From Sulfitobacter sp. SK011 (lineage in GTDB: Bacteria > Pseudomonadota > Alphaproteobacteria > Rhodobacterales > Rhodobacteraceae), in assembly GCF_003352065.1 (NCBI RefSeq), contig NZ_CP025803.1, positions 930,001-994,000 on the forward strand: 64,000 nt of DNA, in the 5' to 3' direction. Of this stretch, positions 1 to 64,000 are shown in pieces. The position numbers and the translations under genes are program-made. The notes beneath the pieces were generated by a model. That model made no database searches. It was not told where the DNA came from and saw only the letters and a list, made by a program, of their open reading frames with translations. The stretch's first letter is position 1, and the number at the start of each line of letters is the position of its first letter.

Positions 1-350
1 TCCACAACCTGATGGGTATAGCGCGCCGCCTCATCTGCATCCATGCAGCCGGAAATCACGATCAAAGGCACCTGATCTTGCAAGGCATTGGCGACGGTAT
101 TGACCCCGTTCAGAGTGCCGGGGCCAATGGTGCCAACCAGAATGGCAGGCGCATGATCACGGTGGTGCACGCCTTCAGCAATAAAACCAGCGGCGTTTTC
201 GTGTTTTGCAAGAATAAACCGAATGCCCGCCTTTTCCAGCGCATCAATCACCGTCAACACCTCGCCCCCCGGCATCCCAAACGCCGTACGACACCCCGCA
301 GCGTAAAGACGGCGGGCAAGAGCATCAGCGGCGCGGATGGTATCGGGCAT
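1..350 (-). CDS. Thiamine-diphosphate-dependent enzyme, acetolactate synthase large-subunit-like (partial, 3' end outside window)
   Basis: Reading leftwards from an ATG at 348-350 gives about 116 residues with the N-terminal TPP-binding (PYR) domain of the acetolactate synthase / benzoylformate decarboxylase superfamily. The segment has an early GMPGGEV loop, the conserved glutamate in the KHENAAGF stretch that activates the thiamine ring, and the GTIGPGTLNGVNTVANA region followed by PLIVISG. The gene continues past the left edge, so its central FAD/nucleotide-like domain and C-terminal PP domain are not seen. Substrate cannot be told from the PYR domain alone; catabolic acetolactate-synthase-like enzymes of this type often act on 2-oxo acids. 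The family is clear but the exact reaction is not. Confidence 0.8.
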   Translation of the reverse strand, partial: MPDTIRAADALARRLYAAGCRTAFGMPGGEVLTVIDALEKAGIRFILAKHENAAGFIAEGVHHRDHAPAILVGTIGPGTLNGVNTVANALQDQVPLIVISGCMDADEAARYTHQVV

Positions 351-625
351 GGGGGTAGACCTTTCGGGCGACAAGCGGGACGGTGTACTAGAACCATGGG
401 GCGCAAAAAGGTGCAACTCACTGTTGGGTGGGGATTGTTGCAGGGCAATGTGCGAATGTCGGCAGTGATCCCATAGTTACCGATGCGGTATCTCCCATAG
501 CAGTCGGCTTTTGACATCTAAGGGGGCCAATTGTCCCGCAAAACTTGATTAGTCCAACGCAACTAGCGCCCAAGAATGGCCATAGTTTTGTGTTCGCTGA
601 TACCAAAATATTTTGAGGCATCATC
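351..625. other. Intergenic region between divergent genes
   Basis: This gap separates the leftward TPP enzyme from the rightward EF-hand protein. It must carry both promoters. I see no convincing gene, strong hairpin or repeat in it. Confidence 0.4.
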
Positions 626-2404
626 ATGAACTTTGGAATTCTGCGGCCTATCGCATCAACATTCTTATCTGTGGCCTTCGGGCTTTTTGTTACAACTGCA
701 TCCGCAACGCCAGTTGATCTTCAACAAAAGTTGCTGGAAACAGCGGCGCGTGACCCAATGCTTGAACGCCAAGTCATGCAGATGCTGTCACTTATTGAGC
801 AAGGCCAGTTGGATCAGGTTGTTCAATTGACGGTGAAACAGTTCTTTGAGCTTGCCCCGCGTGGCACGCTGTCTGAAGCAGTGATTGAAGCGTCAAAGAA
901 GAAGACAATCGCGACGGCCCGCGCAAGATTTCTGGCCCAATATCTCGGCTACGATTTGGATGGTGACGGCGCGATCAGCAAGATAGAGATGTCTGGTTTG
1001 TATGGCAATGAAGCCGCTAAAGTAGTCACGCTGCTTGGAACCGCGGACCTGAACAACGATGGTGATATTTCCGTTGAAGAACTCAAGAAGGCCGCCACTG
1101 ATCAAGCGGGTCAGCAACGGAATCGGTATCACGTCGGTTACCTGATGGCGTTTGATCTTGATGAAGATGGCGTAGTCGGTGTCGAAGAGCTTCTAAAAGG
1201 ACTTCGCATGCTCGAGGCTTTGGAGCCAACGGGCTCCAAACCCCAGGACACCACGAATGCAACGAACGGCACATTCTCACTGTCCGTGGAAGAAACCGAA
1301 GCAACCGATCTAAACCCAACAAATGCGGATGGTTTGCCGATCGAACTACATATGGTCGGGATTTATGAGCCACGTAAAGGCCGCAATGAGGATGGGCTGT
1401 CCAGAAGTGAGCCTGTTTCGATCAAAGTGGATCGGTCTGGTGTTTCTGTAGTGCTGGTATTGGGCTCCTATCGACCAACACGTTGGGTCATTGAAACCAG
1501 CACGGGTACGCAAGTGGATAGCGTTATTATGGCTGATCGGAACCGTGTGCGCGGCGAAGTGATCCTGAATGGGGAAAAGGTCTCTGTGACCTATCGAGAC
1601 TTACCCCTGGCCTACAATTCACGCGGAAACCGTTTTCAGCCATTTCATGAAACAGCTTCAAGAGCGGCAGGGGTTCGAAATGCCACGAGCTTCCAAGGTT
1701 CCTACAAAGCTCCTGAGGAGGGTTTCGTGATTGCTGACGCTCCAGGCGTACCGACACGTACCGAGGTCGAGGCAGAGTTGACGGCTCAGGCCTTGCCAGC
1801 GGCGGAACTTTCTCCCAGGCTGAAAAACGCATTTGAAAGCAAGACCCAAGCGCCAGGCTCAAAGTGGACCCTGCGCGAAGAAGGTTTTGTCGGCGTCGAT
1901 GAAAACGGTAAAACGGTCCTCCACAAATTGCCACTTGAAGCGCCCGAGGTCAGCTGGCCGATGGGAACTGCGCATGATCCAGCAGGGCAGCAGATTTGGG
2001 GAGTTACGCTTGGAGGCGAGGGGTATCTTTACAGATACGACATTGCCAAAAATAAATGGTCGGCCAGAAGCATGAACAATGTCGATGCAGGAGGCTTGAT
2101 TTTTGACTCCAAGACCGGAACGCTGATTGCCACACCAGGACCGCATGGTCGTTCGGGCTATTTGGTAATGGATACATCTGGGAAGTTGCTATCGAAGCTT
2201 GAAATAGATTCAACTGAATATCCCGGTCTGATCAACACGTATGATCCGGGCAATGGTCCTAACCCCCGCTTGGTTCCGATTATGATTGATGGCGACTTAC
2301 TACTGGTGCGCGCAGAACCGCCTCAAGGGTCTCTTCGCAATAGTGGGTCTCGCTGGGTTTATCTTGTGAATTTACAGTCAGGTAAGGTCCGCCTTGTTCG
2401 TTAA
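626..2404 (+). CDS. Exported EF-hand calcium-binding protein
   Basis: A 592-residue protein with a Sec signal peptide (hydrophobic core about residues 8-24, cleavage near ASA-TP). Three canonical EF-hand loops are readable: D110-E121 (DLDGDGAISKIE), D141-E152 (DLNNDGDISVEE) and D177-E188 (DLDEDGVVGVEE). The first two are separated by about 30 residues, as in calmodulin-type pairs. The remaining 400 residues have no family I recognise; the sequence is beta-rich and may be a propeller or sandwich. The protein probably acts in the periplasm or outside the cell as a Ca2+-responsive structural or signalling protein. It stands alone between divergent genes. The ATG at 626 is chosen because the signal peptide begins there. 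Confidence 0.75.
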   Translation: MNFGILRPIASTFLSVAFGLFVTTASATPVDLQQKLLETAARDPMLERQVMQMLSLIEQGQLDQVVQLTVKQFFELAPRGTLSEAVIEASKKKTIATARARFLAQYLGYDLDGDGAISKIEMSGLYGNEAAKVVTLLGTADLNNDGDISVEELKKAATDQAGQQRNRYHVGYLMAFDLDEDGVVGVEELLKGLRMLEALEPTGSKPQDTTNATNGTFSLSVEETEATDLNPTNADGLPIELHMVGIYEPRKGRNEDGLSRSEPVSIKVDRSGVSVVLVLGSYRPTRWVIETSTGTQVDSVIMADRNRVRGEVILNGEKVSVTYRDLPLAYNSRGNRFQPFHETASRAAGVRNATSFQGSYKAPEEGFVIADAPGVPTRTEVEAELTAQALPAAELSPRLKNAFESKTQAPGSKWTLREEGFVGVDENGKTVLHKLPLEAPEVSWPMGTAHDPAGQQIWGVTLGGEGYLYRYDIAKNKWSARSMNNVDAGGLIFDSKTGTLIATPGPHGRSGYLVMDTSGKLLSKLEIDSTEYPGLINTYDPGNGPNPRLVPIMIDGDLLLVRAEPPQGSLRNSGSRWVYLVNLQSGKVRLVR

Positions 2405-2571
2405 GCGGTCTGTCTGGTAACGGGTCGAGGCAGGGTGTGGCGTACTTTCAAAGGATTTCTGCAGATCGTGCGGGATGACCCCGATCTAGGGTAATACATA
2501 AAGCAGTCATTCGAGAAGCCAGCGCGAAATGACGCTTCCTTCGCGATACGGCCATCCGGCTCGGTTTCACC

Positions 2572-3141
2572 TTACCGCCGACGATCACGACGTGCTGACA
2601 TCGGCTGGAACGCCACACCCACATGCGCCTCGCAATAGGGTTTACCCTGTTTCACAGGCAGGCCGCAGAACCAGAAATCCTCAGTTGCGGGATCACCCAC
2701 GGGCCATTTGCAGGTCCGCTCTGTTAGCTCCATCAGCCCGATCTTTTTGGCCTTCTTCTCAACCTCATTGACCTTGGCAAGCGCTTCGGGACTGATTTCG
2801 TTGGCTGACGGCTGTGGGGGCAGCGGCTGACCCGCTGGAATGATTTGTTTGCGTGCAGGCAGGCTTTGCTTGGGCGGCGTTGCCGATTGCGTTTGCATGA
2901 TCGGTCCGTCCGGTTTGGGCGCGGCCTTGGCCTTGGGTTCAGCCTTGGGGGCTGGCTTGGCCTTGGTTTCTGCCTTGGCGGCCGTGCTGGTTGTGGCGCG
3001 GTTCGACAGACCCAGACGATGCACTTTTCCAATCACGGCGTTGCGGGTCACGCCGCCCAGTTCCTTTGCAATCTGGCTTGCGGACTGGCCTTCGCCCCAC
3101 ATCTTTTTCAGGGTCTCTACGCGGTCATCGGTCCAGGACAT
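2572..3141 (-). CDS. gcrA: GcrA-family cell cycle regulator
   Basis: The 189-residue protein opens with the diagnostic GcrA N-terminus MSWTDDRVETLKKMW, followed by a helix-turn-helix segment (ASQIAKELGGVTRNAVIGKVHRLGLS) that binds methylated GANTC-containing promoters and sigma-70. The middle is a low-complexity Ala/Lys/Pro linker (about residues 50-100). The C-terminus carries the conserved CKWPVGDP and FCGLPVKQGKPYCEAH motifs, a putative metal or sigma-contact module. A longer reading frame starts 51 nt upstream, but the MSW methionine at 3139-3141 is the family start. In Caulobacter GcrA works with CcrM methylation; the same role here is inferred. Confidence 0.93.
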   Translation of the reverse strand: MSWTDDRVETLKKMWGEGQSASQIAKELGGVTRNAVIGKVHRLGLSNRATTSTAAKAETKAKPAPKAEPKAKAAPKPDGPIMQTQSATPPKQSLPARKQIIPAGQPLPPQPSANEISPEALAKVNEVEKKAKKIGLMELTERTCKWPVGDPATEDFWFCGLPVKQGKPYCEAHVGVAFQPMSARRDRRR

Positions 3142-3276
3142 ATGGGGTTCCCCAGTTAAAAAGCGGCCCATTTCGGCGGACCGCTTTGTCATTAATCAGA
3201 CGCCATTTTACCCTCTCAGGCGGTGGGCGCAAGCGTTGATCCGTCAAGCGCTGTGATGGAGCCTTGGGATGTACGC

Positions 3277-3595
3277 TCAAGACCCGGCCTCACGCCGCAT
3301 CAGCAACACCGCCGCGGCCAGGATGGGACCGCGCCGGTCCCGGTCCCACCGTCAGGTATCACATTGAAAAACAACATATCGTAAAGAGCGGCAAAGTTCA
3401 GGCTTGCAAAGCTGAAGGGGGCGACAAAATTGGCCCCGGCGGGTGCCGATGTATTGAAGAAACACGTCGCAGAAATAGCCCGGCACATCCCAAGTCCGGC
3501 CAGTAACAGCCATTGCGCGCCTCATGGTGCCTGCCAAACCGGTAAGACGGCAACGCACGACAAGATCAAACCCCGCGCATTTTTCTGACAAATAT
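3277..3595 (-). pseudogene. Remnant of an EamA/DMT-family transporter (C-terminal part)
   Basis: On the minus strand a frame-disrupted stretch reads like the last three membrane segments of an EamA permease: GAQWLLLAGL, then ATCFFNTSAPAGANFVAPFS, then FASLNFAALYDMLFF, and after a frame change GPILAAAVLLMRREAGS before a stop at 3277-3279. The pattern 'A-AxxVAPFxxxxLxxAxLxxxxFFxxxPD' and the final ILAAAVLLMRRE match the family's C-terminal helices. At least one frame change (near 3310-3330) and no start codon show it is dead. It fills most of the otherwise geneless 3142-3862 interval. Recognition is by eye, so moderate confidence. Confidence 0.5.
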
Positions 3596-3741
3596 CACTT
3601 ACCCTATGCGCAACAGCACAGATGGCCGCAGTCTTGAAATTATCCCTTTACGCGACCGGCCTTTGCCCTCTATGCAGGTCCCATGATCACCTGCGCACCT
3701 CATACAAACCGACGACGCAACCGTTAACGTTGCCCCGCGCT

Positions 3742-3780
3742 GCCCCATCTGGGGCTGATCCATGTGCCACGCTTTGGCAC
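3742..3780 (+). promoter_or_regulatory. Two tandem hairpins upstream of argD
   Basis: Two perfect short hairpins follow each other: GCCCC-ATCT-GGGGC (3742-3755) and GTGCCA-CGCTT-TGGCAC (3764-3780). They end about 80 nt before the argD start. Neither is followed by a T-run, so they are more likely leader structures than terminators. No known arginine leader family is recognised. Confidence 0.3.
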
Positions 3781-3862
3781 TCTTATCCCAAACCCCATTG
3801 ACGCTTTGTTGCCCCCATGGCCTTCTGGCGTTTTGATGCAGCCCAATCACAGGATGATCCCG

Positions 3863-5038
3863 ATGATCCCATCTGTTCTGCCGACCTATAACCGTGCCTC
3901 CCTGAGCTTTGTAAAAGGCGAAGGATCCTGGATGATTGAGGCGGATGGCCGACGTTTTCTTGATCTGGGGGCCGGGATTGCGGTGAATTCCCTTGGGCAT
4001 GCGCACCCCGCCTTGGTCAAAGCGTTGACGGATCAGGCCCAGGCGCTGTGGCACACATCGAACCTCTACCAGATCCCGCAGCAACAGGCGCTGGCCGATC
4101 GGCTGGTTGAACATACCTTTGCCGACACGGTTTTTTTCACGAACTCCGGCACGGAGGCCTGCGAATTGGCCGTAAAAATGGCGCGCAAGTATTTTTATGA
4201 CAAAGGTCAGCCGGACCGGACCGATATCATCACCTTTTCCGGGTCGTTCCATGGCCGGTCTGCGGCTGGCATTGCGGCGGCGGGGTCTGAGAAGATGACC
4301 AAGGGCTTTGGCCCGCTTTTGCCCGGTTTTGTGCACCTTGAGTTTGGCGACCACGATGCGCTGACGGCGGCGATCACGGAAACGACATGCGCCATCATGG
4401 TGGAGCCTGTGCAAGGCGAAGGCGGCATTCGCCCCTTGCCGGACGCCTGCCTGAAAGGCCTGCGTGACCTGTGTGATGAACATGGCATTCTGATGATCCT
4501 GGACGAGGTGCAATGCGGCGTGGGCCGCACGGGCAAGCTTTTTGCCCATGAATGGGCCGGCGTGACGCCAGACATCATGATGGTCGCAAAAGGCATTGGT
4601 GGCGGCTTTCCCCTTGGGGCGGTGCTGGCCACCGAAGACGCCGCCAGCGGCATGACCGCAGGCACCCATGGCTCCACCTATGGCGGCAACCCTTTGGGCT
4701 GTGCGGTCGGCTGTGCGGTGATGGACATCATCGCGGACCCTGCCTTTCTGGCCGAGGTAAACCGCAAAGCGGGCCTCATGCGTCAGAAGCTCGAAGGATT
4801 GATTGCCGCGCATCCTGACGTGTTTGAAAGCGTGCGGGGGGCTGGCCTGATGCTGGGCCTAAAATGCAAGGCACCCAATACTGATATCGTGACGGCAGGT
4901 TACGCTCATGAAGTGATCACGGTTCCGGCTGCGGACAATGTGATCCGCCTTTTGCCGCCATTAACCATCACGGACGAAGAGATCGCCCAAGCCATTGCGC
5001 GACTGGACGATGCCGCCGCCAGCCTGAGCGCGCCGTAA
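3863..5038 (+). CDS. argD: Acetylornithine aminotransferase (class III PLP aminotransferase)
   Basis: A 391-residue fold-type I PLP enzyme of arginine biosynthesis, converting N-acetylglutamate semialdehyde plus glutamate to N-acetylornithine; ArgD enzymes often also serve as succinyldiaminopimelate aminotransferase. Seen in sequence: the substrate-entry region GAGIAVNSLGHAHP, the phosphate-binding SGTEA at about 95-99, the cofactor aspartate D214 in LDEVQCGVGRTG, and the Schiff-base lysine K243 in VAKGIGGGFPLG. The open frame extends further upstream, but MIPSVLPTYNR is the usual start and is preceded by an AGG Shine-Dalgarno at good spacing. It is directly followed by argF, giving an argD-argF arginine unit. 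Confidence 0.95.
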   Translation: MIPSVLPTYNRASLSFVKGEGSWMIEADGRRFLDLGAGIAVNSLGHAHPALVKALTDQAQALWHTSNLYQIPQQQALADRLVEHTFADTVFFTNSGTEACELAVKMARKYFYDKGQPDRTDIITFSGSFHGRSAAGIAAAGSEKMTKGFGPLLPGFVHLEFGDHDALTAAITETTCAIMVEPVQGEGGIRPLPDACLKGLRDLCDEHGILMILDEVQCGVGRTGKLFAHEWAGVTPDIMMVAKGIGGGFPLGAVLATEDAASGMTAGTHGSTYGGNPLGCAVGCAVMDIIADPAFLAEVNRKAGLMRQKLEGLIAAHPDVFESVRGAGLMLGLKCKAPNTDIVTAGYAHEVITVPAADNVIRLLPPLTITDEEIAQAIARLDDAAASLSAP

Positions 5039-5113
5039 CCCTTTTTGGCCGTACATATTCCTTTGGCTTCCGGGGGCAGTCAGCCTTCGAAAGCTTTCAG
5101 ATAGAGAACATCA

Positions 5114-6019
5114 ATGACGCATTTCTTAGACATTCACGAAACATCACCTACCGACCTGCGGGGCATCATCGACAATGCCGCTGAGATGAAATCCGCCCGC
5201 GCAGGTCGCCCGAAAGGCGCGCCGGACGACGATCAGCCTCTGAAAGATCATATGGTCGCGCTGATCTTTGAAAAACCATCCACACGTACCCGCGTTTCAT
5301 TCGACGTGGGCGTGCGGCAGATGGGTGGGCAAACCATGGTGCTGTCAGGGGCCGACATGCAGCTGGGCCATGGCGAAACCATCGCCGACACCGCGCGGGT
5401 GCTGTCACGTTATGTCGATCTGATCATGATCCGCACGTTTGAAGAACAAACGCTGCTGGACATGGCCGAATATGCAACGGTGCCGGTCATCAACGGGCTG
5501 ACCAACCGCACGCACCCCTGTCAGATCATGGCCGATATCATGACGTTTGAGGAACATAACGGCCCGATCAAAGGCAAGAAGGTTGTCTGGTCCGGCGACG
5601 GCAACAACGTCTTTGCCAGCTTTGCCCATGCGGCCAAACAATTTGATTTTGACCTCACCTTCACAGGTCCGCCCCCGCTTGATCCCGAGGCCTCGCTCGC
5701 GGGGCTTTATACGATTGAGCGTGACCCGGACAAAGCCGTTCAAGGTGCCGATCTGGTGGTGACCGACACATGGGTCTCGATGCACGATCCGCAGTCGGCG
5801 CGTGAACGGCGTCACAACCAGTTGCGCGGTTATCAGGTCAATGATGCGCTGATGGCGCGGGCCAAACCGGATGCGCTGTTTATGCATTGCCTGCCCGCGC
5901 ACCGCGATGATGAGGCAACAAGTGCCGTGATGGACGGTCCCCATTCGGTGATCTTTGATGAGGCCGAAAACCGTTTGCACGCGCAAAAGGCAATCATGCG
6001 CTGGTGCCTTGGTAAGTAA
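5114..6019 (+). CDS. argF: Ornithine carbamoyltransferase
   Basis: A 301-residue enzyme joining ornithine and carbamoyl phosphate to citrulline. The carbamoyl-phosphate loop FEKPSTRTR (about residues 52-60), the RTHPCQ motif near 133-138, the ornithine-side DTWVSM segment and the C-terminal catalytic HCLPAHR loop are all intact. Length is as usual for anabolic ArgF. It lies 75 nt after argD in the same direction and its end overlaps the probable start of the next gene, so the three are likely co-transcribed. Confidence 0.96.
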
Positions 6020-7016
6020 CCCGCATATCGTGGTGGCTGGTGCTGGGTCCATCGGCTGTTTTGTGGGCGGCGTCCTTGCGGCGGCACGCCATAACATCAC
6101 CTTGCTGGCGCGACCGCGGATTGCACATGAAATCCGCGCGCATGGGCTGACCCTGACGGATATCGACGGCATGGCCCAACGGGTCGATGTCGAGAGTCTG
6201 ACCCTGACCGACAAACCAACCTGTTTTGTGGATGCGGATATTATTCTGGTGACCGTAAAATCTGGTGATACCGCGACGATGGCCCGCGCCATAGCGGCCC
6301 ATGCGCCAGCGCAGGCCCGCGTGATCAGCCTCCAGAACGGGACTGAAAATGCTGAAACACTGCGCGCTGTGCTGGCCAATTCTGATGTGCGCGCAGGCAT
6401 GGTGCCCTTCAATGTTGTGCCGATGGGGCAGGGTTGTTTTCACCGCGCGAGCAGTGGGGATATCATGATCGAGGCCGGAAGCGGCGCATTGGCCCAGGCA
6501 TTGCGCGTGCCGCAACTGGCGATAGAGGAAACGGCCGATATCACCCAGATCCAATGGGGCAAGTTTCTGATGAACCTCAACAATGCGCTCAACGCGCTGA
6601 GTGGTCTGACCTTGCAAAAACAATTGCGCGACCGCAGATGGCGCAAATTGCTGGCGGACCAATGGGCCGAGGCGCTGCGCATTTTAACGGCCAGCGGCAT
6701 AGAGCCGTCGTCGGCAATGCCTGTGCCTGTGGGTCTGATCCCCACGATCTTGCGGCTGCCGACGCCGCTTTTTACCTGTGTCGCGACATCGATGCTGACG
6801 ATTGATGCACAGGCGCACACGTCGATGTCCTATGACCTGATGGCAAAGCGCAGAACTGAAATCGACGCGTTTCAGGGTCAGGTGGTGCGGATGGGGGTCA
6901 AAGCCGGCCTTGCGACACCGATCAGCGCGATGGTGGTTGACGTGATGAAGCTGGCAGAAACCGCCAAACAGGGCCTGCCGAACCTGCCTGTCAAGGCACT
7001 GCGCCGCGAAATCTAG
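6009..7016 (+). CDS. Ketopantoate reductase family protein (2-dehydropantoate 2-reductase)
   Basis: About 335 residues with an N-terminal Rossmann NADPH site ([16 protein letters not shown]) and the PanE/ApbA C-terminal helical domain ([20 protein letters not shown] contains the conserved lysine and Asn pair; [15 protein letters not shown] has the conserved SS/D-type active-site region). PanE reduces ketopantoate to pantoate in coenzyme A synthesis, but Rhodobacteraceae have several paralogs and the substrate is not certain. Start choice: the open frame runs back into argF, and the best in-frame start just before the Rossmann fold is a TTG at 6009 overlapping the argF stop; an ATG at 5955/5958 is the alternative. 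Confidence 0.82.
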
Positions 7017-7022
7017 GGCCTG

Positions 7023-7970
7023 CTACCTGCGCCGTGCCGACGTTGCCGATTTTCCAAACGCTGCGCGAAATGCACGGGCAAAGCTGGCCTGCGATCCAAA
7101 CCCTGTCGCCAGTGCGACATCTTGCAGGGGCAGGGCCGTTTGCGTCACCAGACGTTCTGCTTCGGCAAGGCGCAGCGACAGGTAATGCGCCTGAGGTGTT
7201 GTGGCCAGACGCGCCTTGAACTGAACCTGCAAGGCGCGCGGACTGACACCCAATCGGCGCGCGAGTGTACGGATCGGCAGGGGGCTGTCCAATGCGGCTT
7301 CCATCATCGCATGGGCCCGCGCGGTCAGCGCATTATGGGGCAGCGCGGTGCGGCGGGTTTGCGGTCGTGCAGTCGGGGTTGCCAGATCATAGATAAAGGT
7401 GGCGGCAATCTTAGCGGCGAGGGAGCCACCATGGCGGGTGCGCACCAGATGCAACATCATCTCGATCGCCGGGGCCGCCCCGGCACTGGTCAGTCTGCGC
7501 TCGCTGATCTGAAACCGGCTGTTCACCAGCTCCACCTGCGGAAATTCTTGGGCGAAATTTTCCATGTCTTCCCAATGGCAGGTGGCTTGATGGCCATCCA
7601 AAATGCCCGCGCGCGCCATCACCCATGGGCCACCGTCAATGCCAGCTATGGTCGCGCCGGTACTTGCGATACGGCGAATGCTGGCGCTGAGCGCGGGGGT
7701 AGATTGGGCCTCAAGGTCAAAGCCTGCAACGATGAGCAGAAGGTCAGTTTGTTCGATTTTGTGAATGGGTGATGCCGGGATGGGCAGCCCGCTGGTCAAC
7801 ATCACCGGGTGATCCCGCGGGGTGGCAAAACGCCAGTCATAAAGGGGTGCGCCAGCTTGTCGGTTGGCCGCGCGCAGTGGATCGACGGCGGCGGCGAAAG
7901 ACAGGGTGTTCGAGCCGTCCAGCACCAGAAGGGTGACGTGGCTGGTCTTGATTTTTGCGGATTTCATCAA
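7023..7970 (-). CDS. GlxA-type AraC-family regulator, probable carnitine operon activator (CdhR-like)
   Basis: A 315-residue transcription factor with an N-terminal DJ-1/PfpI amidotransferase-like sensor (about 10-180; VTLLVLDGSNTLSFAAAVDP, later GIDGGPWVMARAGILDG) and a C-terminal AraC double helix-turn-helix (about 215-310; LARRLGVSPRALQVQFK and VALATGFGSQASFARAFRAAFG). This architecture is that of GlxA/CdhR/GbdR. It is transcribed divergently from the BKACE gene with only 92 nt between them, so I infer that it senses carnitine or a derivative and activates the 8063-11722 operon, as CdhR does in Pseudomonas. Its binding site should lie in 7971-8062. Confidence 0.85.
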   Translation of the reverse strand: MMKSAKIKTSHVTLLVLDGSNTLSFAAAVDPLRAANRQAGAPLYDWRFATPRDHPVMLTSGLPIPASPIHKIEQTDLLLIVAGFDLEAQSTPALSASIRRIASTGATIAGIDGGPWVMARAGILDGHQATCHWEDMENFAQEFPQVELVNSRFQISERRLTSAGAAPAIEMMLHLVRTRHGGSLAAKIAATFIYDLATPTARPQTRRTALPHNALTARAHAMMEAALDSPLPIRTLARRLGVSPRALQVQFKARLATTPQAHYLSLRLAEAERLVTQTALPLQDVALATGFGSQASFARAFRAAFGKSATSARRR

Positions 7971-8062
7971 AGTTGGTTCGCTTTATGCAAAGTTATGGCC
8001 GCGAACCTGCGCCAAGATGCGGCCAAACGCAATCACTGCCCCCCAGACAAAGGACACCGCCC

Positions 8063-8974
8063 ATGCCGTTGACCATGAACAATGAGGTTTTCATTACCTG
8101 CGCCGTCACCGGATCAGGCGGCACCCAGGACCGCAGTCCGCATGTGCCACGCTCGCCCGCGCAGATTGCGGACAGCGCCATTGCGGCGGCACGCGCGGGT
8201 GCCGCGATTGTGCACTGCCACGTGCGTGACCCCGAAACCGGCAAGCCTAGCAGGGATCTGGCATTATACCGTGAGGTGACCGAACGTATCCGCGAATCCG
8301 AGACAGATGTGGTGTTGAATCTGACTGCAGGCATGGGCGGCGACATCATCTTTGGGCCAACCGAACATCCGATGCCGCCCGTTGAGGGCACAGATATGAT
8401 CGGAGCCTCTGAGCGGGTGCAGCATATCGCCGAATGCCTGCCCGAGATCTGCACACTTGATTGCGGCACGATGAATTTCGCTGAGGCCGATTATGTGATG
8501 ACCAACACGCCCGGTATGCTGACGGCAATGGGGCGGATGATGACGCATCTGGGCGTCAAGCCCGAGATTGAGGCATTTGACACTGGCCATCTTTGGTATG
8601 CAAAACAACTAGTTAAGGACGGTGTGCTGGACGCGCCCGCGCTCGTTCAGCTGTGCATGGGGGTGCCGTGGGGCGCACCGGATGATCTCAATACCTTCAT
8701 GGCGATGGTCAACAATGTGCCCGATGACTGGACGTTTTCGGCCTTTGGGCTGGGGCGCAATCAGATGGCCTATGTCGCGGCGGCGGTGCTTGCCGGGGGC
8801 AACGTGCGTGTGGGGTTGGAGGACAACCTGTGGCTTGCAAAAGGGCAACTGGCCGAAAACTGGCAGCTGGTCGAACGTGCGGGCACCATCATCGAAAATA
8901 TGGGCGCGCGGGTGATTGGCCCGGCCGAAGTCCGTGAAAAACTGGGGCTGGAAAAACGGGCTCCGAAGCCGTGA
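8063..8974 (+). CDS. BKACE family 3-keto acid cleavage enzyme (DUF849), probable 3-dehydrocarnitine cleavage enzyme
   Basis: A 303-residue TIM-barrel of the beta-keto acid cleavage family. Metal/substrate motifs visible: FITCAVTGSG near the N-terminus, IVHCHVRD (HxH zinc ligands), LNLTAGMGG, the conserved LDCGTMNF, and EAFDTGHL. BKACE enzymes transfer a 3-keto acid onto acetyl-CoA; beside carnitine dehydrogenase the substrate is inferred to be 3-dehydrocarnitine, giving betainyl-CoA and acetoacetate. The ATG at 8063 has an AAAGGA Shine-Dalgarno; an upstream in-frame extension to 7955 is rejected. The stop overlaps the next gene's start by 4 nt, so this is the first gene of a tight operon. Confidence 0.88.
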   Translation: MPLTMNNEVFITCAVTGSGGTQDRSPHVPRSPAQIADSAIAAARAGAAIVHCHVRDPETGKPSRDLALYREVTERIRESETDVVLNLTAGMGGDIIFGPTEHPMPPVEGTDMIGASERVQHIAECLPEICTLDCGTMNFAEADYVMTNTPGMLTAMGRMMTHLGVKPEIEAFDTGHLWYAKQLVKDGVLDAPALVQLCMGVPWGAPDDLNTFMAMVNNVPDDWTFSAFGLGRNQMAYVAAAVLAGGNVRVGLEDNLWLAKGQLAENWQLVERAGTIIENMGARVIGPAEVREKLGLEKRAPKP

Positions 8975-9510
8975 TTTTGGACGGCGGCCTACCGTCGGTA
9001 TTTCGCCGATTTATCGTCGGTGCGGTGTTGGTCATCTTGGTCGGCTGTACGGCCCCTGTGCAACATGTCGATGGTTACCGCGACACCAATGCGCTGATTG
9101 GCGCAACCTCGCGGTTTGATCTGAACCGGTTTGCGGGTGTCTGGACGGTGCGGGAGTATTTCCCCACCGAACGCGCGCTGACCGGATTTACCGTGATGCC
9201 GGGGGCGGGTGACACGTTTACCTGGACCGAAACGAGCGGCCAGCCATCCGGCGCATCCGGTGCTGAACAAAGTGCCACCTTGGGCACCATGATTGGGCAG
9301 GGGCGGTTCACGCTGGATTGGGATGATCACGCATACTGGGTGTTATGGGTGGACGAAGGCTTCCGTACCGCGGTGATCGGCACGCCCAACGGACGGTTCG
9401 GTTTCATCGCGGACCGCAGCCCTAAAGGCGGTGCTGACCGGATCAAGGCGGCGCGGGAGATTTTGGATTTCAATGGCTACGATGTGAGCCAACTACGGGT
9501 GCTAAAATGA
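8971..9510 (+). CDS. Lipocalin-like lipoprotein
   Basis: A 179-residue protein starting at a GTG (8971) that overlaps the BKACE stop. The N-terminus has a signal sequence with lipobox LVGC (lipidated Cys about residue 26). The mature part has the lipocalin signature order: DLNRFAGVWTVREYF (family GxW motif) near residues 50-64, then repeated beta-strands, with HAYWVLWVDEGFRTAVIGTP and FGFIADRS towards the end, as in Blc-type outer-membrane lipocalins. It is embedded between the two catabolic genes with 4-nt overlaps on both sides, so it must be co-expressed with carnitine catabolism; a role in ligand capture or envelope maintenance is inference only. Confidence 0.75.
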   Translation: MILDGGLPSVFRRFIVGAVLVILVGCTAPVQHVDGYRDTNALIGATSRFDLNRFAGVWTVREYFPTERALTGFTVMPGAGDTFTWTETSGQPSGASGAEQSATLGTMIGQGRFTLDWDDHAYWVLWVDEGFRTAVIGTPNGRFGFIADRSPKGGADRIKAAREILDFNGYDVSQLRVLK

Positions 9511-10979
9511 CGAAGACAGCAGCAATAATTGGTGGTGGCGTGATTGGAGGCGGGTGGGCCGCGCGGTTTGTGTTGAACGGCTGGAACGTCCGGGTGTTTG
9601 ACCCGGACCCGGAAGCAAAACGCAAGATTGCCGAAGTGATGGGCAACGCGCGCAGGTCGTTGCCGGGGCTGACCGATGTGGCGCTGCCCGACGAGGGCGA
9701 GATCAGCTTTCATGGTTCCATTCAGGAAGCGGTTCAGGGGGCAAGCTGGATTCAGGAAAGCGTGCCAGAGCGGCTGGACATCAAGCACAAGACCTTTGGC
9801 GCAATCCAGCAGGCCTGTGACCCAGAGGCGGTGATTGGTTCGTCCACTTCGGGGTTTAAACCCAGCCAGTTGCAGGAAGGCATGGCGCGCCCCGATCAGA
9901 TCATGGTCGCGCATCCGTTTAACCCGGTTTACCTGTTGCCGCTGGTTGAACTGGTCCCGCGCGAGGGGTTTGACGGGCCGCTGATTGACCGCGCCAAGAA
10001 CATATTCGCGTCACTGGGCATGTACGCCCTCCACCTGAAAAAAGAGATCGACGCCCATGTGGCGGATCGGTTCCTTGAGGCGGTCTGGCGTGAAGCCTTG
10101 TGGCTGGTCAAAGACGGCATCGCCACTACCGAGGAAATCGACAACGCGATCCGCTATGGTTTTGGCATCCGCTGGGCGCAGATGGGGCTTTTTGAAACCT
10201 ACCGCGTGGCGGGGGGCGAGGCAGGCATGAAACATTTCATGGCGCAGTTTGGCCCCTGTTTGCAGTGGCCGTGGACCAAATTGATGGATGTGCCGGAGTT
10301 TACCGATGAATTGGTGGACCTGATTGCAGGTCAGTCGGATGCGCAATCAGGGCATCATTCGATCCGCGAATTGGAACGTATCCGCGACAACAATCTGGTG
10401 ACGATGATGCGGGGGCTGAAAGCGCAGGATTGGGGCGCGGGGGCGTTGCTGAACATTCAGGAGAAAATGATGCGCCATGGCACGGCGTTGGGCGCAGTCG
10501 CGGACGACCTGAGTGCGGATGAACCTGTGTTGACCGCCCACCGCACCGTGCCGCTGGATTGGACGGATTATAACGGACACATGACCGAAGCGCGGTATCT
10601 GCATGCCTTCGCTGATGCAACGGACAGGTTCATGGAGATCATCGGCTGCGATGCGGCCTATATTTCCAGTGGTGGCAGCTATTTCACGGCCGAAACCCAC
10701 ATTCGCCATCTGGACGAAGTGCACGCAGGTGCTGTCATCACCATCACCACCCGCGTGATCGAGGGCGCGGGCAAAAAGATGCACCTGTGGCACGAGATGC
10801 GCGAAGGGGAGCGGATGCTGGCGACGGGTGAGCATTTTCTGCTGCATGTGTCGCTGGAGACCCGCAAGCCATCAACACCCAGTTCGGCGATTGAGGCTGC
10901 ATTGGGACGGTTTGCGGCGGGCCATGGCCGGTTGCCGAAACCAATTGGGCTTGGTCGTGCCATCGGTGCGCCACGGTGA
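9507..10979 (+). CDS. L-carnitine 3-dehydrogenase fused to betainyl-CoA thioesterase
   Basis: A 490-residue fusion. Residues 1 to about 320 are a 3-hydroxyacyl-CoA-dehydrogenase-type NAD enzyme (IIGGGVIGGGWAARF Rossmann loop, ESVPERLDIK, AHPFNPVYLLPLVELVP, and EAVWREALWLVKDGIAT in the dimer domain). Residues about 345-490 are a hotdog thioesterase (DWTDYNGHMTEARYL active-site strand-helix). Dehydrogenase oxidises L-carnitine to 3-dehydrocarnitine; the thioesterase would hydrolyse betainyl-CoA made by the neighbouring BKACE, releasing glycine betaine. So this protein does steps one and three of the pathway. The fusion is known in rhizobia and relatives. ATGA overlap with the preceding gene and GTGA overlap with the next one support one transcript. 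Confidence 0.9.
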   Translation: MTKTAAIIGGGVIGGGWAARFVLNGWNVRVFDPDPEAKRKIAEVMGNARRSLPGLTDVALPDEGEISFHGSIQEAVQGASWIQESVPERLDIKHKTFGAIQQACDPEAVIGSSTSGFKPSQLQEGMARPDQIMVAHPFNPVYLLPLVELVPREGFDGPLIDRAKNIFASLGMYALHLKKEIDAHVADRFLEAVWREALWLVKDGIATTEEIDNAIRYGFGIRWAQMGLFETYRVAGGEAGMKHFMAQFGPCLQWPWTKLMDVPEFTDELVDLIAGQSDAQSGHHSIRELERIRDNNLVTMMRGLKAQDWGAGALLNIQEKMMRHGTALGAVADDLSADEPVLTAHRTVPLDWTDYNGHMTEARYLHAFADATDRFMEIIGCDAAYISSGGSYFTAETHIRHLDEVHAGAVITITTRVIEGAGKKMHLWHEMREGERMLATGEHFLLHVSLETRKPSTPSSAIEAALGRFAAGHGRLPKPIGLGRAIGAPR

Positions 10980-11722
10980 AGCGGTGTTTAATTACGGCGG
11001 GGGCCTCCGGTATCGGGCGCGCCATGGCCGAAGGGTTTGACGCCGCAGGTTTTGAGGTGTGGGTGACGGACGTGGACGCCACCGCGCTGGCGGCCTGTCC
11101 TGATCACTGGCATGCGGAGCGGGCAAATGCGGCAGACGAGGCGGACATGCGGGCGGTGTTTGCACAGCTTGATGGCCTCGATGTGCTGTGCGCAAATGCG
11201 GGTATTGCGGGGCCAACGGCATTGGTCGAAGATGTGGCGCTGGACGATTGGCGCGCCTGTGTCAGCGTCAATCTGGAGGGGGCCTTTCTGGCGGCGAAAT
11301 ATGCAGCCCCTTTGATGAAAAAAGCCCGCAGCGGTTCTATCGTGGTCACCTCGTCCACTGCGGGTCTTTTTGGCTATCCGAACCGCGCGCCATATGCGGC
11401 GGCAAAATGGGGCATGATCGGGCTGATGAAGACGCTGGCGATGGAGCTGGGACCGTTTGGCATTCGCGCCAATGCGATTTGTCCGGGTGCGGTCGAGGGG
11501 CCGCGCATGGAAGGCGTCTTGGCACGCGAAGCCGCAGCCAAGGGCATGACCCGCGATCAAGTTTATGACGGCTACGCGGTCGGCACGTCGATGCGGTCAT
11601 TCGTTGAGGCCCGCGATATTGCGAATATGGCGGTGTTTCTGGGCTCGGACGCGGCGCGGTTGGTGTCAGGGCAGGTGATCGCCGTTGATGGGCATACGGA
11701 GAACCCTGATCCAAAGGTCTGA
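10976..11722 (+). CDS. Short-chain dehydrogenase/reductase
   Basis: A 248-residue classical SDR: cofactor loop TAGASGIG at the N-terminus, NAG at about 75-77, catalytic Ser in IVVTSSTAG, and YAAAK (Tyr-Lys pair) near residue 140. The C-terminal SGQVIAVDGH is typical. GTG start at 10976 overlaps the carnitine dehydrogenase stop. Being last in the carnitine operon, it may act on a carnitine-derived or related hydroxy compound such as 3-hydroxybutyrate/acetoacetate, but nothing in the sequence fixes the substrate. Confidence 0.85.
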   Translation: MKRCLITAGASGIGRAMAEGFDAAGFEVWVTDVDATALAACPDHWHAERANAADEADMRAVFAQLDGLDVLCANAGIAGPTALVEDVALDDWRACVSVNLEGAFLAAKYAAPLMKKARSGSIVVTSSTAGLFGYPNRAPYAAAKWGMIGLMKTLAMELGPFGIRANAICPGAVEGPRMEGVLAREAAAKGMTRDQVYDGYAVGTSMRSFVEARDIANMAVFLGSDAARLVSGQVIAVDGHTENPDPKV

Positions 11723-11724
11723 CC

Positions 11725-12585
11725 CTAACGGATCAAGGCGCGCATGTCGGTGAGGAAATCGGGAAAGTCACGGGCGGTGCGTTGGGCCTCGCGCACCAGC
11801 AAATCAAAATCGCCGGTGAAGGTCTCAATCCGTTGGCTGTCGCGAAAAGCCATGTAATGGCCGCCCGTATAAAGCACAGCCAGCAGCGGGCCAAAAATGG
11901 TGATAGGTGCGGAGTAGAGACGGCGGGCGTCAAACTGATAGATGCGCAGCCGCGGGTACAATGCGCGTGAGAGCGTGATCAGCTGATCGGTCTGCGCCAG
12001 CCGGATCGCGGCCGTCAGCCCGGTGTAATACCCGGTGGCGCGCACAAAGCTTTCAACCTCGTAAAGCGGCATCGCGATTTCATATTCGGAGCGGGAATTG
12101 TGCATCCATTCCTGCCGGTCCCGTGACGCGTTGATGGCCTGTTGTGTGGTGCGCCCCATATGCGGCCCGTATTCCCATGCGAGCATCGCATCGGTTTTCA
12201 ACATGTCGGGCAGGGTGGCGGGCACATGCCGGATTTTGTAGCCAAGCGCCTCGCGGTGCCAATCAAAGATCTGTTCATCCACATGCGCGCGGGGTGCCTG
12301 CGACACTTCAAAGCTGTTGGACAACAGATCAGCTGCGGATTCAGGTCGGTCCGACAAGCCCAGCAACCAGTCGCTTGAGACACCCAAAGCGCTGGCACAG
12401 GCCCCGATCAAATGGGCGCTGGGCAGGCGTGCTCCGTCATCGGTCAATGCCTGTGACAGGGTTGACCGATCTGCCTGAATGGCGCGCGCCAGACCGCTTT
12501 GGCTGGTGTTGGTCTGTTTCATCGCCACGGCCAACCGCTGACGGAATCGGGTTGCGCGTTCAATTTTGGTCATCATATTCGGCAT
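11725..12585 (-). CDS. XRE-family transcriptional regulator
   Basis: About 286 residues with an N-terminal lambda-repressor-like HTH (TSQSGLARAIQADRSTLSQAL, about 25-45, then PSAHLIGACASALGVSSDWLLG) and a long C-terminal domain I do not recognise, which contains many aromatic residues and could bind a ligand. It converges on the carnitine operon, ending 2 nt after the SDR stop. Start: three candidate methionines lie within 15 nt; the first (12585) is used, with 12576 and 12573 as alternatives, and none has a clear Shine-Dalgarno. Control of the adjacent operon is possible but unproven. Confidence 0.72.
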   Translation of the reverse strand: MPNMMTKIERATRFRQRLAVAMKQTNTSQSGLARAIQADRSTLSQALTDDGARLPSAHLIGACASALGVSSDWLLGLSDRPESAADLLSNSFEVSQAPRAHVDEQIFDWHREALGYKIRHVPATLPDMLKTDAMLAWEYGPHMGRTTQQAINASRDRQEWMHNSRSEYEIAMPLYEVESFVRATGYYTGLTAAIRLAQTDQLITLSRALYPRLRIYQFDARRLYSAPITIFGPLLAVLYTGGHYMAFRDSQRIETFTGDFDLLVREAQRTARDFPDFLTDMRALIR

Positions 12586-12696
12586 TCGGTGACAAATATC
12601 ACAGATGGCGATCAATGTTAACTATTATCGGAATGGTTAGCACGGGGTTCAGCGCGATATCACAAACGCGTTACTGACGTCCACGCAAGGCCATTG

Positions 12697-13647
12697 ATGA
12701 ATACCCCGCCGACCCTTTTTCCGAACGCCGACAAACAGAAATCTTCTGTCAGACGTGGAACATCAGGGTGGGACTGGCCAACGCTTTGTTTGTTTGCCGG
12801 GTGTTTGGCGGTCTGGGCGACGGCACTTTGCCTGCCAGACGGCTGGGCGGGCCTCAGCTTTGGTTTGCTGGTATTTGCTTTGCCTCTGCATTCATCTCTG
12901 AGCCATGAGATTCTGCACGGGCATCCTTTTCGCTCAGAGCGGGCCTCGACCGCGCTGGGCCTGATCCAGCCGGGATTGTTTGTGCCGTATCTGAGGTTCA
13001 AGCGCCTGCACCTCGCGCATCACAATGATGCCAACCTGACCGACCCCTATGATGATCCTGAGACCAATTATCTGGACCCGGGCGTTTGGGCGAAATTGCC
13101 GCGCCCGGTGCAGGTTCTGCTGACAGTGAACAACACTCTTTTGGGGCGCATGGTTCTGGGGCCGCTGATTGGAATGGTGAATTTCATCCGCGCCGACCTT
13201 GGGATGATTGCCGCGGGGGACAGGCGGGTGGCGCTGGATTGGCTGATCCATCTGCCCGGCGTGATCGGGGTCTTGTGGGTGGTGTCGCTGTCGGCAGTGC
13301 CTATCTGGGTCTATCTGAGCGCCTGTTATGTCGCTTTGTCGATCCTCAAGATACGCACCTTTCTGGAACACCAGGCCCATGTGCGCGCATCGGGTCGCAG
13401 CGTGGTGGTCGAGGACCGGGGTCTGTTGGCGCTTTTGTTTCTGAACAACAATTTCCACGTGGTGCATCACATGCATCCAACCGTTTCATGGTACCGTTTG
13501 CCGGCGCTCTACCGCGCCCATAGATCGCGGTATCTGCGCCGCAACGATGGCTATGTGTATCGGTCCTATGCGCAGGTGTTTCGCCAGTTTCTGTTCAGAC
13601 GCAAAGACCCTGTTGCACATCCGCTCTGGCAGCCGCGCGCGGATTAG
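12697..13647 (+). CDS. Membrane fatty acid desaturase
   Basis: About 316 residues with four hydrophobic membrane segments and the three di-iron histidine boxes of membrane desaturases: HEILHGH (near residue 75), HLAHH (near 110) and HVVHHMHP (near 265). The enzyme likely introduces a double bond or related oxidation into an acyl chain at the cytoplasmic membrane. A TTG directly precedes the ATG at 12697; the ATG is preferred. It is 14 nt upstream of the EamA transporter gene, so the two are probably co-transcribed. The exact substrate is not readable. Confidence 0.83.
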   Translation: MNTPPTLFPNADKQKSSVRRGTSGWDWPTLCLFAGCLAVWATALCLPDGWAGLSFGLLVFALPLHSSLSHEILHGHPFRSERASTALGLIQPGLFVPYLRFKRLHLAHHNDANLTDPYDDPETNYLDPGVWAKLPRPVQVLLTVNNTLLGRMVLGPLIGMVNFIRADLGMIAAGDRRVALDWLIHLPGVIGVLWVVSLSAVPIWVYLSACYVALSILKIRTFLEHQAHVRASGRSVVVEDRGLLALLFLNNNFHVVHHMHPTVSWYRLPALYRAHRSRYLRRNDGYVYRSYAQVFRQFLFRRKDPVAHPLWQPRAD

Positions 13648-13661
13648 CGGTATGGGAAGGG

Positions 13662-14579
13662 ATGAACAGTCTCATTCCTGATCTCTGGATCATCGTCAGC
13701 ATTGCCGCCGCGGTCTTTCAGACCGGTCGTTTCATGTTGCAAAAGCATCTGTCGACAGCAACGCTGTCCGCCGCCGGGGCCACCTTTTCCCGGTTTATCT
13801 ATTCCGCTCCGTTCATCCTTGGTCTGCTGGCTGTCTACTTGGTGATCTCTGGCAAGCCGATGCCAGCACTCAATCTGAATTTCTGGGTTTACGGCCTGTT
13901 TGGAGCGACCGCACAGATCACGGCAACGGTCTGTGTGGTGCTGCTGTTCAAACAACGCAATTTCGCGGTTGGTATAACGTTCAAGAAAACCGAAGTGATC
14001 CAGACCGTCCTGATGGGCTGGATCGTGCTGGGCGAAGGCGTGACGATGCTTGGTTTTGCCGCGATCGCCCTTGGCATTGTGGGATTGCTGTTGCTGTCCG
14101 GGGGCGAGGACGCGCAGGGCTGGCACATGGGGCAGGTGAACAAACGGGCGGCCGCCCTTGGGATTGCGTCCGGGTTCTTGTTCTCGATCTCGGCAGTGAC
14201 CTACCGGGGCGCGAGCCTGACGCTCATCGAAGATGATCCGATCTTGCGTGCCACCATCACATTGGCCGCTGTGGTTGTGATGCAAACGCTGATCATGATG
14301 GTCTGGCTGCGGCTTCGTGAACCGGGCCAGATGCGCGCGGTCTGGTCTGCGCGGCGTGTTGCCGTGTGGATCGGGCTGACCTCGATGGGCGGCAGCCTGT
14401 GCTGGTTCATCGCGTTCACCTTGCAGAACGCAGCCTATGTCAAGGCGCTGGGCCAGGTGGAGTTGATCCTGAGCGTCGCGGCCTCAACCTTGTTCTTTCA
14501 CGAACGCATTACGGGGCGTGAATGGGCGGGGATGGCAGTGCTGGCGGCCTCCATCCTCATGCTCGTGCTGGTGATCTGA
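13662..14579 (+). CDS. EamA (DMT superfamily) permease
   Basis: A 305-residue protein with ten predicted membrane segments in two five-helix repeats, each EamA-like (VFQTGRFMLQKHLS in the first repeat; ALGQVELILSVAASTLFFHERITGREWAGM in the last helices, with the typical FHERIT signature). It should be an inner-membrane metabolite exporter; the substrate is unknown. It follows the desaturase after 14 nt and converges with the phosphate transporter gene 16 nt downstream. Confidence 0.82.
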   Translation: MNSLIPDLWIIVSIAAAVFQTGRFMLQKHLSTATLSAAGATFSRFIYSAPFILGLLAVYLVISGKPMPALNLNFWVYGLFGATAQITATVCVVLLFKQRNFAVGITFKKTEVIQTVLMGWIVLGEGVTMLGFAAIALGIVGLLLLSGGEDAQGWHMGQVNKRAAALGIASGFLFSISAVTYRGASLTLIEDDPILRATITLAAVVVMQTLIMMVWLRLREPGQMRAVWSARRVAVWIGLTSMGGSLCWFIAFTLQNAAYVKALGQVELILSVAASTLFFHERITGREWAGMAVLAASILMLVLVI

Positions 14580-14595
14580 TACGGACATCCGAGTC

Positions 14596-16077
14596 TCAAT
14601 TCGCTATGGCGTTGAGCACCCAAAACACCAGTGCAGACATTGTTGCGGCGGCGGGCACCGTGATCACCCAAGCCGCAACAATGGTCATGAAATGCGAGCG
14701 GCGCACCAGTTTGCGGCGGCGGCGTTCTTCGGGGGCGATGCGCTTGACGGTCCCGGCCTGCACATCCGGGCGGCGCAACCGCCGTTCCATATGCCATTCG
14801 CGGTAAAAGCCCACGCCAAAGACGCCGCCCACCGCGATATGGGTTGAGCTGACGGGCAGGCCCAGCCAGCTGGCGACAATCACCGTGATTGCCGCCGACA
14901 AGGCCACACAATAGGCCCGCATTGGATTGAGCTTGGTGATCTGGCTGCCGACCATGCGGATCAGTTTGGGACCAAAAAGAAACAGCCCGAATGAGATACC
15001 AAAGGCCCCGATGACCATGACCCAAAGCGGGATCACCACCTTGGCCTCGGACACCCCGAACTCTGTTGCATGCACAATCGCGGCCAATGGTCCCACGGCG
15101 TTGGCCACATCATTGGCCCCATGCGCAAAGCTGAGCAGGGCAGCAGAGAACACCAAAGGCAGACCAAAGAGCAACTTGACCGACTTATTGCGGTTTTCCA
15201 TGCCTTCGGATTTGCGCCGGATCATCGGTGTCGATATCGCAAAGGCCAGGGCCCCGACAACAGCGCCAATCAGCAGCGCTGTAGGCATGTCAACGTCGAT
15301 CACCTTCTTAAGGCCTTTAAGCGCCAGATAGACGGCAAAAACCCCGGCCATAATGCCCACCAGCACGGGGACCCAAATGCGTGCCGCGGCGATCTTGTCG
15401 TGTTGATAGATGATGCGTGCCTTGATGAATGCCAAAAACAAAGCGGCGACACCACCGCCCAGCACCGGCGAAATGACCCAGCTTGCCGCAATCAGGCTCA
15501 TGGACGACCAGTTGACCGCGCCAAGGCCCGCAGCGGCAATACCAGCCCCCATGACCCCGCCCACAACAGAATGTGTGGTAGACACCGGCGCGCCGACCCA
15601 TGTCGCCAGATTGACCCACAAAGCAGACGAGATCAGCGCCGCCATCATCGCCCAGACAAAGACTTTGGTATCCGCGATCGAGGCTGGATCAATGATGCCC
15701 TTGGAAATGGTCGAGACAACGTCGCCGCCGGCCAAAAGTGCCCCGGCACTTTCGCACAGGGCGGCAATCAGGATCGCACCGCCCATGGTCAGCGCGTTGG
15801 CCCCCACCGCCGGCCCCATGTTGTTGGCCACATCATTGGCACCGATGTTCACGGCCATGTAGGCCCCGAAAATCGCTGCCACAACAACGACAAAACTTAC
15901 CGGCGTTTGGCCAAAGAAAACGGCCGCAGCAACACCGGCCAGCACCATGAACGCAAGCGCAATGCCCATGCCGACCATCGGGCGTCCGACATAGGCGGTG
16001 GCCAGTTCAACCTGACTGATGCGGTTAAGGTCTGTGTCCAGCGTTTTCCACTGGCTGCCCTGCGGTGTGTTGGCCAT
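14596..16077 (-). CDS. pit: Inorganic phosphate transporter, PiT family
   Basis: A 493-residue membrane protein with about 10-12 membrane segments and the duplicated PiT signature GANDVAN: NIGANDVANNMGPAVGA in the N-terminal half and AHGANDVANAVGPLAA in the C-terminal half. A central hydrophilic loop separates them. PiT carriers take up divalent-metal phosphate with protons (or sodium). A NUDIX gene lies 114 nt upstream in the same direction. No Pho box was recognised. Confidence 0.92.
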   Translation of the reverse strand: MANTPQGSQWKTLDTDLNRISQVELATAYVGRPMVGMGIALAFMVLAGVAAAVFFGQTPVSFVVVVAAIFGAYMAVNIGANDVANNMGPAVGANALTMGGAILIAALCESAGALLAGGDVVSTISKGIIDPASIADTKVFVWAMMAALISSALWVNLATWVGAPVSTTHSVVGGVMGAGIAAAGLGAVNWSSMSLIAASWVISPVLGGGVAALFLAFIKARIIYQHDKIAAARIWVPVLVGIMAGVFAVYLALKGLKKVIDVDMPTALLIGAVVGALAFAISTPMIRRKSEGMENRNKSVKLLFGLPLVFSAALLSFAHGANDVANAVGPLAAIVHATEFGVSEAKVVIPLWVMVIGAFGISFGLFLFGPKLIRMVGSQITKLNPMRAYCVALSAAITVIVASWLGLPVSSTHIAVGGVFGVGFYREWHMERRLRRPDVQAGTVKRIAPEERRRRKLVRRSHFMTIVAAWVITVPAAATMSALVFWVLNAIAN

Positions 16078-16191
16078 GCCCAGTTATCCCCCCGGAAACA
16101 AATTTGGTCGCGGATGAGGTGACATAGACCGCGTGCCCGTGCAAGCGCGTCATTGCAGGTCTGTTACAAAATGGTGACGTTCAACAGGGGG

Positions 16192-16650
16192 CTAAAGAGC
16201 CCGCAAAATCGCCTTGAGGTCAGGCTCGTCCACCAGGTTTGCGGCCTCTTGCGGGGCAAACCATGCGCGTTTTCGCAGGTTCGAATCTGGATATTCCTCG
16301 CTCAGGTTGCGCACGCGGGTCAGATATACCCGCGCCTCAACCGGCACGGTCAGGCCTTCGCCGAGACGTTTGTCGTATGCGTAAAGGCCGACCGGTACCG
16401 ATTCAATATCGGCCTGTTTGACACCGGCTTCTTCCCAGGCTTCCTGCAAAGCCGCACCGGGCCCGTCGAGCCCGTCAATTGGCCAGCCCTTGGGCACGAT
16501 CCAGCGTCCGGTATCCCGACTTGTGATCAGCAAAACACGTTTTCCTTCGTCCGTATCACGGTAACAAAGTGCGGCAACCTGCACCCGTTTGGGTCGGCGC
16601 AATATCGGCATGAACATATCTGCCCATGCGCGTTTAAAGACGTGCATCAT
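16192..16650 (-). CDS. NUDIX hydrolase
   Basis: A 152-residue NUDIX protein. The hydrolase box starts at GWPIDGLDG and continues as AALQEAWEEAGV, giving the G-x5-E-x7-xE-x-EE-x-G pattern with the metal-binding glutamates present. The N-terminus (RVQVAALCYR, VLLITSRDTGRWIVPKGWP) resembles diphosphoinositol/diadenosine polyphosphate hydrolases (DIPP/ApnA type). It lies upstream of the PiT gene in the same direction, which fits a phosphate-compound role, but the substrate is inferred. Confidence 0.85.
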   Translation of the reverse strand: MMHVFKRAWADMFMPILRRPKRVQVAALCYRDTDEGKRVLLITSRDTGRWIVPKGWPIDGLDGPGAALQEAWEEAGVKQADIESVPVGLYAYDKRLGEGLTVPVEARVYLTRVRNLSEEYPDSNLRKRAWFAPQEAANLVDEPDLKAILRAL

Positions 16651-16802
16651 TATGAGTATCCAGAGTGCCTCAGGTTTTGTTTATTATTCTTAACGCCTGT
16701 GTATAACTTAATTCCCAATTGAAATCAAATTGTTGAACTGGTCTTGCGCTGCGCGATCTGCCGTATCACTCTTGATCTGTCAGAAAAGGGGTAAGAGGCA
16801 TA

Positions 16803-18224
16803 ATGAACAAAACCACGAGCGGCGCGGATATTGGCGTCTATGGGTTGGGGACGATGGGCTCCGCTTTGGCACTCAATCTGGCAGATCACGGATTTGATGT
16901 GGCGGTTTGCAACCGAGAGAGCGATTGGGTTGCCGCGTTCATCGACGAAGCGGGGCCCTTGGCAAAAAAACTGACCGGCACCCAGACGCTTGAGGACTTT
17001 GTCAAAGCCATCGCACAACCGCGCAGCATCTTGTTCATGATCCCCTCAGGTGCACCGATGGATGCGATGATTGAGGCGATCACCCCCTTGTTGAGCGAGG
17101 GTGACACGATCATTGACGGCGGCAACGCTGATTTCAACGCAACGCGCCGCCGGTCCGCTGCAATGGCGGAATTGGGATTGCACTTTGTTGGAATGGGCGT
17201 GTCCGGGGGCGAAGAAGGCGCACGCCACGGGCCGTCCCTGATGGTGGGCGGGTCCGACCATTCGTGGCAGCAACTGCGACCGATGGTTGAGGCGATTGCG
17301 GCCAGATTTGAGGACGATCCTTGCGTGGCGCATCTGGGGCCGGACGGTGCCGGGCATTTCGTAAAGACTGTGCACAACGGCATTGAATACGCCGATATGC
17401 AAATGATCGCAGAGGTTTACGGGTTGCTGCGGGATGCAGGCGGGCAGCGGGCCGAGCAGATCGGGGCGCTCTTTGAGCGGTGGCAAGAGGGGCCGTTATC
17501 TTCGTATCTGATTGAGGTGTCCGCGGCGGCGCTGCAATCGACGGACAGCAGGACCGGCAAGCCGATGGTTGATGTGATCCGCGATCAGGCCGGACAAAAG
17601 GGCACAGGACGCTGGACGTTGATCGAAGCCTTGAAGATGGGACAATCAGCCAGCACCATTGAGGCTGCGGTGGGCGCACGCGGGTGGTCGTCTGAAAAAG
17701 ACACCCGCTTGATGGCCGAACCGCTGTTGGCGGCAGGGGTGCAGGACGTGGATATGCCCGGCGATGAAGATCTGGAAATGGCACTGCTGGCGGGGCGCAT
17801 TCTGGCCCATGCGCAGGGGTTTCGCATCTTGTCGGCGGCCTCCGAGGAATTTGAATGGTCGCTCGACATGGCGCGGATATCCGAGATCTGGCGGGCCGGG
17901 TGCATCATTCGTTCAGCGTTGTTGGATGAGTTTGCGGATGCGTTTCGCAGCGATTTGCCTGCCGGTCACCTCATCCTCGCGCCTGCGATGCGTATGCGAT
18001 TGGCAGACAGCATCGGTGCCCTGCGCCGGGTTTTTGCGGCGGGCGTTTCATTGGGTGTCGCCCTGCCCGCGCTGTCGGCATCATTGGCATGGTACGACAC
18101 AATGCGCCGGGGACGTGGCACCGCCAACCTTATTCAGGCACAGCGTGATTTCTTTGGGGCGCATGGGTTTGAACGGTTGGACGAAGAGGGCAAGTTTCAC
18201 GGTGACTGGAACGCGTTGCCCTGA
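16803..18224 (+). CDS. gnd: 6-phosphogluconate dehydrogenase (decarboxylating)
   Basis: A 473-residue enzyme of the oxidative pentose phosphate pathway, oxidising and decarboxylating 6-phosphogluconate to ribulose 5-phosphate. N-terminal Rossmann loop VYGLGTMGSALALNLAD; substrate loop MGVSGGEEGARHGPSLMVGG; catalytic lysine/asparagine region KTVHNGIEYADMQ; family signature DQAGQKGTGRW. Length matches the long (NADP-type) form. ATG at 16803 has an AGGGG-like Shine-Dalgarno. It converges with truA two nucleotides downstream. Confidence 0.95.
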   Translation: MNKTTSGADIGVYGLGTMGSALALNLADHGFDVAVCNRESDWVAAFIDEAGPLAKKLTGTQTLEDFVKAIAQPRSILFMIPSGAPMDAMIEAITPLLSEGDTIIDGGNADFNATRRRSAAMAELGLHFVGMGVSGGEEGARHGPSLMVGGSDHSWQQLRPMVEAIAARFEDDPCVAHLGPDGAGHFVKTVHNGIEYADMQMIAEVYGLLRDAGGQRAEQIGALFERWQEGPLSSYLIEVSAAALQSTDSRTGKPMVDVIRDQAGQKGTGRWTLIEALKMGQSASTIEAAVGARGWSSEKDTRLMAEPLLAAGVQDVDMPGDEDLEMALLAGRILAHAQGFRILSAASEEFEWSLDMARISEIWRAGCIIRSALLDEFADAFRSDLPAGHLILAPAMRMRLADSIGALRRVFAAGVSLGVALPALSASLAWYDTMRRGRGTANLIQAQRDFFGAHGFERLDEEGKFHGDWNALP

Positions 18225-18226
18225 TC

Positions 18227-18994
18227 TTACCCAAATGGATCGGTGGGATAGGACACCCCGGCCAGATACAATCCATGCGGTGGGCACACCGTGCCACAGG
18301 CCGCACGGTCGCGGGCATCAAGGGCGGCCTGGACATCCGCAGGGGTCCATGACCCCGCCCCGACAAGTTCCAGCGTCCCCACAAAGCTGCGCACCTGATT
18401 GTGCAGGAACGACCGCGCGCGAACGTCAAAATGCACTTCGGTTCCGGCAATTGTCTCCACCCGCGTCACACGAAGATGATCCAGCGTCTTGACGGGGCTG
18501 TCGGCCTGACAAATGGTCGACCGAAACGTCGTGAAGTCATGTTTGCCCAACAAGATGTTCGCGCCCGCCTGCATCGCATCCACATCCAGATCATTTTTGA
18601 CCTGCCAGACCAGACCCGCCTGATGGGTCGCCGGGGCGCGGCGGCATAGGATGCGAAAGAGGTAGCGGCGTTCAAGTGCTGCGAAGCGCGCGTGAAAATC
18701 ATGCCCTACCGCGGCACAATCCACAATCGCAACGGGCTGCGGTTTGAGGTGGTAATTCAGCGCCTCTGACAATCGAAAAGGGTCCCATTGCGCGGTCATG
18801 TCACAATGCGCCACCTGACCCAAAGCATGTACGCCCGCGTCGGTGCGCCCGGCGGCGGCGATCTTGTGATCGCGCGGTTCCAGTTTGCCCAGCGCCGCCT
18901 CAACCGCACCCTGCACCGAAGCGAGCGATGTCTGCCGCTGCCAACCCACAAAAGGCGCGCCGTTGTATTCAATTTTCAGGGCATAGCGGGGCAT
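18227..18994 (-). CDS. truA: tRNA pseudouridine synthase A
   Basis: A 255-residue TruA that makes pseudouridine at positions 38-40 of the tRNA anticodon arm. N-terminus [19 protein letters not shown], catalytic aspartate in [15 protein letters not shown] (about residue 52), and C-terminal [17 protein letters not shown] are all typical. It is divergent from ycjX, separated by 90 nt. Confidence 0.96.
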
Positions 18995-19084
18995 TTGCAG
19001 CGTCTAGCGCGGTCCCCTCCTTCTGGCAATCCCTGTGCCGGCCCCTTATGTTGCGTCCAGGACAATTTTGAGGCGGGTGCAGTT

Positions 19085-20500
19085 TTGGTTATCTCACGCA
19101 TTGCCGATGGCATCTGGCGGCAGGTTGAGGCGGTGCAGGACACCGTGTCAGAGACCTTTTTCGAGCCGGTGATCCGGTTGGGCGTGACCGGGCTTGCGCG
19201 GTCCGGCAAGACGGTCTTTATTACTTCGCTTGTAGCAAACCTGCTGGACCGGGGGCGGATGCCGGGGCTTTTGGCCGCATCCGAGGGCCGGATTGAGGCC
19301 GCGTTTTTACAGCCACAGCCCGATGACACCATCCCACGCTTTGATTATGAGGCGCATCTGGGGGCGCTGACCGGTCCAACGCCACATTGGCCCGACAGCA
19401 CACGGGCCATTTCGGAACTGCGATTATCGCTCAAGGTGCGGCCCAATGGGTTGCTCGCGGGCCTGCAGGGGCCGCGCACCATTCACCTTGATATCGTGGA
19501 CTACCCCGGCGAATGGCTGCTTGATCTTGCGCTTATGGACATCAGTTATACCAACTGGTCAGCGCAGGTTCTGGGGCGCATTGAGACCCGTGAAGAGGCG
19601 GCCGAGTATCGTGCGTTGGTTGCCAAAACGGACCCGCAAACCAAGCTGGAAGAAACGGACGCCAAATCATTGGCCGCATCCTTTGCCGCGTATCTGCAAA
19701 GGGCGCGGGCCAGTGGGTACTCCGATTGCACACCGGGGCGGTTTTTATTGCCCGGTGATCTGGCAGGATCGCCGGTCCTGACCTTTGCACCGCTTCCCGG
19801 GGCCGATACCGGGCCGCGCGGGTCGCTGATCCGGGAAATGGCGCGCCGGTTTGAGGCGTATAAGCGACAGGTCGTTTTGCCGTTTTTCCGGGACCATTTT
19901 GCGCGCATCGACCGTCAGGTGGTGCTGGTTGACGCATTGGGTGCCATCAATCAGGGTCCACGTGCGGTCGAGGATCTGCGCACTGCAATGGCCGAGATTC
20001 TTGCGGCGTTTCGGCCTGGTCGCAATGGATTTCTGAGCAGTCTTTTGGGGGGCAAGAGGGTTGAGAAAATCCTGTTTGCGGCCACCAAGGCGGATCATTT
20101 GCATCATGTACAGCACCCGCGCCTGACCGCGATCATGGAGGCATTGACCCGTGAGGCCCGCGACCGGGCGCAATACGCAGGTGCAGGCACCGCAGCGATG
20201 GCAATTGCATCGTTGCGTGCAACGACCGAGGCCACGATGAACCATGACGGCGAGACATTGGAGGTGGTGCGCGGCACCCTGCTTGAGACCGGCAAAGAGG
20301 CTGCTTTTTATCCCGGTGATTTGCCGCAAGACCCTGCACATCTACTTAATCCGGCGAGCAAGGGTGCGGAAAAATGGCTGGATCAGGATTATCAGGTGAT
20401 GCGCTTTGCCCCGGCTCCCCTGAACCTCAAGCCCGGTGACGGACCGCCGCATATCCGGCTGGACCGGGTGGCGGAATTTTTGATTGGGGATCGGTTGTGA
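19085..20500 (+). CDS. ycjX: YcjX-like P-loop GTPase/ATPase (DUF463)
   Basis: About 471 residues. Walker A is GLARSGKTVFITSL near residue 40; the downstream HLDIVDYPGEWLLDL is a DxxG-like switch region, and KADHLHHVQ supplies the NKxD-equivalent. YcjX is stress-related and pairs with YcjF in proteobacteria; its biochemical role is poorly known. Start: the open frame runs back through truA, which is implausible; the TTG at 19085 follows a GAGG Shine-Dalgarno and begins the conserved region. First gene of a four-gene overlapping operon. Confidence 0.82.
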   Translation: MVISRIADGIWRQVEAVQDTVSETFFEPVIRLGVTGLARSGKTVFITSLVANLLDRGRMPGLLAASEGRIEAAFLQPQPDDTIPRFDYEAHLGALTGPTPHWPDSTRAISELRLSLKVRPNGLLAGLQGPRTIHLDIVDYPGEWLLDLALMDISYTNWSAQVLGRIETREEAAEYRALVAKTDPQTKLEETDAKSLAASFAAYLQRARASGYSDCTPGRFLLPGDLAGSPVLTFAPLPGADTGPRGSLIREMARRFEAYKRQVVLPFFRDHFARIDRQVVLVDALGAINQGPRAVEDLRTAMAEILAAFRPGRNGFLSSLLGGKRVEKILFAATKADHLHHVQHPRLTAIMEALTREARDRAQYAGAGTAAMAIASLRATTEATMNHDGETLEVVRGTLLETGKEAAFYPGDLPQDPAHLLNPASKGAEKWLDQDYQVMRFAPAPLNLKPGDGPPHIRLDRVAEFLIGDRL

Positions 20501-20940
20501 TCCAGCTGCGCGCGGCACGCACGACAGACGCTGGCACCGTCGGCGCGATATTGTCGGAATTTGCGGAGACAACCAGCTGGATGCCGAGCCTGCATACGCG
20601 GGCCGAAGACATCGCGCATGCCGGCCATTTGATTGACCTGGGTTGGGTGACGGTGGCCGAACGCGACGGGTGTGTGGTGGGGTTCATTGCCAGCGATGGC
20701 ACCGAGATTGATGCGCTTTATGTGACCCGAAGCGTCAGGGGACAAGGTGTTGGATCGGTGCTTCTCAATGACGCACGGTCCAAGGCGACGCATCTGAGCC
20801 TTTGGACGTTTCAGGCCAATGTGCGGGCGTGCGCGTTTTATGAACGACATGGGTTTGTCGAGGTGGCCCGCACCGATGGCAGCAATACGGATGAAAAACT
20901 GCCCGATGTGCGGTTTGAATGGAAAGTGGAGGCCGCGTGA
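20497..20940 (+). CDS. GNAT-family N-acetyltransferase
   Basis: A 147-residue GNAT protein. The acetyl-CoA pyrophosphate loop is VRGQGVGSVLL (R/Q-x-x-G-x-G/A pattern) near residue 85, followed by FQANVRACAFYERHGFVEV, the family's motif B. It starts at a GTG overlapping the ycjX stop by 4 nt and its stop overlaps the ycjF start, so it sits inside the ycjX-ycjF pair. The substrate is unknown. Confidence 0.85.
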   Translation: MIQLRAARTTDAGTVGAILSEFAETTSWMPSLHTRAEDIAHAGHLIDLGWVTVAERDGCVVGFIASDGTEIDALYVTRSVRGQGVGSVLLNDARSKATHLSLWTFQANVRACAFYERHGFVEVARTDGSNTDEKLPDVRFEWKVEAA

Positions 20941-21947
20941 TGGCAAAAGGACCCGTCCTTTTTGATCTTGAAAAAGACAGCAAACCGCGTCCGGCCGTGT
21001 CAGAGGCCCCTCCGGTTCCGGATCTCATGGTCCCTGCGCCGCAGGGTCAGGCGATGCAGATCGCAGCGCGGTTGGCGGCGCGCAAACCCTCACTGTTGAT
21101 GCGGCTCTTTTGGGCGCTCGGTGGCGCGCTGGTTGGGGCGCTTGTGTCCATCGCAGCGTGGAATTTTGTGACCAACCTGATCGCGCGCTATCCGGTGCTT
21201 GGCTGGGCGATGACAGTGCTGATCGCCGCATTTCTGCTGGTGCTGGCGCTGATATGTTTGCGCGAGATAGCGGCATTTGGTCGGTTGGCGCGGCTTGACG
21301 GATTGCGCCATGAGGCCGGTGAAGCATTGGCGCAAGGGGATTTGACGGCGGCCCGCAATGTGACTGACCATTTGGTAAACCTTTATAAAGGGCGCGAAGA
21401 CACCCGCTGGGGCCGGGACCGTCTGGCAGAATTGCGCGGCGATCAATTGGATGCACAAGGATTGCTGGCGCTGGCGGAAGTCGAGCTGCTGGCCCCGCTG
21501 GACCGCGCCGCCAGCCGCGAGGTTGAAGCCGCCGCCCGGCAGGTTGCAACGGTCACCGCGCTGGTGCCGATAGCGCTTGCAGACGTTGCCGCGGCCCTGA
21601 CCAGCAATTTGCGGATGATCCGGCGCGTGGCCGAAGTCTATGGTGGGCGGTCAGGGTTTTTCGGATCTTGGCGGCTGACCCGTGCGGTGCTGTCCCATCT
21701 GGTGGCCACCGGGGCCGTGGCGGTGGGTGATGACATGCTTGAGCCAATCCTTGGTGGGTCATTGTTGGGCAAGCTAAGCCGCCGCTTTGGTGAGGGGCTG
21801 GTAAACGGGGCACTGACCGCCCGTGTTGGCGTGGCCGCGATTGAAGTCTGCAGGCCATTGCCGTTCGCAGCCGAAAAGCGCCCCAAAGTGCGCAGTATCA
21901 TCAAGCGAAGCCTTGGTGGGTTGTTTGGTCAGGGAAAGGAAAGCTGA
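20940..21947 (+). CDS. ycjF: YcjF-like inner-membrane protein (TIGR01620/DUF697)
   Basis: About 335 residues. The N-terminus is hydrophilic and proline-rich, then two membrane segments (about residues 55-78 and 90-110), a charged helical region with GREDTRWGRDRLAELRGD, and a C-terminal DUF697-like hydrophobic domain (LVPIALADVAAALTSNLRMI; SLLGKLSRRFGEGLVNGALTARVGVAAIE). It is the usual partner of YcjX. ATG at 20940 overlaps the GNAT stop by one base (TGATG); the upstream in-frame ATG at 20919 lies inside the GNAT gene. Confidence 0.82.
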   Translation: MAKGPVLFDLEKDSKPRPAVSEAPPVPDLMVPAPQGQAMQIAARLAARKPSLLMRLFWALGGALVGALVSIAAWNFVTNLIARYPVLGWAMTVLIAAFLLVLALICLREIAAFGRLARLDGLRHEAGEALAQGDLTAARNVTDHLVNLYKGREDTRWGRDRLAELRGDQLDAQGLLALAEVELLAPLDRAASREVEAAARQVATVTALVPIALADVAAALTSNLRMIRRVAEVYGGRSGFFGSWRLTRAVLSHLVATGAVAVGDDMLEPILGGSLLGKLSRRFGEGLVNGALTARVGVAAIEVCRPLPFAAEKRPKVRSIIKRSLGGLFGQGKES

Positions 21948-23563
21948 TGGAAAGTTTTGCTGACGATCTGGCCACCATGGTGCGCACGCCGTTGAGCCAA
22001 AGCCACGTCGCGGCGATGCGCAAGGTCGGGACCATCAGCGACTTCAAGACCGGCGAAATGGTGCAAGAACCGGGCGCTGCGATGGATCAGATGCACTACG
22101 TGCTGGAAGGCGAGGTTGAGGCCGTTGACCCGCGCACGTCCGAGCGGATGGGCAATGCAACACTTGGCGCGGGCCAGTTTTTTGGCGATCTGCAGTTTTT
22201 GTCGGGTGGTGTGTCGTTGGCTGGTGCACGCGCTGTCATGGACAGCAAGGTTCTGTGTGTGCCGCGTCGGGACATGCTGAGGCTGATGTCGGACATGCCG
22301 GAGATGAGCGATATTGTTGTCACCGTTCTGGCGGCAAGGCGCAGACGGGCGGTTGAACAGGCTGACAGTGCGCTGACGCTGCTGGGGGGTGAGGAAAGCG
22401 CTGACATTCGGCGGATTGCCAGTTTTGCCGCCCGCAACCGAATTCCCTACCGCGAGGTGGCGATCACGTCTGAAGAAGGCAATGATCTGGCCGCGCGTTG
22501 TCAGATCGACCGGGCCTATCCGGCAGTGATTTTTAGGAAAGACCAGAAAATCGAACCGCACACACCAGAGGCCGTTGCCGCAGTGATCGGTCTGGGTCTG
22601 GCGGTTCAGACGGATGATCTTTTTGACGTGCTGATTGTTGGAGGCGGGCCATCTGGTGTGGCTGCCGGGGTCTATGCCGGAGCAGAAGGTCTGAGCGCGC
22701 TTGTGTTGGAGGATATGGCCATCGGCGGACAGGCCGGCACATCCAGCCGCATCGAAAATTACATGGGCTTTCCAACCGGCATTTCGGGCGGTGATCTGGT
22801 GGGGCGCGGTGAGGTGCAGGCGATGAAATTCGGCACCCGATTTGCCGTACCACACCGGGCGACAGATCTGACCCAGTGCGAGAAGAAGCGGTTTCATGTG
22901 GCGCTGGAAAATGGCCAGTCTGTCAGTGCGCGCAGCCTGATTGTGGCAACAGGGGTGCAATATCGGCGCATGCCTCTGGATCGGTTGGAAGAGTTTGAGG
23001 GGGCGGGCGTTTATTATTCCGCAACCGAGGTTGAGGCGCGGTGGTGCAAAGGATCGGACGTTGCAATCATCGGTGGCGGTAATTCTGCAGGTCAGGCCGC
23101 GATGTATCTGACGCGCTATACCACCCATGTGCATGTGTTGGTGCGCGGCCCGTCGCTGGCGTCGTCGATGTCGGATTATCTTTTGAGCCGTCTGATTGCG
23201 CATCCCAACATCACCGTGCACACCCAGACGGAAGTGACGGAATTGCACGGCGAAACCGGCCTGAATGCGGTCAAACTACATGATCGTCTGGGCGGTCAGG
23301 ACTGGACGCTGAAGGTGGCCGCGCTTTTTATCATGGTGGGTGCCGCGCCAAATACCGACTGGTTGTCAGGATTGGTTGATCTGGATGACAAGGGATTTGT
23401 GCGCACCGGGCCGGAGGTCGGCGGTGCCACGCAGTATGAGACATCCTTGCCGGGTGTGTTTGCCGTTGGTGATGTGCGCGCAGGGTCGGTCAAGAGAGTG
23501 GCCAGCGCCGTGGGCGAAGGATCAGTGGTCATGTCCGCAGTGTGGGCGCATGTGAATGAATGA
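21947..23563 (+). CDS. Cyclic-nucleotide-binding thioredoxin-reductase-like FAD oxidoreductase
   Basis: A 538-residue three-part protein. Residues about 10-140 form a CRP-type cyclic-nucleotide-binding beta-roll (QMHYVLEGEVEAV, GAGQFFGDLQFL). Residues about 140-225 look like a thioredoxin-fold insert without CxxC. Residues about 228-538 are a TrxB-like FAD/NAD(P) reductase: DVLIVGGGPSGVAAGVYA, GGQAGTSSRIENYMGF, VAIIGGGNSAGQAAMYL, and GVFAVGDVRAGSVKRVASAVGEG. The redox-active CxxC of true thioredoxin reductases is absent; only a lone Cys lies near that position. It is the last gene of the ycjX operon by a one-base overlap. Confidence 0.85.
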   Translation: MESFADDLATMVRTPLSQSHVAAMRKVGTISDFKTGEMVQEPGAAMDQMHYVLEGEVEAVDPRTSERMGNATLGAGQFFGDLQFLSGGVSLAGARAVMDSKVLCVPRRDMLRLMSDMPEMSDIVVTVLAARRRRAVEQADSALTLLGGEESADIRRIASFAARNRIPYREVAITSEEGNDLAARCQIDRAYPAVIFRKDQKIEPHTPEAVAAVIGLGLAVQTDDLFDVLIVGGGPSGVAAGVYAGAEGLSALVLEDMAIGGQAGTSSRIENYMGFPTGISGGDLVGRGEVQAMKFGTRFAVPHRATDLTQCEKKRFHVALENGQSVSARSLIVATGVQYRRMPLDRLEEFEGAGVYYSATEVEARWCKGSDVAIIGGGNSAGQAAMYLTRYTTHVHVLVRGPSLASSMSDYLLSRLIAHPNITVHTQTEVTELHGETGLNAVKLHDRLGGQDWTLKVAALFIMVGAAPNTDWLSGLVDLDDKGFVRTGPEVGGATQYETSLPGVFAVGDVRAGSVKRVASAVGEGSVVMSAVWAHVNE

Positions 23564-23717
23564 TCGTTACACCCCCCGGGGACGACAGTGCACGTGGCGA
23601 TTGTTGACGGTATTTGAGAAAGGGTGAAGCGATGGCCTTGGGGCTTGTCGGGACCGGGGCCGCTGCTTATAAGCGCCGTATGACCCGTTTTGCTGCGATC
23701 ATTATTCGAATTACAAC

Positions 23718-23747
23718 CCCGGCGCTCTGATATTTTGAGACGCCGGG
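23718..23747. promoter_or_regulatory. Hairpin upstream of ileS
   Basis: Perfect 7-bp arms CCCGGCG (23718-23724) and CGCCGGG (23741-23747) enclose a loop that can add a CTC/GAG extension. No T-run follows on the + strand. It may end the oxidoreductase transcript or be part of the ileS leader about 70 nt before its start. Confidence 0.35.
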
Positions 23748-23817
23748 CTTGAGGTGTTTGAGCCGCTCGCACCCAGATCATCCATCACGTAAAAAGATTT
23801 GCCAAAGGACGCCCGCC

Positions 23818-26763
23818 ATGTGCGCCGATACGCCAGAAACACACGACTATAAATCAACGCTGAACCTGCCCAAGACAGATTTTCCAATGCGCGCGGGGTT
23901 GCCCAAACGCGAGCCGGAGTGGTTGGCACGCTGGGAGAGGATTGGGGTCTATGATCGGTTGCGGGAGAAACACGGCCGCACGCCGTTCACACTGCATGAC
24001 GGGCCGCCCTATGCCAACGGCCATTTGCACATTGGTCACGCGCTGAACAAAACCATCAAGGACATGATCGTGCGCAGCCATCAGATGATGGGGTTCGATG
24101 CGCGCTATATCCCCGGTTGGGATTGTCACGGGTTGCCGATCGAGTGGAAGATCGAAGAACAGTACCGCAAGAAGGGCCGCGATAAGGACGACGTGCCGAT
24201 CAACGAGTTTCGCAGTGAGTGTCGCGAATTCGCACGCGGTTGGGTGGACATCCAGCGCGAGGAATTCAAGCGGCTGGGCATCACCGGCAATTGGGCTGAT
24301 CCATATCTGACAATGGATTTCCACGCCGAGCGGGTGATTGCCGAGGAGTTTATGAAGTTCCTGATGAACGGGACGCTCTATCAGGGGTCAAAGCCGGTGA
24401 TGTGGTCGCCAGTTGAGCAGACAGCCCTGGCCGAGGCTGAGGTGGAGTATCACGACAAGGAGAGCTTTACGGTTTGGGTTAAGTTTAATGTTGATCAGCA
24501 AGGATACGATCCAAATGACCCAGCGCGCCATGATAATGTTGATCTGATGGACGCTAAAGTCGTGATCTGGACGACTACGCCTTGGACCATGCCATCGAAC
24601 AGAGCCGTCGTCTATGGACCGGACATTTCTTACGGATTGTATGAAGTCACTTCTACACCTGAAGAATGTTGGGCCTCGGTAGGAGAGAAATTTCTGCTGG
24701 CCGATAATCTTGCCGCCGACGTTCTGGGCCGCGCGCGCCTTGAGGATGATATGTGGAAACGCGTCCGAGATGTTACGGCGGACGAATTGTCTGGGCTGTC
24801 GCTCAAGCACCCGCTCGCTGGTTCCAAAGGTTCCAACGGCGAATGGGACGACCTGCGCGACTTCCGCGCTGCCGATTTTGTCACCGACACCGAAGGCACA
24901 GGGTTCGTGCATTGCGCGCCGTCTCACGGGTTGGAGGAATATGAGCTCTACCGTGACCTTGGCATGCTGGAACAGGTGATCACCTACAACGTGAACCCCG
25001 ACGGGCGGTTCCGGGATGATCTGCCGTTCTTTGGGGGCAAGGCGATCCTGAAACCCAATGGCAAGGAAGGCAACGCCAATACTGCTATCATCGACAAGCT
25101 GATTGAGGTTGGCGGGTTGTTGGCGCGTGGCAAGATCAAGCACAGCTATCCGCATTCTTGGCGGTCCAAAGCACCGGTGATCTATCGCAATACGCCGCAG
25201 TGGTTTGCGGCGATTGATAAGGTCGTGGGTGATGGCTTGGACATGCACGGGAAAACCATCCGTGAACGGGCGTTGACCGAGATCGACAATGTGAACTGGG
25301 TGCCTAAGTCCGGGCGCAACCGTCTGTATTCGATGATTGAGGCGCGGCCCGATTGGGTGTTGTCGCGCCAACGCGCGTGGGGTGTGCCGCTGACCTGTTT
25401 CACGCGAAAGAATGTGCTGCCAACCGACGAGGGGTTCTTGTTGCGTAACCCGGAGGTCAATCAGCGGATCGTTGACGCGTTTGAGGCGGATGGCGCGGAT
25501 GTTTGGTATGCGGAAGGGGCGAAGGAACGGTTCTTGGATGGCATAGTCAACCCCGATGACTACGATCAAGTCACCGATATTTTGGATGTGTGGTTTGACA
25601 GTGGGTCAACCCATGCCTTCACCCTGCGTGACCGCCCCGACGGCACCGAGGACGGCATTGCGGACGTCTATATGGAAGGCACCGACCAGCACCGCGGTTG
25701 GTTTCATTCATCGCTGCTGCAGTCCGTTGGTACCACAGGCCATGCACCCTACCGCAATGTTGTGACACACGGGTTTACGTTGGATGCCAAGGGCATGAAG
25801 ATGTCCAAAAGCGTCGGCAACACCATCGTGCCGGAAAAAATCGTGCAGCAATATGGCGCGGACATCTTGCGGCTTTGGGTGGCGCAGACGGATTATACGG
25901 CGGACCAACGGATCGGCGATGAGATCCTGAAAGGGGTCGCTGACAGCTATCGCCGTTTGCGCAACACCATGCGCTATATGCTTGGGTCGCTGGCCGATTT
26001 CAGTGAGGCGGACCGGGTCGATCCCAAGGATATGCCAGAGCTTGAGCGGTTGATCCTGCACCGGGTGGCAGAGCTGGATAAGGTCGTGCGAGACGGCTAT
26101 GCCAAGTTCGACTTTCAGGGCGTGTTTCAGGCGGTCTTTACCTTTGCGACGGTTGATCTGTCGGCGTTTTATTTCGATATCCGCAAGGATGCGCTTTATT
26201 GCGATGGTGATACATTGCGGCGGCGCAGCGCGCGGTCGGTGCTGGATATCCTGTTCCACCGTTTGACGGCGTGGTTGGCCCCAGTGTTGGTGTTCACCAT
26301 GGAAGAGGTCTGGCTTGAACGGTATCCCGGGGAGGAGAGTTCCATTCACCTGACCGATATGCCTGAAACACCGCAGGCATGGCTTGATGCGGAACTGGCA
26401 GCGAAATGGGCCAAGGTACGGACCGCACGGCGTGTGGTGACCGCGGCGCTGGAGGTGGAGCGTACCAACAAGGTCATTGGCGCGTCGCTTGAGGCGGCCC
26501 CGGTGGTCTATGTTTCGGATGCAGATCAGCGCGCGGCACTGCAAAGCGTGTCGTTTGAGGATGTGAGCATCACATCTGATATCACGGTGAGCGGCGATGC
26601 CGCCCCGGCAGAGGCTTTCCGCATGCCGGAAACCGATGGGGTGGCGGTAGTCTTTGCCAAGGCGACTGGCGACAAATGTGAGCGTTGCTGGAAGGTCTTG
26701 CCGGATGTGGGCACGCATGCCCATGCAGGCGTATGTGGGCGCTGTGACGCAGCGGTTTCGTGA
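23818..26763 (+). CDS. ileS: Isoleucyl-tRNA synthetase
   Basis: A 981-residue class Ia synthetase. ATP-site HIGH box in YANGHLHIGHALNKT (about 70), CP1 editing domain with WTTTPWTMPSNRAV, KMSKS loop in GMKMSKSVGNT, anticodon-binding C-terminal part, and a final zinc site CERCWKVLPDV plus CGRCDAAVS. The ATG at 23818 follows AAAGGA; the in-frame extension to 23749 lacks family similarity. Essential for translation. It is followed three nucleotides later by a decayed ATPase gene. Confidence 0.97.
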   Translation: MCADTPETHDYKSTLNLPKTDFPMRAGLPKREPEWLARWERIGVYDRLREKHGRTPFTLHDGPPYANGHLHIGHALNKTIKDMIVRSHQMMGFDARYIPGWDCHGLPIEWKIEEQYRKKGRDKDDVPINEFRSECREFARGWVDIQREEFKRLGITGNWADPYLTMDFHAERVIAEEFMKFLMNGTLYQGSKPVMWSPVEQTALAEAEVEYHDKESFTVWVKFNVDQQGYDPNDPARHDNVDLMDAKVVIWTTTPWTMPSNRAVVYGPDISYGLYEVTSTPEECWASVGEKFLLADNLAADVLGRARLEDDMWKRVRDVTADELSGLSLKHPLAGSKGSNGEWDDLRDFRAADFVTDTEGTGFVHCAPSHGLEEYELYRDLGMLEQVITYNVNPDGRFRDDLPFFGGKAILKPNGKEGNANTAIIDKLIEVGGLLARGKIKHSYPHSWRSKAPVIYRNTPQWFAAIDKVVGDGLDMHGKTIRERALTEIDNVNWVPKSGRNRLYSMIEARPDWVLSRQRAWGVPLTCFTRKNVLPTDEGFLLRNPEVNQRIVDAFEADGADVWYAEGAKERFLDGIVNPDDYDQVTDILDVWFDSGSTHAFTLRDRPDGTEDGIADVYMEGTDQHRGWFHSSLLQSVGTTGHAPYRNVVTHGFTLDAKGMKMSKSVGNTIVPEKIVQQYGADILRLWVAQTDYTADQRIGDEILKGVADSYRRLRNTMRYMLGSLADFSEADRVDPKDMPELERLILHRVAELDKVVRDGYAKFDFQGVFQAVFTFATVDLSAFYFDIRKDALYCDGDTLRRRSARSVLDILFHRLTAWLAPVLVFTMEEVWLERYPGEESSIHLTDMPETPQAWLDAELAAKWAKVRTARRVVTAALEVERTNKVIGASLEAAPVVYVSDADQRAALQSVSFEDVSITSDITVSGDAAPAEAFRMPETDGVAVVFAKATGDKCERCWKVLPDVGTHAHAGVCGRCDAAVS

Positions 26764-26766
26764 TCC

Positions 26767-27100
26767 ATGGCGGCGCGGCGCAAAACCAAACTGCCCGCGC
26801 CCTACTTGCGGTCCCTGCGGCTGAAAGACCCGGATGCGCCCCTGCCGGGGGCGCTATCCCTTTAGCCTACCTTGGGTGAAAGAAGGTTTTGAGCTGACCC
26901 TCGTCGAACCCGTGACGATACTGATGGGTGAAAACGGCTCTGGCAAATCGACATTGTTGGAGGCGATTGTGGTGCCGGCAGGATTTGCAACATCGGGTGG
27001 CGGCAATTGGGCGGGTGGTGATCTGTCGCTCGAAGCAGAGGATGCCGAGACATTGGCCGCAAGTATGCTGGCCGGATGGCTTGCCTATGACGATAGCTGA
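26767..27100 (+). pseudogene. Frameshifted, truncated AAA-family ATPase
   Basis: ATG at 26767 opens a frame (MAARRKTKLPAPYLRSLRL) that stops at about 26862, but the +1-shifted frame continues the same protein family: YPFSLPWVKEGFEL, then VTILMGENGSGKSTLLEAI with an intact Walker A. Intact relatives are small SMC/RecF-like ATPases starting with the same RRK-K-PAPYLR motif and running about 230 residues with Walker B and signature motifs. Here sequence similarity fades after LEAI and the frame ends at 27100. One frame change plus loss of the 3' half make it non-functional. Confidence 0.65.
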
Positions 27101-27201
27101 TGCACAATAATCTGTTGGTTCGATCCGCTTGCAAGTGCCGGGGTCCTGCAAGCCGCAGGAAACGGATTGAGCGCGTCGCGGCACCGGTGCATGATGTTGG
27201 C

Positions 27202-27657
27202 ATGAAATACCGCACTGTTCCCACGCAATTTGGCAACCTGACCCTGACCGAAGAGGCGGGGGCGATCACGGCGTTGGGCTGGGCGCGCAGTGCGCAGCAA
27301 GACGCCTCTGATCTACTGGATGAAGCGGCGGCGCAATTGGCCGCCTATGCCGCTGGTAAGCGCGCGGTTTTCGATCTTCCGTTGCGGGTGACGGGCAGCG
27401 ATTTCCAGCGGGATGTTTGCAGTGCGATGTCGTCAATCCCCTTTGGCCATACGGTGACCTATGGTGATATCGCCAAAAAGTTGGGTGTGCCTGCCCAAGC
27501 GGTGGGGCAGGCCTGTGGCGGCAATCCGATCCCGATCATCATACCGTGCCATCGGGTGATGGGGGCCAAGGGGTTGACCGGCTTTTCAGGTGCGGGTGGG
27601 GTTGAGACCAAGGTGGCCTTGCTGCGTCATGAAGGGGCGGCGGGTCTGTTGATTTAG
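27202..27657 (+). CDS. ogt: Methylated-DNA--protein-cysteine methyltransferase
   Basis: A 151-residue suicide DNA-repair protein that moves alkyl groups from O6-alkylguanine to its own cysteine. Active-site IPCHRVMG is present, preceded by the HTH segment VTYGDIAKKLGVPAQAVGQACGGNP and followed by GLTGFSGAGGVETKVALL. ATG at 27202 is the family start (MKYRTVPTQFG); upstream extension to 27100 overlaps the ATPase remnant. It converges with the MFS gene. Confidence 0.93.
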   Translation: MKYRTVPTQFGNLTLTEEAGAITALGWARSAQQDASDLLDEAAAQLAAYAAGKRAVFDLPLRVTGSDFQRDVCSAMSSIPFGHTVTYGDIAKKLGVPAQAVGQACGGNPIPIIIPCHRVMGAKGLTGFSGAGGVETKVALLRHEGAAGLLI

Positions 27658-27663
27658 ATTATG

Positions 27664-27687
27664 CGATGCGCTTAAAGCGACGCATCG
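27664..27687. terminator. Hairpin between convergent ogt and MFS genes
   Basis: Arms CGATGCG (27664-27670) and CGCATCG (27681-27687) with a 10-nt loop lie at the junction of the two convergent genes, overlapping the last codons of the MFS gene. No T-run is seen, so its terminator role is tentative. Confidence 0.35.
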
Positions 27688-29111
27688 TGGGGGTGACGGC
27701 GCACCAGACCGAGCATGGCGACCAACCCGACCAATGCCAGGGGCAAGCAGGCCAAAAAGAGGATACGCGCCACATTGCCGGCATCGTCCGGGGTCTGAAT
27801 GCTGAGGAATCCCGACGCATTTGCGATGATCCCGATATAGGCCGCGCCCAATGCATATCCGATCCGTTGCATTGTCGGGATCGCCCCGGTGATGCGCTGC
27901 ATGTCTTCTTTTGGGGCAACAGCCGTAATGCGCCTGAGAATAAAGGTATAGGCCAGCCCGAAACCGCCCCCTTCGGCCAATGCACAAACTGCGATCAGCC
28001 AGACCGGCCCGGCTGGTAAGGCATAGACAAAGCCCGCAATGCTCAGCGTGGTCACAGCCATTCCAATGGCAATCCAGATCCTGTCAAAACGTTCCGGTGA
28101 GCCGCTGACGCTTACGGCGGCCAATGTCCACCCGATAGAGGAGCAGGCCACCACGTACCCGGCGGTCAGGGCCGACGTGCCGTGCACAACCGTCATCAGC
28201 AAAGGGCCATACGCGGTGATCGCCACCGTGGCCATCGGCAACATCATGAGCATCAGCAGGGTAGCCCCGGTGGCATGGCGCGGATCAAGCGGCGCGTGAG
28301 GCAACAAACGGTCCGGCCCGGCAAGCCCGTCACGCCGGAAGAACCAGATCAGACAGAGGACGCCGGCACCGATCAACCCGCTGGTGCGCAGGGCCTCGAC
28401 CCGCACCCCACCATATGAGATCAACACGACAGCAAAGCAAAGCAGCGCCAGCCGCGACAGCGGAAAACGGGTGTCGGTTTTACCCTGTTCAAGCGTGGCA
28501 GTTTCCTGGCGCAGGGCGATCCAGGCGGACAGCATGAAGGCAAGCGTTGCGAAGAACCAAAAGCCCAGACGCCAGTTGGCATATTCAACAAAAAGACCAC
28601 CGATCAGCGGTCCCAGAAACGCAGACATGCCCCAGAACGCCGACACGACCGCCAGTGCGCGGGCGGCGTAGCGACGCGGAAAAAGCACGCCGAGGGCAAC
28701 AAAACACATTGCCACAAGGCCGCCTCCGCCAAAGCCCTGCAAGGCGCGGCCAATCAACAGCAGGCCCATGTTGGGGCTGATCGCGCTTGCGGCGCAGCCT
28801 GCGCCAAACAGAAATGCCGCAATGCTCATCGGGCCGTGCAAGCCGTAACGCATGGTGATCAACGCGCTGGCTGCCCCGGCAACAATCGACCCGATCTCGT
28901 AGATCGAAACGGTCCAGCTGACAAAGGCCGCGCCGCCGATATCCGCAATCATGGCGGGCAGCATGGTTGCGACAACCAAACTGTCTGCTGCGTGCAGCCA
29001 GACACCAAGGCTGACAAGTGCAAGCGATGCGGTGTAGCCACTGGTCAAAAATTCGCGCCAGGGCACATATTCGTCGGGCTTTTCGCTGGCTGCAGCGGCA
29101 TGTTCGGACAT
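27672..29111 (-). CDS. MFS transporter, DHA2 (EmrB/QacA-like)
   Basis: About 479 residues with 14 likely membrane segments. Family motifs: LVVATMLPAMIADIGG with SWTVSIYEIGSIV in the first helices, LLLIGRALQGFGGGGLVAM (motif C-like region preceded by GRxxxG), and FWGMSAFLGPLIGGLFVE. Probably an inner-membrane proton-driven drug or metabolite exporter. The methionine at 29111 (MSEHAAAASEK) follows an ACGAGG Shine-Dalgarno; an alternative start is 29132. Transcription comes from the same side as pcs, 75 nt away. Confidence 0.82.
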   Translation of the reverse strand: MSEHAAAASEKPDEYVPWREFLTSGYTASLALVSLGVWLHAADSLVVATMLPAMIADIGGAAFVSWTVSIYEIGSIVAGAASALITMRYGLHGPMSIAAFLFGAGCAASAISPNMGLLLIGRALQGFGGGGLVAMCFVALGVLFPRRYAARALAVVSAFWGMSAFLGPLIGGLFVEYANWRLGFWFFATLAFMLSAWIALRQETATLEQGKTDTRFPLSRLALLCFAVVLISYGGVRVEALRTSGLIGAGVLCLIWFFRRDGLAGPDRLLPHAPLDPRHATGATLLMLMMLPMATVAITAYGPLLMTVVHGTSALTAGYVVACSSIGWTLAAVSVSGSPERFDRIWIAIGMAVTTLSIAGFVYALPAGPVWLIAVCALAEGGGFGLAYTFILRRITAVAPKEDMQRITGAIPTMQRIGYALGAAYIGIIANASGFLSIQTPDDAGNVARILFLACLPLALVGLVAMLGLVRRHPHDASL

Positions 29112-29186
29112 AACAACCTCGTTCTCAGGCATCTGTGATGGGGCCTGAACCTAGGTTGAGGTCAAGAGATATCTTTGCGCCGTGCC

Positions 29187-29882
29187 TTAGTCGCCTTTTG
29201 CCGGGATCATCTGCTGAACGGCACCTGCGCAGATCAGATAGATTGAGGTGATCACCAGCCCCCAATGCGCCCAGCTTTCCGGATGGAAGTCGACCCAGGC
29301 GGCCCATCCGGCAAAGAATGTCCACCCCAGCGCCATCGGCAAAGTGATGTTGCGCCAGCGTTCGGTGCGCACCGGGTGCACAAATTTGATCGGGATGAAC
29401 ATGGTGATGGCGAGGATCGTCACGATGATCAGGCTGACCCACCATTCGGGTTTCAATGCAAACAACACCAGCACCAGCATGTTCCAGCAGCCCGGAAAGC
29501 CAGAGAACGAATTGTCCTTTGTTTTCATGCGCGTGTCGGCGAAATACATCGCCGAGGCGAAGGTCACGATGATGATCATGGCCCAACCGCTCCACCCGTC
29601 CATCAGGCCGGAGCTAAAGAGGGCAAAGGCCGGGATGAATACATAGGTGAGATAGTCGATGATCAGGTCGAGCAGCACGCCGTCAAATTCAGGCGCATTG
29701 GTTTTCACATCATACCTGCGCGCCATTGGCCCATCGATTCCATCGACGAAAAAGGCCACCACCAGCCAGAGGAACATCAGGTCCCATTCAAGCTCGACGG
29801 CGGCAAGCATTGCCAACATGGCGAAAACGGCACCTGTGGCGGTGAAGAGGTGAACGAAGAGGGCACGCATTTGTATGGTCAT
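29187..29882 (-). CDS. pcs: Phosphatidylcholine synthase
   Basis: About 231 residues with about eight membrane segments and the CDP-alcohol phosphotransferase signature DGPMARRYD with the following G-x3-D-x3-D (GVLLDLIID). The enzyme joins CDP-diacylglycerol and choline to give phosphatidylcholine in the inner membrane, the Pcs route known in rhizobia and other alphaproteobacteria. The preceding carnitine/betaine block also handles choline-type trimethylammonium compounds, though it is not adjacent. Start at 29882 is chosen as the first Met before the first membrane helix; an upstream frame to 30431 overlaps the next gene and is rejected. Confidence 0.9.
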   Translation of the reverse strand: MTIQMRALFVHLFTATGAVFAMLAMLAAVELEWDLMFLWLVVAFFVDGIDGPMARRYDVKTNAPEFDGVLLDLIIDYLTYVFIPAFALFSSGLMDGWSGWAMIIIVTFASAMYFADTRMKTKDNSFSGFPGCWNMLVLVLFALKPEWWVSLIIVTILAITMFIPIKFVHPVRTERWRNITLPMALGWTFFAGWAAWVDFHPESWAHWGLVITSIYLICAGAVQQMIPAKGD

Positions 29883-29943
29883 GGGGCAGCTTTGCCAAAT
29901 CTGGATCGGGGATGCAAAAGGAAATGGGTTCCCGGTAAAATTG

Positions 29944-30591
29944 TTAGGCTTTGATGGGGTCTTTGCGCACGTGGGGAAAATCACCTGTGGCGATATACGC
30001 TTCTTCCTCTGGTGTGGAGTGGCGGCCCAGAATGGGATTGCGGTGCGGATGTCGGCCAAAGCGTTCGATAATGCTGCGAACACTTTGGTGCTGGGCGCGA
30101 AATCTGTCACCAAGTGGTGCGAGAACCGCGGGTAACCCGAGAATCGTGCGCTCCATGACAGGTTCCAGGGCATCCATGCGCTCAAGATGGTCGGGGCCTT
30201 CACAATGGGAAATGGCGATATGAAAGAAAACCTGTTCCCATGGGGCCAATGTATCGAAGTCGCCATTTCTGATGCCATCCAAGGCCAGTCTTGTCGCCTT
30301 GATATCTTGGGCGAAAGCAGCAGGCGTATCGCGCCAGAGCGAGCGCGGGAACTGATCAAGCACGATGAGCAGCGCAAGCCGGCCGCGCGGGGTGTCCGCC
30401 CAATGATCAAGATGGCCCGTCGCCGCGGCAAGCGTCATTTCGGCGAAGTTGGCGATGATGGTGGCATCCATTCCACCCTGCATGCGTTCTTCCCAAAAGG
30501 CACCGTGGCTTTCCATGGATTTCTGATGCCCGGTATGGGGAAACCACAGGTTCAGGACGGATTGCGGTTCGTGAAGAGTGTTCAACATACA
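29944..30591 (-). CDS. DUF924 family protein
   Basis: A 215-residue protein of the DUF924 family: VLNLWFPHTGHQKSM near the start (typical VLxFWF), LDQFPRSLWRDTPAAFAQD near residue 80 (strongly conserved LDQFPRN..R.t..AFa.D), and FHIAISHCEGPDHLER. The fold is TPR-like all-helical; no activity is established. Start at MLNTLHEP; the frame open to 30651 is longer than usual. Confidence 0.85.
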   Translation of the reverse strand, partial: CMLNTLHEPQSVLNLWFPHTGHQKSMESHGAFWEERMQGGMDATIIANFAEMTLAAATGHLDHWADTPRGRLALLIVLDQFPRSLWRDTPAAFAQDIKATRLALDGIRNGDFDTLAPWEQVFFHIAISHCEGPDHLERMDALEPVMERTILGLPAVLAPLGDRFRAQHQSVRSIIERFGRHPHRNPILGRHSTPEEEAYIATGDFPHVRKDPIKA

Positions 30592-30835
30592 AAATCTCAA
30601 TTTTTGGGGCTTAAATTGGGGAAGATTAGGCAGCACTGCACTGTGTGGCAACCCAAGCTTTCCGAAACCAGTTTTGGGCCGGGGGAAACATCATGCACGC
30701 GCAAGGCATTGGGTTGACGACCCAGCCGATTCCAACTAAGTGCTGCGAACCAATTTCAGGGTTGCCGAAGTGCGGCCCCCGCTTCACGTGTTGTGCCGGA
30801 TCGCTGGCGTACCACGAAAACAAAAGGATGAACCC

Positions 30836-31135
30836 ATGTCGCGCGTTTGCGAATTGACCGGAAAAGGCCCAATGTCGGGCAACAACGTAAGCCACGCGAA
30901 CAACAAGACGCGTCGCCGTTTCCTGCCGAACCTGAATGACACCACATTGCAGTCCGAAGCGCTGGGCCGTGGTTTCAAACTGCGCATTTCAGCCGCTGCA
31001 TTGCGCAGCGTTGATCACCGTGGCGGTCTGGACAAGTTCTTGGCCAAGGAAAAGGACACCAACCTGTCCGCCAATGCGCTGAAGATCAAAAAAGCCATTG
31101 CGAAATCAAGCGCAACTGCCGAAGTACTGAGCTAA
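30836..31135 (+). CDS. rpmB: 50S ribosomal protein L28
   Basis: A 99-residue L28, with [35 protein letters not shown] and the C-terminal GLDKFL region. AAAGGATG provides a Shine-Dalgarno before ATG 30836. It is divergent from the DUF924 gene and followed by a strong hairpin. Confidence 0.96.
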
Positions 31136-31164
31136 GCTCCGCCTCTTTCGCAAGCCAGAATTAA

Positions 31165-31196
31165 CGCAGCCCCGGTCCGCAACGGCCGGGGCTGCG
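31165..31196 (+). terminator. GC-rich hairpin after rpmB
   Basis: An 11-bp perfect stem CGCAGCCCCGG / CCGGGGCTGCG with a 10-nt loop lies 30 nt after the rpmB stop. The following bases (GCGTTATTA) have only a poor T-stretch, but the position and strength fit an intrinsic terminator. Confidence 0.65.
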
Positions 31197-31244
31197 GCGT
31201 TATTACGCCTCGTTTCCGGCAGGGCGCTTTGGTAGACTTGGTTC

Positions 31245-31589
31245 ATGACGTTGCGCAGCATAATCTCTTTTGCGTTGGCCCTGATGCTGGCATTCACCAG
31301 CCAGAGCATGGCTGTCGCACGCGGTGCATCCGCGGCCACCGGGCAAATGGTACTCTGCACCGGAACCGGGCCGGTTGCGGTCTATATGGACGCATCCGGG
31401 CATCCGACCAGTGCACCGCACATCTGCCCTGATTCAGCATTGAATGTGATCGTGGTTGGCCCGGCAGCTGATGTGATGTCACCGGCGCGGATCGTTCAAT
31501 TTCATCACCTCATTGCATTGGCCGCGCGCGATGCGCCAGCCACGCCGAATCCGGCCCCCCCGTCGCGCGGCCCGCCTGTCGTGATCTGA
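31245..31589 (+). CDS. DUF2946-like exported protein
   Basis: A 114-residue protein with a signal peptide (ISFALALMLAFTSQSMA) and a segment MVLCTGTGPVAVYMDASGHP ending in a Cys-containing HICPDS. This resembles DUF2946 proteins, which are small exported proteins found beside copper chaperones and copper transport genes. It is followed 37 nt later by a PCu(A)C gene, supporting a copper link. The C-terminal proline-rich tail has no recognised motif. Confidence 0.62.
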   Translation: MTLRSIISFALALMLAFTSQSMAVARGASAATGQMVLCTGTGPVAVYMDASGHPTSAPHICPDSALNVIVVGPAADVMSPARIVQFHHLIALAARDAPATPNPAPPSRGPPVVI

Positions 31590-31626
31590 AAAACACAATT
31601 TCCAGATTAATAACAGGACACACCCA

Positions 31627-32094
31627 ATGAAACTCACACGATACTTTGGCGCAGCGATTGCTGCTGCGATTCTTGCAACCACATCAGCATTTGCCGGTGA
31701 GATGATGATTGAAGATCCCTATGTGCGCGCATCGACGCCCACATCCAAAACAGGGGCGGCGTTCATGACATTGATGAATCAATCAGACAGCGATGACCGT
31801 CTGATCGCGGCATCCTCGGAGGTGGCGGGCCGCGTTGAGCTGCACACCCACATCGAGGACGCAAACGGCGTGATGCAAATGACCGAGATTGAAGGCGGCA
31901 TTCCGATTGCAGCGGGAGAGGCGCATGTGCTGAAACGTGGTGGGGATCACGTGATGTTCATGGGGCTGACTGGGCCACTTGAGCAGGGGGCCGAAATCAC
32001 CGTGACGCTGACGTTTGAAAAGGCAGGCGATGTTCAGGTGCAAGTCCCGGTCGATCATGAACGCAAGCCCGATCATAGCGCGATGGGTAACTGA
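31627..32094 (+). CDS. Copper chaperone PCu(A)C
   Basis: A 155-residue periplasmic protein with signal peptide (cleavage near AFA-GE). The mature protein has IEDPYVRASTP (family start) and the copper ligand pattern: H in ELHTHIEDANGVMQM with the Met cluster, then HVLKRGGDHVMFMGL. PCu(A)C delivers Cu(I) to the CuA/CuB sites of cytochrome oxidase, together with Sco proteins. Its C-terminal tail has extra His/Met residues (VDHERKPDHSAMGN), which may also bind copper. Confidence 0.9.
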   Translation: MKLTRYFGAAIAAAILATTSAFAGEMMIEDPYVRASTPTSKTGAAFMTLMNQSDSDDRLIAASSEVAGRVELHTHIEDANGVMQMTEIEGGIPIAAGEAHVLKRGGDHVMFMGLTGPLEQGAEITVTLTFEKAGDVQVQVPVDHERKPDHSAMGN

Positions 32095-32099
32095 ATTTT

Positions 32100-32124
32100 G
32101 GTGGTGGGCCCATCGCCCACCACC
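32100..32124. terminator. Bidirectional intrinsic terminator
   Basis: A perfect 10-bp stem GGTGGTGGGC / GCCCACCACC with a 5-nt loop, followed by CTCACTTTTT on the + strand, lies between the convergent PCu(A)C and sirtuin genes. Confidence 0.85.
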
Positions 32125-32125
32125 C

Positions 32126-32830
32126 TCACTTTTTCAGCAGTTCATCCACCCATGTCGTCACGGTTTGTGATGCAGGCCCGGTGCGGTGTTCGGCAAACTG
32201 GCTGCCCACCGACGACCGTTCCAGATTAAACTCAAGAGTATGCGCGCCCGCGCGCCGTGCCTCGGCCACAAAGCCCGCCGCCGGATAGACGTTGCCGGAT
32301 GTGCCGATGGCGGCAAAGATGTCGGCGCTGGCCAGATGATCAAACAGCGCATCCATGTCATAGGGCATTTCACCGAACCAGACGATATCGGGCCGCGCTG
32401 CAGGTGCTGCGCAACTGGGGCAGGGATCGCCCGGTGCCATGACCATGGCGGCAGGCCAGCGGTGGTCACACACGGCACAAAGCGCGCCTTTGAGGCTGCC
32501 ATGCATATGCATGACGGTCCCGGAACCGCCCCGTTCATGCAGGTCATCGACGTTCTGGGTGATTACGATGACCTCGCCCTGATGCTCAGCCTCCAATCGG
32601 GCCAAGGCCCTGTGCGCGGCGTTGGGTTCGACCGTGGCGGCCTGCGCACGCCGGGCGTTATAGAAATCAACCACCAGCTTGGGGTCGCGCACAAACCCTT
32701 CGGGCGTGGCCACATCTTCGACACGGTGCTGCGCCCAAAGGCCGTCTTCGGCGCGAAAGGTCTCAAGACCACTTTCGGCGGAAATGCCTGCGCCGGTCAG
32801 AATCACGATCTTGTGCATCTTTTTGGTCAT
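32126..32830 (-). CDS. cobB: NAD-dependent protein deacylase, sirtuin family
   Basis: A 234-residue Sir2 protein removing acyl groups from lysines with NAD. NAD site ILTGAGISAESGLETFRAEDGLW, catalytic TQNVDDLHERGG, and histidine in MHMHGSLKGALC; the Zn site is split between CAVC and CPSC. The R/Y residues that mark desuccinylases were not checked reliably. Start at MTKKMHK (32830) because it overlaps the upstream LysR stop by 4 nt; the frame open to 32869 would overlap more. Confidence 0.9.
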   Translation of the reverse strand: MTKKMHKIVILTGAGISAESGLETFRAEDGLWAQHRVEDVATPEGFVRDPKLVVDFYNARRAQAATVEPNAAHRALARLEAEHQGEVIVITQNVDDLHERGGSGTVMHMHGSLKGALCAVCDHRWPAAMVMAPGDPCPSCAAPAARPDIVWFGEMPYDMDALFDHLASADIFAAIGTSGNVYPAAGFVAEARRAGAHTLEFNLERSSVGSQFAEHRTGPASQTVTTWVDELLKK

Positions 32831-33798
32831 GGCGTGTCCTCGATCAAATACAGGCTGTCGGTGAGCCATGGCAGTTTGGCAATGGCGGGGGCGATCATGT
32901 GGTCTTGCAGCAAGCGCCGCATGGTTTGGGCAATATCACGCGGCACCGGCCCAGACCATTCCGCACCGGCAAAAAGCGAGATGCGGCGCGCGACATCGGG
33001 ATTTGGCAGGGCAAAGGCCTGCATCCCGTCATGGAAGCGCGCGGCGCGCATATACCCCAAGGGTGTGGTGATCGCCCAGCCCATGCCGCGTGCGACCATC
33101 GCCATTAGGGCAAGATGGCTGCCGATCTCAAACTTTGTTGGCAGGTTGATGCGTTGTGCGGTCAGGTGGTCGTTGATCTGACTGGCAATCAATTGTTCGG
33201 TTGCATAGTGCAGAAACGGCAACGGGCCCTGCTGCGCCAACAGCGATTGCGCGGTGTGATCGCCGTCTGCAGGGGCCACGATGATAAAGGGATCGCGCGC
33301 AAGCGGGTATGCGTCAACCGCGTCAATGGGGCCATCGGCATGTGCAGAAACCGCCATCTGCAAGGTCTGGGCCTGCACGGCCTGGATCAATTCATAGCTG
33401 CCCGCCGTGATCATGCGAAACCGACACCCGGTCAGGCTGTCGCCCAGAATGGTCGCAAGGCGCGGCGTGACCGTGTCGTCGAAATCATCAATGATGCCGA
33501 GGCTCAGCTCTTCCAGATGGGCAAGGTCCATCACGGTTACATCGCTTTGTGCCTGCCTGAGTTCCGACAGGGCCACCGCCGCGCGGCGCAGAAACATCTG
33601 GCCCGCAGTGGTCGGTTGCATGGGTCTGCGGCTGTGATCAATCAGCGCTACCCCCACGGCCGTTTCAAGGTTGCGCATCTGCTGGCTGACCGCAGGCTGG
33701 CTCAACCCGGTGATCTGAGCAGCCTGAGCCACCGAACCCGACTGTGCGAGCGCCTCGAATACTTCGATCCCGCGCAGCGTCAACCCTTTTCGCAGCAT
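32827..33798 (-). CDS. LysR-family transcriptional regulator
   Basis: A 323-residue LTTR. N-terminal winged HTH (LRGIEVFEALAQSGSVAQAAQITGLSQPAVSQQMRNLE, about 7-45 in outline) and a C-terminal type 2 periplasmic-binding-like effector domain. It lies upstream of cobB with a 4-nt overlap and is divergent from the amidohydrolase gene with about 180 nt between, the usual LTTR arrangement, so that gene is its most likely target. Confidence 0.88.
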   Translation of the reverse strand: MLRKGLTLRGIEVFEALAQSGSVAQAAQITGLSQPAVSQQMRNLETAVGVALIDHSRRPMQPTTAGQMFLRRAAVALSELRQAQSDVTVMDLAHLEELSLGIIDDFDDTVTPRLATILGDSLTGCRFRMITAGSYELIQAVQAQTLQMAVSAHADGPIDAVDAYPLARDPFIIVAPADGDHTAQSLLAQQGPLPFLHYATEQLIASQINDHLTAQRINLPTKFEIGSHLALMAMVARGMGWAITTPLGYMRAARFHDGMQAFALPNPDVARRISLFAGAEWSGPVPRDIAQTMRRLLQDHMIAPAIAKLPWLTDSLYLIEDTP

Positions 33799-33975
33799 TG
33801 CGCCGCCTCCCTGTCATTTCAGGTTTTGTGAAACCACGAGGTGCGAACGTCAAGGATTTAGGTGATTATTGCCCCGGTCCCTGTCGATTATTGAAATTGT
33901 CCGATGGCACAGCTCTGCCTTGCGAGTCCGATCAAACGGGCGCAGAATATCACCGACATTTGCCGGAGATCAGAG

Positions 33976-34851
33976 ATGAAAATTGCCACTGCTGCTTATC
34001 CTCTGGATGTGCTGACTTCCTGGTCTGCCTATGAGGACAAATTGGCGAAATGGGTGGGTGAGGCCGCAGCACAGGGGGCGGAGCTTTTGGTGTTTCCCGA
34101 ATATGGCGCAATGGAACTGGCGACATTGGCAGGACTTGATGTGGCGGGCGATCTGGAGGCGTCCTTGCATGCAGTATCAGATCGGATGCCGGACGCGGAC
34201 AAGGTGCATGTCAGACTTGCCGCCGAACACGGTGTCCATATCGTTGCCGCCTCGGGTCCGGCTGATACTGACACGCGGCCGGTGAACCGCGCGCGCCTGA
34301 TCACGCCCACCGGGCAGATTGGCGTGCAGGACAAGCAGATCATGACCCGATTTGAAAACGAAGTCTGGGACGTGATCGGCGGCAATAACTTGCAGGTGTT
34401 TGATACGGCCTTGGGCAGAATCGGCATTCTGATTTGTTACGACAGCGAGTTTCCGTTGCTGGGTCGGGCGTTGAGCGAATGTGATGTGATCGCGGTGCCG
34501 TCTGTCACCGAAACCCTGGCAGGCTATTGGCGAGTGCGCATCGGCGCGATGGCGCGGGCGCTGGAAAATCAGTGCATCACTGCAATGTCGTCGATTGTGG
34601 GGGCCGCAGGCTGGTCAGAGGCGTTGGGCACATCTTATGGTGCGGGCGGCATCTTTTGCCCGCCCGACACCGGTTTTCCTGCAACCGGCGTGGTCGCAGT
34701 GGGTGAGATCAATTCACCGGGCTGGACCTATGCCGACGTCGATCTGGCCCAGGTCGCGCATGTGCGTGCTGATGGCGTGGTGCTGAACCGTCGCCGTTGG
34801 ACAATGCAACATGGGCGTGACACTGCCGCGATAAACGTGCGCCTGCGCTGA
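33976..34851 (+). CDS. Carbon-nitrogen hydrolase (nitrilase superfamily)
   Basis: A 291-residue member of the nitrilase fold. Catalytic triad is readable: Glu in LVFPEYGAMEL, Lys in GVQDKQIMTRF, and Cys in GILICYDSEFPLL. It should hydrolyse an amide or carbamoyl bond; the substrate is unknown. ATG at 33976 follows GGAGAT; an upstream in-frame start (33904) would extend into the regulatory region. The divergent LysR gene probably regulates it. Confidence 0.85.
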   Translation: MKIATAAYPLDVLTSWSAYEDKLAKWVGEAAAQGAELLVFPEYGAMELATLAGLDVAGDLEASLHAVSDRMPDADKVHVRLAAEHGVHIVAASGPADTDTRPVNRARLITPTGQIGVQDKQIMTRFENEVWDVIGGNNLQVFDTALGRIGILICYDSEFPLLGRALSECDVIAVPSVTETLAGYWRVRIGAMARALENQCITAMSSIVGAAGWSEALGTSYGAGGIFCPPDTGFPATGVVAVGEINSPGWTYADVDLAQVAHVRADGVVLNRRRWTMQHGRDTAAINVRLR

Positions 34852-34895
34852 ATCCCCCTTGAAAAAGGATTAAATTGCGCCCATTTAAGCCTGCG

Positions 34896-34937
34896 CCCTG
34901 AAATCCAGGGTTTATATCCGTTTCCCAAGCGGGAAAC
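34896..34937 (+). promoter_or_regulatory. infA: Two hairpins in the infA leader
   Basis: CCCTG-AAATC-CAGGG (34896-34910) and GTTTCCC-AAGC-GGGAAAC (34920-34937) lie just before the infA Shine-Dalgarno (AAGGAG) and start. The second is a perfect 7-bp stem 18 nt from the ATG and could affect ribosome access or stabilise the mRNA end. Confidence 0.4.
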
Positions 34938-34955
34938 ATCAGTCAAGGAGACAAC

Positions 34956-35174
34956 ATGGCCAAGGAAGACACGCTCGAATTCCCAGGTATCGTGAAGGAA
35001 CTCCTGCCTAACGCGACGTTTCGGGTCGAGCTGGAAAACGGCCATGAGATCATCGCGCATACGGCAGGCAAGATGCGCAAGAACCGCATCCGCGTTCTGG
35101 CAGGCGATAAAGTTCAGGTGGAAATGACACCTTACGATCTGACCAAGGGTCGGATTAACTACCGCTTTAAATAA
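34956..35174 (+). CDS. infA: Translation initiation factor IF-1
   Basis: A 72-residue OB-fold protein: [39 protein letters not shown] and a C-terminal [16 protein letters not shown]. Binds the 30S A site during initiation. Good Shine-Dalgarno. First gene of an infA-maf-rng-yacG group. Confidence 0.97.
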
Positions 35175-35182
35175 ACGTTTCG

Positions 35183-35758
35183 GTGTTTATCCTCGGATCA
35201 GGATCACCGCGTCGCAAGGAATTGCTGGCGCAGATTGGTGTTTTGCCCGACGCCATTTCTGCGCCTGACATTGATGAGACCCCTCTGAAAGCCGAATTGC
35301 CGCGTCCCTATTGCGCCCGTATGGCGCGTGAGAAGGTGGCGGCGGTCAGTGCTGGCGCAGATGATATTGTGCTTTGTGCCGATACGACCGTGGCCGTGGG
35401 TCGCCGCATCCTGGGCAAGCCTGCCGATGCGGATGAGGCGGCGACGTTTCTGCGCCTGATGTCAGGCCGACGTCATAAAGTGATCACCGCCGTGGCCGTC
35501 AAACGCGGCGATCAGATCTGGCAGCGCGATGTGCAAAGCACCGTGAGAATGAAGTCTTTGTCAGACGCTGAACTGGCCGATTATCTTGCCACTAATGACT
35601 GGCAGGGCAAGGCGGGTGGCTACGGCATCCAAGGCCCAGCCGGCGCGCTGATCCCGTGGATTTCGGGCTCGTTCACCGGCATTGTTGGCCTTCCCCTGGC
35701 GGAAACCGCTAATTTGCTGCGTGCCGCTGGATATCCAATGGATGGAGAAACACCATGA
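35183..35758 (+). CDS. maf: Maf-family nucleotide pyrophosphatase
   Basis: A 191-residue Maf protein, a nucleoside triphosphate pyrophosphatase (dTTP/UTP or 7-methyl-GTP type) that cleans unusual nucleotides. N-terminal [17 protein letters not shown] contains the S-x-R-R motif; [14 protein letters not shown] and [13 protein letters not shown] are family marks. Start is a GTG at 35183, 8 nt after infA; the end overlaps the next gene by 4 nt. Confidence 0.9.
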
Positions 35759-36777
35759 AGGGCCGCACGATTATTTTGGGCCATCTGGGCGAGGTCGAGG
35801 CCGCCGCGCTGATGGTCGACGGCAAGCTCGACGATCTGCTGGTCGACAGTGACGCCCCCAACCCCGGTACCATCTATCGCGCGATTGCCGACCGGCCGGT
35901 CAAGGGGCAGGGCGGTATGTTCCTGAAAACCCCTGACGGTTCGGCGTTCCTGCGCCAGATCAAAGGGTTGGCACCGGGGCAGGCCATTCTGGTTCAGGTG
36001 TCCGGCTTTGCCGAGCCGGGCAAGGCGATCCCGGTTGCCGCGAAAATCCTGTTCAAAAGTCGCTATGCGATTGTGACCCCCGACGCACCGGGCCTGAACA
36101 TTTCACGCAGCATCAAAGCCGAAAGTGAACGGGATCGCCTGCTTGAGATCGCCCATGATGTTGCGGGTGAGGCGGGGCATGGGTTGATCCTGCGGTCGTC
36201 CTGTGCGGGGGCCGATGCCGAAGAGATATCCGAAGACATCACCGCCATGTTGGCGCTTGCCGATACAGTGATGCAGGATGATGCCACGGACATGGATGTT
36301 CTGGTCGAGGGCGATGGTCCGCACCTGCTGGCATGGCGCGACTGGACCGATCCGGCAGAGGTGATCACCGACGATGATGGCTTTGACACCCACGGTGTGC
36401 TGGATGCTTTGGAAGCAGCCAGGGGCATTCAGGTGGGCCTTGGTGGTGCTGCGTCGATGTTTGTGGAGCCAACCCGCGCGCTTGTCGCTGTGGACGTGAA
36501 TACCGGAAATGACGCATCGCTCGCTGCGGGTATCAAAGCCAACATGGCCTGCGCGCGCGCCCTGCCACGGGCGCTTCGGGTACGCGGTTTGGGCGGGCAG
36601 ATCACCCTTGATCTGGCCCCCATGCCCAAAAAGGACCGCCGCGCATTCGAGACGGCGTTGCGGCAGGCGTTTCGTGGGGATGATGTTGAAACCACGCTTG
36701 TCGGCTGGACCCCTCTGGGCCATTTTGAACTGCAGCGCAAACGGGCCCGCGTGGTGGTGGCAGAGGTGTTGTCATGA
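35755..36777 (+). CDS. Ribonuclease E/G family protein (short form)
   Basis: A 340-residue protein with the RNase E/G catalytic core: [10 protein letters not shown] (metal-binding Asp) about residue 245 and [17 protein letters not shown] (second acid) about residue 282, after an S1-like N-terminal part. It processes or decays RNA in the cytoplasm. The typical Zn-link CPxCxGTG of RNase E/G is absent; the protein ends soon after the DNase I-like subdomain. The next gene, yacG, has a four-Cys zinc site and overlaps by 4 nt. This short form is usual in Rhodobacterales beside yacG. Confidence 0.85.
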
Positions 36778-36965
36778 ATTGTCCGATCTGTGGTGCCGCG
36801 ACCGTGGCCAAGTTTCGCCCCTTCTGTTCAGGGCGGTGTGCAGATGTTGATCTGGCCAAATGGCTGAACGGCAGCTACGCGGTTCCGTCACGCGCGCCTG
36901 AGGATGTGGAAGCGGCCCTCGATGCGGTTGAAGCGGCCCAGGACGACACCCAAAAGCCGCACTAG
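36774..36965 (+). CDS. yacG: DNA gyrase inhibitor YacG
   Basis: A 63-residue zinc protein: CPICGAATVAKFRPFCSGRC provides the C-x2-C...C-x3-C ligands, followed by ADVDLAKWLNGSYAVP, the typical YacG helix. In E. coli YacG binds GyrB and inhibits gyrase. ATGA overlap with the RNase gene indicates translational coupling. Confidence 0.92.
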   Translation: MNCPICGAATVAKFRPFCSGRCADVDLAKWLNGSYAVPSRAPEDVEAALDAVEAAQDDTQKPH

Positions 36966-37070
36966 ACGCCCGCAGACATTGCGCAGCGATCCGGGGCCAA
37001 AAAGGCACTGGACACCCTTGGCCTGACACCCTAGAACGCGCTCACCCGACCACCTTGGTGGTGAACCCGT

Positions 37071-37145
37071 GCCCGGGTAGCTCAGGGGTAGAGCAGTGGA
37101 CTGAAAATCCTCGTGTCGGTGGTTCGATTCCGCCCCCGGGCACCA
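37071..37145 (+). tRNA. tRNA-Phe (GAA)
   Basis: A full cloverleaf is readable: acceptor GCCCGGG pairs with CCCGGGC, D-arm GCTCAGGGGTAGAGC, anticodon loop CTGAAAA with anticodon GAA, T-arm GGTGGTTCGATTCCGCC, and encoded CCA at the end. The 3' end borders the mobile region that begins right after it, making it a likely integration site. Confidence 0.95.
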
Positions 37146-37383
37146 CTAAATCAAAGACTTAAAGGATGGGTAGATTTCTTAGGCTCGCAGTAGGCTCTGA
37201 AATTCACTATCTTACGCGCTTCCAATTCATGACCTGCTTTAAACATCAGTTCGGTTAGTAGATCCTATTCTGAATGGAAAACAGGCTACTCGCCAAATTG
37301 GTAGTGGGCTGCTAGCCTCCTCCTGCCTGGGTATTGTCGTAACCTTGGGCATCGCGATGCTCTTCAGAGATGGAGAGATCGTG

Positions 37384-37569
37384 ATGAGGATACTTTCAAA
37401 ACCCCAACTGAAGGAGTTGGTTCTATATTCACCGCAACATGTCGCACGTCTGGAAAAGGCAGGCCTATTCCCCAAGCGGGTACAGTTGGGCCCGAACAGA
37501 GTGGGATGGGTCGAGGATGAAGTGCTGGACTGGCTTCAAATACGGATGGAGGGTCGCGAGGAGGCCTGA
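37384..37569 (+). CDS. AlpA-like HTH regulator
   Basis: A 61-residue protein with a single winged-helix region: LSKPQLKELVLYSPQHVARLEKAG and the wing FPKRVQLGPNRVGWVEDEVLDWL, as in AlpA/prophage CP4-57 regulators that activate excision genes. Start at ATG 37384 after GAGAGA; the frame opens at 37345. It is the first gene after the tRNA-Phe and belongs to the mobile region. Confidence 0.8.
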   Translation: MRILSKPQLKELVLYSPQHVARLEKAGLFPKRVQLGPNRVGWVEDEVLDWLQIRMEGREEA

Positions 37570-37642
37570 CCGACACTCCTCATGTAGGAGTATGGGTGGC
37601 CGGAGGTGCACACTTCGGTCACCCGTTTTTTGTCCGACAGGT

Positions 37643-38566
37643 TCAGCCGGTCTTCAGACCTGATCGGGACAACAGCACTGGTGCGCTTTGGCATCTGGCC
37701 CAATTGTTCCCATAACAGGAACTGATCGTGGTTTGAGCGGCTCTGTCATTTGGCATCACTTGCGTGCAGATTAGGTTTTTGGCCGGGCCGCCAAACTGGC
37801 CAACCACGTCCAGAAACCGCTGTTCATTGCTGCGTCGCGAGAACACCCATAGGATCAATGTCGTCGCCTTGAGACCATAGGTGGTGCGGTGAAGGTTCTG
37901 TTCGATCACATGTCGGTACAACTCAATCGATGAGGCATAGCTTTTGCGCGCCGCACTTGATGTTTTGGGTTCTGTTCCGCGATCTACCTCCAACATGAAG
38001 GCGCGATATCTACCGCCGTAATCCAGGGCAAAAAGCTGATCCGGGATTAGTTTGCTGTTGCCAATCGGAATGGCGAGGGAAGCTTGCTTGATGGCAAGGA
38101 TTTCATGGGCTGGGATATACCGCACGTCGTCCCGCGCTGCGGCGATCTCAATAGCACTGGTCACGCTGGAAACGGCAGCCCCATGGCCCCAGTGCCCTGT
38201 TGGCCGCACGGCGGGCTCTGCCCTGCCAAGGTCAATGAGATGGGTGTGCGCCTGTTTGGTCAGGTCATAGATGTAGGGGTTGAAGTCGGCGTATTCGGTG
38301 AACCGCTGTTGACGCGGTAGCATCAAAAATCCACCGGCCCGCAGTTTCTGCAATTGCCGCAGGCTCGTATCCTTACAGCGATGCGTGTCTTCGGTGAGTG
38401 CATGTAGATGCGCAGAGTTTAGCGGTCCGTGACGCTCAATATGCTTGAGCCAGCGGATTTCACGCGACGTGGGGCGCACATCAGCCAATGGCGCGATGTG
38501 ATGGAATGTTGCGCGCCCCAGGCTATCAGTTTGTTTCTTGTGCTGCAGTAAATTTGTGTGGCTCAT
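37643..38566 (-). CDS. Replication-relaxation family protein
   Basis: A 307-residue protein with an N-terminal winged-helix (TSREIRWLKHIERHGPLNSAHLHAL) and a C-terminal restriction-fold-like domain (PDQLFALDYGGRYRAFMLEVDRGTEP, with D and ExD-type acids). This matches the Replic_Relax family found on mobilizable and conjugative elements next to coupling ATPases. Only 19 nt separate it from the downstream end of the coupling ATPase gene, both leftward, so they are one transcription unit. Confidence 0.7.
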   Translation of the reverse strand: MSHTNLLQHKKQTDSLGRATFHHIAPLADVRPTSREIRWLKHIERHGPLNSAHLHALTEDTHRCKDTSLRQLQKLRAGGFLMLPRQQRFTEYADFNPYIYDLTKQAHTHLIDLGRAEPAVRPTGHWGHGAAVSSVTSAIEIAAARDDVRYIPAHEILAIKQASLAIPIGNSKLIPDQLFALDYGGRYRAFMLEVDRGTEPKTSSAARKSYASSIELYRHVIEQNLHRTTYGLKATTLILWVFSRRSNEQRFLDVVGQFGGPAKNLICTQVMPNDRAAQTTISSCYGNNWARCQSAPVLLSRSGLKTG

Positions 38567-38585
38567 TGCTCCAGACTAGGCTGGC

Positions 38586-40661
38586 TCAAAGCTCTGGCGA
38601 AGGATTCGCGGGATCGTCGGGTTCGTTTTCTTCGGATGGATTCGGCCGCGTCTCATCCGATGTTCTGCTGTCTTCAGCCTTGTTCTGCCATGGTTCCGCA
38701 TAGGCGTTGCGACTGTGTTCCCGAATTGCATCAATCTCGTCTTTTGTGGCGCGCTCCCGATTTTCCATAACAAAGAATGGAACGCTGATGGGCACGGCGC
38801 GGTCGGTTAATCCCCGCACAAAGGTGGCAAAAGTGCCCTTGGGCTGGCGCTGGATCAGATCGGCATCACACGACATTTGCCCCGCCAAGGCGCGCGCATC
38901 ACGGGCTGAGACACCTCCGGCGAGTTTGATTGACGTGTTGGCTTCAAATGCTTCTTGCAGCCCGTTGCTGAGCTGGCCCAGATACTGGTGCGCCATGATC
39001 ATCCCGACGCGGTATTTGCGCGCCTGACTGAGGATGATGCCAATGTTCTGGTCGAAGTAATCATGCGCCTCATCGATGTAGATTATGGCAGGCAGGCGAT
39101 CGCGCGCGGGCAGCGTGGCACGCTCTTGGGCGGCCTGAGTGATCAGAGCAATGAAGAAGCGGCCGAAGATCTCGGTGCCCTGTTCTTTTAATAGTGATTT
39201 TGAGGTGTTGATCAGGATCAGCTTGCCTGCGTTCAATTCAGTGAACATGTCGAACTTCGACTGCGGGTTGGTAAACATCCGCTCGAAGGTCTGATTTTCC
39301 AGCACGCCATAGAGACGCCGCAGCACTTGCGTTTTGGTGTTGGTGAATTCCTTGCTGTCGAACTCGGTTTCAAAGAATCGGCGCGGCGTGCCTTCCAGCT
39401 TGGCAATGTGATCGCGGTACTTTTCCGTGCCGCCGGGTTCCATCAGCTCGCGTAAGGTGTGGATCGTCGCGTCAGGAATATGAAACATCAGGCGCGTAAC
39501 ATAGCGAAAGACCACGGATTGCTTGGCGGTCATGCCCGCTGACAGCAGCGATCCCAGAACAAAGTCATAAAGCTCAATGATGGAATTGGTCAGCCGCTCA
39601 CGTTCGAGGGCGTTGTAGTTTTCAAGGCGACCCTGGCCAACGGAGAACAGGTTGAGGCTGACCGGAAAGGCGATGTCTTCTGGATCAATCAGAACAATCC
39701 GTTCGGGTGGCAGGGTTTTCGCCTTCAGGATTGTATTGATCAGATCGCCCTGGCTGTCGATCACCACGACCGATTTGTCACCCCGCACCACATCTTCCAG
39801 ATCGTTCGCCAGGAAGTATTGCAGGGTCTGGGTTTTGCCGTGACCCGATCCAGCCACAATGTGCATGTGTTCAAACCGGCTGTTTTCCGGGATCTCAAAT
39901 GGGGTTCTGAGTCGGAACAATTCTTTCAAATGAGTGCCTGCCAGATAGGTCTCCACAACATCATCGCCCTTATAGTCGCTCGGGAAGATCGGCTGGGTGC
40001 GATTGGTCCGACTGAGATTAGCGTCAATCCGGTCCCGTAAGCGCTTGAAGTGGTTGTAGTCAGTGTCAGCAAAAAACGGTGCGATGACATTCTGTACCGC
40101 CTGCCCCAGTGGGTGCACAAACTGGGTCACATCGACCAGCACGTCGCCCTCAATCGGCGGCACGGCCTGTGCAATGGTGCCCAGGCTGTCCGAGATGACA
40201 TCTAGTGCAGTCAAAACCATGACCCGGTCGCTGCGGGCCTGCCCGGATCGCGCCAGCATGTCGCGATACCGCGCGCCCTCAACGGTGTTGCAGAGTGCAG
40301 GCATTGGTGGGATTTCTGGACTCAAACCTTCGTCATTGAGCAAGGCGCGCCCGATCTCCAGCAATTGGATCTTGAGAGCCTCTGGCGTGTCTGGCGGCCA
40401 GTGATGCGACAGGGCGGCATCGATCTCAGCGTCGCTCAGGCGCACCTGTCCGCTCAGCGCGTGGTTGTAGAGAATTTCCGTTTCCTCGCGGGCCAGACGC
40501 TCCAGACGTCGTGGGCTTTCTTTGTAGAGCCGATAGAAAACATAGGCCGGAATGCCGACCAGCAGAACCGGCGTAAGGAAAGCCGCCAGGGCGAGGATGC
40601 CGGAGATAATAAAGAAGGACAGGATTAACCCATTGAAGTTATCCGAGTTTGAACCTGCCAT
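38586..40661 (-). CDS. VirD4/HerA-like coupling ATPase
   Basis: A 691-residue protein with two N-terminal membrane segments (about residues 10-50), then a RecA-like motor: Walker A VAGSGHGKTQTLQYF at about 275, Walker B PAIIYIDEAHDYFD at about 535, and TraM-recognition-like IIMAHQYLGQL. Such proteins feed DNA (or relaxase-DNA) into a type IV transport channel or pump DNA at the membrane. The neighbouring replication-relaxation gene supports mobilization; no type IV channel genes are in the window. ATG overlaps the stop of a preceding broken gene. Confidence 0.82.
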   Translation of the reverse strand: MAGSNSDNFNGLILSFFIISGILALAAFLTPVLLVGIPAYVFYRLYKESPRRLERLAREETEILYNHALSGQVRLSDAEIDAALSHHWPPDTPEALKIQLLEIGRALLNDEGLSPEIPPMPALCNTVEGARYRDMLARSGQARSDRVMVLTALDVISDSLGTIAQAVPPIEGDVLVDVTQFVHPLGQAVQNVIAPFFADTDYNHFKRLRDRIDANLSRTNRTQPIFPSDYKGDDVVETYLAGTHLKELFRLRTPFEIPENSRFEHMHIVAGSGHGKTQTLQYFLANDLEDVVRGDKSVVVIDSQGDLINTILKAKTLPPERIVLIDPEDIAFPVSLNLFSVGQGRLENYNALERERLTNSIIELYDFVLGSLLSAGMTAKQSVVFRYVTRLMFHIPDATIHTLRELMEPGGTEKYRDHIAKLEGTPRRFFETEFDSKEFTNTKTQVLRRLYGVLENQTFERMFTNPQSKFDMFTELNAGKLILINTSKSLLKEQGTEIFGRFFIALITQAAQERATLPARDRLPAIIYIDEAHDYFDQNIGIILSQARKYRVGMIMAHQYLGQLSNGLQEAFEANTSIKLAGGVSARDARALAGQMSCDADLIQRQPKGTFATFVRGLTDRAVPISVPFFVMENRERATKDEIDAIREHSRNAYAEPWQNKAEDSRTSDETRPNPSEENEPDDPANPSPEL

Positions 40662-40911
40662 CAGATTTCCACGACTGTGCGCGTGCCGGTCTCGGCATTG
40701 TCATCCAGCCAGGTTTTCATTTGCGCCATCACCGCCAAAAGGTTTTCTTCATATATCTTGGATTTTGAGGGCGTTGCGCAGAGGAAACGATCAATCCGCC
40801 CATCCATCAGATGTTCGACACGCAGCTCGAACTTCTAATCGCGCGCATCGTTTTTGGCATCCGCTGGACGGCGATCCACCAGTTTGGTTTTGTGTCCGTC
40901 TTCATATAAAA
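40661..40911 (-). pseudogene. Broken gene upstream of the coupling ATPase, cut by the IS3 element
   Basis: Reading leftwards from the IS edge, one coherent frame gives YEDGHKTKLVDRRPADAK, then an in-frame TAG at 40835-40837, and continues KFELRVEHLMDGRIDR and LAVMAQMKTWLDDNAETG to a TGA that overlaps the coupling ATPase start (TGATG). A 48-codon piece after an internal ATG (40807) could still be translated. The coding character on both sides of the TAG shows an older, longer gene whose 5' end was lost at the IS boundary. Product unknown. Confidence 0.55.
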
Positions 40912-40965
40912 TGGAACATCAGAGCGGCTTGAGCATTGGAGGCTCTGGCTCGTTTGTGTGATTGA

Positions 40966-41946
40966 TTATGCTGCTTGTTTTTGATGTTGCAAGCGACGTT
41001 GTTGGATTGTCTGTTTCTTGATCTTCTTCCTTTCCCTGAGAATGGCTTTGTCGCGACCGAAGTAGACGTCTGCGGGTGTGACGTTGTTCAGGCTCTCGTG
41101 GTAACGCTGGTTGTTGTAGTATTCGACGAAGGCCCCGATTTGGCGTTCGAGATCACCGGGTAGGTAGTAGTTCTCCAGCAGAACCCTGTTCTTCATGGTC
41201 TGGTGCCAGCGTTCGATCTTGCCTTGGGTCTGCGGGTGGAATGGCGCGCCGCGGACATGCGTCATTTTTTGATCCTCCAACCACTTGGTCAGATCGCCTG
41301 AGATGTAGCATGAGCCGTTGTCGCTAAGCAGACGTGGCTTGTGCCGCACAACAGCCTGGTCGCAGCCTGATGCTGTCAGAGCCAGTTCAATCGTGTCTGT
41401 CACATCTTCGGCCCGCATATTTGTGCAGAGCTTCCAGGCGATGATGTAGCGGCTGTAATCGTCCAGGATCGTGCTGAGATAATACCAACCCCAGCCAATG
41501 ATCTTGAAGTAGGTGAAGTCGGTCTGCCACATCTCGTTGATGGCCGTTGTCTTATCTTTGAACTCATCGGCCGCTTTGATCACCACGTAATCCGGTGCGG
41601 TGATGAGATCAGCAGCTTTGAGAATGCGATAAGCTGACGATTCAGATATAAAATACCGCTTCTCATCCGTGTATTTGACGGCCAGTTCCCGGGTGGTCAG
41701 CTCTTCATGTTCCAGCGCAAACTCAATCAGGTCGCCACGGCGGGCATCCGGGATGCGGTTCCAGACCGATCTTGGGCGTGGAGATCTGTCAGCCAGTCCA
41801 TCCAGGCCGCCGTCGACATAGAGATCGTACCATCGATAGAATGTCGTGCGTGGGATGCCCAGCATGTCGAGGGTCTGCTTGACTGGCAGATGCGATCCCT
41901 CAACGGTGCGGATGATCTCCAGTTTCTCAGACGCAGGGTATCTCAT
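40966..41946 (-). CDS. IS3-family transposase OrfB
   Basis: A 326-residue rve-type integrase-core transposase. After an HTH (LDMLGIPRTTFYRWYD) comes the DDE core: first D in WQTDFTYFKIIGWGWYYL, second D in LLSDNGSCYIS, and E in HPQTQGKIERWHQTMKNR. The tail is lysine/glutamine rich. It starts at an ATG that overlaps the orfA stop by 4 nt (ATGA), so expression may be by coupling instead of the programmed frameshift usual in IS3. It looks intact. Confidence 0.9.
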   Translation of the reverse strand: MRYPASEKLEIIRTVEGSHLPVKQTLDMLGIPRTTFYRWYDLYVDGGLDGLADRSPRPRSVWNRIPDARRGDLIEFALEHEELTTRELAVKYTDEKRYFISESSAYRILKAADLITAPDYVVIKAADEFKDKTTAINEMWQTDFTYFKIIGWGWYYLSTILDDYSRYIIAWKLCTNMRAEDVTDTIELALTASGCDQAVVRHKPRLLSDNGSCYISGDLTKWLEDQKMTHVRGAPFHPQTQGKIERWHQTMKNRVLLENYYLPGDLERQIGAFVEYYNNQRYHESLNNVTPADVYFGRDKAILRERKKIKKQTIQQRRLQHQKQAA

Positions 41947-42317
41947 TCCTCGAACTCCCCAGCCCCTGTCATGCTTTTTTTGAGCAGACGGTTCTCAAGG
42001 GTCAGATCGGCAACGCATTCTTTCAGGGCCAAGGACTCAGAACGCAAATCCTTTACCTCAGGCGATGTGGCCTGCCGTGCCGTGTCGCCAGATAACCGGC
42101 GCTTGCCAGCTTCGAGAAATTCCTTCGACCAGCTGTAATAAAGGCTCTCAGCGATACCTTCGCGGCGACACAGCACCGAGATGCTTTCCTCGCCGCGCAA
42201 GCCTGCCAATACAATGCGGATCTTCTCTTCAGCTGAATATGTCTGCCGGGTCTTACGGCGGATGTTCTTAACTACCTTGTCGGCAGCGTCTTTGGACGTC
42301 TGGGCTTTCTTCGTCAT
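41943..42317 (-). CDS. IS3-family transposase OrfA
   Basis: A 124-residue DNA-binding protein: RQTYSAEEKIRIVLAGLRG and the HTH SISVLCRREGIAESLYYSW, then a leucine-zipper-like coiled coil (LRSESLALKECVADLTLENRLLKK broken over heptads). Paired with OrfB by a 4-nt overlap. A decayed relative is found near 62391-62628. Confidence 0.88.
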   Translation of the reverse strand: MTKKAQTSKDAADKVVKNIRRKTRQTYSAEEKIRIVLAGLRGEESISVLCRREGIAESLYYSWSKEFLEAGKRRLSGDTARQATSPEVKDLRSESLALKECVADLTLENRLLKKSMTGAGEFEE

Positions 42318-42395
42318 CTCGATCTCCTAATCGATAAGATGAACCAGAAATCCTCCCTTATTCAAACCCTCAAATCTGTCCCGCGGGTGCTGACG

Positions 42396-42989
42396 TCAGA
42401 CAACCTCAGGCCAATCGGAGATCTGATCCTTCAACCGGTTCCAAGTCTTGATGGCATTGGCAACCACATGCTCAGGCCGGGTGACGAAGCTCTCCTCGAT
42501 CAGGGTCTTAAGCAGGTCCAGGGGATGTTGATCCGTTACCTGTTGCGGCTCCACCGACAGTGCCGAGCAGAATTGCGCCAACTGGGTCAGTTTCCAAAGA
42601 TCATGCTTGTACTCGATCCGACCGAGCAGGTCCGACCAATCCTGGCTGACCGGGGCAAGCCAGTCCGAGCGTTTGCGGGAGCAGCCGGTCAGTTCAAGCG
42701 CCTTCAAGGCATCACTCTTAATGTTGGCCAGGCGCTTCTTGGTGATGTTGTGCTGTGCCGGGACAATCTTGCGCACCCGAATACAAATCCAGTTGATGTT
42801 TGCCGGGATTTCAGCAGGCGAGCGACCGATCATGCGTGCCAGAGAATTGAGCGCCGACTTCAGATCCCTGCGCTTTGTCGGAGGCAGATCTTCCATGTCC
42901 GAGAGCTCTGTGATCACACTATCTAGCATGCGCGTTTCGGCCGAAATAAACGGGCTGACATTAGACTTTTGCGGCTTCTCTTCGGTCAT
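42396..42989 (-). pseudogene. Tyrosine-type integrase, N-terminal fragment only
   Basis: A 197-residue frame starting MTEEKPQKSN (ATG 42989, AGGAG Shine-Dalgarno). It has the N-terminal SAM-like/core-binding features of a family of alphaproteobacterial site-specific integrases: SPAEIPANINWICIRVRKI, ITKKRLANIKSDALKALEL, LTQLAQFCSALSVEPQQVTD, and VANAIKTWNRLKDQISDWP. In intact relatives a catalytic domain with R-H-R-Y follows; here the frame stops right after WPEVV, beside the IS3 edge. The catalytic part is missing from the window, so the element cannot excise by itself. Confidence 0.65.
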
Positions 42990-43155
42990 CGGGTGGCACT
43001 CCTCATGTAAAGGGCTGACCTCGGGTGGCCACGGGTGGACACCAGGGTATATTCGGGAAAGCGTAGCATAATAATCAGGTGCTGATTGTGCGGGAACGGT
43101 ATCCCGACACCCGCGTAACCCATTGAAAATAATGGACATGAGTGGACAGCGCTGG

Positions 43156-43350
43156 TCACCGGCACATCCGGTCCAGAACGAAGGTTCTGAGGTCGCGCGG
43201 TAAGATGCGCAATTGATTTCCAAGGCGTGCGGCGGGCAGATCGCCGGCTTTAATCCAGCGGCGTACTGTCTTCTCTGAGACACGACAGGTCTCCGCGACA
43301 TCAGTGATGTCGAGCATCGGTTCAGCCATATGTTTGGACTTACTTGCCAT
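43156..43350 (-). CDS. Excisionase-like HTH protein
   Basis: A 64-residue MerR/Xis-type DNA-binding protein: LDITDVAETCRVSEKTVRRW and KAGDLPAARLGNQLRI form the helix-turn-helix plus wing. Start ATG at 43350 lies within the end of the upstream small gene. It is on the same strand and upstream of the integrase fragment, so it was probably the directionality factor. Confidence 0.8.
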   Translation of the reverse strand: MASKSKHMAEPMLDITDVAETCRVSEKTVRRWIKAGDLPAARLGNQLRILPRDLRTFVLDRMCR

Positions 43351-43516
43351 GATCTTTCCCTTCGCCTGGAAGAGAAGGGCCATGCGCCTGGTCTTCCGTT
43401 TGGGGAGTGGCCGCCAAGGCCTCACGGGCAGCGGCACGGGCCAACATCCGCACCAATGCGCGCAGCGTTTCATCTGCGCGATCCGTGCTTTCTTGATGTG
43501 AAACGTTCCGGCGCAT
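43340..43516 (-). CDS. Small island protein overlapping the excisionase gene
   Basis: A 58-residue frame (MRRNVSHQESTDRADETLRA, then LVRMLARAAAREALAA) with start ATG 43514-43516 and stop TAA 43340-43342, overlapping the excisionase start by 11 nt. The ADETLRALVRMLARAAAREA helix is like small proteins often found directly before excisionase genes of alphaproteobacterial integrative elements. No function is known. The coupling to the next gene supports it being real. Confidence 0.55.
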   Translation of the reverse strand: MRRNVSHQESTDRADETLRALVRMLARAAAREALAATPQTEDQAHGPSLPGEGKDHGK

Positions 43517-43555
43517 CGGCCACTCCTGTCCTGTATTGAGGACAATTAGTCAGCA

Positions 43556-43623
43556 GCCAGGGTGGCCAGTCAGCCAGTGATTGGCCAGCCAAGCGGATCA
43601 GCCAGTTGGCCGGTTACGGCCAG
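43556..43623. repeat. Cluster of GCCAG repeats
   Basis: Six GCCAG copies (43556, 43565, 43573, 43584, 43601, 43619) in 68 bases, with irregular spacing of 8-18 nt, between the excisionase unit promoter region and the 3' end of the next leftward gene. Could be integrase/Xis arm-type sites or iterons, but chance in GC-rich DNA is possible. Confidence 0.4.
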
Positions 43624-44198
43624 GTCTTGATTTTGTTTTGGATTGTGCTGCGGCTCGGGGGCTCTTTGTTGAAGCGCTCTGCGCATTCTATCTGCAGGTC
43701 TTCAATTTTTTTGTTCATGCTCATTGTAGGCTGACGATCGACTATCGCTTCGTATATCGTTTTAATCTCTGCCCAGTCGAACTTAGTCCGCAGACTAACC
43801 TCGCCGATATCGTGCCAAAGCTTCTTCATGTCAGCGCTAAGTACCCGCACCGCACTCCAAGGTTGATTGCTAGGCTGGCCTGAAAAGCCGACAAGAGGAG
43901 GCCGTATCACAAGGTCGGTCCACTCGGCCGCGGGGATCTCTTCTAGGCTCTCCGGTGTATGGCGACGGTATCCGGATGACTTTATGAGACCCTGCTCCAA
44001 CGCGCGTCTCAATTCCTCAACAGAGCCGAGCCGTTTACGTCCCTTGGGCCACATCGACGGATACATTCCGAGCGCCATATAGGCGTTCCGATCAGCCACA
44101 CTGAAATCGTTCACCAACTGCTTCTCTCGGTACTCAACCCAAGCGCAAGCCTGGGCCAAGTTCCAGTATTTGTCGTCGAACGGATGAAGAGGGCTCAT
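43614..44198 (-). CDS. Hypothetical island protein
   Basis: A 194-residue soluble protein with no signal peptide. N-terminus FDDKYWNLAQACAWVEYREK; middle KGRKRLGSVEELRRALEQGL; C-terminus has IEDLQIECAERFNKEPPSRS and STIQNKIKTWP, which looks like a helical DNA-binding or wHTH tail (similar endings occur in phage/island proteins with a 'WLPLGQALAWV..' start). I do not assign a function. It lies on the same strand as the excisionase/integrase group. Confidence 0.6.
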   Translation of the reverse strand: MSPLHPFDDKYWNLAQACAWVEYREKQLVNDFSVADRNAYMALGMYPSMWPKGRKRLGSVEELRRALEQGLIKSSGYRRHTPESLEEIPAAEWTDLVIRPPLVGFSGQPSNQPWSAVRVLSADMKKLWHDIGEVSLRTKFDWAEIKTIYEAIVDRQPTMSMNKKIEDLQIECAERFNKEPPSRSTIQNKIKTWP

Positions 44199-44563
44199 CC
44201 TTACAGCTTAAGAAAATTGATTGACCAAGTGCAAGCTGTAGCATGTAATTGTGTTGTTTGGTGCCAGCGCCTGAGTGCGAAGTGGCATGTCTACAATTCA
44301 TCGATTTGCGAGATTCTTACGTGATAGAAATCTCGAAGTATCATTGATACGATCTTGGTCAACCGCCTCACCAATTTCTATCTCGTGGAGTTGTTGTTCG
44401 ACTGTGGCCATAATCCACGACGGCGTCATTCATCTTTAGGTGGCAAAAGCCCCTTGGCCTTCGACCGAAAGGCTGCCTAAATGAGTTGAGTGACCGGAAC
44501 GTAAGCGTGATAAGACCAACTCTGAGCGCACACGTCATATCTTTCATTAAGCCATTAGCGTCT
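44199..44563. other. Gap between island end and first caspase gene, with one possible small ORF
   Basis: This 365-bp, AT-richer stretch has no clear large gene. A 43-codon leftward frame (ATG 44429 to TGA 44298; MTPSWIMATVEQQLHEIEIG onward) has a helical, charged composition but no recognised motif and no clear Shine-Dalgarno. It might be a decayed gene end or a small protein. Confidence 0.25.
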
Positions 44564-46432
44564 CTACGGAAATTCCATCACAATGGCACTGCCAAATCCG
44601 CTGGCGTCATTCCATGAACTAGATGTCTCCAGCGCAGTCATTCTCCTGTTGCCTCTGGTCGAGCTGGCATAGAAAGCATGATCTTCGCGTCCTTGGTGGT
44701 CGTTTGGTTCGGATCGGCCCCAATTCGTGTATGTGAGCGGCTCACCTGTAACCCATCGCCATCCGCCTCTTGGCTCGGGAGCATCTTTCGGTTGGAAAAG
44801 TCCAATTGCCGGGCCTTGCGCGCCCTTACGGTCTGAGTAGATTTTCCAAAACTTCTCTTCGTGCCGTATCATTTCGTAGACAAAGTCGTTTTCAGCCTCG
44901 CTGGTAATCGTGACCAGGTGCCCACCCAACCGAAGTGCGTTCCTCGCATTACTTTCCCAGGTACCGCCAATTGATGCCTTCGTCGCGACATACAGACGAT
45001 TTTCGAAGTAGCCATAAATAATCTCTGACGACCCCAAGTTTTCAACAATCTTTTGCAGTCTTGGGTCGTCATTGAGACCCGACCCCTCTGCCGGTGAATA
45101 CCGTTTTGCGCGTTTGCCGGAAATAAATGTCTTACGGTCAACAAGCTCTCGTGACGGATCAATGCGCAATGCGGTAAGAGTTTCTGTAGTGATCAAGTCG
45201 GTTTCGGGCAGGCCAGATTTAGATTTGAAATCCTCGATAGCCTGTTGAGATTTCTTACCCAGAATTCCGTCAGTGGTACCCGCATTGAACCCTCTTACAT
45301 TCAACGCCAATTGAATTTTGCGCGCCACGCTGCGGGTTACATCCAGCGCAACCTCTTCCACATTTTGCAGAAGTGGTGGTGGTTTGGCAACGGGCACCGC
45401 GGCAGCGGCAGATTTTGAAGTGGGTTCTGCTTCCGGTTTTGGTTGTGCTACAGGCACCCGCACAGCGTCGCGTCTGGCCAAAGCGATTTTGTAGATACTG
45501 TTCTCGGATTGGTCAGAGTATTGGCTTAGGAACCGGTTCCATGCCGAGATAGTGTTGCCGTCGCTAGCTTTTGCGAAGTCTTCGGCCATTTTTTGCAAGA
45601 CCTTTAGTGATGCCGCCGCTGCCGTATCATTGCTGGCTGCAGCAAGCTGTACAGGTGGCTTTAGAAAAATATCCTTACCGGGAAGCGAGCCATATGTGAA
45701 AGGCTCCTGATATCCTTCGGTGAGTTCAAAAACAGTGTCGCGGACTCTGCGGAAAAGCTTTCCCAACTCCAGCCCCGGCTCCTCGATATGCTGCAGAAGT
45801 GCCTTTGCGTAGGGACTGTTGCGGCCTTCTCCGTCCATGGCCAATGTACCACTGCGCGCAGCATAACCGACGAGCACACCACCGGGGTCAATTCTGCCTA
45901 GACCACGTCCAACAGATCTTTTAGCGGATGTTTGCACCATGTCAGAGAGGAATGGATTGTTGCGGCAGGCGTCAACAAGAATGACTTTCACGCCTTGGAC
46001 ACCAGTGACGGAACTTAGCACAGTGTCCAAACGGATTGCTTCAAACTCAACATCGCGGTCGCTACCCAGTTCGGCATTGACTGGGATAAGGTAGTTTGCC
46101 CCGTCGATCTCAATTCCATGGCCTGCAAAATAGACAAAGGCCATATCCGCATCTGAAGCCTCTTCAGCAAAATCCCTTATGGCCAACCGCATCGACCGAT
46201 AATCAAGGTCAAGATGTGTGGTAACGCTGAAACCGATCCTGCCAAGTGCTACGCCTATATCATTTGCATCATTCTTCGGGTTGGGCAGATTCGAGACATG
46301 CTCGTAAGTAGAATTACCAATGACAAGCGCCACGCGTTTTTCCTGTGCTGCCGCATAGCTGAACAAGGGAGAAACAAAAACCACCAAAACAAATATAGCT
46401 TGGAAACGGTTTAGACGCTTTTGAATTTGCAT
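44564..46432 (-). CDS. Exported caspase-like protein with peptidoglycan-binding and C-type lectin-like domains
   Basis: A 622-residue protein with a signal peptide (about residues 10-29). The C14 caspase domain (about 32-265) has the beta-strand VALVIGNSTYEHV, catalytic His105 in YFAGHGIE and Cys156 in LVDACRNNPF. A short alanine/proline linker follows; then a peptidoglycan-binding-1 unit (IQLALNVRGFNAGTTDGILG, about 385-440). The last 130 residues resemble a C-type lectin fold (GGHLVTITSEAENDF; WRWVTGEPLTYTNWGRSEPN; WND near the end). ATG at 46432 follows GGAGGTG. It is the last of the leftward caspase genes, 370 nt after its neighbour. Likely periplasmic; substrate unknown. Confidence 0.82.
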   Translation of the reverse strand: MQIQKRLNRFQAIFVLVVFVSPLFSYAAAQEKRVALVIGNSTYEHVSNLPNPKNDANDIGVALGRIGFSVTTHLDLDYRSMRLAIRDFAEEASDADMAFVYFAGHGIEIDGANYLIPVNAELGSDRDVEFEAIRLDTVLSSVTGVQGVKVILVDACRNNPFLSDMVQTSAKRSVGRGLGRIDPGGVLVGYAARSGTLAMDGEGRNSPYAKALLQHIEEPGLELGKLFRRVRDTVFELTEGYQEPFTYGSLPGKDIFLKPPVQLAAASNDTAAAASLKVLQKMAEDFAKASDGNTISAWNRFLSQYSDQSENSIYKIALARRDAVRVPVAQPKPEAEPTSKSAAAAVPVAKPPPLLQNVEEVALDVTRSVARKIQLALNVRGFNAGTTDGILGKKSQQAIEDFKSKSGLPETDLITTETLTALRIDPSRELVDRKTFISGKRAKRYSPAEGSGLNDDPRLQKIVENLGSSEIIYGYFENRLYVATKASIGGTWESNARNALRLGGHLVTITSEAENDFVYEMIRHEEKFWKIYSDRKGAQGPAIGLFQPKDAPEPRGGWRWVTGEPLTYTNWGRSEPNDHQGREDHAFYASSTRGNRRMTALETSSSWNDASGFGSAIVMEFP

Positions 46433-46803
46433 CGCTCCGCACACCTCCTGACGTTCTTTTTCACCGCAGAATAACACAGGTTTTCTAATTTAGATGGTGA
46501 ATCCTTGCAAGATAGCGAGCGTTTGGGCACTGTTAGACGAAACCTTCTTAAGACGGACTGGTCAGATTTGTAGCGTTAAGACATGATCCAACCTGGCGTT
46601 GTCTGACAAAGCCGTTTTGAAGCGGGCAGCGCGATTCCAAAGCATCCGAGCATGACTAAAAACCCCCATTTCGATTCATCAAGATAAGCCCAGATATCAC
46701 TCGTCTGGCGGCCATATTGTATATTCTTTTCCAGCTTTCGCACAGCAATGTCGATAACTTGCTGTACAAGCGCTGCACCGATGTTGACAAATCCCCCGTG
46801 AAA
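46433..46803 (-). other. Gap containing an in-frame open stretch after the SH3 caspase gene
   Basis: After the TAA at 46804-46806 the same reading frame stays open for 75 codons to a TAA at 46576-46578. The stretch looks coding: LVQQVIDIAVRKLEKNIQYG, TSDIWAYLDESKWGF, then a hydrophobic LVMLGCFGIALP segment. No ATG opens it; a GTG near 46740 lacks a Shine-Dalgarno. It may be a lost C-terminal extension of the caspase, or a remnant of a small membrane protein. The rest of the gap (46433-46575) must hold the promoter of the next leftward gene; nothing else is seen. Confidence 0.35.
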
Positions 46804-48429
46804 TTAAGGGCGGGGTTTTCGCCCCCATGCATCGGCGAGATATCTTCCATACGCCCAACCAGAAATACCTTGCCACTGCACGCTACACCACCGCATTGAA
46901 AAGCCCTCTTTCACTTGGCAATCCGAGACATTGACACCTGTTGCCTGAGGTGGCAACTCGGCGACGACATCATATTTTGTACCGGGACCTGCGCGCACAT
47001 TCAGCTTTTGATTCATCGGATGATCAACTACATGATAGGCCCCCGCATATGGCGATTCCGGCTGACCGGCCGTGCCGCTGTGCAGGTATTTAGCAAAGGA
47101 GTAGCCGCTGATGCATCCGTATGTGACCGCGCACCAACCTGACGAAGAGCAAGCCTCCAATTGGACGCCATTGGCATTAAAAGGCAATTCGCCAACCACC
47201 GGGAAGTTCGTACCTGCCCCCGAGCGCACGAAAAGAGTGTCGTCCGTTCGGATGCTCTGCACGAAATAGCCGCCATTCAGCGCCGGACAAGATGTCCGAA
47301 TGACATTGTTTTGTGAGGTCGGGCTTGGTGTTGGTGCTGGCTTAGGTTTGGGTACTGCTGCAACTTCTAAAGCCTGCTTACGTGCTTTGGCCTCTGCCAC
47401 GAAATGACCGTTGGAAAATGCCATCAGATATGTTGTGTAGGCGCTGATTGTATTTTGCACTTTCGTCGTTTCCCAGAACTCTCGGTCAGCGATAGAAACC
47501 AAAAGCCGGTTTGCATCTGGGGTACGGGCATGGTTTGGATAGCGCGCAATAAAGTCCTCAAGTTGGGCGCGCTGTCCACTTTGTACGGCGTTTAGATACA
47601 CAACCAAAGGGTTCTCTTGAGGTGCCGCAGCCATTTCTGACGACGGCAACGCGACCTCGGGAATAACTGTTCCTTTAGGTACCAAATAAACGAGATCCTC
47701 AGGCGGCTGGATGCGATACATTGGCTTTTGACGCCCATCAGTTTTGTCTTTCACGACTTTCGTTACCTTTTGAAATAACGCGCCAACCTCAAGACCTGGC
47801 TCGGCAAGAAGCCCCAACAGAGCCTCTGTATAAGGGCTATGCATACCGTCACCATCATCGGCGGTATCTCCTGCTTGAGCGGCGAAGCTGACTAGCGTAC
47901 CCGCTTCGCCGTCGAGTGAGATTGGCGCGAGGCCACGCGACACAGAACGGCTGCTGTTTGTACGCTCCATAGTGTTGGCGAAAGGATTGTCGCGACAGGC
48001 ATCAAGCATCAAGAGGCCCAACTTGCCCGCGTTGCGCACCGTGGTTAGGATGCTGTCCAAGGACACAGCTTCAAACTGAGCGGTTGCTTCGCTTGCCATT
48101 CTTGCGTCGACTGGGATTAAATAATTACGTCCGCCCATTTCGATCCCGTGACCCGCATAAAAGACAACAGCCAAATCAGACCGTAATGCTTGTTCCGCAA
48201 AGCCACCAAGGGCGACGCGAAAACTCTGCCCGCCAAGATTTTCATGCAAAAATACCTCAAACCCAAGGCTTTCCAACTTGGTGGCAATCGCGCGCGCATC
48301 GTTCTTTGGGTTCGCAAGTTGCGTTGCATGCTGGTAATCGGAATTTCCAACCACCAAAGCCACGCGCCGTTCGGCAAGGGATGGTGAGCCGATAGATAGA
48401 AGAATTAAGACGATTAAGGCGCGAAACAT
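46804..48429 (-). CDS. Exported caspase-like protein with two SH3 domains
   Basis: A 541-residue protein with a signal peptide (MFRALIVLILLSIGSPSLA). Caspase domain about 21-250: RVALVVGNSDYQHA, catalytic His94 in VFYAGHGIEMGG, Cys144 in LMLDACRDNPF. A TPR-like linker with SIADREFWETTKVQNTISAY about 315-360. The C-terminus has two bacterial SH3 units: about 395-450 (DTLFVRSGAGTNFPVVGELP) and about 465-535 (LNVRAGPGTKYDVVAELP), each with cysteines that could form disulfides. SH3b usually binds peptidoglycan or peptides. Its first 350 residues closely match the next gene to the right. Confidence 0.85.
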   Translation of the reverse strand: MFRALIVLILLSIGSPSLAERRVALVVGNSDYQHATQLANPKNDARAIATKLESLGFEVFLHENLGGQSFRVALGGFAEQALRSDLAVVFYAGHGIEMGGRNYLIPVDARMASEATAQFEAVSLDSILTTVRNAGKLGLLMLDACRDNPFANTMERTNSSRSVSRGLAPISLDGEAGTLVSFAAQAGDTADDGDGMHSPYTEALLGLLAEPGLEVGALFQKVTKVVKDKTDGRQKPMYRIQPPEDLVYLVPKGTVIPEVALPSSEMAAAPQENPLVVYLNAVQSGQRAQLEDFIARYPNHARTPDANRLLVSIADREFWETTKVQNTISAYTTYLMAFSNGHFVAEAKARKQALEVAAVPKPKPAPTPSPTSQNNVIRTSCPALNGGYFVQSIRTDDTLFVRSGAGTNFPVVGELPFNANGVQLEACSSSGWCAVTYGCISGYSFAKYLHSGTAGQPESPYAGAYHVVDHPMNQKLNVRAGPGTKYDVVAELPPQATGVNVSDCQVKEGFSMRWCSVQWQGISGWAYGRYLADAWGRKPRP

Positions 48430-48497
48430 TATTCAATCCTTATAGACAAAAACGTCGCAATGACATTTCCCTCACACATTTCTATAGCGCGTTTAAT

Positions 48498-50132
48498 CTA
48501 TAGCGCGTTTAAAAACTGGATACGCGCCGCCGTCATTCGCGCAACGCAAAGTGATAGCGCATCACCCCCCAATCGACTGCATTCCAGTTCGCGGTTTCCA
48601 ATCCAATTAGATTGGCCCGCAGCGTCAACCCGGTTACGTGACTGCGCCCAATTGTAAGCCGCTGAAAGTGCACCATCCTGATAAGACAAAGGACCAAATT
48701 TACAAATTTCTCGCTCCACGGCGGTTCCGGCGCGGGCGCATTGGAAACTCGGGCTATGGGTATTGTGGCCGTTTGCCGAGGATAGTGAATTGGTACGTTC
48801 GCCCATCACGTCAATCAGACAACCAGAGAGATCAGACACCATACCGTGGCAAACGGTATCGCGCAGCGTTATCCAGTGTCTTTGCTGCGCGCCGGTCACG
48901 ACCGCTCGTGTGCGCGCCATCTTGAACGCATTGCTTAAAGCAACATCCAAGTTTGCCAATAGATCAGAGCTGCATATCGCATTTTCCGTAACCGTGGACG
49001 CACGCGCGCAATCAAAACTAGGCCGCACAATTGACGGAGCGGGTGCGGGTTTTTGTTTGGGTGCCGCTGCGATCTCAATTGCCCTTTTGCGCGACTTGGC
49101 CTCGTTCGTGAACTGACCGTTTGAAAAAGCCGCTATATAGGAATTGTAAGCGTTAACAGTATTTTGTTCCTTGGTTGTCTCCCAGAATTCCCGATCAGCA
49201 ATGCTGAGCAACAAACGTCGTGCATCGGGCGCATTGGCATGGGCTGGATAGCGCGCAATAAAGTCTCTGAGCGGCGCAGTTTTTTGACTTTGCACTGCGT
49301 CCAAATAGGCCACAAAAGCGTCTTCTTGGTAAGTCGCCGGAGCCTCTGGCGCAGCCACCGCAGGGACTGCGACGCCTTGAGGCACCAAATACACAAGATC
49401 CTCGGGCGGTTGGATGCGATACATTGGCTTTTGCCGCCCCTCGGTTTTGTCTTTTACAACTTTCGTGACCCTTTGAAACAGCGCACCAACTTCTAAGCCG
49501 GGCTCTGCCAATAGCTCCAGTAACGCCTCTGTATAGGGGCTGTGCATGCCGTCCCCGTCATCAGCGGTGTCGCCTGCTTGCGCTGCAAAACTGACCAGCG
49601 TGCCTGCCTCCCCCTCAAGCGAGATCGGCGCAAGGCCGCGAGATATTGCACGGGTGCCGTTTTTCCGCTCTATCGTGTTGGCGAACGGATTATCGCGGCA
49701 GGCGTCAAGCATCACTAGACCCAATTTGCCCGCGTTGCGCACCGTTGTTAGGACGCCGTTCAACGACACCGCTTCAAACTGGGCGGTTGCCTCGCTTGTC
49801 ATCATAGCGTCGATGGGGATCAGGTAATTTTGCCCGCCCATTTCGATCCCGTGACCCGCATAAAACACAACCGCCAAATCTGCGCGGAGCGCCTCTTCGG
49901 AAAATGCGCCCAAAGCAACGCGAAATTGCTGACCGCCTAAGTTTTCGTGCAAGAACACTTCAAAGCCAATCTGGCTTAACTTATCGCCAATCGCACGCGC
50001 ATCATTTTGCGGGTTTGGCAGGCGCGCTGCATGTTGATAATCGGAATTCCCTATGACCAAAGCGACCCGCCGTTCGGCAAGTGCTGAGGAGGCAAAAGTC
50101 ATTGACATCAGGATGATCAACGCGCGCAACAT
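48498..50132 (-). CDS. Exported caspase-like protein with two LprI-type domains
   Basis: A 544-residue protein with signal peptide and caspase domain nearly the same as its left neighbour (His94 in VFYAGHGIEMGG, Cys144 in VMLDACRDNPF; SIADREFWETTKEQNTVNAY linker). The C-terminus is different: two LprI/DUF1311 units with paired cysteines, SFDCARASTVTENAICSSDL (about 390) and SFQCARAGTAVEREICKFGP (about 475). LprI domains are known as lysozyme-inhibitor-like. Start: ATG 50132; a TTG two codons earlier overlaps the preceding stop. Translationally coupled to the preceding caspase gene. Confidence 0.83.
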   Translation of the reverse strand: MLRALIILMSMTFASSALAERRVALVIGNSDYQHAARLPNPQNDARAIGDKLSQIGFEVFLHENLGGQQFRVALGAFSEEALRADLAVVFYAGHGIEMGGQNYLIPIDAMMTSEATAQFEAVSLNGVLTTVRNAGKLGLVMLDACRDNPFANTIERKNGTRAISRGLAPISLEGEAGTLVSFAAQAGDTADDGDGMHSPYTEALLELLAEPGLEVGALFQRVTKVVKDKTEGRQKPMYRIQPPEDLVYLVPQGVAVPAVAAPEAPATYQEDAFVAYLDAVQSQKTAPLRDFIARYPAHANAPDARRLLLSIADREFWETTKEQNTVNAYNSYIAAFSNGQFTNEAKSRKRAIEIAAAPKQKPAPAPSIVRPSFDCARASTVTENAICSSDLLANLDVALSNAFKMARTRAVVTGAQQRHWITLRDTVCHGMVSDLSGCLIDVMGERTNSLSSANGHNTHSPSFQCARAGTAVEREICKFGPLSYQDGALSAAYNWAQSRNRVDAAGQSNWIGNRELECSRLGGDALSLCVARMTAARIQFLNAL

Positions 50133-50134
50133 TT

Positions 50135-51733
50135 TCAATTCTCGCTGGTAAATAGGCCCGTCAGACCAGTTTGGCAGTCGCCCTGATGAAGCGCCACGGA
50201 CAAACGGTCATCGCTGGGCACAGTCTGATTGTTCAGTGATTGCAGCAGTTTTTGTAGGTCAAGCGGGGGGCGCGTACAGAAGATCGCCACAAGTTGGTCC
50301 TCACCAACCGGTAGGGCGACCTGAAATCTGATGGGAAAGCCGTCTGAATCCATGGCCAAATTGTCGCTTTCACTCAGTGGATAAAGGAATTGAACAGACC
50401 CGTTTGAGGCCAGATTGAACAATGTCAAATATCCCATGTTTGGGCGGGGCGGGGCAAAATTAAATCCGACAGTTTCGCCGATTCGGTGGCTTGTGCTGTC
50501 TTGCGCGGTTCTAATGCGGACAGGGGCGATACCGTCCCGCTTTGAACGGGTAATCTGTGCCAAAGCGGCGGCACGTGCCACCATCACGTCGGCCCCATCG
50601 CGCAACGTTGTGATTCGGTCGCCGGTATGGTTCAGAACGATCCAAGTGTCGCCCGATTGCTCAAACGTCAATAGCGCGTTGGTGTTGACCTCGCTAAAAC
50701 TTCCCGCCACCAAACCGGGGGGGCGATCACCGATGAAATGGACTGGCACAGATTGAGCCTTGGGAGTTTGCGACTGTGTCGGCATGGACAGGAGGTCCGC
50801 TACCAAGAACGCTTGCTTGTTATCGCCACGCGGCAGAATGCGTGGTTGCTGAGTTTGGTTCATGTGGGCAAACACGCGGTCTTCAAGAAAGCCGGATAAT
50901 TCTGCTCGTGTCACGCTGCCATTGTTGTCGAGGTCAGCGGCACCGTCCAAAGCCTGCGCGAAAAACCAAGACAATGCCCCGTGTGCCTTGCCCTCAAACC
51001 GGGTTTCGGTCACCAGGCGGTCCTCTGATGCGGTGGCCAATATCTGTGTTACATTTGGCAATTCATCCGTATTATCATCGCCATCCGCCGCCGTTATTTC
51101 ACCTTCAATCGGGTCCAGTGGAATATCCCAGACGCCGCCGCTTCGGGTCAGACCCATCCGGGCCGTATTCACATTTCTCGTGAGCCCCGCCGAATGGCAA
51201 CTGTCCATCACCCAGATTACATTAAATGGTGCCGCAGCAGCCAACAGAGCGCGCAGCTGATCGTCGTTCAAGCGGCCAATGCGCGCGTTATCTGGGTCAA
51301 ACTCGTGAAACATTATCGTTTCATCTAACCCGTCTGTGTTTTCGTCGAATGGTTCTGACACCTCTTTTTCCTGCCCACCATGGCCTGAAAAACTGACGAT
51401 AATTGTGTCACCGGGGCGGGCTTTGGATATCATATCTTGCCACCCGGCCAAAAAGTTTTCGACAGTCGCCGCACCGTTTGTCAAAAGCCGATTATCGGTC
51501 AGGTCGATACCAGCATTGCGCATGGAAGCCGCAATGCGCGTCGCATCGTTGACGGCTCCTTCGAGGTCGGACAATTCACCAACCGGAGCCGGGAACGGGT
51601 CAAAATGCCGGTAGTCATCAACCCCGACAACCATGCCAAACTGCGCAGCAATCGCTGGCGCGGCACAAAGGTATGATGCCAACGCCAAAGCGACAGAGAA
51701 TTTTGATTTACTCGTGAAGGACAAGTTCAACAC
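50135..51733 (-). CDS. Exported caspase-like protein with DUF4384-like C-terminus
   Basis: About 532 residues. A different C14 subfamily: FGMVVGVDDYRHFDPFP, catalytic His118 in VSFSGHGGQEKE, Cys179 in WVMDSCHSAGL, and an acidic insert DPIEGEITAADGDDNTDE. An EF-hand-like loop DLDNNGSVTRAELSG lies at about 280. The C-terminus (about 400-530; GETVGFNFAPPRPNMGYLTL, FNLASNGSVQFLYPLS) resembles DUF4384. Signal peptide: SVALALASYLCAAPAIAA. No ATG is available: TTG at 51742 or GTG at 51733 are candidate starts and both overlap the OmpA gene's end; GTG is used. Strongly coupled to genes on both sides. Confidence 0.8.
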   Translation of the reverse strand: MLNLSFTSKSKFSVALALASYLCAAPAIAAQFGMVVGVDDYRHFDPFPAPVGELSDLEGAVNDATRIAASMRNAGIDLTDNRLLTNGAATVENFLAGWQDMISKARPGDTIIVSFSGHGGQEKEVSEPFDENTDGLDETIMFHEFDPDNARIGRLNDDQLRALLAAAAPFNVIWVMDSCHSAGLTRNVNTARMGLTRSGGVWDIPLDPIEGEITAADGDDNTDELPNVTQILATASEDRLVTETRFEGKAHGALSWFFAQALDGAADLDNNGSVTRAELSGFLEDRVFAHMNQTQQPRILPRGDNKQAFLVADLLSMPTQSQTPKAQSVPVHFIGDRPPGLVAGSFSEVNTNALLTFEQSGDTWIVLNHTGDRITTLRDGADVMVARAAALAQITRSKRDGIAPVRIRTAQDSTSHRIGETVGFNFAPPRPNMGYLTLFNLASNGSVQFLYPLSESDNLAMDSDGFPIRFQVALPVGEDQLVAIFCTRPPLDLQKLLQSLNNQTVPSDDRLSVALHQGDCQTGLTGLFTSEN

Positions 51734-52742
51734 GTCGGGCAATTTTGCGACGTTCCTCTTCTGAATAGACTGCGTAGTCTACCAGAGCGGGCGGTTCGCG
51801 TTCGCCTTTACCTTCTACATAGATTTCAGCATGTACCCCTTTGGCCTGTAAGAAGTGTCTGACGGTTTTGGCACGCCGCAGCGAGAGATCAAGGTTAAAC
51901 GCGTCTGAGCCAACGTCGTCAGTGTGTCCAACAACCGTGAGCTTGTGCAACGCATTTTTTAAAAGGAAATTGGCAAGCGTTTCAGCTTCGCGCAGACCGT
52001 CGGCGTCCATTTCCGCCGAACCCGAGGCAAACCTGACGGGCAGATAGACCGCGTTGACAGCGGCGGCCACTGCGTCAGCGACCACGTAATTTTCTTTTGG
52101 CGCGCCGGCATAAAGGTCGGTTGTGGATTGATACTCGTTCTCCTGTTTCCCCTCGGTTTGCGCTTGGACGGTGGCTGCCTTTTCAATCCGAATGCCGCGC
52201 ATTGCAGACTTTAACACACCAGAGGCCTGTCCGCCCCGGGTCACCGAGGCCGAAAGATTGCCCGACAGCATCATGTTCTCTTGCGCCAAGCGCGCAATGC
52301 GATCCGCCACTGGCACAAGGCGGCTGTTTGGTGGAGTCAGTGCTGGGTCGGTGATCGTATCCAGGGCTGCATTATACATTTGCGCCGCTTCACCACGCGC
52401 GCCCCGTTTGGCGGCAATATCGCCGCGGATCGCCTGAACCGCCCAGTGCAGAGATGGTGCGTGGGTCAGCGCTTCTTCAGCGCCTGTAAGGTCGCCCGCC
52501 GCGACGCGTGCCTGCGCTTGGGTTGCCAAGGCTGCCGACACTTGTCCCATTGTTATACGATTGGTTTCTTCCGAGCACCCCGCACTACGGACCATATCGA
52601 AAGCGCTTAAAAGCCCGGGTGTACTGTCGCTACTAATTGCGCTGCGCAACTGCGCTAGGGCGTCATCACAGCTTGCCGCAGCGGCACCAGCTGCCATCAA
52701 AGTCAAAGCTGAAAAAGTAAGGAAACAAGACAGCTTGTTCAT
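51708..52742 (-). CDS. OmpA-family periplasmic protein
   Basis: A 344-residue protein with signal peptide (MNKLSCFLTFSALTLMAAGA then AAA). Residues about 28-200 form a helical TPR-like region with cysteines. Residues about 230-344 are an OmpA C-terminal peptidoglycan-binding domain: LPVRFASGSAEMDADGL, LTVVGHTDDVGSDAFNLDLS, LRRAKTVRHFLQAKGV. It would anchor the module to the cell wall. It starts 11 nt after the cytochrome stop and its end overlaps the next caspase gene. Confidence 0.88.
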   Translation of the reverse strand: MNKLSCFLTFSALTLMAAGAAAASCDDALAQLRSAISSDSTPGLLSAFDMVRSAGCSEETNRITMGQVSAALATQAQARVAAGDLTGAEEALTHAPSLHWAVQAIRGDIAAKRGARGEAAQMYNAALDTITDPALTPPNSRLVPVADRIARLAQENMMLSGNLSASVTRGGQASGVLKSAMRGIRIEKAATVQAQTEGKQENEYQSTTDLYAGAPKENYVVADAVAAAVNAVYLPVRFASGSAEMDADGLREAETLANFLLKNALHKLTVVGHTDDVGSDAFNLDLSLRRAKTVRHFLQAKGVHAEIYVEGKGEREPPALVDYAVYSEEERRKIARRVELVLHE

Positions 52743-52753
52743 GTCTATCGCCC

Positions 52754-55700
52754 CTATTTCATCACGTTGAAAGTCACATGGTTGGTCGCACTTGCACCGT
52801 TGTCTTCGGCCACCAAACTTGCCGCTTCGATTGATATGCCGCGCGTAAATGGCAGCGACCGTTCGCGGGCATAATCAAGAGCTTCGCCTTCCTTCATCCG
52901 GTGGGTCCCTAACCCACCTTCGCGGCAAAGCGCCAACATCGTTTCACCTGTTCCGGGCGTGTCAAACCGGATTTGAAGACCCGACCCTTGATACGGAATA
53001 CGCCGGACCTCACCGGGTTCGAGGAAATTCGGCCCCAAAATCGACTGGGGCAATTCTTCGATATTCTTACCTTCTTCTACGTACAATATCTGCAACTCAC
53101 AGCGCTTGTTCGCCTTGACATCAAATTCGAGCAGATCATTTACATAGACATCCGTTTTTGGAACCGACAGTGCGAGCGTCAAACGGTCCATCGGGAGTTG
53201 CGGTGCTGGATCATAGGTCAGCGGTGTGGTTTCAGCGGGACTATATGGCGCTTGAGATTTGGCAAACGCGTCTGTCACCGCCTTTTCAACTTTGGCTTCA
53301 TAGCCACCCGCCGAAGTGGATGAGACGACGTAGCCATCTGCATAGCGATAGGGGCGCAGGTCGGTTAGGCGCGGTAACATTTCGGCAAAATAGGTATCCA
53401 CCTCTGAACGGTGTACCTTGGCACCCCCGTTCATCCGCGCGATCCAATCGGCCAGCACCACTGTCAATTGCGGGTCGCCCAAACTTCCGGCGCGCGCCAG
53501 CAATGTGTCTACGTCAAGATGAAATTCGCGCGCAAGGCCTGCCAGATCAATGGCGTTGAAATGCTGATCCGCCAGATAGGTGAAAATTTCACCACCCCCC
53601 ACGCTCGCAGGTGCCGCGAGGCTTGTCAGTCGCCCAGTTGGGGATCTATCGGTCGCGTTTAGTTTCGACAATGCTATCAAGAAGGCGTCGCTGTCTGATC
53701 TGTAGATGCCGCTTAGTGTTTCATTGTCCACGTACATTTCTAACAGAACGTCCAGTTGATCCCGTGAATGGCGTTGCGATGTCATCAATACATCCCGCAT
53801 CTGGTCACGTTTGGCGATCATGCCGTTGGCGTGACAATCGAAACAGGATCGCGCATTTTCAATCTCGACCCCTTTGCCGATTTGTTTGTTGCGAAACGAC
53901 ACAATCGACGCAGGACCAACCAAAAGACGGTCGCCTTTGTTCGTTGAAAGATAGTATCCCTGCAACCCATTCGGCAGCGAAAATATCATTTCGCCGCCGT
54001 CATGTTCAAAGGCTTCGGTACCGGATGCGGTGTGTGACATTCCCTCTGGTCCATCGGGATATAAGGTTAGCGACTGCCGGCCTTCGTCACCGGCAAAATC
54101 ATAGGATTTCCAGTAATAGCCGCCGCGCTGCAGATCAAAGCGTTCCAGCATTCGGTTGTGATCCGACACGCCAGACGCACCCGGCAACATCGCTGCGCGG
54201 ACGACGCGGCGCGCTTGGATTTCGCGGTCTACATCAATACCGATGCGTGTTTCTAGATCTTTGATCTGCGCCGTGAGGCCAAGGAACATATCGTAATAGG
54301 GTGCTTCCGATCCAAAATGGGTCAACCAATCCGCGCGCATAATAGGAACCGGCGTGCCCGTTGCATCCGCCACGGCACCCAGCAATGGATCGGTCGCGGG
54401 GTCGATTCCGTAGGGGTAGATTTTTGCCAAATCGGCCCATGCTGCCGGCGAGAAGCCGGACGCGCGGGCCGTTTCAGTAAAGACACCGGTTGCTACCGCA
54501 TTCCACATGTCATGGGTCCAGCCGTAATCACGCATATCAATCCGCACGATTGAGCCTTCTGTCCCGTCAAGCGGCGTCACCGGGACCACCCGTGCGCCTG
54601 TCGACACTGAATTCACATACTTGTTAAATGCCGCATGCAGGTAGAACATCGGATTGCGCAGCGCGCCGGTCTGACTGCAATCAACCACCGCGAGCGGCGT
54701 GTTCGCAAAGCTGAAATATCGATAGAATTGCTGATCTCGTTCATTGATCGCTGAAATATCGGTAACGATTGCGAGCATGCGTTCCGCCCGAGTGCCACCA
54801 GCAAAAAGTGGCATTGGCACGTCTTTCACTACCACAGGTGTCGTGGTGACGGGTGCCGGTGCAGGGGCCGCGGCACCAAGAGCAGTTATCCAGTTTCTAA
54901 GGGCCTCGACCTCTTGCACAGTCATCTGTTTGCCCTTGGGCATGCGGTTTGACGCAATTGATTCATACAAGGGCGATGCATCCGGATTTCCCGGTACCAA
55001 GATCCGTTTATCAAATGGCATATCGGCCAGTTCACCCGTCGGAAACACAGCGCCATAGGTTTTCCCGGGGGCGTGGCACGACCGACAATGGGTCTCGATC
55101 ACTTGATCCGCTTGCGCCGTTAGGGCCGCATCAGCCCCGCTTGGGCTGCTTTGCTGAGGCTCGGAGGTCGTCGCCGAAACGGTCGGGTTCTGCGCCTCAC
55201 AATAGGCATCTACACGCGACATCAGTGTTTTCGCTTTTGTCAGGTCAACAAGATCACCCGAGGGCTGTGCATCAGTAATCGTTGTGCTTTCAAGCTGCGC
55301 GAGTTCCACCGGAGCTATGTCAGGGAATTGGGAAATATCCACCGGTGTTCCTGTCAAATACGCATACATCGCGGCACGATCCGACATTGGCAAGGTGGAG
55401 GTCAGGCGGGCAATTCTGCGCATAGACTTGGCAACCATTGGATTGCCGTTTAATTTGCGTCCTTCGCTCATCGCGCCTACGACAAATGCCTCCGCACCAA
55501 AAACACTGAGCCGCTCGGCGGAAATATCAGGTGCAAAGTCACCAAGCAGCCCTATCTCTCCCTGATAGGCGCGCGCGGCGTCCAGTTCGTATTTAAAGCC
55601 AAGGCTAGTATCGCGCGGCGTATGGCACTCCGCGCAATGACCAACCGCTTCGACCAAATACTGACCTCTTTGCATTTGTGCATCAGGCAAATCCGTAATC

Positions 55701-56209
55701 TCGGGGCGTGCGCTTGTCCAGAAATCAAGAATTGTTTGACTTAAGTAGCTTATATTATGGTCCTTAGATGGGCTGTCGGCGGCTGGAAGGCTTGCCAAAT
55801 GCGCGCGCAGGTCCAAAACATCCTCGGGTTTCATGCGGGCATAGGATGGGAATGGAAACACCGCACCAAAGTAGGTACGGCCCTGAGGCGACACTCCCTT
55901 GATCATCGCATTTAGAAAATCGGCATTCGACCACTTGCCGATACCGTACGTTTCGTCGGCGGTGATGTTAGGTGGGAAAAGCTCGCCGAACTTTGTTGAA
56001 ATAGCCTCTCCGCCTGCCAGAATATCATCGCCACCATCGACCGCGTGACAGGTTGCGCACCCGCCCGCGGCAAACATCCGTGCGCCATTTTCGGGATCCG
56101 CTTGATAATCTGCAAAGGCCGACTGATCAAACAATTCATTTGCGGTTATCTGTGCCGGACCACAGATACCAGCCGCCACTATGGCAATAAAGAATAATTT
56201 CTGGAGCAT
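52754..56209 (-). CDS. Large multihaem cytochrome c with DUF4384-like C-terminus
   Basis: A 1151-residue exported protein with signal peptide (about 1-23). Four haem-c sites are readable: C51-H55 (GCATCH), C192-H196 (HCAECH), C375-H379 (HCRSCH) and C789-H793 (SCFDCH). The first three occur in cytochrome c domains (residues about 30-450, the third of planctomycete-type PSCyt1 style); the fourth lies in a larger domain of unknown family (about 465-980). The last 120 residues (about 1030-1151; LALSVPKTDVYVNDLLEFDV; GETMLALCREGGLGTH) look like DUF4384. Likely a periplasmic electron carrier or redox enzyme. It lies 9 nt after the flavocytochrome gene, so electrons from it are a reasonable source (inference). 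Confidence 0.83.
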   Translation of the reverse strand: MLQKLFFIAIVAAGICGPAQITANELFDQSAFADYQADPENGARMFAAGGCATCHAVDGGDDILAGGEAISTKFGELFPPNITADETYGIGKWSNADFLNAMIKGVSPQGRTYFGAVFPFPSYARMKPEDVLDLRAHLASLPAADSPSKDHNISYLSQTILDFWTSARPEITDLPDAQMQRGQYLVEAVGHCAECHTPRDTSLGFKYELDAARAYQGEIGLLGDFAPDISAERLSVFGAEAFVVGAMSEGRKLNGNPMVAKSMRRIARLTSTLPMSDRAAMYAYLTGTPVDISQFPDIAPVELAQLESTTITDAQPSGDLVDLTKAKTLMSRVDAYCEAQNPTVSATTSEPQQSSPSGADAALTAQADQVIETHCRSCHAPGKTYGAVFPTGELADMPFDKRILVPGNPDASPLYESIASNRMPKGKQMTVQEVEALRNWITALGAAAPAPAPVTTTPVVVKDVPMPLFAGGTRAERMLAIVTDISAINERDQQFYRYFSFANTPLAVVDCSQTGALRNPMFYLHAAFNKYVNSVSTGARVVPVTPLDGTEGSIVRIDMRDYGWTHDMWNAVATGVFTETARASGFSPAAWADLAKIYPYGIDPATDPLLGAVADATGTPVPIMRADWLTHFGSEAPYYDMFLGLTAQIKDLETRIGIDVDREIQARRVVRAAMLPGASGVSDHNRMLERFDLQRGGYYWKSYDFAGDEGRQSLTLYPDGPEGMSHTASGTEAFEHDGGEMIFSLPNGLQGYYLSTNKGDRLLVGPASIVSFRNKQIGKGVEIENARSCFDCHANGMIAKRDQMRDVLMTSQRHSRDQLDVLLEMYVDNETLSGIYRSDSDAFLIALSKLNATDRSPTGRLTSLAAPASVGGGEIFTYLADQHFNAIDLAGLAREFHLDVDTLLARAGSLGDPQLTVVLADWIARMNGGAKVHRSEVDTYFAEMLPRLTDLRPYRYADGYVVSSTSAGGYEAKVEKAVTDAFAKSQAPYSPAETTPLTYDPAPQLPMDRLTLALSVPKTDVYVNDLLEFDVKANKRCELQILYVEEGKNIEELPQSILGPNFLEPGEVRRIPYQGSGLQIRFDTPGTGETMLALCREGGLGTHRMKEGEALDYARERSLPFTRGISIEAASLVAEDNGASATNHVTFNVMK

Positions 56210-56218
56210 GCACGCATC

Positions 56219-57484
56219 CTATCTAAATTCGAATTCTTCAAAATGAACAGACTTAGGCATCTTCGCCATTGACTTTAAACCCTTGAGTATTGCATCTCGC
56301 ATGGTTGCAGGGCCACAAAACCAAAATCCTGCCTCGGCAAATTCAAAGGGAACAATGTCGACAAGCTTTTGCGCGTCCATACGCCCATCAGTCTTACTAA
56401 CATGCAGGTGCAAGTCAAACCCATTGCTGCGCGCAGCAGCGGCACGCAGACGGTCCACCCCCACGGCTTCTTCTGTTTTACCAACACAATAAACGAGGAT
56501 GATCTTGCGTTTGTTATCTTGATTTAAGCTGTCGGCAAACGTCAGAAACGGTGTAATGCCTATGCCGCCAGCAAGCCAAACTTGCGTGTCTTCGCCACGC
56601 CGATAGTCGAACCTACCATAGCCCGCTTCAATAGACATGCGATCACCTACAGACACGCCATTGCGAACACGGGCGGTGTAGTCGCCCAGTGCCCGTATCG
56701 AAAACTGAATACTGCCATCTTCACCGATGCGCGAAGTCGTAAAGGGATGCGGTTCGCGCAGACCCTTTTTGGCGAAAGATATGATGCCAAAGCCGCCGGG
56801 TTGAAGTTTGGTAAATCCGCGTCCCTTAGGGGTCGCGTCAATTATCGTGGCAGCGGGGTGGGTCTCAACATTTGAAACGATAAAGCGGCGCGGCCGGAAA
56901 GGCGCAAGGAATTGCGTGTAAAGAAATGAAAGAATACCAACACCCGCCATCAGATTAAGGTACTGTGAAATCGACGCATTGGCGTCAAATGGCACTTTCA
57001 CAAACAACTGATGCAACGCCAATGCGATAAAAACTACACCCATCCCCCGATGCCCGATGCGCCAGATATGATAGGGTATCAAATCGCGCCGCATTTTTGG
57101 CACACGCTTGATTGCACTTACCAATATGAGAGCGACCAACGCCATAAATGCAATTTTTGCGATGTCCACGGCGGTTTTTGCAAGGCCCGACGCGACGATT
57201 TCGCCTTTTAGGTCCATCCCCACAAATTTATGGAATAATACCAAGGGCAATAAAGATATACCGATCCATTTGTGCGCCACATAAAGACGATCAAGCCCGC
57301 CAAGGGCATGTTCCACTAGGCGCGGTCGGGTCGCCAAGAACAGATTGATTGCCATCAATGAAAACGTCGAGGCCCCCGCACATAACGCCAATACGCTTTG
57401 CAAATTGGCACTACCCGCGCTGATGACAACTAAGAGACTTGGAACCAAAACCCCGCTTAATAAGATCAAAGTAGACATTGCCAT
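56219..57484 (-). CDS. Ferric reductase / NADPH oxidase-like flavocytochrome b
   Basis: A 421-residue membrane protein. About six membrane segments; two pairs of haem-b histidines: VAHKWIG...LFHKF (14 apart) and GHRGMG...LHQLF (13 apart), as in NOX/FRE. The cytosolic half has the FAD motif HPFTTSR (about 235), an NAD(P) site GGIGITPFLTF (about 310), and a C-terminal WFCGPATMRDAI with final FEEFEFR. It should pass electrons from NAD(P)H through FAD and two haems to the periplasmic side, where the neighbouring cytochrome c or O2/Fe(III) could accept. First gene of the leftward operon (G-F-E-D-C-B). Confidence 0.85.
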   Translation of the reverse strand: MAMSTLILLSGVLVPSLLVVISAGSANLQSVLALCAGASTFSLMAINLFLATRPRLVEHALGGLDRLYVAHKWIGISLLPLVLFHKFVGMDLKGEIVASGLAKTAVDIAKIAFMALVALILVSAIKRVPKMRRDLIPYHIWRIGHRGMGVVFIALALHQLFVKVPFDANASISQYLNLMAGVGILSFLYTQFLAPFRPRRFIVSNVETHPAATIIDATPKGRGFTKLQPGGFGIISFAKKGLREPHPFTTSRIGEDGSIQFSIRALGDYTARVRNGVSVGDRMSIEAGYGRFDYRRGEDTQVWLAGGIGITPFLTFADSLNQDNKRKIILVYCVGKTEEAVGVDRLRAAAARSNGFDLHLHVSKTDGRMDAQKLVDIVPFEFAEAGFWFCGPATMRDAILKGLKSMAKMPKSVHFEEFEFR

Positions 57485-57845
57485 AAACGGCGGTTCCTAT
57501 GTTATATCCTTTAAAAACGGGGTCGGAATATTCAAAAAACGAAATTATCATTCATCGTATGTTATCCTACTGAGAACAAATAGCAAGTTTCGTTCTTAAG
57601 ACCAAATTCTAGGTTTCAAATCCGATCACCGCGGCATAGATCCTGCCATCTATCCTATGACTTAGGTGCCTCTAGCGCTTGATACCCAAGGTCTTTGGCT
57701 CATTTACTCGCCACCCTTTTCTGAATTCGGTTTGTGAGGTAAAGTATGGATACAAACAGGTACGAGGTTTGAAGGTTTGGCTTTTTCGTTATGTCTGAAT
57801 TTGTCGTAGAAGTTGTGAAACCCGCAAGCAGAGCCCAAGGAACAG
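57485..57845. other. Divergent promoter region
   Basis: The 361-bp gap separates the leftward ferric reductase operon from the rightward lectin-caspase gene. It is AT-rich relative to the core genome and should hold both promoters. No gene, clear hairpin with T-run, or known operator was recognised. Confidence 0.4.
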
Positions 57846-59693
57846 ATGGTGACAATTACTCAAACGAAATTGTGGAAAGCAACTTTTTACCAATTGATTT
57901 CATTTGGAGGTTTGGCTCTTTGCCTGATGGTTGCAGGGGTTGTCAGCGCAGATGAAAACAAGCGAGTGGCCCTTGTCATCGGCAACTCTAAGTACCAACA
58001 TGTAACCAGCTTAATCAATCCGGCCAACGATGCTGAGGATATTTCAAATTCCCTTGAACGTATAGGTTTCCAAGTCACAACTGGTAAGAACCTTGACTAT
58101 AACGGGATGCGTCTTGCAGTCCGCGATTTTACTGAAGCCGCAGCAGATGCAGATGTTGTAATGATTTACTTCGCTGGTCACGGGATTGAGATCGAGAATA
58201 CGAATTATCTGATACCAGTTAATGCGACCCTCAAAAGCGACAGAGACGTAGAATTTGAAGCCATCCGCCTTGATGCAATAGTTAACGCGATCGCAGATAC
58301 ACCAGGCCTCAAAATCGTCCTTGTAGATGCGTGTCGCAACAATCCATTTGTAGCTCAAATGAAACGCGTATCGACGACGCGATCTATAGGCCGTGGCCTT
58401 GCGGCAATCGAACCGGGCGGCGTCGTGGTAGGATACGCAGCGCGCGGCGGCACCCTGGCCGAGGACGGCGATGGAAGAAACAGTCCATACGCCAAAGCGC
58501 TGCTTGAGCATATCGAACAACCGGGATTGGAGCTCGGGAAGATGTTTCGCCGCATCAGGGACCGTGTTTATGATTTGACAGATGGATTTCAGGAACCTTT
58601 CACATACGGCTCGCTGCCAGGGGAAGACATTTACCTGGTTCCCAAAATAGAGAAAGTTGCCATGGTCGCTCCTACTACTCAACAAACCATGCGCGCTACT
58701 CAGGCTATTGCACCTGTGCCATTATCGCGAGCAGATGTGATGGCCGCAGCGATGGAAATCAATACGTTGCGGGGTTGGTCGCTTTATGCTGCAAAATATG
58801 GTCCGCAGGCCATCACAGAGCCAGAAGTTGTGACGCGCATGTACGAGATGACGCCAAAGTGGGCCGCAAAAGAAAAAGGAAACAGCGTACTGGAAGATTT
58901 GATAACGCCAGACCCCAATTCACGAAAGGAAATTCAGGCTGCATTGAATGAAACTGGCTTTGATGTTGGGATACCGGATGGCGCTTTCGGATCGAAGACC
59001 CGCGCTGGCATCAGGGCCGTCCAGTTAGAAAAAGGCCTGCCCGAAACCGGCTTTGTGGACCCCGGTGTCGTCGTAAGTATAGGTTTGGACTGGAAAAAGT
59101 ATTCGAACGCTGATTTTATAAGCAGCCCGTTCGCTGATCGGCAGTACCCTGAAAGGTTAGCGATGTTGGGCGAGTATCCAGAAATTATCGCGGTTCTGGG
59201 ATGTTTGGGCCTCCGGAAAAGTATTTATGGTGTATTTCGGGGCAGTTTCTACGTGGCTCTGATACAGTCAGGTCACGTCCAATTAGCACGTGCCGAAGCT
59301 GAAAAATGTGGTGTTGATCTTGCCACCATAACATCTGACGCAGAGAACAGATTTGTGGTGAAGATGTTTAGTTCTGATCCTTCCTTCGTAGATGTGGGAT
59401 ACGATAGTAAATCCAAGATCAGCTATAAGTCCGGTCCTTATTTCGGTTTGCGTAAAGACCCGGGTGAAAGCGACGCGGTTTTTGGATGGCGTTGGTACAG
59501 TGGAGAACCGGTTAAATATACAAACTGGTTACCTTCCAAACCCAACAAGAACCATGGTACGAAAAAGAAGCAATACGCTCAGTTCCAATATGAAAAAAGA
59601 GGACGAACCGATCTGAGAAATGCAGTAGCAGCGCAGTGGTTTGATGGCTCAGGCATTGGTCGGTCATTCATCCTCGAAGGCGCGCTACAGTAG
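57846..59693 (+). CDS. Exported caspase-like protein with peptidoglycan-binding and C-type lectin-like domains
   Basis: A 615-residue protein with an N-terminal membrane/signal segment (about 15-35). Caspase domain about 40-270: RVALVIGNSKYQHV, catalytic His112 in YFAGHGIEIE, Cys163 in LVDACRNNPFVA. A peptidoglycan-binding-1 unit (IQAALNETGFDVGIPDGAFG, about 360-405) and a C-terminal lectin-like region (DLATITSDAENRFVVKMF; WRWYSGEPVKYTNWLPSKPN; WFDGSGIGRSF) follow. It is a paralog of the 44564-46432 protein, sharing domain order, but oriented the other way, divergent from the operon. AAGGA Shine-Dalgarno. Codons are more AT-rich than core genes, consistent with transfer. Confidence 0.82.
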   Translation: MVTITQTKLWKATFYQLISFGGLALCLMVAGVVSADENKRVALVIGNSKYQHVTSLINPANDAEDISNSLERIGFQVTTGKNLDYNGMRLAVRDFTEAAADADVVMIYFAGHGIEIENTNYLIPVNATLKSDRDVEFEAIRLDAIVNAIADTPGLKIVLVDACRNNPFVAQMKRVSTTRSIGRGLAAIEPGGVVVGYAARGGTLAEDGDGRNSPYAKALLEHIEQPGLELGKMFRRIRDRVYDLTDGFQEPFTYGSLPGEDIYLVPKIEKVAMVAPTTQQTMRATQAIAPVPLSRADVMAAAMEINTLRGWSLYAAKYGPQAITEPEVVTRMYEMTPKWAAKEKGNSVLEDLITPDPNSRKEIQAALNETGFDVGIPDGAFGSKTRAGIRAVQLEKGLPETGFVDPGVVVSIGLDWKKYSNADFISSPFADRQYPERLAMLGEYPEIIAVLGCLGLRKSIYGVFRGSFYVALIQSGHVQLARAEAEKCGVDLATITSDAENRFVVKMFSSDPSFVDVGYDSKSKISYKSGPYFGLRKDPGESDAVFGWRWYSGEPVKYTNWLPSKPNKNHGTKKKQYAQFQYEKRGRTDLRNAVAAQWFDGSGIGRSFILEGALQ

Positions 59694-59944
59694 CTATATC
59701 AGAAGGATAAGCACAAGTTTCAGTTTGCCGCTGAAATCACAGACGTAATGAACCATCAGATTGCTGACCTGTTCCCTGACTAAGTCCAGTTTTTTGGTGA
59801 ACCCTCAACCGACATCTATGAACTTATCGAAGCGTCGCTCCCGTTGCTGCCGTCGGACCGTATCGCTATGTCCGGTGATACGCTCCACATAGATTTTTTT
59901 GGGTGGCGGCAGTCGAAACGAAGTATCGATGAGAGGGGCGCAAG
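59694..59944 (+). other. Decayed coding-like stretch between caspase gene and IS66
   Basis: In the caspase gene's own frame after its TAG, open sequence continues (QKDKHKFQFAAEITDVMNHQ, then TAA at about 59780, then GEPSTDIYELIEASLPLLPS and RIAMSGDTLHIDFFGW) up to the IS66 edge. It looks like an old coding region with stops but I cannot name the family. It also contains the left part of the disrupted IS3-type orfA. No intact gene is present. Confidence 0.35.
59937..59944. repeat. Target-site duplication of the IS66 element, left copy
   Basis: GGCGCAAG lies directly before the left end of the IS66 element and is repeated directly after its right end (62391-62398). An 8-bp duplication is the usual size for IS66. 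Confidence 0.85.
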
Positions 59945-60003
59945 GTAAGCCTTCGGCGGCGGCCGTCTGATCTCTGCTACGATCCGATGGTAAGTCCGAC
60001 GTT

Positions 60004-60411
60004 ATGTCTGACTTTATCAAGCGCCCTCAAATTGAAGTTCTTTCCGCTGCCGATGTTGATCGCCGCCGGTATTGGTCAGATGATGATAAGCTGCGCATTG
60101 TGGAGGAGAGCCTTGTCGGCCACCGACAAGCGGCAGCCACGGCGCGGCGGCATGGCATTTGCCGTTCGCTGCTGACAACTTGGCGTCGGCAGTATCGAAA
60201 CGGTGAGCTTGGCGCTTGTCCGGCGGTATCGTTCGCACCGGTGACCGTAACGAAGGGAGTTTCAGCGCCGCAGGAAAATCCGGTTGATCCCTGTCTGTCT
60301 CCGGACTGTCAGGTTGAGATCGCCCTGCCGAATGGGCGTCGGCTCATCGTGCCGGTGGGCGTAGATACAGAAGCGCTTGCCCGACTTCTGTTGGTGGTGG
60401 ACCGGCAATGA
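60004..60411 (+). CDS. tnpA: IS66 TnpA (OrfA)
   Basis: A 135-residue IS66 OrfA: N-terminal HTH region RRYWSDDDKLRIVEESLVG and ATARRHGICRSLLTTWRRQY, C-terminal VEIALPNGRRLIVPVGVDTE with a final ALARLLLVVDRQ. It binds the IS ends. Its stop overlaps tnpB by 4 nt. Confidence 0.88.
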   Translation: MSDFIKRPQIEVLSAADVDRRRYWSDDDKLRIVEESLVGHRQAAATARRHGICRSLLTTWRRQYRNGELGACPAVSFAPVTVTKGVSAPQENPVDPCLSPDCQVEIALPNGRRLIVPVGVDTEALARLLLVVDRQ

Positions 60412-60758
60412 TCGCGTTTCCGGCGGGTGCGAAGGTGTGGATTGCCGGAGGCGTCACCGATATGCGGCGGGGCATGAACACACTGGCGCTGCAGGTGCAA
60501 GAAGGGCTCGGACGCGATCCGCATGCCGGGGAGATATTTTGCTTCCGGGGCCGCAAGGGAGATCTGGTCAAGATCCTGTGGCATGATGGCGTAGGCATGT
60601 CGCTTTATCTGAAACGCCTGGAAGCGGGCAAGTTCATCTGGCCCGTGAGCCGGTCGGGCGAAGCGGTTCAGGTCTCGGCAGCGCAGTTGGGTTATCTTCT
60701 GGAGGGCATTGATTGGCGCAATCCACGCTGGACACAACGCCCTGCAAAGGCTGGATGA
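60408..60758 (+). CDS. tnpB: IS66 TnpB (OrfB)
   Basis: A 116-residue protein with the IS66 OrfB pattern VWIAGGVTDMRRGMNTLALQ, IFCFRGRKGDLVKILWHDG, and SLYLKRLEAGKFIWP. It is required with TnpA and TnpC for movement; its biochemical role is not settled. Full length and intact. Confidence 0.9.
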   Translation: MIAFPAGAKVWIAGGVTDMRRGMNTLALQVQEGLGRDPHAGEIFCFRGRKGDLVKILWHDGVGMSLYLKRLEAGKFIWPVSRSGEAVQVSAAQLGYLLEGIDWRNPRWTQRPAKAG

Positions 60759-60818
60759 TTTACGCCAAACGGCTTGTTTTTGTTGGTATTTTGTGGCCCC
60801 GGCTGGTAAATATCAACC

Positions 60819-62137
60819 ATGTCGAATGCCACTTCCGAACTCACCAGATTACGCACGGCCCTGGCCGCGGCAGAGGCCCGCGCAGAGGCTGCGGAAAGCT
60901 AATTGGCACAACCCGTGCGGTCATCTCCTGCTCGGAAGCGATGATCCAGGAGCTCAAGCTCGAGATTGCCAAACTGCGCCGCGACAAATACGGCATCTCG
61001 TCCGAACGGCGCGCCCGGCTGATCGATCAACTGGAATTGCAGCTTGAGGAGTTGGAAGCGGCGGCAACCGAAGATGCCTTGGCCGCAGAACAGGCGGCCG
61101 AGAAAGCCAGCACGGTGCGCGCCTTCACGCGCCGCCATCCTGTGCGCAAGCCGTTCCCCGATCACCTGCCGCGCGAGCGGGTCGTCGTCGAGGCTCCTGA
61201 CACCTGCTCTTGCTGTGGTTCGGATCGGATCGTGAAGATGGGCGAAGACATCACCGAGACGCTGGAGGTGATCCCGCGGCAGTGGAAGGTGATCCAGACC
61301 GTGCGCGAGAAGTTCACCTGCCGAGCCTGCGAGAAGATCAGCCAGCCGCCAGCCCCGTTCCATGCGATCCCGCGTGGATGGGCCGGGCCCAGCCTGATCG
61401 CCATGCTCGTCTTCGAGAAATATGGTCAGCACCAGCCGTTGAACCGGCAGGCAGAACGCTTCGCCCGTGAAGGTGTCGAGCTGAGCCTGTCGACCCTGGC
61501 AGACCTGATCGGACACGCCACTGTCGCGTTGCAGCCGATCCATGCCCTGATCGAGGACCATGTGCGTGCCGCTGGCCGCCTGCATGGCGATGACACGACC
61601 GTGCCACTTCTGGCGCGGGGCGGTGCAAAGAAGGCTCGGCTCTGGACCTATGTGCGTGATGACCGCCCTTGGAATGGTGGCGCACCACCGGCCGCGGTCT
61701 TCCGCTTCTCCCGTGATCGTACGGCAACCAATCCCAACCAGCATCTCACCGGATGGCAGGGTGTGCTGCAAGCCGATGCCTATGGCGGATACAACGATCT
61801 TTACTGCGCTGACCGTGATGCGGGGCCCGTGACCAGTGCACTGTGTTGGGCACATGCCTGCCGGAAGTTCTTCGAACTGGCAGACATCGCGGGTAACGTG
61901 CGCAAGGGCAACCCCCCCCCATCAGACCTCGCCGGTCGCACTGGAGGCGGTGAAACGGATCGACGCCACCGTGCCGCCGTCATGTATACCCTCATCGTCA
62001 CCGCTAAAATGAACGACATCGACCCGGAGGCGTGGCTGGCCGATGTCCTCGCCCGGCTGCCCGATATGCCCGTCTCGCGCGTGCATGAACTTCTGCCCTG
62101 GAACTGGAAAGGCCTGTCCCACGCAAAGACGGCGTGA
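60819..62137 (+). pseudogene. tnpC: IS66 TnpC transposase, decayed
   Basis: The native start (ATG 60819; MSNATSELTRLRTALAAAEA) runs into a TAA at about 60900, and one base is missing a few codons later; the family frame then resumes with AVISCSEAMIQELKLEIAKL, CSCCGSDRIVKMGEDITE and DADAYGGY-like core. Near 61912-61920 a run of nine C shifts the frame, and the sequence jumps from VALEAVKRIDA (read in another frame) to AAVMYTLIVTAKMNDIDPEA, a deletion of about 100 residues that removes the region carrying the final catalytic Glu. It is not a functional transposase. Confidence 0.8.
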
Positions 62138-62139
62138 CC

Positions 62140-62361
62140 ATGCAGTTGAACAAGGTGCATTCCGTCAAGACCATCGACCGTGTCGCTGCCGAGCTGGGAG
62201 AAACCGTCGATCGAATCTTTGATCTCGCCATTGATATGGAACCCGAAGATGGCGTGATTTGGGTTTATGGCCCCAATGATGACAGCGTCATCGCATTCTC
62301 TTCGTTCGGTATCGAAAACCTGCGAGAGTTCATCAAAATGGACCGTGAGCGTGCGCGCTGA
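62140..62361 (+). CDS. Small IS66-associated protein
   Basis: A 73-residue acidic protein (MQLNKVHSVKTIDRVAAELG, then EPEDGVIWVYGPNDDSVIAF and FGIENLREFIKM). It lies inside the IS66 ends, immediately after tnpC, and similar small frames occur after tnpC in relatives. The ATG at 62140 is used; a GTG at 62134 overlaps tnpC. No activity is known. Confidence 0.6.
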   Translation: MQLNKVHSVKTIDRVAAELGETVDRIFDLAIDMEPEDGVIWVYGPNDDSVIAFSSFGIENLREFIKMDRERAR

Positions 62362-62390
62362 CCTCGCCGCGGCCCACGCCGGATGCTTAC

Positions 62391-62398
62391 GGCGCAAG
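62391..62398. repeat. Target-site duplication of the IS66 element, right copy
   Basis: GGCGCAAG, identical to 59937-59944, directly follows the right inverted end. Confidence 0.85.
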
Positions 62399-62628
62399 CA
62401 GTATTCCTCTGAGAGAAGAGCAGGATTTTCTTGGTCGGCCTGTGTGGTGAGGACAGCATTTCTGTGCTGTGCCGCCGCGAAGGGATTTCCCAAGGCGTTT
62501 ATTAAAAATGGTCAAAGGACTTCAGGGCAGTCGGAAAAAAGCGGTTGGCACGTGACACAGCACGTGCTGTGACGACTGACGAGGTCAAAGATCTGCGCCG
62601 TGAGGCGCATGTTTCCGCCCACGCGTAG
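62391..62628 (+). pseudogene. IS3-type orfA remnant split by the IS66 element
   Basis: After the IS66 right end the sequence reads RKQYSSE in one frame, then in the next FLVGLCGEDSISVLCRREGI, a TAA at 62503-62505, and KWSKDFRAVGKKRLARDTAR and TTDEVKDLRREAHV before a final TAG at 62626. This matches the intact OrfA at 41943-42317 segment by segment (GEESISVLCRREGI, YYSWSKEF, GKRRLSGDTAR, EVKDLRSE), but is a different, older copy. The 5' end would lie left of the IS66, near 59930. Confidence 0.7.
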
Positions 62629-62691
62629 ACTACTGCGAGTTTTCGAAACAGGAGAAGAACGTCCCTCCATGAATCGCAACCATATCGAGCG

Positions 62692-64000
62692 TTAGGTAAT
62701 GACGTCCTGAGTCCAAGCTAATACCCGAACAAGACCATCGCGGCCCCGAATTGACACTTCGGTTTGCCGGGCCTTGTCGTTATGGGCCGAGCCCGATAGC
62801 GCCTCGACAAAATCAGCACTGGCGACAATCACAGCCTTCTCTGTCTTTGCTACCTCCATCAGGCGACTTGCAAGGTTCACACTGTCGCCAGTAACCGTGA
62901 CTTGCTGATGGCTCTCCACACCCATCCGGGAGAGGGTTGCAATCCCCGCATGCAGGCCAATGCGACAGCCCAGAAATACATCTGGCAGTTCCTCAATTTC
63001 GTGCTGCGACAAAGAGCGAGCCAATTCAAACGCAGCCGCCAACGCATCGTCCGCCGCGTGCGTCGACGCATCCATTTCCAATCCGAAGACCGCAAGTGCA
63101 CCGTCTCCCATGTAGTTGAGCACGCTTCCGCCGCGTTTCTCAATCGTGTCCGAAGCGAACAGATGAAAAGTCCGAAGCAGATTACGTGTTCCGCCCTCTC
63201 CTAGCTTCTGTGACAGACCGGTAAAGCCCGTGAGGTCCACAAAAAGGATGATCAGCAACTGCTCAATCGGCGTCGTGAGATATTCGGCATCGGCCTCGAT
63301 CTTTGTCGCGAGTGCGGGAGACTGAAACTGCCGTAACGATGCGACTGCCCGTTCTGAACGGTCGGCCTGTTGCCGCTCTTGGGTATAGCGCATTGCCCCC
63401 ACGACCAACACGGGTGGGATAGTGGTCATCAACGGCAGTGCCGCACTCATCCAGACCCCGGCCGAAAAAACCGCAGTGAGTGCAATCATCGAAAGACCGA
63501 TCATCGCCAATGCGATCGGTAGCGAGCGTGACAGAGGCCATACCACTATTGCAATAATGCAAAGCAGGGTAAGACCAAGCCCATGCGCCGCGTCCCAAAT
63601 TCTGACCTGCTTATCGCGTCGCAATGTCGGGCCACCTGTCAATTGCGAGATGGCCGTTGCGATGATCTCAACGCCCGGAGTGCTGTTGTCGAACGGTGTC
63701 GAAAAACGATCCCCCATTGCAGAGGCAGAATAGCCCAGCACCACAGCTTTTCCCGATAGCGCATTAGGCATAGGTGCGGCCAGCACTCCCTTCGCGCTGA
63801 CAGTCTGAACAGACCCCTCCGGCCCGGAAAACCGCAGTGGCATGTTAAAACCCTGATCCAGCGGAATGTGTCTGTCACCCAAGGTCAGTTGTGTTTCACC
63901 AAAGACCGCCCTTTCTCCGGTAAATGCCAGCGCCGTGCGAAGGGCAAGCGATTGATGATGTTCGCCACCGATGTTGATCAGCAATGGCATATAGCGCGGG
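62692..64000 (-). CDS. CHASE2-adenylate/guanylate cyclase (5' end outside window)
   Basis: At least 436 residues, running off the right edge. The visible N-terminal part is the C-terminal half of a CHASE2 sensor (GFNMPLRFSGPEGSVQTVSA; LSGKAVVLGYSASAMGDRFSTP; TPGVEIIATAISQL), followed by three membrane helices and then a class III nucleotide cyclase domain (about 235-430): LFVDLTGFTGLSQKLGEGG with metal-binding Asp, LNYMGDGALAVFG with the second Asp, and VTVTGDSVNLASRLME. It would make cAMP or cGMP in response to a periplasmic signal. It lies 64 nt after the IS remnant, with no clear sign of co-transcription with the caspase cluster. Confidence 0.88.
   Translation of the reverse strand, partial: PRYMPLLINIGGEHHQSLALRTALAFTGERAVFGETQLTLGDRHIPLDQGFNMPLRFSGPEGSVQTVSAKGVLAAPMPNALSGKAVVLGYSASAMGDRFSTPFDNSTPGVEIIATAISQLTGGPTLRRDKQVRIWDAAHGLGLTLLCIIAIVVWPLSRSLPIALAMIGLSMIALTAVFSAGVWMSAALPLMTTIPPVLVVGAMRYTQERQQADRSERAVASLRQFQSPALATKIEADAEYLTTPIEQLLIILFVDLTGFTGLSQKLGEGGTRNLLRTFHLFASDTIEKRGGSVLNYMGDGALAVFGLEMDASTHAADDALAAAFELARSLSQHEIEELPDVFLGCRIGLHAGIATLSRMGVESHQQVTVTGDSVNLASRLMEVAKTEKAVIVASADFVEALSGSAHNDKARQTEVSIRGRDGLVRVLAWTQDVIT

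What the first reader, a model, noticed from the sequence alone, without database searches (positions are those of the whole stretch)
44564..59693. Envelope module of five caspase-like proteases with a tetrahaem cytochrome c, an NADPH-oxidase-like flavocytochrome and an OmpA anchor
Seen: five C14-fold genes, all with signal peptides and intact His/Cys dyads, with four different C-terminal types (two share the lectin type). A tight leftward run (gaps of 9 and 11 nt and overlaps) carries a NOX/FRE-like membrane reductase, a 1151-residue protein with four CxxCH sites, an OmpA-domain protein, and three caspases. Known: bacterial caspase-fold proteases described in defence (CRISPR-caspase, gasdermin-activating) are mostly cytosolic. 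Inference: this is a periplasmic redox-linked protease system, perhaps sensing redox or envelope stress and cutting exported targets; I know of no described system with this composition. The combination of cytochrome c and caspases is striking but may be convergent.
Basis: partly seen in the sequence, partly recalled or inferred. Interest (0 to 1): 0.85.

Follow-up and report, generated by a model that had tools for sequence, protein, structure and literature searches.

The report
Redox-wired envelope caspase operon
A set of neighbouring genes in some marine and soil bacteria puts caspase-type protein-cutting enzymes that seem to be exported beside a membrane electron pump, a multi-haem cytochrome and a cell-wall anchor, and because the set recurs in many genera it probably works as one unit, perhaps a redox-controlled protease switch in the cell envelope.

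Summary
In detail: fre, cytC, ompA and three caspase genes run leftward (46804-57484), flanked by two more caspase genes. All 7 C14 genes found in this 4.19-Mb genome lie within 24 kb, on a putative tRNA-Phe island. Among 80 cytC relatives, fre is directly upstream in 78 of 78 testable, OmpA just downstream in 63 of 76, and a C14 or CHAT protease within 4 kb downstream in 68 of 76; three loci with usable flanks have no protease. Chance would give 2.5% within 10 kb. A two-haem sister form keeps the cytochrome core and OmpA but has a trypsin-like protease and no fre nearby. cytC joins a trihaem dehydrogenase-type module to a confidently modelled core without a clear PDB match. Best reading: a wall-anchored protease switch under redox control. 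The module is well supported; redox control is inferred. Nine open-access searches found no such system.

The parts
56219..57484 (-). fre: NOX-type transmembrane flavocytochrome (Ferric_reduct + FAD + NAD binding); four invariant His (71, 85, 145, 158) that would fit two b-haems
   Evidence: 8qt6_A, E 1.8e-31; the name SpNOX for this entry is recalled; the four His at 1.0 in 80 aligned sequences
52754..56209 (-). cytC: 1151-aa tetrahaem cytochrome with a signal-like N-terminus, three-part architecture
54875..56095 (-). cytC residues 39-445: trihaem electron-transfer module (CxxCH at 51, 192, 375) like the cytochrome subunit of fructose/alcohol/aldehyde dehydrogenases; the structural match covers 39-380
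53354..54826 (-). cytC residues 462-952: core domain with the fourth CxxCH (789-793); model pLDDT 92.2, pTM 0.91; no Foldseek match at E<=0.001
52757..53194 (-). cytC residues 1006-1151: Ig-like DUF4384-type domain with invariant Cys1037 and Cys1095
51708..52742 (-). ompA: signal-like N-terminus, C-terminal OmpA domain (wall anchor by family)
50135..51742 (-). casD: metacaspase-like C14 protease with DUF4384-type C-terminus; the protease that follows ompA in 61 of 80 loci
   Evidence: (7qp0_A Metacaspase-1, E 4.9e-9)
48498..50138 (-). casLprI: C14 + LprI (lysozyme-inhibitor family) domain
46804..48429 (-). casSH3: C14 + two bacterial SH3 domains
44564..46477 (-). casLec1: C14 + PG_binding_1 + Lectin_C
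57846..59693 (+). casLec2: C14 + PG_binding_1 + Lectin_C below cut-off, divergent from fre
37100..37147 (+). 3' part of tRNA-Phe, putative attL: 48-bp exact direct repeat, second copy 110.4 kb away (genome 1077548-1077595)
   Evidence: integrase next to the distal copy

Best explanation
The run fre-cytC-ompA-casD, with extra caspases, is one working unit: a redox-controlled protease switch held at the peptidoglycan. FRE takes electrons from cytosolic NAD(P)H through FAD and two b-haems to the periplasmic face and passes them to the trihaem part of cytC and on to the core domain with its fourth haem. The state of that domain, set by reductant supply against a periplasmic oxidant or ligand, is relayed to the protease, possibly through the DUF4384-type domains that cytC and casD share. 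OmpA holds the complex to the wall, and the caspases with SH3, LprI, PG_binding or lectin ends act at different envelope sites. Shown: recurring linkage, domain make-up, four haem motifs, dyad motifs, protease exchange in the sister form. Inferred: electron direction, contact between the proteins, gating, substrates, and any stress or death outcome.
For: In 80 loci: fre directly upstream 78 of 78 testable, OmpA domain within 1.2 kb downstream 63 of 76, C14/CHAT domain within 4 kb downstream on the same strand 68 of 76, order cytC-ompA-casD in 61 of 80, any C14/CHAT in the held flank 75 of 80. Background: 161 C14 genes in 126.3 Mb of 26 of these genomes, 2.5% expected within 10 kb; 21 of these 26 have one in the held flank (read). 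A RefSeq-annotated plasmid has caspase, OmpA, ferredoxin reductase family and c-type cytochrome genes in a row. FRE goes with the N-terminal dihaem part: 78 of 78 testable four-haem loci of the 80, against 0 of 10 two-haem loci within the held flanks, which points to FRE feeding that part. In the two-haem form OmpA follows in 10 of 10 and a trypsin-like gene is in the flank of 10 of 10, directly upstream in 8. Protease class (C14 and CHAT counted as one, three rows without protease left out) changes once on a tree of 37 core domains. cytC and casD share a DUF4384-type domain: 79.2% on the set with both forms (A2), controls at most 1.1%.
Against: No direct evidence of contact, electron flow or gating. 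L062, L069 and L070 have fre and cytC but no C14, CHAT or trypsin-like gene was found in the held flanks (L070 has only 2.9 kb upstream). L068 and L074 have only CHAT, upstream on the other strand; in L072, L077 and L079 the caspase is 2-5 kb upstream, in L077 and L079 on the other strand. L148 has its fre-like gene 6 kb downstream on the other strand, and L153 has a dihaem gene but no fre nearby. On the four-haem set alone (A1) the DUF4384 match of cytC and casD is 2.4%, hardly above controls. In most relatives' genomes more C14 genes lie elsewhere. FRE could simply reduce O2 or metal (recalled).
Confidence: 0.45

Rival explanations
1. A periplasmic oxidoreductase: the core domain is an enzyme (for example a peroxide, NO or organic-substrate reductase or dehydrogenase) wired to FRE, and the proteases only mature it, clear damaged copies or answer to the same stimulus.
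For: The N-terminal part is homologous to cytochrome subunits of alcohol, aldehyde and fructose dehydrogenases. The core has 52 invariant columns in 37 sequences. Three loci keep fre and cytC with no protease found nearby. The best, weak, structural rows for the core are cytochrome P460, a haem enzyme (recalled), and full-length cytC had a Pfam P460 match at E 0.18.
Against: No dehydrogenase subunit is among the eight window proteins. Five to seven proteases with wall- or glycan-binding types of domain here are more than maturation should need, and the protease class switches while the linkage stays.
Confidence: 0.3
2. An envelope conflict or anti-phage system: the cytochrome senses an attack-linked change and interchangeable proteases act as effectors.
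For: Caspase and trypsin-like peptidases are alternatives in described conflict systems (PMC7159879, passages). The cluster is patchy and lies on a putative island, with several paralogues.
Against: PADLOC gives only single-protein matches, best 53.8 bits to a caspase model. Described systems are mostly cytosolic (recalled). No vWA, MoxR or EACC1-type partner among the eight proteins.
Confidence: 0.13
3. Chance or island cargo: caspase genes and redox genes are neighbours without common function.
For: All 7 C14 genes found in the genome lie in one 24-kb stretch of a putative island with transposase genes.
Against: The order cytC-ompA-casD recurs in 61 of 80 loci from five named families plus unassigned ones, the fre-cytC pair has a C14/CHAT gene in the flank in ten named families, and one case is on a plasmid. 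Expected 2.5% against 21 of 26.
Confidence: 0.04

Closest known systems
Prokaryotic metacaspases in operons (PMC3501461; passages and section 13 read)
   Same: C14 genes in operons; OmpA occurs in 14 of the 217 metacaspase operons surveyed
   Different: Section 13 names no cytochrome or flavocytochrome; 'cytochrome' occurs 0 times in the main text; its supplements were not seen
NOX-type NAD(P)H oxidases, bacterial SpNOX (PDB 8qt6 and others; the name SpNOX is recalled)
   Same: Match over residues 40-420, E 1.8e-31; invariant His that fit two b-haems
   Different: Here next to a multihaem cytochrome in 78 of 78 testable loci, so the acceptor may be a protein rather than O2
Cytochrome subunit of membrane fructose/alcohol/aldehyde dehydrogenases (names FdhC and AdhB recalled)
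   Same: Residues 39-380 match in fold, and the N-terminal part in sequence
   Different: Fused to a core domain with a fourth haem and a DUF4384-type domain; no dehydrogenase among the eight proteins
Conflict systems with caspase or trypsin peptidases (PMC7159879; passages only)
   Same: Caspase- and trypsin-like peptidases occupy the same slot in different systems
   Different: Here haem and OmpA partners with signal-like N-termini instead of vWA, MoxR or EACC1 components
Alphaproteobacterial pseudo-orthocaspases with trypsin-like and DUF4384 domains (PMC6426788; passages and section 13 read)
   Same: Caspase fold, trypsin-like domain and DUF4384 combined in the same bacterial class
   Different: Single polypeptides with a QC dyad; 'cytochrome' occurs 0 times in the main text

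Membership tests
Peptidase C14 (orthocaspase/metacaspase) | Pfam C14 domain over cut-off | tested here: met
   five of five window caspases; seven of seven in the genome
Peptidase C14 (orthocaspase/metacaspase) | His/Cys catalytic dyad motifs | tested here: met
   for the five window proteins; both motifs by a simple pattern in 164 of 176 C14 ORFs of the loci, 12 lack one or both
Peptidase C14 (orthocaspase/metacaspase) | Proteolytic activity | not testable with these tools
   needs protein
NOX/SpNOX-type flavocytochrome | Ferric-reductase membrane domain, FAD and NAD domains, paired invariant histidines | tested here: met
NOX/SpNOX-type flavocytochrome | NAD(P)H oxidation with O2 as acceptor | not testable with these tools
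   acceptor unknown
Trihaem cytochrome subunit of membrane dehydrogenases | Three c-haem sites, homology in sequence and fold | tested here: met
   the structural alignment ends near residue 380, so the third haem domain is only partly covered
Trihaem cytochrome subunit of membrane dehydrogenases | Partner dehydrogenase subunit in the operon | tested here: not met
   none among the eight window proteins
Cytochrome P460 | Sequence-family and fold match of the core | tested here: inconclusive
EACC1-associated caspase systems | NCBIfam NF047832 over cut-off | tested here: not met
   24 to 58.6 bits against a cut-off of 140 for the five caspases
Known anti-phage system | Matches to the proteins of a PADLOC system | tested here: inconclusive
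   only single-protein matches (caspase model in four of the five caspases, MotB/ZorB for OmpA), none for cytC or fre; library of 2023; system rules were not run
CRISPR-caspase or gasdermin-protease systems | Linked CRISPR effector or gasdermin | not tested
   no such Pfam match among the eight proteins; the wider genome was not searched

The most novel reading that the evidence does not exclude
A bacterial envelope death or remodelling switch in which an NAD(P)H-fed NOX-like pump and a multihaem cytochrome decide when wall-tethered proteases (caspase, CHAT or trypsin type in different lineages) act: a general redox-to-proteolysis transducer with exchangeable outputs, built independently from kinds of parts that also figure in animal apoptosis.
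Probability: 0.25. Interest if true: 0.92.

Novelty: categorically new. Interest (0 to 1): 0.76.

Why it matters
What bacterial caspases do, and what turns them on, is largely open: in PMC3501461 (section 13) the function stayed unknown for 70 of 217 metacaspase operons. This operon names specific partners: an electron source, a haem protein and a wall anchor, and so makes the question testable in harmless rhizobia and marine roseobacters. If redox state gates the proteases, it would be a new way to couple respiration or oxidant stress to proteolysis outside the cytoplasm. It also offers a haem-bearing domain of unknown function. The mark 'categorically new' is for the composition of the system; the component families, except perhaps the core domain, are known, and the function is unproven.

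Tried and rejected
Chance neighbourhood: rejected by the tally. Dihaem cytochromes as a sign of the module: rejected. Profile A1 hits 64 of 385 genomes of the class and 138 of 295 of the family, but in the class the matches save the own genome's, and in the family those save 16, cover only model positions up to about 350; so a profile of the specific part (A2) was used. Cytochrome P460 as identity of the core: not supported by sequence, kept as a weak lead. Relatives outside Alphaproteobacteria: none in the phylum samples (2 of 398, the own genome and one of its family; at most two candidates per genome were scored); other phyla were not sampled, except that the seed search over the bacterial and archaeal genome collection, which kept 80 of 122, listed only Alphaproteobacteria. 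Fold of the core: no Foldseek match at E<=0.001, which does not show a new fold. Plasmids: 1 record of 72,556. Literature: searches found 0 papers; some searches found the four papers cited here plus PMC7475262, PMC8283722, PMC7517822, PMC6710368, PMC4933709, PMC11077975 and PMC8866957, seen in the listing only. No subscription papers, preprints or supplements were searched.

Limits: the loci come from one seed search that kept the best 80 of 122, and 40 of the 80 are Rhizobiaceae, so counts are not independent. Local HMMs were built from the same loci and ORFs were called mechanically. One search's dyad pattern was too strict and was replaced. One search counted OmpA at 63 of 76 with L079 in by error (its OmpA is upstream) and L050 out (its cytC is split), by domain place, gives 63 of 76 with L050 in and L079 out. 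In one search's lines for the family sample, trypsin genes counted as 'downstream' lie upstream; one search was used instead. One search scored at most two candidates per genome, so its 6 and 10 are lower bounds.
Full report
OBSERVATION. Pfam confirms five C14 domains over cut-off, OmpA, cytochrome c domains, and a Ferric_reduct/FAD/NAD protein. cytC has four CxxCH sites; all 79 sequences over 1000 aa counted (78 relatives and the own copy) have exactly four. A uniform scatter would give that with a probability of about 2.5e-13, although tandem duplication can make such clusters. The two genes outside the window carry an F5/8-type domain (NADase_transloc) and PG_binding+Lectin_C.

SETTING. The 3' part of the tRNA-Phe in the window shares an exact 48-bp direct repeat with a site 110.4 kb away. 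A gene with a Phage_integrase domain lies next to the distal copy, and replication-relaxation, transfer-like and transposase genes lie inside. This looks like an integrated element, perhaps composite, as another Phage_integrase gene lies at L164 17476-18783. In G796, a genome of the same genus, the only match at E<=1e-60 covers model positions 38-303, that is, the dihaem part alone.

IS THE MODULE REAL? The seed search with cytC kept the best 80 of 122 relatives: 59 Hyphomicrobiales, 19 Rhodobacterales, 2 unassigned, in 24 named genera; 40 are Rhizobiaceae. Neighbours were scored with local HMMs. FRE lies directly upstream in 78 of 78 loci that hold at least 1.2 kb upstream. Of the 76 loci with at least 2.5 kb downstream, 63 have an OmpA domain within 1.2 kb downstream, and 68 have a C14 or CHAT domain within 4 kb downstream on the same strand. 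The order cytC-ompA-casD is found in 61 of 80, from Roseobacteraceae, Paracoccaceae, Rhizobiaceae, Devosiaceae, Pleomorphomonadaceae and ten loci without a family name. Some OmpA-domain gene is in the held flank of 79 of 80, and some C14 or CHAT gene in 75 of 80. The five without are L013 and L071 (short contigs) and L062, L069 and L070 (L070 with only 2.9 kb upstream). Chance level: 26 of these genomes have 161 C14 genes in 126.3 Mb, so 2.5% would have one within 10 kb; 21 of 26 do (read). Relatedness makes the binomial figure of 1.5e-29 too small, but not the contrast. An annotated plasmid of Neorhizobium petrolearium has caspase, OmpA, ferredoxin reductase family and c-type cytochrome genes in a row. 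CHAT, another caspase-fold protease (recalled), occurs near L068, L073 and L074.

A SISTER FORM. In 295 genomes of the same family the specific part of cytC was found full-length in 6 (own included; three of the other five are also among the 80) and in a shorter two-haem form in 10. Around the ten short forms OmpA follows in all ten, a trypsin-like gene is in the flank of all ten, directly upstream in eight (Pfam confirmed for five of the ten, L149, L153, L156, L157 and L158), and no FRE or C14 gene is found in the held flanks. In L153 the dihaem part is a separate gene just upstream. On a tree of 37 core domains the ten two-haem rows form one group, and protease class changes once, with C14 and CHAT taken as one class and three rows without protease left out (the place of L148 is unsure because of a long branch). 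So the cytochrome core and, mostly, OmpA are constant, the protease is exchangeable, and FRE goes with the dihaem part. L153, with a dihaem gene but no FRE nearby, and L148, with FRE 6 kb away on the other strand, do not fit the last point neatly.

HOW IT MAY WORK. Shown: linkage, architecture, motifs, exchange. Inferred: electrons from NAD(P)H via FRE to the cytC haems; the core haem as the switch; a relay through DUF4384-type domains; OmpA as anchor; proteolysis of envelope targets. A catalytic role of the core with ancillary proteases is the main rival.

DISTRIBUTION. Specific profile A2: 2 of 398 Pseudomonadota genomes and 11 of 121 in the family of the Rhizobium herbae genome, centre included. 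The system is patchy, and alphaproteobacterial in what was searched.

KNOWN OR NOT. PMC3501461 (passages and section 13) reports OmpA in 14 of 217 metacaspase operons; its main text has no 'cytochrome'. PMC7159879 (passages) describes alternative caspase and trypsin peptidases in conflict systems; its two uses of 'cytochrome' were not among the passages shown. PMC6426788 (passages and section 13) describes trypsin-pseudocaspase-DUF4384 proteins in Alphaproteobacteria. PMC8195603 (passages) has 'cytochrome' once, in its reference list. Nine searches of the open-access library found no description of this combination.

VERDICT. Real, recurring, and undescribed in what could be searched. The redox-gated protease reading is the best of several, at 0.45.

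Noticed in passing
window 62692-64000 and on (L085 2693-4558); L085 4510-5124: A CHASE2-guanylate cyclase gene and a FecR-domain gene stand between the window's caspase cluster and the next C14 gene; they might belong to the same cluster.
   Followed up: partly
window 37100-37147 and genome 1077548-1077595: 48-bp direct repeat of the tRNA-Phe 3' part bounding about 110 kb, with a Phage_integrase gene beside the distal copy: a putative genomic island that carries the caspase cluster.
   Followed up: partly
window 37643-43545: Replication-relaxation, HerA/T4SS-like (weak), rve transposase and HTH_17 genes just inside the putative island.
   Followed up: partly
window 44000-60000: G+C of 0.48-0.55 against 0.55-0.61 at 2-44 kb, in line with foreign origin.
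   Followed up: no
L164 17476-18783: A second Phage_integrase gene inside the putative island, suggesting a composite element.
   Followed up: no
L073 7069-7761, and the same sequence cluster in L060, L064, L075: A D-Ala-D-Ala dipeptidase-type (Peptidase_M15) gene recurs beside the caspases in some loci, another peptidoglycan link.
   Followed up: no
L153 6234-9456: The dihaem part and the two-haem core are separate neighbouring genes, a split version of the window's single cytC.
   Followed up: partly
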